From a virus: a stretch of 26,724 nucleotides of DNA. The notes beneath the pieces are model-generated. The model searched no databases, had not been told where the DNA came from, and saw only the letters and a program-made list of their open reading frames with translations. Each line of letters opens with the position of its first letter. Positions within the stretch are counted from its first letter, which is position 1. The position numbers and the translations under genes were made by a program. Below, piece by piece: positions 1-26,724 of this stretch. The DNA is taken from positions 1-26,724 of IMG/VR virus record IMGVR_UViG_3300030060_002953; one strand, 5' to 3'.

Positions 1-233
1 AGATGTGATCCATCATGAAGTTTTAATTCTGCTAGACCCATCTCAGACATCATGGTTGGTATAACCTCACCTGATATGTGGTCTCTTTTCTTTTTTAATA
101 ATTTTAACCTAGATTCTGCATCTTCTATTTCAGAATCTACTCCCTCTAATCTTTCAACTTGATCTGCTAATGACTGCACACCTGCAGTTTTTTTCATTGC
201 ATCTTGTTGGTCTTTTTCAAAATCAATTGTCAT
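1..233 (-). CDS. Conserved phage hypothetical protein, N-terminal part (runs off left edge)
   Basis: The frame opens with ATG at 233 and has no stop before base 1, so about 77 N-terminal residues are visible and the C-terminus lies outside the window. It begins MTIDFEKDQQDAMKKTAG and continues into a highly charged stretch (roughly residues 20-50) with regular hydrophobic spacing, ending in KLLKKKRD, which looks like a short coiled coil. After it comes MMSEMGLAELKLHDGSH, which reads like the start of a small globular domain. No function can be assigned. The start lies 11 bases inside the preceding gene (stop at 223-225), so the two are probably co-translated. Confidence 0.7.
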   Translation of the reverse strand, partial: MTIDFEKDQQDAMKKTAGVQSLADQVERLEGVDSEIEDAESRLKLLKKKRDHISGEVIPTMMSEMGLAELKLHDGSH

Positions 234-582
234 CTATTTCTCCTTTCTCGTATAGATTAATTTCAATAGGATAATATTTTTTTTCTTGTTTATCCCACTT
301 CAACAAATTAAATTTTCCGTTTGTAATATCAGACACAATAGAACATGCAACACCTATTATTGCAGGATCACCTGTAAGTAGTAAATAATCTTTTTCTGTA
401 AAATTTTTTAATCCTTGTCTTAATTTAAAAACAAGTGGTCCAGGAGAAAAAATCATTTGTGAAAACTCTGGTAATAAAAATTTAAATTGACCATATTTTT
501 GCGCACCTATAATGTTTATTTTAGGGTTGCCTGCTTGTGTTCCAGCAATATGTTGTATTACATAAACTATTCTTTCTGACAT
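223..582 (-). CDS. Conserved phage hypothetical protein (119 aa)
   Basis: The protein starts MSERIVYVIQHIAGTQAG and has an alternating hydrophobic pattern with no transmembrane segment, suggesting a small soluble alpha/beta protein. I recognise no catalytic motif. The frame can be extended upstream to a TTG at 591, but ATG at 582 is preferred as the better codon. With either start, the gene begins almost at the predicted transcription start of the divergent promoter at 584-618, so a leaderless or near-leaderless message is possible. It overlaps the next leftward gene by 11 bases. Function unknown. The style resembles accessory genes next to replication genes in marine podoviruses, but that is inference. 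Confidence 0.7.
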   Translation of the reverse strand: MSERIVYVIQHIAGTQAGNPKINIIGAQKYGQFKFLLPEFSQMIFSPGPLVFKLRQGLKNFTEKDYLLLTGDPAIIGVACSIVSDITNGKFNLLKWDKQEKKYYPIEINLYEKGEIDDN

Positions 583-583
583 G

Positions 584-618
584 CTTGACAATATAGCGAT
601 CCTATATTATATGTCAAG
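584..618. promoter_or_regulatory. Compact divergent promoter / palindromic operator candidate
   Basis: The gap between two diverging genes holds an inverted repeat CTTGACA (584-590) / TGTCAAG (612-618) with a 21-base loop centred at about 601. Each arm contains a perfect -35 hexamer TTGACA. On the plus strand, TTGACA at 585-590 is followed after 17 bases by TATATG (608-613), pointing at the helicase gene at 628. On the minus strand, TTGACA at 617-612 is followed after 16 bases by TATATT (595-590), pointing at the gene starting at 582. The two promoters therefore lie almost fully on top of each other and should compete. The same palindrome could instead be, or also be, a repressor site. Confidence 0.55.
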
Positions 619-627
619 TATAGAAAG

Positions 628-2058
628 ATGAATTATAAATTTAAAACAAAGCCTTACGAGCATCAAATGACTGCTTTAGAAAAGTCATGGAACAAAGAAA
701 ACTTTGCTTACTTTATGGAGATGGGCACAGGCAAAACAAAAGTGTTAATTGATAACATGGCCATGTTGTATGACAAAGGTAAAATAGATGGCGCATTAAT
801 TATTGCACCAAAAGGTGTTGTAAAAACTTGGTACGAACAGGAGCTTCCCACACACTTACCAAACCACATAGAGAATGTGACCGTATTATGGCAATCAAAT
901 ATTACAAAAGGACAACAAGAAAAACTAGAAAGTTTATTTGAAATAGAAACAGCTCTACATATTTTAATTATGAATGTTGAAGCGTTGTCTACAGATAAAG
1001 GTGTTAAGTTTGCATCTAAATTTTTAAACTCACACAAAATATTGATGGCAGTTGACGAGTCTACAACTATAAAAACACCCACTGCAAAAAGAACTAAAAA
1101 TATTATAGGGCTTGGAAAACATTCTAAATATAGAAGAATAATGACTGGGTCTCCAGTTACTAAAAATCCATTAGATTTATATTCTCAATGTGAGTTTTTA
1201 AATCCTTATCTTTTAGATTTTACTTCTTATTATGCATTTCGTAATAGATATGCAGAGATGAAAACTATGCATTTACGTGGCAGGTCAATACAGGTTGTAG
1301 ATGAATTTAAAAACCTTGCTGAGTTATCAGACACCGTAAAAAAATTTTCTGAAAGAATTTTAAAACAAGATTGTTTAGATTTACCACCTAAAAATTTTAC
1401 AAAAAGACACATAACCCTTTCTAGTGAACAAAAGAAAGCATACGATCAAATGAAAAAAGCAGCCATGGCTGTACTAAATGGTAAAGTTACGACTACCATG
1501 ACCGTGTTGACTCAACTAATGAGACTGCATCAAATAACTTGTGGTCATTTTACAGCTGATGATGGCAGTACACAACTAATACCAAACAATAGAATTACAG
1601 AATTGATGAACATATTAGAAGAGACTGAAGGTAAAGCAATCATTTGGGCTAACTATCAGAAAGATATGACACAAATTTTAGATAATATTAGTAAAGAATA
1701 TGGTCCGGGATCCGTGGTTGATTATTATGGTTTAACACCACAAGAAGACAGACAAGAGAATATACGTAAATTTCAGTCCGACCCTAAGTGCCGGTTTCTT
1801 GTTGGAACGCCTTCTACGGGCGGCTATGGGATAACTTTGACGGCTGCAAACACCGTAATTTACTATTCTAACGGATATGACCTAGAGAAGCGTTTACAAT
1901 CAGAGGACAGAGCGCACCGTATTGGACAGAAAAAAAATGTAACTTACATAGATATTATATGTGAAGATACGGTTGACGAAAAAATTGTAAAAGCATTACG
2001 AGATAAAATTAATATTGCATCTGAAGTATTAGGAGAGGAGCTAAAAGCATGGATATAA
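628..2058 (+). CDS. SNF2-family (superfamily 2) DNA helicase / translocase
   Basis: A 476-aa ATP-dependent DNA translocase of the SNF2 type. Visible motifs in order: Q-motif-like KPYEHQ at residues 8-13; Walker A MGTGKT at 32-37; motif II DEST at 143-146 in place of the more usual DEAH or DESH; motif III MTGSP at 172-176; a helicase C domain from about 320; GTPSTGGYGITLT near 393-405; and the diagnostic motif VI QSEDRAHRIGQKK at 424-436. At this length it is little more than the two RecA-like lobes, as in small phage homologues used in replication or recombination. A nuclease or target-recognition domain is not seen. It is the first of two plus-strand genes and its last ten bases overlap a 2OG oxygenase gene. 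Family call firm; biological role uncertain. Confidence 0.93.
   Translation: MNYKFKTKPYEHQMTALEKSWNKENFAYFMEMGTGKTKVLIDNMAMLYDKGKIDGALIIAPKGVVKTWYEQELPTHLPNHIENVTVLWQSNITKGQQEKLESLFEIETALHILIMNVEALSTDKGVKFASKFLNSHKILMAVDESTTIKTPTAKRTKNIIGLGKHSKYRRIMTGSPVTKNPLDLYSQCEFLNPYLLDFTSYYAFRNRYAEMKTMHLRGRSIQVVDEFKNLAELSDTVKKFSERILKQDCLDLPPKNFTKRHITLSSEQKKAYDQMKKAAMAVLNGKVTTTMTVLTQLMRLHQITCGHFTADDGSTQLIPNNRITELMNILEETEGKAIIWANYQKDMTQILDNISKEYGPGSVVDYYGLTPQEDRQENIRKFQSDPKCRFLVGTPSTGGYGITLTAANTVIYYSNGYDLEKRLQSEDRAHRIGQKKNVTYIDIICEDTVDEKIVKALRDKINIASEVLGEELKAWI
2036..2040 (+). promoter_or_regulatory. Shine-Dalgarno for the oxygenase at 2049, inside the helicase gene
   Basis: AGGAG lies eight bases before the ATG at 2049, within the last codons of the helicase gene. 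It fixes the oxygenase start and supports translational coupling of the pair. Confidence 0.6.
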
Positions 2059-2558
2059 CCACACCATTTAAAATAGAATTTATAACGATAAAAACTAAAA
2101 ATTTTGCAAAGAAGAAAAAATTAATAATTAAAGAACTTAAAAAACACCCGGAAGAAAGACAAAGAAGTTTTAGTAGTAATAGAGGCAGTGGTAAATTATC
2201 TCGTCCTTTTTCTAAAATTTTTGGTGAAGAACTAAGTCAAATTTCTTTTCATGGTATAACGATTACAGATACTTGGTCCGTGACTTACGACAAAGGGGAT
2301 TTTCATGTCCCACACAATCATGGCTCGGTAGGATACGCAGGTATTTTATATTTAGATTTTCATAAAAATTCACCAAGAACAACATATATACAACCTTGGA
2401 ATAATGAAAAAGATAAAAGTTTGTTATATACACCTGATGTTAAAGCTGGTGATATGATTATAGTTCCTAAATTTATACTTCACTATAGTGAAACAAATCT
2501 TCTTTCTTTTAAAAAAAGAATTATATCTTTTGATTTTTTAACAGGTTATCAACGTTAA
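2049..2558 (+). CDS. 2OG-Fe(II) oxygenase-like protein coupled to the SNF2 helicase
   Basis: A 169-aa double-stranded beta-helix protein resembling the small putative 2OG-Fe(II) oxygenase family (2OG-FeII_Oxy_5 type). The core reads HVPHNHG at 86-92, then GILYLDF at 98-104, GDMIIVP at 134-140, a distal His in FILHYSE (H145), and a basic residue in KKRIISFDF (R157) where 2-oxoglutarate is normally held. The proximal motif is H-x-H (H89, H91), not the textbook H-x-D. The N-terminal 50 residues are rich in Lys and Arg. The start overlaps the helicase stop by ten bases. It lies about 11.7 kb from the main oxygenase array and on the opposite strand. Its substrate is unknown: protein, nucleotide base or small molecule are all possible. 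Confidence 0.8.
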   Translation: MDITTPFKIEFITIKTKNFAKKKKLIIKELKKHPEERQRSFSSNRGSGKLSRPFSKIFGEELSQISFHGITITDTWSVTYDKGDFHVPHNHGSVGYAGILYLDFHKNSPRTTYIQPWNNEKDKSLLYTPDVKAGDMIIVPKFILHYSETNLLSFKKRIISFDFLTGYQR

Positions 2559-3031
2559 ACTAGATCTTTTGCTTTTGTTAAAACTGGTTTGTATTTCACT
2601 TTACCTTCAGATCTGTAAGCATGTAAGAATGACGCTCTTGGTGTGCCTTCTATCCAACTTGCATGAATCCACCCGCTATTAGGTTCGCCCGGAGTATAGA
2701 ACTCTAAAATTAGCTGATCTGGTGAAAGGTTAGTTTTAATCCAGTCAAATAATTCAGCATTGTCTACGCCCACAACTTCGAAGTCTGCGGCCTCTGCACG
2801 TGCATGCTGCGATCTAGCAGAACTACCGATGGCCTCGCATAATTCTACGCTACGAAAACCACTCGTCACCTTAACTCTGCCAAAATGGTCACGTACCGGT
2901 TGAAGAATATTTTCACACAACGCTTTTAATTTTTCTATTTGCTCTGCGTTGGGGTTATTATTAATCCCTTTACGGATCGCAGTGTCCGATTTAGTTAACT
3001 CTGAGAGAGTAAAATTTCGTGAAAGGTTCAT
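2555..3031 (-). CDS. Endolysin: zinc M15-type peptidoglycan peptidase
   Basis: A 158-aa cell-wall peptidase of the M15 family (phage endolysin or D-Ala-D-Ala carboxypeptidase-like). It begins MNLSRNFTLSELTKS, a typical N-terminus of this group. Zinc-site motifs are visible: SQHARAEAADF supplies a metal His and the Asp, and GWIHASW supplies the second metal His. TSGFRS lies ahead of the first. There is no signal peptide, so it should need the holin encoded just upstream. The frame is open 18 codons further upstream (to 3085), but the ATG at 3031 forms an ATGA overlap with the holin-like gene, which decides the start. Its stop overlaps the stop of the plus-strand oxygenase gene by four bases. 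Confidence 0.9.
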   Translation of the reverse strand: MNLSRNFTLSELTKSDTAIRKGINNNPNAEQIEKLKALCENILQPVRDHFGRVKVTSGFRSVELCEAIGSSARSQHARAEAADFEVVGVDNAELFDWIKTNLSPDQLILEFYTPGEPNSGWIHASWIEGTPRASFLHAYRSEGKVKYKPVLTKAKDLV

Positions 3032-3204
3032 GCTATGTCTGTTAATAAAACTAATAATACGGCTCCCATACCACCGACTATCCAATATTCTAATCTTTTA
3101 ATTCTATCTTGCATTTCTTTAATTTGTTCAAACGTCTGCTTTTGCATTATTCTGCAAAGCTTCTCATGAGATTCTATTTTTTGTAGTGCCGATTTTCTCG
3201 CCAT
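3028..3204 (-). CDS. Small holin-like membrane protein (58 aa, XhlA-like layout)
   Basis: A short gene, ATG at 3204 to TGA at 3030-3028, encoding a protein that begins MARKSALQKIESHEKLC. Residues 1-39 form a charged, heptad-like helix (EQIKEMQDRIKRLEY). Residues 41-58, WIVGGMGAVLLVLLTDIA, form one hydrophobic transmembrane segment ending almost at the C-terminus. A cytoplasmic helix followed by a C-terminal membrane segment is the arrangement of XhlA-type phage holins or lysis accessory proteins. Position supports this: its stop overlaps the endolysin start as ATGA, and its own start shares one base with the stop of the preceding 1403-codon gene (TAATG). Exact holin class is unproven. Confidence 0.8.
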   Translation of the reverse strand: MARKSALQKIESHEKLCRIMQKQTFEQIKEMQDRIKRLEYWIVGGMGAVLLVLLTDIA

Positions 3205-6200
3205 TATGTTCTACTCGCTATTATTTGTTCTTCAGGAGATAATAGGGCTTGCTCTGTACGTGTCAAGTTAGTATTTGGCACGGTATTAGCGGCTGTTACA
3301 GCAACATTTGGCATTGGTGTTACCGGTAATGCTGGTGTTTGTAACTCTGCAAATGCTTTATCTTCTGTTTGTTGTGGTAATGAGCTTACCTTATCAGTTT
3401 GAAGTTTTAATATTCTCTCTATTTCATTTAGTTGTGAGTCTTCTTTTATCTCTAAATTTTTATTTTTGTATTCTTTTAATATGTTTCTAAATAATTTTTT
3501 AGGATAAAAATATTCTTTGTTTATTTTTTCGTCTCTTTCTTTTGCTATTCTCTCTGCACTTTTTACTCTAGATTTCATACGCTCATCGTATGCAGTAAAT
3601 GGTATATTTTTACCTTTTAATAATTTTTTAGCTTTACTATATGATATTTTTCTTTTTCTTAAAATTTTTAAAAGCTCTTGTTCGCTTACTCCTGTTTTTA
3701 ATGCATCTTGTAATATAAAATAAAAATCTTGATTAACTCTAAATGTTTCATTTTGTATATCTCTAAACTCTTTAGCCATTACATCTGGCCCTCTGTTTTG
3801 ATAATTTTCTAAAGAATAAAATTTTTCTGCTTTTGTTGTAGATCTAAATTTTTTATTGTAATCTGTAATTTTAAATTCCATCGCTCTTGGCACGTCGACA
3901 TTAATAATTCTAACACCAGAAAACAATGCAAGTAATTCATCTTGTAAATTTGTAACCTGACCCCCTCGTTTAACATCTTTTTTTATACCCTGTAATATTT
4001 TTTGTCCTGTTGTAATTCCAGTTGGTTGTACACCTTCTATGATATGAACTAAACTTTTCATAAACGCAGTTGGTCCATCGTCAGTTTCAGAATAAACCAC
4101 TTTACCAGTTTTAGTTACACCACCTCTACCTCCAACTAAAATACCACTAGGTATTACATCAGATATTCTTTCAAGTGCGATAGATTCAGATACAAACGGG
4201 TCTAATAATTTTCTTACAGGTCCATCTTGTCCTAAAAATAAATTAAACGCAACAACATCAGCGTCTTGTTGTTTTAATTTACCCTCTTCTAAAGTTTTTA
4301 ATGCAGCTCTTATTGGTTGTATGACAACGTCATAAGGACTAAAGTATGAAAAATTAATTGCTTTACCTTTACCATCTTTCCAAGTGTTAACAGGTAAAAT
4401 GGCTGCTCTTGAATCCCAAGGCGCTGATAGACTTCTTTTATATGCATCTATCTGTTCCATGGTTGTGCCTGTTAAATTTTGAGCTAATGTTGATACACCT
4501 TTTTCTGCACCACCTAATGTAACAAAAGCACCTAATAGTCTTCTATAACCTTGTTGTCTTAATTGTGCGTTTGAAGATGTAGCTTCTTTTAAACCAATAG
4601 ATACGATGTTGTGTGTTGTTCTAATCATCTCTGCAGGGAACGATACGAAGTTACCAAATGGTAGTTTTCTTAAATTTTTAATTACTTCAGGAACTTTACT
4701 ATATGTAGGATACGTATTTCTTATCTGCCATGCAGCCGCTTCGTCTATGGCTTCATCAAACGTTTTTACTTTACCAGTAAATGTATTGACTCTATCAAAA
4801 TTTCTACCTGTTATTTCTTTTGTCCATTTTGCAATATCATCTACATTTCTATACATAGAACGCATTTGTGATTTTACATACTCATGACCATACCATTTCC
4901 ATAAGTTATCACCTCCAGCATATATTCTTGTAGCTGTTTTGATCATTCGTGATTCTGCTAATCGTGCTAATAAACTATCTAAATTTTTTACTTTAGCTCC
5001 TGCACGTATATCTTTTAATACTGCCTGTAATTCTGATGCTACAATGTTTTCATCAATGACACCAAGACGTATTTTGTTTTCTAAATTATCTATAAATTTT
5101 TTTTCATCTATTATTTTACCAGCACCAAATATATCATCCATAACCATTTTAATAGATTCTGTAACTGATGCTCTACCACCTATGTGTCCGTTTGCTAATG
5201 GAAACATACTAGCAGATGTTACGTTTCTAACTTGTGTTGCAGGAGATAATACTGTTTTACCAAACTGTGTTGCCACTTTAAATTGTAATATGTTTCTATA
5301 CGCAGAACTTTGTAGCAATCCGTCAAACTTACCTGGAGCTCCTTTTAATGCAGCTGCCATATCTTTCGTTGCAAATAATTTTGATATGTTACTTTTTAAT
5401 ATACCAAGATTTGCTATCTCTCCTATTTTAACAGCGTCCATAGAGTTTGCAGCTATAGCGTCCGCCTCTGATCTAAATAACCAACCTTCATCCAAACCTG
5501 TTTTAGCTAACTTATCTAACGTTAGTTTATTAGTTGCTTGTGTTATTGCATGAGATGTTGTTTGTAATACTGCAGATTTTAAATTGTTTTCTTCACCTAA
5601 TAATTTTTTAATTGCATCAGGTAACTCATCTCCTGTTTTAATTAATTTATCAGATCTTAATATATTTTTAGAAACGTTTTGTATTAATTTTAAAGGATCT
5701 ACCCCATCTTGTTTTGTATTCGTTAATATTTTATGCACTAAAGATTCTGCAAAAGCATTCTCTGCTTGTGCTTTTGTCATCTTACCTGTTTTCAAAGTCA
5801 ATGCAGACTCTCTTAAATCTTTATTTTTCTTTACTACATTTTCTAAAATAAATTTAACAGCGCCTTGTTTTATTTTATCATCTGGCATGTATTCTGGATT
5901 TGTGAATACAGAAAAAGATTTTCTCATGTATGTTTTTAAATTATTAAGTAAAAATTTTTTAAGGTCCCCCTCTGGTAATAAATTACCAAATACATCTTTT
6001 GTTCTTATTATTTCTTTTTGTAAATTTTGTGCAGAACCCTGTAGTATTTTTGGAAGTTCATTTAGTTTAACTTGTCCTTTTAAATATGCTAGCACTTGAT
6101 CTAAATAATAATCTTTACTAGCTGGTGAGGTTGTTAGTGTATTGTATTGACCTTCAAAAGATTTTGCTAGATTGTATGATTTTTTTTCAATGGACTCTAA

Positions 6201-7415
6201 ATATTTTTCTATTGTTCTTGCTCTACCTTTTATAAATCGTTTGGCATCTGATGATAGTTGAAAACCAAGTCCTGTGTATTTACCGACAGATCTAAAACCA
6301 GATAAAAAATTATCTATTCTTTTTAATTTTCTTTGTAGTGGGTCACTACTTTGAACAGAGAACATTCTCCATTTTTCAAATGCAGGTAATTGTTTTGTTG
6401 GATTTAATGTAATAGCCGTAGATAAAGCTTTATCTATAACATAACTACTTGCATTTCTAAGAGCTTTACCAGCTGTTGCAGAGCCTGGTATATTTGCTGC
6501 AAGATAAGTTGCTGGTCTTACTGCTAATGTGTCTATAGCTCTTAACGCATACCCAGCTGGTTTAAACAAACCATATTTTGCACCAACGGTTGCAATTCTT
6601 GCTAATGGTCCACCCATTAAAGAAAAACCACCACCTATTAATGCACCCTCTGCACCAAATCTTAATTTGTTTCTAAACCTTGCAAGAGCCAGATCTCTAC
6701 CCGCTAATCCTTCTTCATCTTCTAGATCCATGATCATTGGTTCTTGTGTTTTAGATCTTGCGCCTGAAGTAATAAAATCTGTTGCTGCAAACGCTGTTGA
6801 CATGTAACCAGCTCGTTTTGCTACGTTAACTATTTTAGAACCTTGACCTGTTAACTCTGCTGCCTTTTTTGCATCTATTGCTTTTTTTGATTTAAATATT
6901 TTTTTAGCTCGTCCCATTACTTTAAAGACAAGGCCGCCTGGTATACCGTATTCAACAAGAATTTTATTAACCGTTCCTAGTAAAGTTTCTGGATCAGCTA
7001 TTTTATTTTCTTCATAAGCTTTGTCTAAAGCTGCTGTAAGATTAGTATCAAAAGCAAGGTCTGTTCCTGTTGTTAAAAGATCACCGATTGAATACACAAA
7101 ATTTTGTGCTCCACCATAAATACTTTTTTCCATATCTTCAAAAAAGTCTATGTAGTCTTTTTCTGTTGCTCTTTTTTTGCCTTTAGCAAGATCTGTAATT
7201 CTTGGTAAATCTTTTCCCTCTTTTGTCAGGGTTTTCATGTTGTAAAAAGATAATGGATTGCCAACGTCAGTGGTTAAAATAAAATTAGCTAAACCATCCC
7301 ATGTAAACTTTACAGGTTTTTTTTGAACCGTTAATGGTTTTGTAATAGATGAAGCTAAAGTTTCTTTTACAGTTTCAGCGTCTAATATTGTGTTCTTACT
7401 TTTAAAGGGTTCCAT
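3204..7415 (-). CDS. Giant internal virion / DNA-ejection-type protein (1403 aa)
   Basis: The largest gene of the window. Length and position next to the lysis genes and other internal proteins match the big ejection proteins of podoviruses (T7 gp16 is about 1318 aa), but I see no lytic transglycosylase motif. The N-terminal 200 residues are mixed alpha/beta. A Gly/Ala-rich hydrophobic segment around 253-285 (GAEGALIGGGFSLMGG) could insert in or pass a membrane. The middle is Lys-rich and mostly helical. The C-terminal part is strongly basic and helical (for example LLKILRKRKISYSKAKKLLKG). It ends in a proline-rich linker (TPALPVTPMPNV) and a short motif, LTRTEQALLSPEEQIIASR. The start follows the previous stop directly (TAGATG). 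Function by analogy; confident it is a virion protein. Confidence 0.75.
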   Translation of the reverse strand: MEPFKSKNTILDAETVKETLASSITKPLTVQKKPVKFTWDGLANFILTTDVGNPLSFYNMKTLTKEGKDLPRITDLAKGKKRATEKDYIDFFEDMEKSIYGGAQNFVYSIGDLLTTGTDLAFDTNLTAALDKAYEENKIADPETLLGTVNKILVEYGIPGGLVFKVMGRAKKIFKSKKAIDAKKAAELTGQGSKIVNVAKRAGYMSTAFAATDFITSGARSKTQEPMIMDLEDEEGLAGRDLALARFRNKLRFGAEGALIGGGFSLMGGPLARIATVGAKYGLFKPAGYALRAIDTLAVRPATYLAANIPGSATAGKALRNASSYVIDKALSTAITLNPTKQLPAFEKWRMFSVQSSDPLQRKLKRIDNFLSGFRSVGKYTGLGFQLSSDAKRFIKGRARTIEKYLESIEKKSYNLAKSFEGQYNTLTTSPASKDYYLDQVLAYLKGQVKLNELPKILQGSAQNLQKEIIRTKDVFGNLLPEGDLKKFLLNNLKTYMRKSFSVFTNPEYMPDDKIKQGAVKFILENVVKKNKDLRESALTLKTGKMTKAQAENAFAESLVHKILTNTKQDGVDPLKLIQNVSKNILRSDKLIKTGDELPDAIKKLLGEENNLKSAVLQTTSHAITQATNKLTLDKLAKTGLDEGWLFRSEADAIAANSMDAVKIGEIANLGILKSNISKLFATKDMAAALKGAPGKFDGLLQSSAYRNILQFKVATQFGKTVLSPATQVRNVTSASMFPLANGHIGGRASVTESIKMVMDDIFGAGKIIDEKKFIDNLENKIRLGVIDENIVASELQAVLKDIRAGAKVKNLDSLLARLAESRMIKTATRIYAGGDNLWKWYGHEYVKSQMRSMYRNVDDIAKWTKEITGRNFDRVNTFTGKVKTFDEAIDEAAAWQIRNTYPTYSKVPEVIKNLRKLPFGNFVSFPAEMIRTTHNIVSIGLKEATSSNAQLRQQGYRRLLGAFVTLGGAEKGVSTLAQNLTGTTMEQIDAYKRSLSAPWDSRAAILPVNTWKDGKGKAINFSYFSPYDVVIQPIRAALKTLEEGKLKQQDADVVAFNLFLGQDGPVRKLLDPFVSESIALERISDVIPSGILVGGRGGVTKTGKVVYSETDDGPTAFMKSLVHIIEGVQPTGITTGQKILQGIKKDVKRGGQVTNLQDELLALFSGVRIINVDVPRAMEFKITDYNKKFRSTTKAEKFYSLENYQNRGPDVMAKEFRDIQNETFRVNQDFYFILQDALKTGVSEQELLKILRKRKISYSKAKKLLKGKNIPFTAYDERMKSRVKSAERIAKERDEKINKEYFYPKKLFRNILKEYKNKNLEIKEDSQLNEIERILKLQTDKVSSLPQQTEDKAFAELQTPALPVTPMPNVAVTAANTVPNTNLTRTEQALLSPEEQIIASRT

Positions 7416-8489
7416 CTACGCCCCCTGTGGTAATGTCAAATTTACGTCGTATTGTTGGTTAAAACCAGCTATATCTTCTGGTGTTTGTATATTTGCAAAA
7501 TCTAATAAAGCTTGTTTGCTGTTAACTAATAATTGTACAATATCATTAGATATTTCTTGTGGTAATCTTGCTCTAAGTTCTGTGTAAGATAATTCTTGAA
7601 CTTCACCTGTATCTTTTTTCTGTTCTACAACAGATTCCATCATAGGATCTGAGCTGCCCAATTTGTAACCAACTCTACCACCTTTTGCAAAATAATATTT
7701 TTCACGTAGTTTTGCTATAGTAAAATCTGCAGCCTCTGGTGAATCTTCTTGTATCAATACAACATTAGCTGCTATATCCTCTGGTGAGGCGTTAGGATTT
7801 TGAGTTTTGTAATCATTTAATCTTTTATTGTTTTCTGATTCAACGTAAGAGGATTTATAACTATTAAACAACTCTTCACTACTAATAATAGCGCTATATT
7901 CTGCAGGCACACCTATTTCTTTTAATAATACGTTTTGATTTACTTTAATTGTTTGATTAGCTGCTGTTTTCTCTTCTGGAGTAGAATCAGGATTTTCTAA
8001 AATTTTTCTTGCAGAAAAAATATTTGTTTGTGCATTTTTTATTAACTCTGCCTCTACCTCTGGTGTTTTTCTATCATCAGATGATTTTAATTTTTTTGCT
8101 GTAAGATCATATTCAGATGCTAGTGCCGTCCCAAATATGTCTTCTGCTAGCTCTCCTTTTTGTTCTCTTTTAGCTAATTGAGCTGCTTGAAAAGTTTCAA
8201 AAGGATCTTTGGCTGCTATAGCGGCTGTTTGAAATATGTTTCCTGCTGGTGGTGTTGCTAAAAGATTTAGACCAAACGATGTTAAAAATGCATTTCTTCC
8301 TCCAGGTGAAAACGCACCTTCTCTTCCTCTAAAATTATCTATGTCCTTCATAAATCGCTCTGTAGTTTTAAGAGCTCTATCGTATTCATCTGTTCCGTCT
8401 TTGTAACCTTTTCTGTCTAAACCAGATGTAATCCCTGTTGCTGCAGAGCCACCTATCTTAAACATTGGTCTTCTTAATACTCTGTTCAT
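7416..8489 (-). CDS. Virion-associated protein with RRPMF N-terminus and conserved C-terminal module (357 aa)
   Basis: Three parts are visible. The N-terminus MNRVLRRPMFKIGG with TGITSGLD at 18-25 is a short tag I associate with internal proteins of marine podoviruses. The middle (about 35-265) is charged and helical, with FETFQAAQLAKREQ near 97-110. Around 267-278, FAKGGRVGYKLG is a glycine-rich motif, followed by a compact C-terminal module (about 300-357) containing YTELRARLPQEI, QALLDFANIQTPEDI and FNQQYDVNL. No enzymatic motif is present. Between the giant protein and the Gln/Ala-rich protein, it probably forms part of the internal core or ejection apparatus. Start ATG 8489 lies two bases after the previous stop. 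Confidence 0.65.
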   Translation of the reverse strand: MNRVLRRPMFKIGGSAATGITSGLDRKGYKDGTDEYDRALKTTERFMKDIDNFRGREGAFSPGGRNAFLTSFGLNLLATPPAGNIFQTAAIAAKDPFETFQAAQLAKREQKGELAEDIFGTALASEYDLTAKKLKSSDDRKTPEVEAELIKNAQTNIFSARKILENPDSTPEEKTAANQTIKVNQNVLLKEIGVPAEYSAIISSEELFNSYKSSYVESENNKRLNDYKTQNPNASPEDIAANVVLIQEDSPEAADFTIAKLREKYYFAKGGRVGYKLGSSDPMMESVVEQKKDTGEVQELSYTELRARLPQEISNDIVQLLVNSKQALLDFANIQTPEDIAGFNQQYDVNLTLPQGA

Positions 8490-8491
8490 TA

Positions 8492-9589
8492 TTATATTCC
8501 TAATGCTTTTGTTCCACCCGAAACAAAACTTCCAAAATCTGTTTTAGAAGGATCTTTAAATCCACCATAAACTCCAGCAAGTGTTGTACCTATACCTAAC
8601 GCTGTCTGTAATGGCGTTGGGTTAGGTATGTTTGTTGATTGTGTTTGACCAGGATAACCACCCATAATTCCTGTAACCTGTGATGCAAACCTATCTAGCT
8701 GTTCTTGTGGTTGGAACGTAGTCATTCTAGTAAACTCTCTTGTCGCGTCAGCTTCAGCTTGTCTTTGCGCCTGGTTCAGTGCGCCCAACTGACCTAAACG
8801 TGCGATATCTGTTCCCGTAGCCCCTGCTTGTGCTTGACCTAATCCTGTTTGGAATGCACCTAAACCTTGTAATGATGAAGCTAACGCACCTCTGTTAGCA
8901 ATGTCTTGTTGTCTGGCAGCTGCTGCCTGACCGAATCCTTGTTGCAAGAGACCGGCCTGTAATAAAGCTCGTTCTCTCGCAGCCCCTGTGCCGAACTCTG
9001 CGAGTTGCACTCCCGCTCGACCAGCGCCGAGCGCACCCAAAGCTGCTTGTTGATCTCTAATCTGTTGCTCTTTTATTTGTGTGCTACGATCAAATTCTGC
9101 TAATGATGCATCAATAACTTGTTGTTGATAAGGGGACATAAAATCTTGTACGCCTTGTTGAAAAGCTGTTGCTCCAGTTCCAATTCCACCTAAAGCTGTT
9201 CCTGCAGCTGTTCCTGCTGTTTGTGCTTGTGCTAAAAATGGTGCAAAAGATCCTACTCCTTGTTCTGCTAATTTTTGTGCCCGTTGTTGTAATGCATCTT
9301 GAGCTGCTACTTCTGGTTTTAATCCTTGTAATCCTATTTGTCTTTGTTCAAAACCTAATGCTGCTGCTTGTTGAGCATCAGCTAATTTTGTTCTTGCATC
9401 AAATTGCTCTTGTGTTTCAAAAGCTTGTTTTGTTGCTGGTAAACCTGCTGCCGCTTGTTGTTGTTGAAGAGCCCCTAAACCTTGTGTTACAACAGGTACA
9501 CCCTGTTGTGCTAATACATTTTCTGCTAAATTCGTACCTAGTTTTTCTACAAAAGGTGCCGGTCTTGTTACTTGTTCTGATACAGCCAT
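8492..9589 (-). CDS. Gln/Ala-rich internal / DNA-transfer-type virion protein (365 aa)
   Basis: Residues about 35-310 are a long run of Ala-, Gln- and Gly-rich helix with poly-Gln patches (for example ALQQQQAAAGL). The segment DFMSPYQQQVIDASLAEFD, then QQAALGALGAGRAGVQLAE, is a pattern seen in many podovirus DNA-transfer or internal proteins, where a PY..QVIDA helix is followed by a Gly-Ala-Gly-Arg turn. The C-terminus has a short hydrophobic piece (ALGIGTTLAGVYGGF) that could touch a membrane. The gene looks less AT-rich than the oxygenase genes, consistent with its Ala/Gln/Gly content. Its ATG shares a base with the preceding stop (TAATG). Likely ejected with the DNA or part of the inner core, by analogy with P22 gp7/gp16/gp20 or T7 gp14-gp16. 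Confidence 0.7.
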   Translation of the reverse strand: MAVSEQVTRPAPFVEKLGTNLAENVLAQQGVPVVTQGLGALQQQQAAAGLPATKQAFETQEQFDARTKLADAQQAAALGFEQRQIGLQGLKPEVAAQDALQQRAQKLAEQGVGSFAPFLAQAQTAGTAAGTALGGIGTGATAFQQGVQDFMSPYQQQVIDASLAEFDRSTQIKEQQIRDQQAALGALGAGRAGVQLAEFGTGAARERALLQAGLLQQGFGQAAAARQQDIANRGALASSLQGLGAFQTGLGQAQAGATGTDIARLGQLGALNQAQRQAEADATREFTRMTTFQPQEQLDRFASQVTGIMGGYPGQTQSTNIPNPTPLQTALGIGTTLAGVYGGFKDPSKTDFGSFVSGGTKALGI

Positions 9590-11247
9590 TATATAACTTC
9601 CTCTAATCTTTGTGATGTTTCAAACATTTTTCTTGCGCCTTCTAAGCCTTGCGATTCTTCAGATACGTCACCTCCGGCTTCGAGGTTTTTCATCATGTTA
9701 TACATGACTTCTGCGCCTTTGTCCACATCCCCATCACCTGCGTTTCTAACAGCATCGGCTGTAAATACAAACTCATTTTTTGATAATCTAGCAGGGACGT
9801 CATCTGCTTTTTCCATTCTGCCTATTGGCACGAATCCACCATCAGCTCTATAATCTTTTTCCATACCACCCATATCTAATAGTGGCATAGTTTTTTTAGC
9901 TACGGGTTCTTTACCCTCTGTAGATCCACCCTCAGCTAATTGTCTTGGGTTAATAAATTTATATGGATTTGACATAATAAATCTTGGATCAGCTATATCT
10001 GCTCCTTTGTATGTTTCTTCCTCATCATCGTCGTCAGCCGTAAGAGCTCCAAGTATGGAAGGTATTCCTATTGCAGCAGCTGTTCCAAAGCCTGTTAGTC
10101 CACCACTTAAATTAACTAACCCTGCTTTATTTGCAATAGCCCCTAATCCACTAAACACAGGATCTCCTCCTTTAATTGCTAAAAAAGGATTAAAACTATC
10201 TTTACCAAAAAAATTACTTATAGCACCTCCACCACCAGCAAAATTAAATAAGGCTGCACCTATTGCAGCTTTGCCTATTGGTGATTTAGCTATTTTCTTA
10301 ACTGATCTTGTAACTTTTTTAACAAGTTTACCTAGACCATACATCTGTCTTGCAGATTCAAAATCCATTTCACCACCTACGACAGGATCAGCCATACCAC
10401 CTTTAGCTAATAATCTAAAATTTTGACCACCACCAAATTCATCATCAATTTTTTTTTCTGGTGAATCTTCAAGTGCAAGTAATCTTCTTTCATAGTCAGA
10501 CATAATACCCTCTCCATCTCCACCACTACCATCAGGTGGTTTTCTTCTATAACCATATGTAAGAGGTTGTTTATATCCTTTATCTGTTAAAGCAAAAGTC
10601 CCATCTGGATTTGTTTTATAAGATGAAACAAATTTTTCTAATCCACCTACATTACCTTTATACTTTAATCCTGGTGCACCTTTATCAAATGCTAAAAAAT
10701 CTTCAAAATTTTGACCAGTAATATTTGGAACATCTGCTAAAGCAACCATTGCTTTTTTTTGATCGTCCTCATCTAAACTTTCAAGATATTCTTTAAGTTG
10801 TGGGTTGTTTACTAAAAATTCATTTCTATATTTAAAATTTGGTTTCATGGCTTTATTTAAAACAAATTGAAGGGGACCAAAAGAAGGTATGTTTATTTGG
10901 TTAGCCAGATTGCTTTTAAATTTTTGTAATGCTTGAAAATCTCTTGATCTGTTTGTTTGATCTTTTGTAAGTCTAGCATCTTGATAAACTCCTGGCGCTA
11001 CTTTTTTCCCACCACCTTTTACAATTCCCTGTGAATAATAATCTTTAATGTAATCTTCTCTAGCGTTTGAACCTGATGACGTTGTTTTTTGCGATGATTT
11101 TTGAGATGATGATTTAGCTGAGGCAGCTTTAGACTCCATACTTTTAGCAGATCTATAACCCTGTCTTGTACCACCAAACCCTGGTTGTACTAACATACCA
11201 CCGTCTTGTAACATCTGTTTTGCTTGTTGTGATCTAGTTATGGCCAT
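9589..11247 (-). CDS. Virion protein with tape-measure-like VPARLSKNEFVF motif (552 aa)
   Basis: Begins MAITRSQQAKQMLQDGGMLV, a conserved lead in marine phage internal proteins, then a Ser/Lys-rich linker (35-62) and an alpha-rich middle. Residues 325-340 and 380-402 are Gly/Ala-rich hydrophobic stretches that may insert in or cross a membrane. An acidic patch DDDDEEE follows at 405-411. Near the C-terminus, GFVPIGRMEKADD and then VPARLSKNEFVFTADAVR (484-501) match a motif common in phage tape-measure and other virion proteins, whose usual form is like TVPAMLTPGEFVI. The segment GAEVMYNMMKNLEAGG follows. Likely another internal or tail-interior component; precise role unknown. Confidence 0.7.
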   Translation of the reverse strand: MAITRSQQAKQMLQDGGMLVQPGFGGTRQGYRSAKSMESKAASAKSSSQKSSQKTTSSGSNAREDYIKDYYSQGIVKGGGKKVAPGVYQDARLTKDQTNRSRDFQALQKFKSNLANQINIPSFGPLQFVLNKAMKPNFKYRNEFLVNNPQLKEYLESLDEDDQKKAMVALADVPNITGQNFEDFLAFDKGAPGLKYKGNVGGLEKFVSSYKTNPDGTFALTDKGYKQPLTYGYRRKPPDGSGGDGEGIMSDYERRLLALEDSPEKKIDDEFGGGQNFRLLAKGGMADPVVGGEMDFESARQMYGLGKLVKKVTRSVKKIAKSPIGKAAIGAALFNFAGGGGAISNFFGKDSFNPFLAIKGGDPVFSGLGAIANKAGLVNLSGGLTGFGTAAAIGIPSILGALTADDDDEEETYKGADIADPRFIMSNPYKFINPRQLAEGGSTEGKEPVAKKTMPLLDMGGMEKDYRADGGFVPIGRMEKADDVPARLSKNEFVFTADAVRNAGDGDVDKGAEVMYNMMKNLEAGGDVSEESQGLEGARKMFETSQRLEEVI

Positions 11248-11256
11248 TTATCTATT

Positions 11257-11436
11257 CTATTTTGTTTTTCCAAATAAATCAAGGCTAGGCATAACGACAT
11301 TTACGTCTTGAGCCATCTCCTCTTGCTTGTAACCTTTAGCTTCCCAGTCTTTTCTTTCTTTAAAAGTCTCTCCTGTTTTCTTATGTCTATAAGTTGTTTC
11401 TACTTTTGCTGGTGTTAATTCTACTATGTTATCCAT
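11257..11436 (-). CDS. Small conserved phage protein (59 aa)
   Basis: ATG at 11436 to TAG at 11259-11257. The protein starts MDNIVELTPAKVETTYRHKK and ends VVMPSLDLFGKTK. It is strongly charged with no membrane segment or cysteine. It is framed tightly on both sides: its ATG shares a base with the stop of the 113-aa gene upstream (TAATG), and nine bases follow its own stop before the 552-aa gene. That tight fit is the main support for it being real. Function unknown; perhaps a minor virion or assembly factor. Confidence 0.7.
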   Translation of the reverse strand: MDNIVELTPAKVETTYRHKKTGETFKERKDWEAKGYKQEEMAQDVNVVMPSLDLFGKTK

Positions 11437-11777
11437 TATGATGTTACCTCTCTTGGCTGTATTTCTAATATCGAAGCTATGACGTGCAGCTCATTCGCGT
11501 CACCTGCTTGTACTTTAAGTATCTCGCTCTCCTCCATTACTAAGGGTTGAGATAAAAGTTCTGTTGTACCATTACCTGATATGGTTTTAGTTTTAAATAA
11601 ACTAAATATAGCACCACTAGAATCTACTAGTGTCACCGTTATTGTGGTCCCTGATCCAGAGTCATCTGATACTAGTATTGATTTAACAACCGTTGTTACT
11701 GCACTTGGCACCGTATATAATGTTGTAAGATCAGCTGTTGTTAAATCTACTTTTTTATTTTTAAAACTATTAGCCAT
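11436..11777 (-). CDS. Small beta-rich virion protein (113 aa)
   Basis: Begins MANSFKNKKVDLTTADLTTLY and is built of alternating beta strands with Ser/Thr/Gly turns (SDDSGSGTTITVTLV), with a C-terminal ILKVQAGDANELHVIASIL. This looks like a single beta-sandwich domain of the sort found in neck, collar or decoration proteins of marine phages. No catalytic residues are apparent. It is coupled to both neighbours by TAATG junctions. The assignment as a structural protein rests on fold-like pattern and position, not on a recognised family. Confidence 0.65.
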   Translation of the reverse strand: MANSFKNKKVDLTTADLTTLYTVPSAVTTVVKSILVSDDSGSGTTITVTLVDSSGAIFSLFKTKTISGNGTTELLSQPLVMEESEILKVQAGDANELHVIASILEIQPREVTS

Positions 11778-11941
11778 TAATTTAAAAAGAAGTTTTGTGC
11801 TTCTACCTCTTGTTTTAATTCTTCTTGAAACGTTGTATTTAATTTTTGCACTATACCATCAAGATCTCTAACTTGTGCTTCTGCCGTACCTAAATCATAC
11901 TCCTCACTTGGTCTTGTTAATACTTGTACTATCTTTGCCAT
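11777..11941 (-). CDS. Small helical phage protein (54 aa)
   Basis: ATG at 11941 to TAA at 11779-11777, encoding a protein that starts MAKIVQVLTRPSEEYDLG and ends QEVEAQNFFLN. From about residue 20 it is an acidic amphipathic helix (AQVRDLDGIVQKLNTTFQEE), so it may form a coiled coil. Both ends are fused to neighbours by TAATG junctions: its start with the stop of the gp10-like gene, its stop with the start of the 113-aa gene. Function unknown. Position among tail genes suggests a minor structural or chaperone role. Confidence 0.7.
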   Translation of the reverse strand: MAKIVQVLTRPSEEYDLGTAEAQVRDLDGIVQKLNTTFQEELKQEVEAQNFFLN

Positions 11942-14151
11942 TATCTTCTTCCATCCGGTTGTATGTCTAATCTAAAAGCTCCTAATTTCCAACTTTGACT
12001 AGCGCCTGTATTTTCTACTTTTAATGATATGGCTCTTGCTCTAGCACGTGTGTCTATTTTTTTAGTGCTTGAAGTTATATCAAATGGTCCAAGAGATGAA
12101 CTAGCAGATGTGTCGTTTGGAAAATCTCTTAAACCTAATGTAATTCTAGTAGTTCCAGTTTGAGATATAAAGTCAGGTATGAATCTTCTTATCTTCATTA
12201 AGAACTCACCGTCACCTCTAAGATCAGCCATACCAGTTGATTGTCCTGTGATACCTCTTCTTTGACTAATATCATAATCTCCAGATAATATGTTTGCGGT
12301 TATTGCAGTAATAGTTCCATTTCTATTTTGATCAGTTCCTGTTTCGTGTTCATAATAAGAAGTTCTACCCTCTGTGTTTCCTACAACATCGTGAGATGTA
12401 TCAGTAGACGCATCATACTCTAAAGCATGTGGAACTCCAAATACTGCGGAGTCTCTCCACATTGTTCTAGCAAGAGAACCTACCGTCCAAACAGGTCTTT
12501 GTGGTGACGAGTCAAAATAATTGTATGCAACCATTTTATTTACAACTTGTGAATTTAACGATGGATAAAACCAAATAACTTCACCAAACAAATTATTTAA
12601 TCCTGCAGATATCATTTGGTTACCGGAGTTTATATTTATATCATTGTAAACGTGGTCCTCTACCAAACATGGTAATGACTCTAGTTTACCAGCGTATCTA
12701 AAAAAACCATTTTCTGACATCCAATACGCAGCACCATCAACTTCTACGCATGCGTTTTGTCCTGTTAATCCGCAGTTAGTTCCAACTTGTGCAAAAGCAA
12801 AAGTTAAAGGTTGTCCAACAAAACGTTGTGTAAATAATGCTGTATCAGTCCAGACAAGAATAGAATCTCTACCACGAATCGCTCCTCTGATCTGTGATCC
12901 GTCGGCCAGTCTTTGTGTACCGGCTGTATTAGTTGCCGTAGGTGTATATGTATTTATATCTTCTTGATCCGAGAATCTAATAAACATATCATCTTGTGTT
13001 GCTTTGTTTCCGATAGTTGTTTCTGTTCCAAAGAATACTAAGTGACGATCCGGAGTAGATACAACCATGTGTCTTGATGCCGTTGGTGCACCTGATATAA
13101 TAGTTGCTCTTGTACTTGTTGCTGCAGCAATAGAAGAGTCCCATTGAAATACTTCACCATCGTGAATTAAACAAATTGCTTTGTCACCAAAATTATCTAG
13201 TGACCACATACCAGGTTCTAATACTAAGTCACCTGATGCAGCTTCACCCCAAGCAACATAGTCAGAACTATTTTTTACTGATGCTCCATCACTATGCGCT
13301 GATCTAGTTGAGTTTCTAACTCCTCTTGTAATACCTGTTAGAGTAGTTCCACCTGTAATACCAGTGTAAGATATTTCTTCATTACCAACTTGAATAAAAT
13401 TAGTTCCAGAGTCTGGAAACTGTGTAGCGTCTGCTAAAACAATAGATGTGCCTGAACCACCTGTCCCTGCTGTATCATTTAATAATGCTCCATTTAAAGT
13501 TGTTGTGACTGGGTTAGAAGCCTCTCCACCCCAAGATCCTAAACCCCAACCAAAACCTTTTTCTTGAACAGCAGATCCTACAGGATAATAATGTTGAACT
13601 CTTATGCCTCCTGATGTTGTGGCACCAGCTCCTGTTTCATTTGACGGCATCGTTATTTTAATTTGTGTATTATTAGGGACACTTGTCACCATAAATTTTT
13701 TGTTATCAAAATCTGATGCACCAAAATTAGATCCTGTTATTGCAGTAAAATTATCTAATAAAACAATATCTTGTGGATTAATATTGTGACCACTAGAAAA
13801 ATTTATTGTAACAACAGCTGATCCGTTGTCCGTGCTAAATGCATTTGTAAGCGTTGTTGTAGTTTTAATAGGGTGTATGTCATAAAATACACCACCAGAG
13901 AAAGCATATAATATTCTGTTAGTGCCGATGATAGCATATCTTCTACCTAAACTATTGATAAAATGATGAAGACCACGTCCAGCTCCTGTGAGCTCGTTTT
14001 CGTTTAGGGTGCCTAATTGGTTCCAACCACCCATTTTTTCTGGAATACCATACCTAAATCTAACATTATCACAATCGATCCATTGGCCCTCTGCTTGGGT
14101 TGCTGTGACTTGTTTATTAATACCTGGTTGAAATCCGATTTTCTGTAGCAT
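11941..14151 (-). CDS. P22 gp10-like packaged-DNA stabilisation / tail nozzle protein
   Basis: A 736-aa protein resembling the phage stabilisation family (P22 gp10), the tail component beyond the adaptor in podoviruses and comparable in role to the T7 gp12 nozzle. Near the N-terminus are KIGFQPGINKQ and then WIDCDNVRFRYGIPEKMGGW, typical of the family. The body is beta-propeller-like, with repeated short strands, conserved Trp/Gly (GFGWGLGSWGG) and HLVFFGTE-type blades. A middle region with TQFPDSGTNFIQVGNEEISY looks like an inserted beta domain. The frame is open to a TTG three codons upstream (14160); ATG at 14151 is preferred. It follows a non-coding gap of about 110 nt that may carry its own promoter. 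Confidence 0.82.
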   Translation of the reverse strand: MLQKIGFQPGINKQVTATQAEGQWIDCDNVRFRYGIPEKMGGWNQLGTLNENELTGAGRGLHHFINSLGRRYAIIGTNRILYAFSGGVFYDIHPIKTTTTLTNAFSTDNGSAVVTINFSSGHNINPQDIVLLDNFTAITGSNFGASDFDNKKFMVTSVPNNTQIKITMPSNETGAGATTSGGIRVQHYYPVGSAVQEKGFGWGLGSWGGEASNPVTTTLNGALLNDTAGTGGSGTSIVLADATQFPDSGTNFIQVGNEEISYTGITGGTTLTGITRGVRNSTRSAHSDGASVKNSSDYVAWGEAASGDLVLEPGMWSLDNFGDKAICLIHDGEVFQWDSSIAAATSTRATIISGAPTASRHMVVSTPDRHLVFFGTETTIGNKATQDDMFIRFSDQEDINTYTPTATNTAGTQRLADGSQIRGAIRGRDSILVWTDTALFTQRFVGQPLTFAFAQVGTNCGLTGQNACVEVDGAAYWMSENGFFRYAGKLESLPCLVEDHVYNDININSGNQMISAGLNNLFGEVIWFYPSLNSQVVNKMVAYNYFDSSPQRPVWTVGSLARTMWRDSAVFGVPHALEYDASTDTSHDVVGNTEGRTSYYEHETGTDQNRNGTITAITANILSGDYDISQRRGITGQSTGMADLRGDGEFLMKIRRFIPDFISQTGTTRITLGLRDFPNDTSASSSLGPFDITSSTKKIDTRARARAISLKVENTGASQSWKLGAFRLDIQPDGRR

Positions 14152-14260
14152 AACATGCAATTATACAGCAAATATTATAAAAATATACCTCTTTTTACTT
14201 CCAATTTATGTTGATATTAAACCTAGCCTGTTGGTCTGTGCAGAAAATTATCTATAATCT
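14152..14260 (-). other. Non-coding gap between oxygenase array and late tail genes, weak promoter candidate
   Basis: This is the largest gene-free stretch in the minus-strand late region, where most other junctions overlap. On the minus strand it carries two TATAAT hexamers (rc of 14175-14180 and 14162-14167) and a TTGGAA about 19 bases before the first. That spacing is poor, so promoter activity is only a suggestion. I see no clear stem-loop terminator with a T tract. No RNA gene is recognised. Confidence 0.3.
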
Positions 14261-14824
14261 TCATGCTCTTAAAATTCGTAAAAAATCATCATGCACATAG
14301 TCTGCATTAAAATTAAATGATATAATTGTTTTTCTTTTTTTAGTTTGAGAAGGGGGTGCTCTGTGTATAAACATACTTGGAAATATAATAACATCTCCTT
14401 GCTTTACATCCACATCGATAATTTTTAAAGATAAAGGCTCTACTATTTGAGTCTTAGGAGAGTTCTTTCCAAACTCTAAATAGTATACACCTGTAAAGTT
14501 ATGTCCATGAACATGCCAACCATGTGTATCTCCTTTGCCATATTGTTGAAACCACAACTCAAAAATTTGCACCTGTGATAAACCTATCTTTTTTATTTCT
14601 TCTGTAAAATGTTTTTGTAAATGAGGACCCACTAATTTAACCCATTCTCTTTCGGTGTCGTGTCTTCTATCCCAATCTACTCTTGAAATGCTATCCGTAA
14701 AATAATCATCATCTTGTTTTAAACAACCTGATTTTTGTTTATTTATTAACTCTAATAATTCTTTCTTTATTTTAGAGTTTTCTTTAAGTTTATTTTTTAA
14801 GATAGGAAAATTAAAAGATATCAT
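14261..14824 (-). CDS. 2OG-Fe(II) oxygenase-like protein, array member 1 (H-x-H type, 187 aa)
   Basis: Small putative 2OG-Fe(II) oxygenase of the 2OG-FeII_Oxy_5 type. The N-terminal 75 residues are helical and charged. The core holds WFQQYGKGDTHGWHVHGH at 91-108, TGVYYLEF at 111-118, GDVIIFP at 143-149, distal His in MFIHRAPP (H154), and basic residues in KKRKTIISF (162-170) for 2-oxoglutarate. Three His alternate (H104, H106, H108) where H-x-D is expected, so the iron ligands cannot be fixed from sequence. It is the last gene of the array and starts within the preceding stop (ATGA). Confidence 0.82.
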   Translation of the reverse strand: MISFNFPILKNKLKENSKIKKELLELINKQKSGCLKQDDDYFTDSISRVDWDRRHDTEREWVKLVGPHLQKHFTEEIKKIGLSQVQIFELWFQQYGKGDTHGWHVHGHNFTGVYYLEFGKNSPKTQIVEPLSLKIIDVDVKQGDVIIFPSMFIHRAPPSQTKKRKTIISFNFNADYVHDDFLRILRA

Positions 14825-15438
14825 TTTCTAAACCATGCAGGTAATCCTAAATGTGGACGTCTATCAAACATGTTGTCTTTTGATCCTGGAGTTTTACGAT
14901 TATTATAGTGTAAAAATACTTGTACACATTCTTTGCCCTTAAACTTTTCTCTCCAATGTTCTAGCTCACATCCTCTGTAAACTAACATATCTCCTTGTTT
15001 TAAATCTACTCTAATGCCTTTTTTGTTAGTCTCTCCTGATGGCTCTAAATAGATTGGCCAAGGGTCACCACCAAGATTCATAGTAGTAGATATTTCACAG
15101 CTAAATCTATCTTTATGTCTTTTTAATTTATCACCCGGTTTATATATTCTAGCGTAAGTATAAGCTGGATATAATTTTAATCCTGTTACTTTTTCCATAT
15201 CTGGCTGACATTTTAACATTAAAGTTTCCATAGCAATGTTGGCATATTGAGAATATGTGTTTGGTATTTGTGTATCACTATAGTCTCCTAACATAATTTC
15301 AAAAGGCGATATGTATTTTGCTTTTATACAGGTATCATAAACTTGTTTTTGCATATAAAAATAATTTGCAATAAAAGCTGCTAAGTCTTTTGATATTGCT
15401 TGTCTAATAACTGCGTATTTATTTTTTTTAAAACTCAT
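14821..15438 (-). CDS. 2OG-Fe(II) oxygenase, array member 2 (canonical H-x-D, 205 aa)
   Basis: The most orthodox member by motif. YARIYKPGDKLKRHKDRFSC at 95-114 gives proximal H108 and D110. EISTTMNLGG follows, and WPIYLEP forms the next strand. The second half has LKQGDMLVYRGCELEHW, with distal H161, and a strand VQVFLHYN near 172-179. The 2-oxoglutarate-binding basic residue is probably one of the Lys at 165-169, not an Arg. Close relatives with RHKDRxSCEIS are, to my knowledge, common in marine phages including cyanophages. The N-terminal 90 residues are a family-specific cap. Joined to both neighbours by ATGA overlaps. Confidence 0.9.
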   Translation of the reverse strand: MSFKKNKYAVIRQAISKDLAAFIANYFYMQKQVYDTCIKAKYISPFEIMLGDYSDTQIPNTYSQYANIAMETLMLKCQPDMEKVTGLKLYPAYTYARIYKPGDKLKRHKDRFSCEISTTMNLGGDPWPIYLEPSGETNKKGIRVDLKQGDMLVYRGCELEHWREKFKGKECVQVFLHYNNRKTPGSKDNMFDRRPHLGLPAWFRK

Positions 15439-15884
15439 ATTACATCAAAGGCTATTGTATATCTTTTTATTTTTTTAGAAGTAAGAGGTATTGAATGTTT
15501 TTGCAAATTGTCAAACTTCAATAAACTATTCTCTACTCCTTTTGTATGTTTTATTACATCATAAAATTCTGAAGATTCAAGAAAAATAGTGCCATCCCCA
15601 GTTGGGTTATGTAAATAATAAACAAATGAATATTTACAATCAGGATGATTGTGCCAACATATTATGTTTCCTACAGAACACACACCCCAACATTTATGTA
15701 TTTGATATGGTTTTATATATTTTTGTACTGACTCTACAAAAGGTTTCATTTCAGATCTTAAATGCATATTATTTGGTGTTTGTAAACAAGGATAACTTCC
15801 ACCTAAATCCTCTACCTCTTCTTTAATAAATTTAAAAATTTTTTTCTTATCTTTTTCTTTTAAGATGTTTTTATATATTTTCAT
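15435..15884 (-). CDS. 2OG-Fe(II) oxygenase-like protein, array member 3 (H-x-H type, 149 aa)
   Basis: One of the shortest members, close to the minimal double-stranded beta-helix. ICWHNHPDCKYSFVYYL at 75-91 holds H78 and H80 with D82 four residues after the first His. GDGTIFLES follows, then LLKFDNLQKHSIP with distal H130 and KRYTIAFDV with R141. Lys-rich N-terminus (KEKDKKKIFKFIKEE). The spacing leaves open whether H78/H80 or H78/D82 are the metal ligands. Start and stop both sit in ATGA overlaps, suggesting it is read by ribosomes that have just finished member 4. Confidence 0.8.
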   Translation of the reverse strand: MKIYKNILKEKDKKKIFKFIKEEVEDLGGSYPCLQTPNNMHLRSEMKPFVESVQKYIKPYQIHKCWGVCSVGNIICWHNHPDCKYSFVYYLHNPTGDGTIFLESSEFYDVIKHTKGVENSLLKFDNLQKHSIPLTSKKIKRYTIAFDVI

Positions 15885-16453
15885 ATAAGCCTATACCATC
15901 CTGTAGCTATTATTTTTTCTTTATCAACTATCTGACCTTTGTGAGTATGTGTCCAGTCTGGAGGCCAAATTATAGTTAAACCTTTTTTTGCAGGTGTGGT
16001 TAAGTTTTGATATTTGAAATGAGTCCCTCCGTTTTCTACATCGTTTAAATATGTCATGAAAACTAAAACTCTGTAAAAATTAGCTTGTTCTCCTCTCTCG
16101 TAATGCCACTTTTTAAAACCACCATTTTTAGGGTACCACTGAATATTAAAATTTTCAATATCAAATCTAGGAAGCCAATTTATTTCAGGATACTCTTTTA
16201 CATATAAATTTAAAGCTTCTTGTAAAAAATATCTATATGCACCAATACCTTTTTCAAAGTTATCATATCGTACATCTAAATCTATTGACTCTTTATTTTG
16301 ATTATCAACTGTTTCTTTTCCCATGTCTAAACAAGTTCCTTTATTAGTTAAATGTTTATTTCTGTTAAAATAATCAACCATTCCATCACAAACTTCTTCT
16401 GGCATATACCACCCTCTAATAAAACTATCTTTAGGAAACTCGTGCTTTTTCAT
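15881..16453 (-). CDS. 2OG-Fe(II) oxygenase, array member 4 (H-x-E, 190 aa)
   Basis: A prolyl-4-hydroxylase-like enzyme with an H-Y-E proximal motif. IQWYPKNGGFKKWHYERG at 104-121 gives H117 and E119. LVFMTYLNDVENGGTHF is the conserved strand-turn, and IIWPPDWTHTHKG (161-173) contributes the distal His (H169 or H171), with Lys180 a candidate for 2-oxoglutarate. Glu replacing Asp in the facial triad is found in some active members of the superfamily, so activity is plausible. The start overlaps member 5 by 23 bases and has one of the few good Shine-Dalgarnos in the array (AGGAG at 16464-16460, six bases before ATG). Confidence 0.88.
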   Translation of the reverse strand: MKKHEFPKDSFIRGWYMPEEVCDGMVDYFNRNKHLTNKGTCLDMGKETVDNQNKESIDLDVRYDNFEKGIGAYRYFLQEALNLYVKEYPEINWLPRFDIENFNIQWYPKNGGFKKWHYERGEQANFYRVLVFMTYLNDVENGGTHFKYQNLTTPAKKGLTIIWPPDWTHTHKGQIVDKEKIIATGWYRLI

Positions 16454-16895
16454 CTACAGCTCCTACTAAAATTTGTTTATCTTTGTTAGACATCTCTGCT
16501 CTATGTAATACATTAGAATCAAAAAAAATTAATTTACCTAATTCAGGAGTTACTCTTTTGTTTACAGGTTTTTTAAAAATAGTGTCCCCATCAGAGTCAT
16601 TTAAATATAATATAAAAGAATACTTTTCTGTTTTTTCATGATTATGTTCTGTTTGATATCCATTTTTATAATATCTAATATAGTGTATCCAAAATATTTT
16701 TTTGTAAAAATTATCAAAAGGTAATATTTTTTTTAACATATCCTGATTAAAAATACTTACTATGTTAGGTGTTTGAAAACCATTTTTAGTGTGAGAAATG
16801 TCACTAATATTTTTATAGTCATGTTTTTGTAATATAGATATAATCTCTTTAACTGTTTTTTTAGGTATATTTGTTTCTTTAAACAAGGTTTCCAC
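16431..16895 (-). CDS. 2OG-Fe(II) oxygenase-like protein, array member 5 (H-x-H type, GTG start, 154 aa)
   Basis: Core motif IHYIRYYKNGYQTEHNHE at 70-87, with H84, H86 and E87. Then SFILYLNDSDGDTIF, GKLIFFDSNVLHRAEM with distal H131, and DKQILVGAV with Lys138/Lys140 in place of the usual Arg. The YLNDSDGDT turn is like that of prolyl-4-hydroxylase-type enzymes, while the H-x-H is like members 1, 3, 6 and 7. The only suitable start is GTG at 16895, 17 bases inside the preceding gene, giving METLFKETNIPKKTV. The N-terminal half is helical and Lys-rich. Substrate unknown. Confidence 0.8.
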   Translation of the reverse strand: METLFKETNIPKKTVKEIISILQKHDYKNISDISHTKNGFQTPNIVSIFNQDMLKKILPFDNFYKKIFWIHYIRYYKNGYQTEHNHEKTEKYSFILYLNDSDGDTIFKKPVNKRVTPELGKLIFFDSNVLHRAEMSNKDKQILVGAVDEKARVS

Positions 16896-17364
16896 TCACT
16901 ATTAATCTGTTATTATTTTTATTAGGTCTTACTTCATGTGGCATATATCCAGGAAATAATAATAATGTGCCTGGTATAAATTCAAAATCTTTAGGTTTGT
17001 TTATATCTACATAAGGATAACCCACATCATAAAAAGATATAGGAGAAGAATTTTTATCGCCTTCAATAAACCAAACAAATGATTTGTGTTTAGGGTGATG
17101 TGTGTGAATTGAATGATGACCATATTTTAAATATCGTTGAACCCAACAATGATTTAATTTTAAATTAAAATGTTTTAAAATAGGATCTAATTTTTTAATT
17201 ACTAACTTATCTAAACTTTCATGTATATCATAGAAAGACGTATGATTCATTCCTGGAATTTTTTCGTCATCTTTAAGTTTAATTTTTTTAATTAATTTTT
17301 TACTTGCAGCATCTACTTTAATATAATCTTGAAATATGGTGTATGTAAAAGAATGACTAAGCAT
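16879..17364 (-). CDS. 2OG-Fe(II) oxygenase-like protein, array member 6 (H-x-H type, 161 aa)
   Basis: WVQRYLKYGHHSIHTHHPKH lies at 74-93, very His-rich, with H87 and H89 in the position of H-x-D. FVWFIEGDKNSSPISF follows, then FIPGTLLLFPGYMPHEVRP (129-147) with distal H143, and NNRLIVSGN with R153. The two-strand spacing is that of the 2OG-FeII_Oxy_5 group. The N-terminus MLSHSFTYTIFQDYIKVD is family-specific. The start lies eight bases inside member 7, and its 3' end contains the GTG start of member 5. Confidence 0.8.
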   Translation of the reverse strand: MLSHSFTYTIFQDYIKVDAASKKLIKKIKLKDDEKIPGMNHTSFYDIHESLDKLVIKKLDPILKHFNLKLNHCWVQRYLKYGHHSIHTHHPKHKSFVWFIEGDKNSSPISFYDVGYPYVDINKPKDFEFIPGTLLLFPGYMPHEVRPNKNNNRLIVSGNLV

Positions 17365-17986
17365 TTTTTGCCATTCCTTTTGGCACAGCTTGTATGTTCC
17401 AATGTATAAATCTAAAAGGTTCTATGCCATAATCTACAGCAAATTCATGTTCTAAATAGCCTGGAAACATTATCAATACTCCTGGTTGCACTCTAAATTG
17501 AACTAGTTCAGTTCCATATGTAACATCTGATGTTTTTTTTACTTTTAATTTAGTGGCTCTAGCGCCAGTCCTTGGCTCATGAAAAATAGGATATGATGTT
17601 TTATCACTAGCTTTAAGAAAATAAAAACCTGATACGTGTTGATTCCAATGCACATGTGCAGAATGATTACCACCACCCTTTTTAGCAAACTCTTGTACCC
17701 ACATTTCACTAAACATTGTTTGATATTCTGACATATCATAACCTTGCCAATCTAAAAAATCCCAAGACTTTTGACCTATGTAATTTCTAAAATCTAAAAA
17801 ATCATTATCTAATGTAAGAGGAGTTGAATGATAAGATACTCCAAAATCACCATGTTGTTTTATATGATCTTTTTGTCTAGCTTTAGCTTCTTTAATATAT
17901 TTATCAGAAGCTTTATTTAAAGTTTTTACAAACTCTGGTTTGTTTTCCACACATATTGGAGTTTTAAAATATTCGTTTACTTCCAT
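17357..17986 (-). CDS. 2OG-Fe(II) oxygenase-like protein, array member 7 (H-x-H type, 209 aa)
   Basis: Begins MEVNEYFKTPICVENKPEF. The frame is open 23 codons further upstream, but ATG at 17986 leaves only a ten-base overlap with member 8 and gives the N-terminus expected of this group. The core has MWVQEFAKKGGGNHSAHVHW at 95-114 (H111, H113), HVSGFYFLKAS, VQPGVLIMFPGYLEHEF (166-182, distal H180) and PFRFIHWNI with R192. WVQEF...H.H....SG.Y.L is the signature pattern of the 2OG-FeII_Oxy_5 type. It shares the FPGY(M/L)xHE element with member 6, hinting that the two arose by duplication. Confidence 0.84.
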   Translation of the reverse strand: MEVNEYFKTPICVENKPEFVKTLNKASDKYIKEAKARQKDHIKQHGDFGVSYHSTPLTLDNDFLDFRNYIGQKSWDFLDWQGYDMSEYQTMFSEMWVQEFAKKGGGNHSAHVHWNQHVSGFYFLKASDKTSYPIFHEPRTGARATKLKVKKTSDVTYGTELVQFRVQPGVLIMFPGYLEHEFAVDYGIEPFRFIHWNIQAVPKGMAKNA

Positions 17987-18615
17987 GGCTGCCCAAGATT
18001 CCACATAACTAATGAATACCTTGTCCCTGCAGTTACTGGTTTTACCCTGTGCCACACGTGACTAGGAAATACAATAATAGATCCTTTAGGTAATATTTCT
18101 TTACATTGTATTCTGTGTATAGATTCATCTCTCATGTTTGGTTCATAATCTCTAAAATCAAATTCTAACTCTCCACCTTGATATTCAGAGCCATCTGTTA
18201 ATTGGCAGGTCATAGAAATTTTTCTTATCTTACCGAATTGAAGATTATTTTTTGGATTATTGTAAGATTCTTTCCAACTATCACAATGCCAATCGTAATA
18301 TTGATTAAGTTTGTATTTTGTAAATTGTATTTGTTCACTAAAATCCCATTCAAAATTCCAACCAGCTCTTTGATTAGCAATTCTAATGTAGGGTTGTAAC
18401 TCTTTATATATCCAAGTTTCATCTAACCACACTATGTCTGATTTTCTTTTTCTTTGCATATTAAATATTTGATCTTGAGATAAGGTTTTTTTAGCATCAT
18501 AGCCTCCTGTTCTTGCCATAGATTCAGATTTAGATAATGCATATTTGATTATGTCATCACATAATTTAGGTGGTAATGCAGATGTAAAATACCAATAATA
18601 ATGTTTTAAATTCAT
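17977..18615 (-). CDS. PKHD-type 2OG-Fe(II) hydroxylase, array member 8 (canonical H-x-D, 212 aa)
   Basis: Related to PKHD-type (PiuC/prolyl-4-hydroxylase-like) hydroxylases. IQFTKYKLNQYYDWHCDSW at 96-114 gives H110 and D112. RKISMTCQLTDGSEYQGGEL is the usual strand with a GGEL turn, FDFR follows, and LPKGSIIVFPSHVWHRVKPV supplies distal H189, with R199 in TRYSLVMWN for 2-oxoglutarate. The whole facial triad and the basic residue are present, making this one of the best candidates for an active enzyme. Its ATG lies in the stop of member 9 (ATGA), and its last ten bases overlap member 7. Confidence 0.9.
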   Translation of the reverse strand: MNLKHYYWYFTSALPPKLCDDIIKYALSKSESMARTGGYDAKKTLSQDQIFNMQRKRKSDIVWLDETWIYKELQPYIRIANQRAGWNFEWDFSEQIQFTKYKLNQYYDWHCDSWKESYNNPKNNLQFGKIRKISMTCQLTDGSEYQGGELEFDFRDYEPNMRDESIHRIQCKEILPKGSIIVFPSHVWHRVKPVTAGTRYSLVMWNLGQPWK

Positions 18616-19184
18616 ACAAAAGTAAAAACTCCTATTCTTCTTAGCTGATCGTGTTTACAAAATCCAAAGCTATGAAAGTGTAATCCATCACACATCATGA
18701 CTTTACCTCTCTCAGGTTTTATTCTTTTTAACACTTTAAGTTTTTTTACTCTAGGTGACTCAATGTCTATGACTACTTTACCTTTGGTATATTTTTTATC
18801 AAAGATTATAGTGTCTCCTGAAGTATCCTCTAAGTATATTATAAGTAGTTTATGTTTAAATGTAAAATCTACGTGAGGACAGACAAAAGAATATTTACTA
18901 TTAGACATACTAAAATTAAGAGCAGCCCTTGTAAATCTAGTAAAAGAAACATTATGTTGTTTGCAAAACCTTTTAATTACTCCTTCAAAGAGATAATAAT
19001 ACTTAGAGTTAGGCATTGGCTCTTCACCATTATCACATCTTTTAACTAAAGTGTGGGTTACCATCGGAAATATTCTACGCCCTAAATAACTATCAAAATG
19101 ATACCACGGAAAAGTATTTTGTAAAATTTCATTGTCGATAATTTTAAATTCTTCTTTGTTTAAGAAGTTTTTAGATATAATCAT
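18612..19184 (-). CDS. 2OG-Fe(II) oxygenase, array member 9 (H-x-D, 190 aa)
   Basis: NFSMSNSKYSFVCPHVDFTF at 90-109 places H104-V-D106 as the proximal pair. HKLLIIYLEDTSGDTIIFD is the conserved strand-turn, and RGKVMMCDGLHFHSFGFC (159-176) gives the distal His (H171 most likely), followed by LRRIGVFTFV with R182/R183. It resembles prolyl-4-hydroxylase-type phage enzymes that contain an inserted strand between YLEDTSGDT and the second His (about 131-155). It begins 14 bases inside member 10. Confidence 0.85.
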   Translation of the reverse strand: MIISKNFLNKEEFKIIDNEILQNTFPWYHFDSYLGRRIFPMVTHTLVKRCDNGEEPMPNSKYYYLFEGVIKRFCKQHNVSFTRFTRAALNFSMSNSKYSFVCPHVDFTFKHKLLIIYLEDTSGDTIIFDKKYTKGKVVIDIESPRVKKLKVLKRIKPERGKVMMCDGLHFHSFGFCKHDQLRRIGVFTFV

Positions 19185-19674
19185 AACTTATGAATTGAAC
19201 AAAATTTATTAATTCTTTCTGATTATTTTCTATACGATAATGATTAGTTGAGGGAAACATAATAAATTGATTATTAGTAAGTGATATATCCCAACTTCTG
19301 CCCTTTCTTCTATTATCATCATAGTAAATTCTAACATTACAATCTACAGCGTTAACACCATATAACAAAATAAAATCAGGAGAGTCTTTTAAATCTACAG
19401 GATCTACCTCTGTTTTAAAATCTGTTTTATCATTAGGAAGATACATCTTACCCCAAGTTTTTTTATTAATTAATATTAAATTATGTTTAACACGTATGTG
19501 CTCTATAATGTATTTATTGAGCCTATCCCAATTTCTAGAAAAAGGTGTGTCCTCACCTTTGTAAGTGCTTTCAAAAATTGTTTTTGACATTTCAAAAGGA
19601 TCTATATCATATCCTATAGGCATCTTAACATCGCCAAAATATATCGCTTGTTCACTTAATACTTTCTTTTGCAT
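19171..19674 (-). CDS. Degenerate 2OG oxygenase-like protein, array member 10 (167 aa, lacks proximal His)
   Basis: The first gene of the array as transcribed. The second half follows the oxygenase pattern: ILLYGVN at 102-108 stands where others have the YL strand, and SLTNNQFIMFPSTNHYRIEN (131-150) contains a distal His (H145) preceded by the usual FP turn. LINFVQFISYD is the last strand. In the place of H-x-D is TEVDP (88-92), so the first His is missing. A Lys (K153) may replace Arg. It could be an inactive pseudo-enzyme acting as a binding or regulatory subunit, or simply a related cupin fold. The family call is less secure than for the other nine. A 28-base AT-rich gap separates it from the Trp-rich protein gene. 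Confidence 0.55.
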   Translation of the reverse strand: MQKKVLSEQAIYFGDVKMPIGYDIDPFEMSKTIFESTYKGEDTPFSRNWDRLNKYIIEHIRVKHNLILINKKTWGKMYLPNDKTDFKTEVDPVDLKDSPDFILLYGVNAVDCNVRIYYDDNRRKGRSWDISLTNNQFIMFPSTNHYRIENNQKELINFVQFISYDYI

Positions 19675-19679
19675 ATCTA

Positions 19680-19704
19680 TATATGTTTTTAAAACTTATA
19701 TATT
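19680..19704. repeat. AT-rich imperfect palindrome before the oxygenase array
   Basis: Within the short gap between the Trp-rich protein gene and array member 10, TATGTTTT / AAAACTTATA flank a single T, forming an imperfect inverted repeat about 25 bases long. It could be a weak hairpin or part of an AT-rich promoter. Stability is likely low because the arms hold a single G-C pair, and no T tract after a G-C stem suggests a terminator. Confidence 0.3.
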
Positions 19705-20170
19705 ATGCTTGTAAATCTGTCAATACCCAACCAGTTGTATTATCTGCTTGGTAAGCAGACTCGTCCCATGTGTATTCCCAAAAATTAGTAACAGCCTCGT
19801 TTTGTGCTTGTTGTTCTGCTGTTAATGCAGGAGGATCACCTAAAGGTGATTTCCAAGATGCAGTTGCAATATCTTTTACCCAAGAATTAAAAATTTTTTT
19901 AGGCCAGAAGATTTGATTATCTTCGTCCCAAGTATAACCTATACATGCATAATTTCCTCTATAAGGTGTGCCACCTAATTTATGTGTATTTTCAATTGTG
20001 TTGTACGAAGTTTTTTTCCAAAGTTGTTGTGGCCAACCATGACATCTTTCTAACCAGTATTGACCTTCAGCTTCAGTTTCAACACCATCTTTATTTGTAG
20101 TGTGTTCATCAGCAACAACGTGAACGTTTAAAACTATATTCTCTTCTGATATTTTTGCAAAGTGTGCCAT
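19703..20170 (-). CDS. Trp-rich fibre-associated structural protein (155 aa)
   Basis: Begins MAHFAKISEENIVLNVHVV, the recognisable N-terminus of a small structural protein found beside tail-fibre genes in many marine phages including cyanophages. Diagnostic pieces follow: WKKTSYNTIEN, GNYACIGYTWDEDNQIFWP, NSWVKDIATASWKSPLGDPP and, near the end, FWEYTWDESAYQAD. Repeated aromatic/Gly/Asp-containing units suggest a beta-rich protein that packs on a fibre or collar. Role in the virion is inferred from association only. It starts just after the Gly-rich protein stop and is the last gene before the oxygenase array. Confidence 0.72.
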   Translation of the reverse strand: MAHFAKISEENIVLNVHVVADEHTTNKDGVETEAEGQYWLERCHGWPQQLWKKTSYNTIENTHKLGGTPYRGNYACIGYTWDEDNQIFWPKKIFNSWVKDIATASWKSPLGDPPALTAEQQAQNEAVTNFWEYTWDESAYQADNTTGWVLTDLQA

Positions 20171-20172
20171 AA

Positions 20173-21120
20173 TTAATTTTGAAATTTATACCTCACTACA
20201 ACGATTCCACTACCACCGCTGACTCCAGATGAAGAAGGTAATCCTCTTCCACCTCCGCCGCCACCAGTATTAGCTGTTCCAGCTGTTCCCGCAATAGGAG
20301 AGTTAATTCTATTTCCACCTCGGCCTCCGCCTCCGTTTCCACCATTTCCACCTGGATCTCCTGTAAGGTCAGCGCCTCCGCCACCTCCACCAGCATATTG
20401 AAAACAATTAGCACCTTTACCAGAAGATGCTGAATTTGGAACAATATTAACCTGAGCACCATTTCCTGCAGTTTTAGTACTAGCATTTGCAGAGGCTCCG
20501 CCTCCGCCAGCACCAGTTAAGTTTGGTCCTGTTCCTCCATTATTACCTTGTGGAGGACTTACTGGAGGGACATTACCTTGTCCAGCTGTATTATTTAATC
20601 TTCCTGCTCCACCACCAGAGCCACCATCTGCGCCAGCAGAAGTGCTTGGGTCAGCGCCGTTACCACCGCCACCACCAGCAGATGTTATTGACGCAAAAAT
20701 TGAATTTCCTCCATTAGCACCACCAGGATTTGGAGTTGTTCCTCCACCTCCTCCGCCAGCACCAACGGTAATTGGCATTGCTCCTAATGTTACAGCTTGT
20801 CCGCAAACACAACCACCTAATGGGTTTGGTACGGTATAACAACCAGAGGCTGTCCCAGAAGATATTCTAAATCCTCCTCCGCCGCCTCCGCCGCCGGTCC
20901 CTTGAGCTCCTCCGCCGCCTCCAGCAACAACTAAATAGTCTGCTTTATTTGAACCAGCTGCTCTTCCTTTAGAAGTTACACAAAGGTTTCCGTCTCCTGT
21001 AAAAATATGAATTTTATGATCTCCGTCAGTAACGGTTTCATTACCACCGGTTGCTTCGATGTAAGCGGGTCCTGCGCAACCTGACCCAAAGCCTAATATT
21101 CTATATCCAAAACCTGCCAT
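20173..21120 (-). CDS. Glycine-rich tail-fibre / adhesin-type protein (315 aa)
   Basis: The N-terminus MAGFGYRILGFGSGC and the domain around IHIFTGDGNLCVTSKG, then ADYLVVAGGGGGAQG, belong to the glycine-rich domain seen in phage tail fibres and adhesins. From about residue 68 on, the protein is mostly poly-Gly loops broken by short hydrophobic or Ser/Asn/Pro steps. It ends with SGIVVVRYKFQN, the usual closing strand. Such regions resemble glycine-rich tips of adhesins that form polyglycine II bundles and bind receptors. Six or so Cys are present, unusual for a fibre. Shine-Dalgarno AAGGAG (21131-21126), five bases before ATG, overlaps the preceding stop. Confidence 0.78.
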   Translation of the reverse strand: MAGFGYRILGFGSGCAGPAYIEATGGNETVTDGDHKIHIFTGDGNLCVTSKGRAAGSNKADYLVVAGGGGGAQGTGGGGGGGGFRISSGTASGCYTVPNPLGGCVCGQAVTLGAMPITVGAGGGGGGTTPNPGGANGGNSIFASITSAGGGGGNGADPSTSAGADGGSGGGAGRLNNTAGQGNVPPVSPPQGNNGGTGPNLTGAGGGGASANASTKTAGNGAQVNIVPNSASSGKGANCFQYAGGGGGGADLTGDPGGNGGNGGGGRGGNRINSPIAGTAGTANTGGGGGGRGLPSSSGVSGGSGIVVVRYKFQN

Positions 21121-21129
21121 CTATTCTCC

Positions 21130-22365
21130 TTATAGATCGTTAGCAGCGTCAGTAGTAAAGAATAATTTAATTCCAAGCAGTCTAGCATCTGCGTTTAAAT
21201 CATCTGCTGATACATCTCTTGATATTTGAAAGAACACCTGTTCATCATCACCAGGTGACCCTGCAATAGTTACTGCTCCACTTTCATTTGCTACGTCTAA
21301 ATCGTTTGATGTTCCACTATGTGCTTTTGCTGTTGCAACAACTTGTGTTCCAAAAGCTGTGTTACAAGAATCATTGTCAGCAAGCGCTACACCTGATAAT
21401 CCCCATGCAGTCGTTCCTGTGTCAGTTGATGTTGCTGTGAAAAAAGCTTGAAAAGTTACGGTGCCTGCATTCCATGATTTAGGAAATGCTACAGAAAATT
21501 GTGCAAACTCATCTGAGTCTTTGTCAAAATCTAAAACTTTTATTTCAGGACCATTTGATAGTTCTACTTGTGCAGCTTCTGCACCATTTGTAGTATTAGG
21601 ATACATTGAAACTGCTGGCACCCATATAGTTTCTCTACCTGCAATTCTAACTGCAGATACGTTTCCACCTGAATCTTCAGCTTTAATTACACCAGATCCT
21701 TTTGTTTTAAGGTCAATACCAATATTAGTGTCACCACCTGATGCTGTAACTGATGGATTATTTCCTGTTGCAGCATTTGCATATGTGACTTCATTAACAG
21801 CTGAACTTGTAGCTGTTAAAGTAATTAATTCATTTCCGTTTGTATCTTTAATATTTGTTCCAATTACAGGAGAAGTTAAAGTTTTGTTTGTTAAAGTTTC
21901 AGTTCCTGTAAGTGTAACGTCTCCAGAACCAAATCCTAAAGTAATTATATCTGGATTAGTTCCATCATTAGCTGATGCAAATACTAATTGATCACCTTTG
22001 TCTGTTGCTGAGAAAGTAAACGAGTCTCCTGATCCAGTTGCATATTTAAACTGAACCGTGTGAGATCCTGAAGTTGAATTTCTTAAAAAATAAAATGTTT
22101 GAACATCGTTTGGTATAGTTACAATTTGATTTCCAGATATTGTACCTGTAAATTCAATCATCCTGTGACCTGCAGCATCACCAGTTCCAGAATCTGAAAT
22201 ACTTAAAGTTGTAGTTTGAGCTCCACCACCAATTGCTTGTTGTGTAAAACCACCAGATATTTGTTCAATAAGTTGTAAATTAGTATTAGTTTTTGTCCCC
22301 CATGTACCGGCGTTTTCACCGGTTTGCTGAAGTTCTACTCCTAAAGGTGTAAATGTTGATGCCAT
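21130..22365 (-). CDS. Tail fibre protein (411 aa)
   Basis: Begins MASTFTPLGVELQQTGENAG with TWGTKTNTNLQLIEQISGG at 21-39, a shared N-terminal domain of marine phage fibre proteins, probably the attachment part. Residues 50-150 are beta strands of a shaft-like type, and TETLTNKTLTSPVIGT (155-170) is a widespread fibre motif. The C-terminal 175 residues, from ETIWVPAVSMYP through QFSVAFPKSWNAGTVTFQ to ADARLLGIKLFFTT, look like a separate globular beta-sandwich domain, likely the distal or receptor-facing end. Shine-Dalgarno TAGGAGA (22380-22374) overlaps the preceding stop codon. Confidence 0.83.
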   Translation of the reverse strand: MASTFTPLGVELQQTGENAGTWGTKTNTNLQLIEQISGGFTQQAIGGGAQTTTLSISDSGTGDAAGHRMIEFTGTISGNQIVTIPNDVQTFYFLRNSTSGSHTVQFKYATGSGDSFTFSATDKGDQLVFASANDGTNPDIITLGFGSGDVTLTGTETLTNKTLTSPVIGTNIKDTNGNELITLTATSSAVNEVTYANAATGNNPSVTASGGDTNIGIDLKTKGSGVIKAEDSGGNVSAVRIAGRETIWVPAVSMYPNTTNGAEAAQVELSNGPEIKVLDFDKDSDEFAQFSVAFPKSWNAGTVTFQAFFTATSTDTGTTAWGLSGVALADNDSCNTAFGTQVVATAKAHSGTSNDLDVANESGAVTIAGSPGDDEQVFFQISRDVSADDLNADARLLGIKLFFTTDAANDL

Positions 22366-22377
22366 GTTTTTTTTCTC

Positions 22378-23478
22378 CTATGCTACGTCACTATAAGTTA
22401 TATTAACACCTGTGTCAACATCTTGATATGCTTGAATTCCAAACCCTGTAGAAACACCAAACCCTGCTACAGAGGCCGTTGTAGACACTCCTGTTAATCC
22501 CATTACATCTGCAGGCGCTAATACTCCTACAGATGATGTCGTAGCTACACCATCAAAACCTACGGTGATTTGATCTAAAGATATTGATCCTACAGATAAA
22601 GTAGCACTGACACCAGTCACAGGTACAAATTCTACAATACCTGCTATTAAGAAACCTACACTTGAAGTTGCCTCTTGACCTGTTGGAACAACTATAGAAG
22701 TTAAATCAAATGTCGTAGAACCAACTGATCCAGTTGCTTCTTGACCAGACAATCCAACTAACATTTGATCTAATTCTATTGAACCAACCGAACTAGTTGC
22801 AGCCACACCAACAACTTGTTCTGGAATATCAAATTGTGGAGGAACTGCTGAAGTTATTTGTACACCTGTTAATCCTACTACATCTGCAGGGTTAATAGTA
22901 AACATACCCCAACCATTGTCACCATAAGATGCATTACTCCAACCATTAGGACCTAAGTCAGTTGTAATTTCTTGACCACTTAATTCTACGGTTAAACCAT
23001 TGAAACCCCAAGATTCAAAATTCCAAGTGTCACCACCCCAACCTGATTCTGGAAACGCAGTAATTTCACCAACAGAAGTAGTTATAGCTTGACCAGTAGG
23101 AATTATAATAGAACCATTGAAACCCCAAGATTCAAAGTTCCAAGTATCACTACCCCAACCTGATTCTGGAAACGCAACAGCATTCCCTAAAGAAACCGTT
23201 GCTGAAAGTCCACTTACAGGAATGACAGGACTAAAACTATCTCCCCATGGTTCTAATGACCAACCATCTCTACCCCAACCTTGCTCTGGAAAAACTGTTA
23301 AATCACCTAATGTAGATGTAATCGCTTGACCTGTAGCAATTACAACTTCATCATTTATTTTGCCCCAAGAACCACCTAAATTCCACGTGTCACCGCCCCA
23401 ACCACTTGTTATAGCTTCAGTTGTTCCCCAACGACCGGTGCTCCAGGTTGTGCCTGATTGGTTCCAAGTATTGGCCAT
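22378..23478 (-). CDS. Repeat-rich fibre / collar-type protein with Trp/Gly and TGQ-SSVG repeats (366 aa)
   Basis: No enzymatic motif; the protein is built of repeats. In the N-terminal half, compound units of about 39 residues join a Trp/Gly segment (for example GWGSDTWNFESWGFNG at 107-122 and GWGGDTWNFESWGFNG at 146-161) to a TGQAITTSVG-type segment. In the C-terminal half (from about 204) the Trp/Gly part is missing and units of 19-22 residues follow one another: VGVAATSSVGS, SGQEATGSVGS, TGQEATSSVGF, TGVSATLSVGS, DGVATTSSVGV, TGVSTTASVAG. About 11 TGQ-like cores are countable, starting near 49, 89, 128, 167, 204, 223, 244, 266, 288, 309 and 329. The arrangement suggests a repetitive beta shaft. 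A strong Shine-Dalgarno precedes it. Confidence 0.72.
   Translation of the reverse strand: MANTWNQSGTTWSTGRWGTTEAITSGWGGDTWNLGGSWGKINDEVVIATGQAITSTLGDLTVFPEQGWGRDGWSLEPWGDSFSPVIPVSGLSATVSLGNAVAFPESGWGSDTWNFESWGFNGSIIIPTGQAITTSVGEITAFPESGWGGDTWNFESWGFNGLTVELSGQEITTDLGPNGWSNASYGDNGWGMFTINPADVVGLTGVQITSAVPPQFDIPEQVVGVAATSSVGSIELDQMLVGLSGQEATGSVGSTTFDLTSIVVPTGQEATSSVGFLIAGIVEFVPVTGVSATLSVGSISLDQITVGFDGVATTSSVGVLAPADVMGLTGVSTTASVAGFGVSTGFGIQAYQDVDTGVNITYSDVA
22996..23059. repeat. 64-bp direct repeat, copy 1 (within repeat-rich fibre gene)
   Basis: Matches 23113-23176 at 61 of 64 positions by eye, at a distance of 117 bases (39 codons). It encodes the GWGGDTWNFESWGFNG unit. The high DNA identity points to recent in-frame duplication or gene conversion. 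Confidence 0.85.
23113..23176. repeat. 64-bp direct repeat, copy 2 (within repeat-rich fibre gene)
   Basis: Second copy of the repeat at 22996-23059, with three base differences. It encodes the GWGSDTWNFESWGFNG unit. The 117-base period equals the 39-residue protein repeat, so slippage or recombination here would add or remove whole units in frame. Confidence 0.85.
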
Positions 23479-23486
23479 AAGGATGA

Positions 23487-23493
23487 CCTCCTT
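23487..23493 (-). promoter_or_regulatory. Strong Shine-Dalgarno overlapping a stop codon
   Basis: AAGGAGG, eight bases before the ATG at 23478. It shares bases with the TAA stop (23494-23492) of the preceding gene, so terminating ribosomes are placed to restart on the repeat-rich fibre gene. Confidence 0.65.
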
Positions 23494-23932
23494 ATGCTAA
23501 TCTAATGATGGCGTTTGTTGCGTCCGCTGCTGGAAATTGAATTGTAAAAGTTCCACTAGATACGGTTTTGTCTCCACCAAATGCAATTACTGCACATGCA
23601 GGATTACCTGATGCAGAACTATTATATATTAACGCACCATTTGCTGTGAAAGATGCACTTGTATAACTTACATCGTTAAAATCACAAACTGCAGTTGTGC
23701 TTGATGCAACTGGAGTTACACTCGTAAGAGTTGCTCCACCTGATGTGTATGCTGCTCCAGATGAATTTGTAATTTCTTCTGAAGTTGAAAAAGCTGTTGT
23801 ACTAGCTCCTAATGTAGCTGAACTTGTGTACAAAGCTATTTTAAAAGTGTTACCGGTTGTTGCTGTAAAATTGTGAACTCCTTTTAAAAGCTCAACTTTA
23901 AAACTTGTGCAAACTGCTGATGTTATAGCCAT
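23492..23932 (-). CDS. Small virion structural protein of marine-phage type (146 aa)
   Basis: Begins MAITSAVCTSFKVELLKGVH, with NTFKIALYTSSATLGAST at 28-45 and ASFTANGALIYNSSASGN and CAVIAFGGDKTVSSGTFTIQ in the second half. This is a widespread small beta-rich protein of marine podoviruses and myoviruses, usually near fibre or neck genes. The Ala/Ser/Thr-rich, strand-turn pattern suggests a beta-sandwich, such as a decoration or neck-fibre protein. Its exact place in the virion is unknown. A good Shine-Dalgarno (AGGAGA) precedes the ATG, and it ends inside the ribosome site of the next gene. Confidence 0.7.
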   Translation of the reverse strand: MAITSAVCTSFKVELLKGVHNFTATTGNTFKIALYTSSATLGASTTAFSTSEEITNSSGAAYTSGGATLTSVTPVASSTTAVCDFNDVSYTSASFTANGALIYNSSASGNPACAVIAFGGDKTVSSGTFTIQFPAADATNAIIRLA

Positions 23933-23943
23933 AATTTAATCTC

Positions 23944-24651
23944 CTACGGGTTTGCTGAGTTTATTGGTATTCTAACTGCTCCGTCTGTGTAGTCGTCTCT
24001 TCGTCTTCTACCAACTTGCTCGTTAGCAAACTTCTGTACCTCTTGTTTATATTTATTTTCATATAATGTCAACATATCTATTGGACCTTTTAAAAATCCA
24101 TAAGTTTCAGATAGACAGCAATATAATAGCCCATTTGGAAAATTAAGACTAATATAATTAGTCTGATTGCTAGATTCTAAAGTGGCTGGCATTATATTAA
24201 AATGAACTCTAAAATTATATGCTTGATCTGGAGTCGGAGCAAAAATTATACGTCCAGATGTGGTATCAGAATCACCTGTTCCTCCACCATACATGGCATA
24301 ATATTTAGGTTTACCCCTTTTTGCAGTCTCTGTTGAGGGCACATATTGTTGTAAATATGTATAATCTTTTTTTTCTAAATAATCATTGTCTCCAGTTAAA
24401 GCAGTTGTTGAATCATAAACTTGTATACTTCTTACAAATAAAGCTCCTGCTGGAGCATTAACTTGATTTTGTCCTACAACCATTGAACCTGTTTGTTGTT
24501 TTCTATCTGCATCAATTGGAATATCTCGCATTATTCTATATTGTGCATTTAAAATAATGTTTTCTAAAATATCTGTAGTTAAAACATTAGAATCTGTTTC
24601 AGTGTAATTTCTTATTTGTGTAACTAACGTTGAATAACTTATACCAGCCAT
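23944..24651 (-). CDS. Head-tail adaptor protein (SU10 adaptor-like, 235 aa)
   Basis: Begins MAGISYSTLVTQIRNYTETD, followed by a helix containing ILENIILNAQYRIMRDIP (29-46), the typical start of podovirus adaptor proteins that ring the portal base. A beta region follows (VNAPAGALFVRSIQVYD; DYLEKKDYTYLQQYVPS), then SGRIIFAPTPDQAYNFRVHF, and a final helix with YENKYKQEVQKFANEQVGRR. I assign it to the adaptor group by this overall pattern, not by a specific motif. It starts in a TAATG overlap with the 67-aa gene. The P22 gp4-like gene lies two genes upstream, so two connector-type proteins are close together. Confidence 0.72.
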   Translation of the reverse strand: MAGISYSTLVTQIRNYTETDSNVLTTDILENIILNAQYRIMRDIPIDADRKQQTGSMVVGQNQVNAPAGALFVRSIQVYDSTTALTGDNDYLEKKDYTYLQQYVPSTETAKRGKPKYYAMYGGGTGDSDTTSGRIIFAPTPDQAYNFRVHFNIMPATLESSNQTNYISLNFPNGLLYCCLSETYGFLKGPIDMLTLYENKYKQEVQKFANEQVGRRRRDDYTDGAVRIPINSANP

Positions 24652-24854
24652 TATGCTACTCCTGCTAGTTCTTTACACACAGGACAACTTTTTTTATATC
24701 TGCTATGCGTTCCACATTTCCATTTTGGTTCTTCATGCACAGGTATCTCTGGTTCTGGAATTTTAGTATAAAATTCTATGTGCTCGTCCTCTGGACATTC
24801 ACATTGTTTGATTCCAAATAAACCACAAATAAAATTTTTAATATGTTGTATCAT
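24651..24854 (-). CDS. Small Cys-rich (zinc-ribbon-like) phage protein (67 aa)
   Basis: The N-terminus MIQHIKNFICGLFGIKQCEC is amphipathic or hydrophobic, then an acidic Pro/Glu-rich linker (EPEIPVHEEP) leads to KWKCGTHSRYKKSCPVCKE. Five of its six Cys and nearby His residues can be grouped as CEC near 18-20 and C(x)n-CPVC near 47-60, enough for one small zinc site. It sits between two connector-type genes with an ATGA overlap on one side and TAATG on the other. Function unknown; similar small proteins appear at this position in related marine phages to my recollection. Confidence 0.7.
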   Translation of the reverse strand: MIQHIKNFICGLFGIKQCECPEDEHIEFYTKIPEPEIPVHEEPKWKCGTHSRYKKSCPVCKELAGVA

Positions 24855-25345
24855 GCTGTTACCGTTACTGGCCCTGCTGACGCAAAACCGCCTCCTCCTG
24901 TTTCAGTTATACTAGATGTTGTACCTGTTGCAAAGGTATAATTATCCGCATCTACTTTAGTAATTACATATCCAGCTGCATCATTTATTGTTGCAGCAGC
25001 GACTCCACCAACAACCTCTGCATCTCTAAATCTAACTCTATCACTTGTAGATCTACCATGATCTGGTTCGTTTACAGATATGGTTGCAGATCCGTTTGTT
25101 GTTGTAAAAGGATTTAATGGTAATATATTTGGAACGGCAGTTTCTATTCTATCAGGTCTTACGTTTCTTAAAGATATAGAGTCACCATTCATAGGTTTTG
25201 GTTCTAATTGTGGTTGTTTTGGTTCAAACTCTGATACATGTACGAATGATCCATTCCACTCTCTAACCATTTCTTTGTAAGGAAACTCCATACCAGATCT
25301 ATCTGATATTGCTTTTGCGTATTTACCTGTTGCGTACTTAGCCAT
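24851..25345 (-). CDS. Conserved virion-associated protein (164 aa)
   Basis: The first 60 residues are the conserved part: MAKYATGKYAKAISDRSGME, then FPYKEMVREWNGSFVHVSEF and EPKQPQLEPKP. The remainder (about 80-164) is a Gly/Thr/Ala-rich beta domain (NGSATISVNEPDHGRSTSD; DADNYTFATGT) that looks like an immunoglobulin-like or decoration-type addition. No enzyme motif. It is tightly coupled to the P22 gp4-like gene upstream (TAATG). A structural or neck role is inferred from context. Confidence 0.68.
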   Translation of the reverse strand: MAKYATGKYAKAISDRSGMEFPYKEMVREWNGSFVHVSEFEPKQPQLEPKPMNGDSISLRNVRPDRIETAVPNILPLNPFTTTNGSATISVNEPDHGRSTSDRVRFRDAEVVGGVAAATINDAAGYVITKVDADNYTFATGTTSSITETGGGGFASAGPVTVTA

Positions 25346-26097
25346 TATGTTCCTGGGTAATAAGCTTTAGGTGTAATGTGTGTACTAGAAGCCGACCCAT
25401 CCTCCGCTAGTGCTCTAGCAAATTCATCTTCATAAGCTAGTTTTGTAGGTTGAATTAATTGTGGTTGATATTTTTGTGCTAAATAATATGCAAGTCCTGA
25501 TACCATACAAGGTACAAATCTAAATGGTACATCAGTTGCATTCGTATAATCACCTATATCTTGTATTCTTTTTATAAAATAAAAATGCATATCTTTAGAT
25601 GCATTTGTAGAATCTGGTGTAGGATAAATATGTATTCTTACTTTATCAATAAATCTTTCTACCCAATATTGATTAGGTGTTCCTTTAGATAATTTGTTTG
25701 AAAAACCAGCGTAAGTTGATCTATCAACTTTAGTCATAGGACTATCTGATTGAGTTGTTTGTGTTCTATTAGATCTTAATTGTGCTTCAAGGACATCGGA
25801 CATTCCAAACACACTAGCTGGATCTGTAGTTGTAGCTGAAGTTCCATCATCACTAGATCTAAAAAAATCATAGTCTGATTGTCCTTCAATTAAATCTAAA
25901 TTAGTTTCTCCTACTTCCCAATAGTGAATGCCTCTATTACCCCACTCTTGAAATAAAATATTAAGAGATCTTCTTGCAGATTTAAGTTGATAGCCTGCTA
26001 CAGCATTTAATCCTATACGTTCGAAAGCATCTTCTATTATTTCCTCAATAGAAAAATTTTTATCAAATGTTGTTGTGCCCGAGGTAGTATTTGCCAT
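25345..26097 (-). CDS. P22 gp4-like tail accessory factor / head completion protein (250 aa)
   Basis: The N-terminal region matches the P22 tail accessory factor (gp4) pattern: FSIEEIIEDAFERIGLNA at 15-32, then LKSARRSLNILFQEWGNRGI near 38-57 and YWEVGETNLDLIEGQSDYDF. The protein binds below the portal and starts tail assembly in P22-like phages. The C-terminal half has the expected VERFIDKVRIHIYPTPD, MHFYFIKRIQDIGDY, VPCMVSGLAYYLAQKY and a final helix. P22 gp4 also has cell-wall-degrading activity, but I cannot see such a site here. First of a run of coupled connector genes. Confidence 0.83.
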   Translation of the reverse strand: MANTTSGTTTFDKNFSIEEIIEDAFERIGLNAVAGYQLKSARRSLNILFQEWGNRGIHYWEVGETNLDLIEGQSDYDFFRSSDDGTSATTTDPASVFGMSDVLEAQLRSNRTQTTQSDSPMTKVDRSTYAGFSNKLSKGTPNQYWVERFIDKVRIHIYPTPDSTNASKDMHFYFIKRIQDIGDYTNATDVPFRFVPCMVSGLAYYLAQKYQPQLIQPTKLAYEDEFARALAEDGSASSTHITPKAYYPGT

Positions 26098-26105
26098 TTA
26101 ACCTC

Positions 26106-26723
26106 CTATGCGTCTAGGTATACCGTCAACCCTGTTATATCACCTTGGTCCATTGGAAGATAAGCACCATCAGAAAATAAAACTCCATCATCAGGAATAT
26201 AAGGATCTAAGTCTCCTGCGTCTGCAGGTATAGTCATTATAGTAGATCCTGTAGCTGAAGTAGTTTTAAATAAAAAGTTATCTGCAGAAGATATTACTCC
26301 ATGCATTCCTTTTATTCTAGTTCTGCCTGCAAATAAAACAGCATGCATACCAACTGAAGTTACTCCCGCAGAAATATCTGTAGTAGCCGCTCCATTTCCA
26401 GTTATTTGTGTAACCGTGTTATAGAATTTAGTTGAAGTTACCGTAGCCCCACCAGCTGGTCCTGTGATATCTTCAGTTATAGTGTTACCATCGTGGTCAG
26501 TTCCAGTCACCGTGTATGTTACGTCTGAATTATCATCACCTGAACCAGATGTTAAAGTAATTTTTTGAACGGTACACGAACCATCATCGGCTTGAGCAAA
26601 AGTTGCAGCCGCTGCTTCTAAAGTTAAATTTGCTCCATCTGCAGGATCTTGTTCAGCTGCTATAACAGCTGCTCCTGTTGCTGTTCCTCCAGTTGCAAAC
26701 CTTGCTTTTACGTCTGTTGCCAT
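26106..26723 (-). CDS. Virion structural protein, Ala/Thr/Gly-rich beta type (205 aa)
   Basis: Complete frame from ATG at 26723, one base from the window edge. Its N-terminus MATDVKARFATGGTATGAAV is followed by repeated Thr/Gly/Asp turns (SGSGDDNSDVTYTVTGTDH) and a C-terminal domain containing HAVLFAGRTRIKGMHGV, FKTTSATGSTIMTIP and LPMDQGDITGLTVYLDA. Composition and position just upstream of the connector genes suggest a head decoration or neck protein, but I do not recognise a named family. A start further upstream, beyond the edge, cannot be excluded. Confidence 0.65.
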   Translation of the reverse strand: MATDVKARFATGGTATGAAVIAAEQDPADGANLTLEAAAATFAQADDGSCTVQKITLTSGSGDDNSDVTYTVTGTDHDGNTITEDITGPAGGATVTSTKFYNTVTQITGNGAATTDISAGVTSVGMHAVLFAGRTRIKGMHGVISSADNFLFKTTSATGSTIMTIPADAGDLDPYIPDDGVLFSDGAYLPMDQGDITGLTVYLDA

Positions 26724-26724
26724 G

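What the first reader, a model, noticed from the sequence alone, without database searches (positions are those of the whole stretch)
14261..19674. Array of ten consecutive oxygenase-like genes beside the tail-fibre genes
Ten adjacent minus-strand genes all show the 2OG-Fe(II) oxygenase strand pattern (one degenerate), with an eleventh at 2049-2558. Phages, especially cyanomyoviruses, are known to carry several 2OG oxygenases, but so many side by side, each joined to the next by an ATGA or short overlap, is unusual. They differ from each other in length (149-212 aa), cap region and metal motif, so this is not a simple recent tandem duplication. Their place between the fibre and tail-nozzle genes suggests late expression and action on virion proteins or on the dying host. 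One idea is a set of hydroxylases, each for a different site or protein.
Basis: partly seen in the sequence, partly recalled or inferred. Interest (0 to 1): 0.85.

Follow-up and report, generated by a model that had tools for sequence, protein, structure and literature searches.

The report
Ten-oxygenase operon beside phage adhesin
A virus that probably infects the ocean bacterium SAR11 carries ten side-by-side genes of one enzyme fold that adds oxygen to other molecules; the set travels with the gene for the tip that grips the host, so it may chemically decorate that tip, but what it acts on has never been tested.

Summary
Ten overlapping minus-strand genes (14261-19674) all belong to the double-stranded beta-helix (DSBH) 2OG-Fe(II) oxygenase superfamily; nine keep metal ligands, and one (19171-19674) keeps the fold but has no conserved ligand. 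An eleventh lies at 2049-2558. The window is an HTVC023P-type (SAR11) podovirus fragment. Related contigs carry 0-11 such genes in a row; this clade has the most, on six further contigs. The genes are old and divergent, under purifying selection, and exchanged gene by gene.

New here: (1) the pelagiphage/cyanophage "ferrochelatase" (phrog_2954; window 14821-15438), reported as an iron-metabolism partner of phage oxygenases, is itself an oxygenase of this fold with an invariant HxD...H triad; (2) the array has a fixed-order core (metal-less member - g8 - g7 - ... - g2) into which other oxygenases are inserted; (3) the core evolves as a cassette with a glycine-rich, gp38-like adhesin and its partner gene, largely independent of the adjacent nozzle gene.

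Most likely the enzymes modify the adhesin/fibre tip or its partner during assembly (about 0.45). Modification of host proteins is the main rival. Long arrays exist in cultured cyanophages (S-CREM1: nine consecutive), so this is a new variant of a known kind.

The parts
20173..21120 (-). Glycine-rich adhesin-like protein (phrog_2295, PF21722 Gly_rich_2): candidate receptor-binding tip and candidate substrate
   Evidence: Pfam 1.6e-15, phrog_2295 1.4e-46; same gene family upstream in S-SM1, S-RSM4, HTVC033P, next to the HTVC008M array
19703..20170 (-). 'MAHFA' protein (phrog_7759), adhesin partner or possible fibre chaperone; gene directly before the array; candidate substrate
   Evidence: phrog_7759 3.6e-31; directly upstream of g10 in 57 of 61 distinct loci
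19171..19674 (-). g10: metal-less DSBH protein (pseudo-oxygenase), core gene 1
   Evidence: AF2 pLDDT 88.7; Foldseek 3bvc TM 0.73, P4H, PHD2; no conserved His/Asp triad in 65 homologues; dN/dS 0.21-0.30
18612..19184 (-). g9: 2OG oxygenase, phrog_274 ('DNA endonuclease V' is a misnomer), HxD...H
   Evidence: phrog_274 8.3e-24; H104-x-D106...H171
17977..18615 (-). g8: 2OG oxygenase, PKHD-like, PF13640, HxD...H...R, core gene 2
   Evidence: PF13640 4.4e-14; NCBIfam PRK05467 3e-15; H110/D112/H189/R199 conserved in 113
17357..17986 (-). g7: 2OG oxygenase, PF13759/TIGR02466, HxH...H...R, core gene 3 (start chosen at 17986)
   Evidence: PF13759 9.8e-12; H134/H136/H203/R215 in longest-ORF numbering, conserved in 92
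16879..17364 (-). g6: 2OG oxygenase, PF13759, HxH...H...R
   Evidence: PF13759 1.3e-7; H87/H89/H143/R153
16431..16895 (-). g5: 2OG oxygenase, HxH...H
   Evidence: PF13640 3.4e-5; phrog_274 1.3e-10; H84/H86/H131
15881..16453 (-). g4: 2OG oxygenase, PF13640, HxE...H...K
   Evidence: PF13640 3.9e-8; H117/E119/H171/K180
15435..15884 (-). g3: 2OG oxygenase, PF13759-like, HxH...H...R
   Evidence: PF13759 3e-4; phrog_81 4e-12; H78/H80/H130/R141
14821..15438 (-). g2: phrog_2954 'ferrochelatase', in fact a DSBH 2OG-type oxygenase, core gene 4
   Evidence: AF2 pLDDT 95.3; best PDB match prolyl-4-hydroxylase 4j25/4iw3; H108/D110/H161 invariant in 45; no Pfam ferrochelatase match in 45 members
14261..14824 (-). 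g1: 2OG oxygenase, PF13759, HxH...H...K
   Evidence: PF13759 2.1e-11; H104/H106/H154/K165
2049..2558 (+). g0: eleventh 2OG oxygenase, separate from the array, next to the helicase gene
   Evidence: phrog_81 2.9e-23; H89/H91/H145/K156
11941..14160 (-). Tail nozzle / stabilization protein, downstream border of the array
   Evidence: phrog_3287 4.4e-94; homologous to HTVC023P and HTVC027P proteins

Best explanation
The ten genes form one operon (overlapping genes, so probably translationally coupled) of DSBH oxygenase-fold proteins that belongs to the phage's receptor-binding cassette. Nine have metal ligands and are probably active; g10 is a metal-less paralogue that probably acts as a scaffold or partner. 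Expressed with the late genes, the enzymes probably hydroxylate (or otherwise oxidise) side chains of the glycine-rich adhesin, its fibre, or the adjacent MAHFA partner before virion assembly, tuning receptor binding or fibre folding. A core of g10, g8, g7 and g2 does the shared work; extra enzymes are gained and lost between phages. Shown: fold, metal sites, selection, fixed core order, co-inheritance with the adhesin genes. Inferred: enzymatic activity, late timing, the substrate, the role of g10.
For: Fold and sites. Core: of 62 distinct g10 loci with at least 2.5 kb downstream, g8 and g2 are present in 62 and g7 in 57, order g8<g7<g2 in 57 of 57; MAHFA directly upstream in 57 of 61 (partly ascertained by the g2/g10 queries). 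In 50 loci fetched by the nozzle gene alone: MAHFA with g8 in 31 of 32, against 3 of 18 without MAHFA (p=5e-9); glycine-rich adhesin with g10 in 12 of 14, against 0 of 36 (p=7.5e-10). On the nozzle tree g10 and adhesin change together in 6 of 6 independent pairs (p=0.03). Identity matrices: MAHFA-g2 r=0.65, MAHFA-g10 0.89, g2-g7 0.86, but MAHFA-nozzle 0.12, g2-nozzle 0.15, MAHFA-fib411 0.15. Same linkage in other phages: S-SM1, S-RSM4, S-CAM8, S-MS29, P-RSM4, HTVC008M, HTVC033P, a SAR11 single-cell contig and a Maricaulis-MAG contig, where g10 has moved to the far end. Closest solved folds include protein hydroxylases (P4H with EF-Tu, PHD2). A mass-spectrometric survey of S-SCSM1 virions names no oxygenase among 45 proteins although the genome has 24 (PMC9602691), as expected for enzymes that act and leave.
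Against: No substrate is known. Linked neighbours co-inherit for physical reasons, and the nozzle identities are range-restricted (77-93% to the window), which lowers correlations with it. Eight cultured phage records have MAHFA and a glycine-rich protein with no oxygenase nearby, so the adhesin does not need them. Two phrog_2954 homologues (Syn30, P-SSM7) sit among DNA-replication genes. The eleventh enzyme, g0, is away from the fibre genes. MAHFA/g8 reaches only p=0.06 with phylogeny taken into account (5 pairs).
Confidence: 0.45

Rival explanations
1. The enzymes hydroxylate host proteins (translation factors, ribosomal proteins, surface proteins) to take over the cell or block superinfection; sitting beside the adhesin reflects a recombination hot-spot.
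For: The best PDB matches of g2 are a prolyl hydroxylase, one entry solved with EF-Tu (4iw3). The adhesin region is a variable site where accessory genes accumulate. g0 and some phrog_2954 homologues lie elsewhere in the genome.
Against: A mere hot-spot does not explain the fixed core order or the gene-specific pairing g10/adhesin and g8/MAHFA, while g2 and g4 show no such pairing with MAHFA.
Confidence: 0.22
2. Auxiliary metabolic genes: they change host 2-oxoglutarate, nitrogen, iron or lipid metabolism, with 'ferrochelatase' supplying haem iron (published views, PMC3037559, PMC9599517, PMC11561400).
For: Published proposals; HTVC027P infection raises host iron-uptake transcripts (PMC12753301).
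Against: The 'ferrochelatase' is a DSBH oxygenase, not HemH, so the iron-supply part loses its basis. Ten divergent enzymes with different sites are not needed to consume 2-oxoglutarate. No other pathway enzyme is in the window array.
Confidence: 0.13
3. A small-molecule or peptide tailoring cluster that makes an oxidised product, or decorates host glycans/lipids at the receptor.
For: In several cyanophages the clusters also hold tryptophan halogenases (S-CREM1, S-RIM44) or a Nol-like carbamoyltransferase (S-CAM8, S-MS29, P-RSM4).
Against: None of these genes is in the window; no scaffold-forming enzyme is present.
Confidence: 0.1
4. DNA or nucleotide oxidation/repair (AlkB/TET-like).
For: Weak TET-like hit for g2 (E=0.07); two phrog_2954 homologues beside dam methylase and clamp-loader genes; phrog_274 carries the name 'DNA endonuclease V'.
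Against: No Tet_JBP or AlkB-type profile match for the ten at E<=1 in Pfam (PF13532 only weakly in 5 of 45 g2 relatives); location among structural genes; g9 has no endonuclease V profile match.
Confidence: 0.06

Closest known systems
Multiple 2OG-Fe(II) oxygenase genes of HTVC023P-type pelagiphages (Wittmers et al. 2022, PMC9599517)
   Same: Same phage group and gene families; eight non-orthologous oxygenases plus 'ferrochelatase' partners
   Different: Described there as near each other though not adjacent, and filed as metabolic genes; here ten are contiguous with a fixed-order core, and the 'ferrochelatase' is an oxygenase
Oxygenase clusters of T4-like cyanophages (S-CREM1 SCREM1_72-80; S-SM1 SSM1_051-061; S-SCSM1 with 24 genes)
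   Same: Long runs of divergent short 2OG oxygenases, often next to fibre, glycine-rich adhesin and MAHFA genes
   Different: Myoviruses; g10 was not found in cultured phages outside the HTVC023P-type group, only there and on two genome-collection contigs; some clusters have halogenase or carbamoyltransferase genes
Pseudomonas putida prolyl-4-hydroxylase (PDB 4j25, 4iw3) and PHD2
   Same: Fold of g2 and g10 models; protein-hydroxylase size
   Different: About 10-15% identity; substrate untested; g10 lacks metal ligands
PF13759/TIGR02466 proteins (PDB 2rg4, 3bvc)
   Same: g0, g1, g3, g6, g7 by sequence; g10 by fold
   Different: Function of these solved proteins is itself unknown; all array members fall under the TIGR02466 cut-off
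Pam3 gp24 glycine-rich fibre with chaperone gp25 (PMC9608196)
   Same: Glycine-rich tip protein with a small partner protein, as adhesin and MAHFA here
   Different: No oxygenase described in the passages read; no detectable sequence similarity of MAHFA to any solved chain

Membership tests
2OG-Fe(II) oxygenase superfamily | Double-stranded beta-helix fold | tested here: met
   AF2 plus Foldseek for the two hardest members, g2 and g10; profile matches for the other eight
2OG-Fe(II) oxygenase superfamily | HxD/E...H metal triad | tested here: inconclusive
   Met in g2, g4, g8, g9; HxH...H in g0, g1, g3, g5, g6, g7 (shared by their PF13759-like relatives here, ligands not tested); absent in g10
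2OG-Fe(II) oxygenase superfamily | Basic residue for the 2OG carboxylate about 10 residues after the last His | tested here: inconclusive
   R or K conserved in g0, g1, g3, g4, g6, g7, g8 and g9 (g9: three sequences only); not seen at that place in g2, g5, g10
2OG-Fe(II) oxygenase superfamily | Fe(II)/2OG-dependent activity | not testable with these tools
   Needs purified proteins
Ferrochelatase (HemH) for g2 / phrog_2954 | Ferrochelatase sequence profile | tested here: not met
   No Pfam ferrochelatase match in 45 members up to E=1; the family hit by most members is PF13532, a 2OG oxygenase, weakly
Ferrochelatase (HemH) for g2 / phrog_2954 | Ferrochelatase (chelatase) fold | tested here: not met
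   High-confidence DSBH model; the 50 best PDB matches listed are 2OG-type oxygenases
DNA endonuclease V (DenV) for g9 / phrog_274 | DenV sequence profile | tested here: not met
   No Pfam or NCBIfam endonuclease match; HxD...H conserved instead (three sequences)
Prolyl-4-hydroxylase | Hydroxylates a prolyl residue in a protein | not testable with these tools
   Fold similarity only
HTVC023P-type pelagiphage | Homologous nozzle and helicase genes in the same layout as HTVC023P and HTVC027P | tested here: met
   Nozzle 46-48% to HTVC023P, HTVC027P and 023Pt_psg01; helicase gene on the opposite strand at the same end; PolA is outside the window and was not tested

The most novel reading that the evidence does not exclude
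A combinatorial post-translational modification system for a phage receptor-binding tip: an exchangeable set of hydroxylases, organised by a metal-less paralogue, writes different oxidations on the adhesin or its partner, so that related phages change receptor chemistry by swapping enzymes rather than only fibre sequence.
Probability: 0.2. Interest if true: 0.88.

Novelty: new variant of a known kind. Interest (0 to 1): 0.62.

Why it matters
2OG oxygenases are among the most numerous accessory genes of very abundant ocean phages, and their role is unknown; published ideas put them in host metabolism, partly on the strength of a 'ferrochelatase' partner. Showing that this partner is another oxygenase removes that argument and affects earlier analyses that counted phrog_2954 as a ferrochelatase (for example PMC11561400). 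Tying the core set to the adhesin cassette gives a hypothesis that can be tested directly in cultured HTVC023P, which carries the four-gene core (gp64-gp67).

Tried and rejected
Recent tandem duplication: rejected (within-locus identity at most 45%). Assembly artefact: rejected (same array on six other contigs). g10 as a pseudogene: rejected (conserved, dN/dS 0.2-0.3). 'Ferrochelatase' and 'DNA endonuclease V' names: rejected. Oxygenases as virion structural proteins: unlikely in S-SCSM1. Solved relatives of MAHFA or of the glycine-rich protein by sequence: none. Promoter/terminator scan: no convincing internal site; promoter-like count about two standard deviations above shuffles in an AT-rich region. 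HTVC027P transcriptome paper: the passages read do not give the timing of its oxygenase genes. Literature search for an earlier correction of the phage ferrochelatase name: none found in the held library.
Full report
What is there. The window is nearly all of a 27,494-base virus record. Its nozzle protein is 46-48% identical to those of pelagiphages HTVC023P and HTVC027P and of phage 023Pt_psg01, and the helicase lies on the opposite strand at the same end as in those genomes. A related contig with the same gene order lies in a single-cell genome assigned to Pelagibacteraceae (AG-422-I02). So this is a fragment of an HTVC023P-type podovirus, most likely of SAR11.

The array. Between the fibre-region genes (19703-23478) and the nozzle gene (11941-14160) lie ten minus-strand genes. 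All nine junctions overlap. I call them g10 (first transcribed) to g1 (last). Seven match Pfam 2OG oxygenase models at E<1e-3, five over the curated cut-off. g9 and g2 match only PHROG families with misleading names, 'DNA endonuclease V' and 'ferrochelatase'. g10 matches nothing.

The hard members. I spent both structure predictions on g2 and g10, each with an alignment of relatives from IMG/VR. g2 (pLDDT 95) matches prolyl-4-hydroxylases and many other 2OG oxygenases (742 PDB chains at E<=1e-3), and H108, D110 and H161 are invariant in 45 sequences. It is not a ferrochelatase: no member matches that profile and the fold is different. g10 (pLDDT 89) is also a beta-helix protein, closest to 3bvc (TM 0.73) and then to prolyl hydroxylases, but none of the usual ligands is conserved in 65 homologues. 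It is a pseudo-oxygenase kept by selection (dN/dS 0.21-0.30).

Metal sites. g2, g8, g9 have HxD...H, g4 HxE...H, and g0, g1, g3, g5, g6, g7 HxH...H. A basic residue for 2OG is conserved in eight of the ten proteins (g0 included) that keep ligands. Whether the HxH group binds iron by three histidines was not tested.

Age and exchange. Within the window the best pair, g0/g1, is 35% identical; across all loci the most similar within-locus pair is 45%. At 35% identity the collected oxygenases fall into 95 single-linkage families. dN/dS is below 0.35 for the ten genes wherever divergence is enough to judge. Between the window and L088, dS is about 0-0.04 in g10, g9, g8, g7 and g1 but 0.49 in g6 and 0.29 in g5, whereas L028 shows the reverse for g5 and g6 (0.01): genes are exchanged piece by piece.

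How unusual. Among 80 related contigs fetched by the nozzle gene, the longest run is mostly 2-6 (range 0-11; many contigs are incomplete). The window's clade has 10-11, on six further distinct contigs. Cultured cyanophages show comparable runs: nine consecutive in S-CREM1 as annotated, about nine in S-SM1; S-SCSM1 has 24 genes in all (PMC9602691). The array is thus extreme for a podovirus, not unprecedented.

A core. Of 62 distinct g10 loci with enough sequence, g8 and g2 follow in 62 and g7 in 57, always in the order g8, g7, g2 where all are present; other oxygenases are inserted between or after them. In HTVC023P the core is gp64-gp67. These loci were partly found with g2 and g10 as queries, so the counts are biased upwards; the tests below use only loci found with the nozzle gene.

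The adhesin cassette. Directly before g10 lies a small protein (phrog_7759, 'MAHFA' after its first residues), and before that a glycine-rich protein of the kind that forms fibre tips (PF21722; compare Pam3 gp24, PMC9608196). In 50 nozzle-selected loci g8 is present in 31 of 32 with MAHFA and 3 of 18 without (p=5e-9); g10 in 12 of 14 with the glycine-rich gene and 0 of 36 without (p=7.5e-10). On the nozzle tree g10 and the glycine-rich gene change together in six of six independent pairs (p=0.03); MAHFA/g8 in four to five of five, too few for significance; MAHFA with g2 or g4 shows nothing. Identity matrices of the cassette genes agree with each other (r 0.47-0.89) and hardly with the adjoining nozzle (0.12-0.34) or the nearby fibre gene fib411 (0.15 with MAHFA, though 0.31-0.44 with g8 and g2). 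Nozzle identities span a narrow range, which weakens that comparison. The same grouping recurs in unrelated virions: T4-like cyanophages, the SAR11 myovirus HTVC008M, HTVC033P and a contig in a Maricaulis MAG. Eight cultured phage records have glycine-rich protein and MAHFA without oxygenases nearby, so the oxygenases are an optional addition to an adhesin module.

Function. I think it most likely that the enzymes oxidise residues of the adhesin, fibre or MAHFA during assembly (about 0.45). The evidence is association, similarity of fold to protein hydroxylases, and absence from the named virion proteins of S-SCSM1. The strongest points against are the lack of any known substrate, the eleventh gene away from the fibre genes, and two phrog_2954 homologues in replication regions. 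Host-protein modification is the main rival. The published iron/haem explanation loses its main support once the 'ferrochelatase' is recognised as an oxygenase.

Scores. New variant of a known kind; interest 0.62.

Noticed in passing
L212:336-8453 (S-CREM1), L216:804-8492 (S-RIM44), L199:3178-8884 (S-CAM8), L219:5626-11381 (P-RSM4): Cyanophage oxygenase clusters sit beside tryptophan halogenase genes or a Nol-like carbamoyltransferase, enzymes that could act on the same target.
   Followed up: partly
L213:7881-8480 (Syn30) and L218:8007-8579 (P-SSM7): phrog_2954 'ferrochelatase' homologues lie between a DNA methylase and a clamp-loader gene, not near fibre genes.
   Followed up: no
L210:1-5513: Contig binned with a Maricaulis MAG carries glycine-rich protein, MAHFA, g8, two others, g7, g2, a PF13759 type, then g10 at the far end: same set, different order.
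   Followed up: partly
L215:7983-9344: S-SCSM1 'ferrochelatase' gp124 is a 453-aa protein matching both the g2 and g4 profiles, i.e. apparently two fused oxygenase domains.
   Followed up: no
window 14160-14261 versus L028:4085-9956: Relatives have an eleventh array oxygenase between g1 and the nozzle gene that the window lacks.
   Followed up: partly
window 3204-7415: A 1403-aa protein between endolysin and tail genes has no PHROG match; by position probably an internal virion or ejection protein.
   Followed up: no
window 9589-11247: The 552-aa protein downstream of the nozzle gene is far more variable than the nozzle (mean 54% against 83% identity) with no correlation to it.
   Followed up: partly
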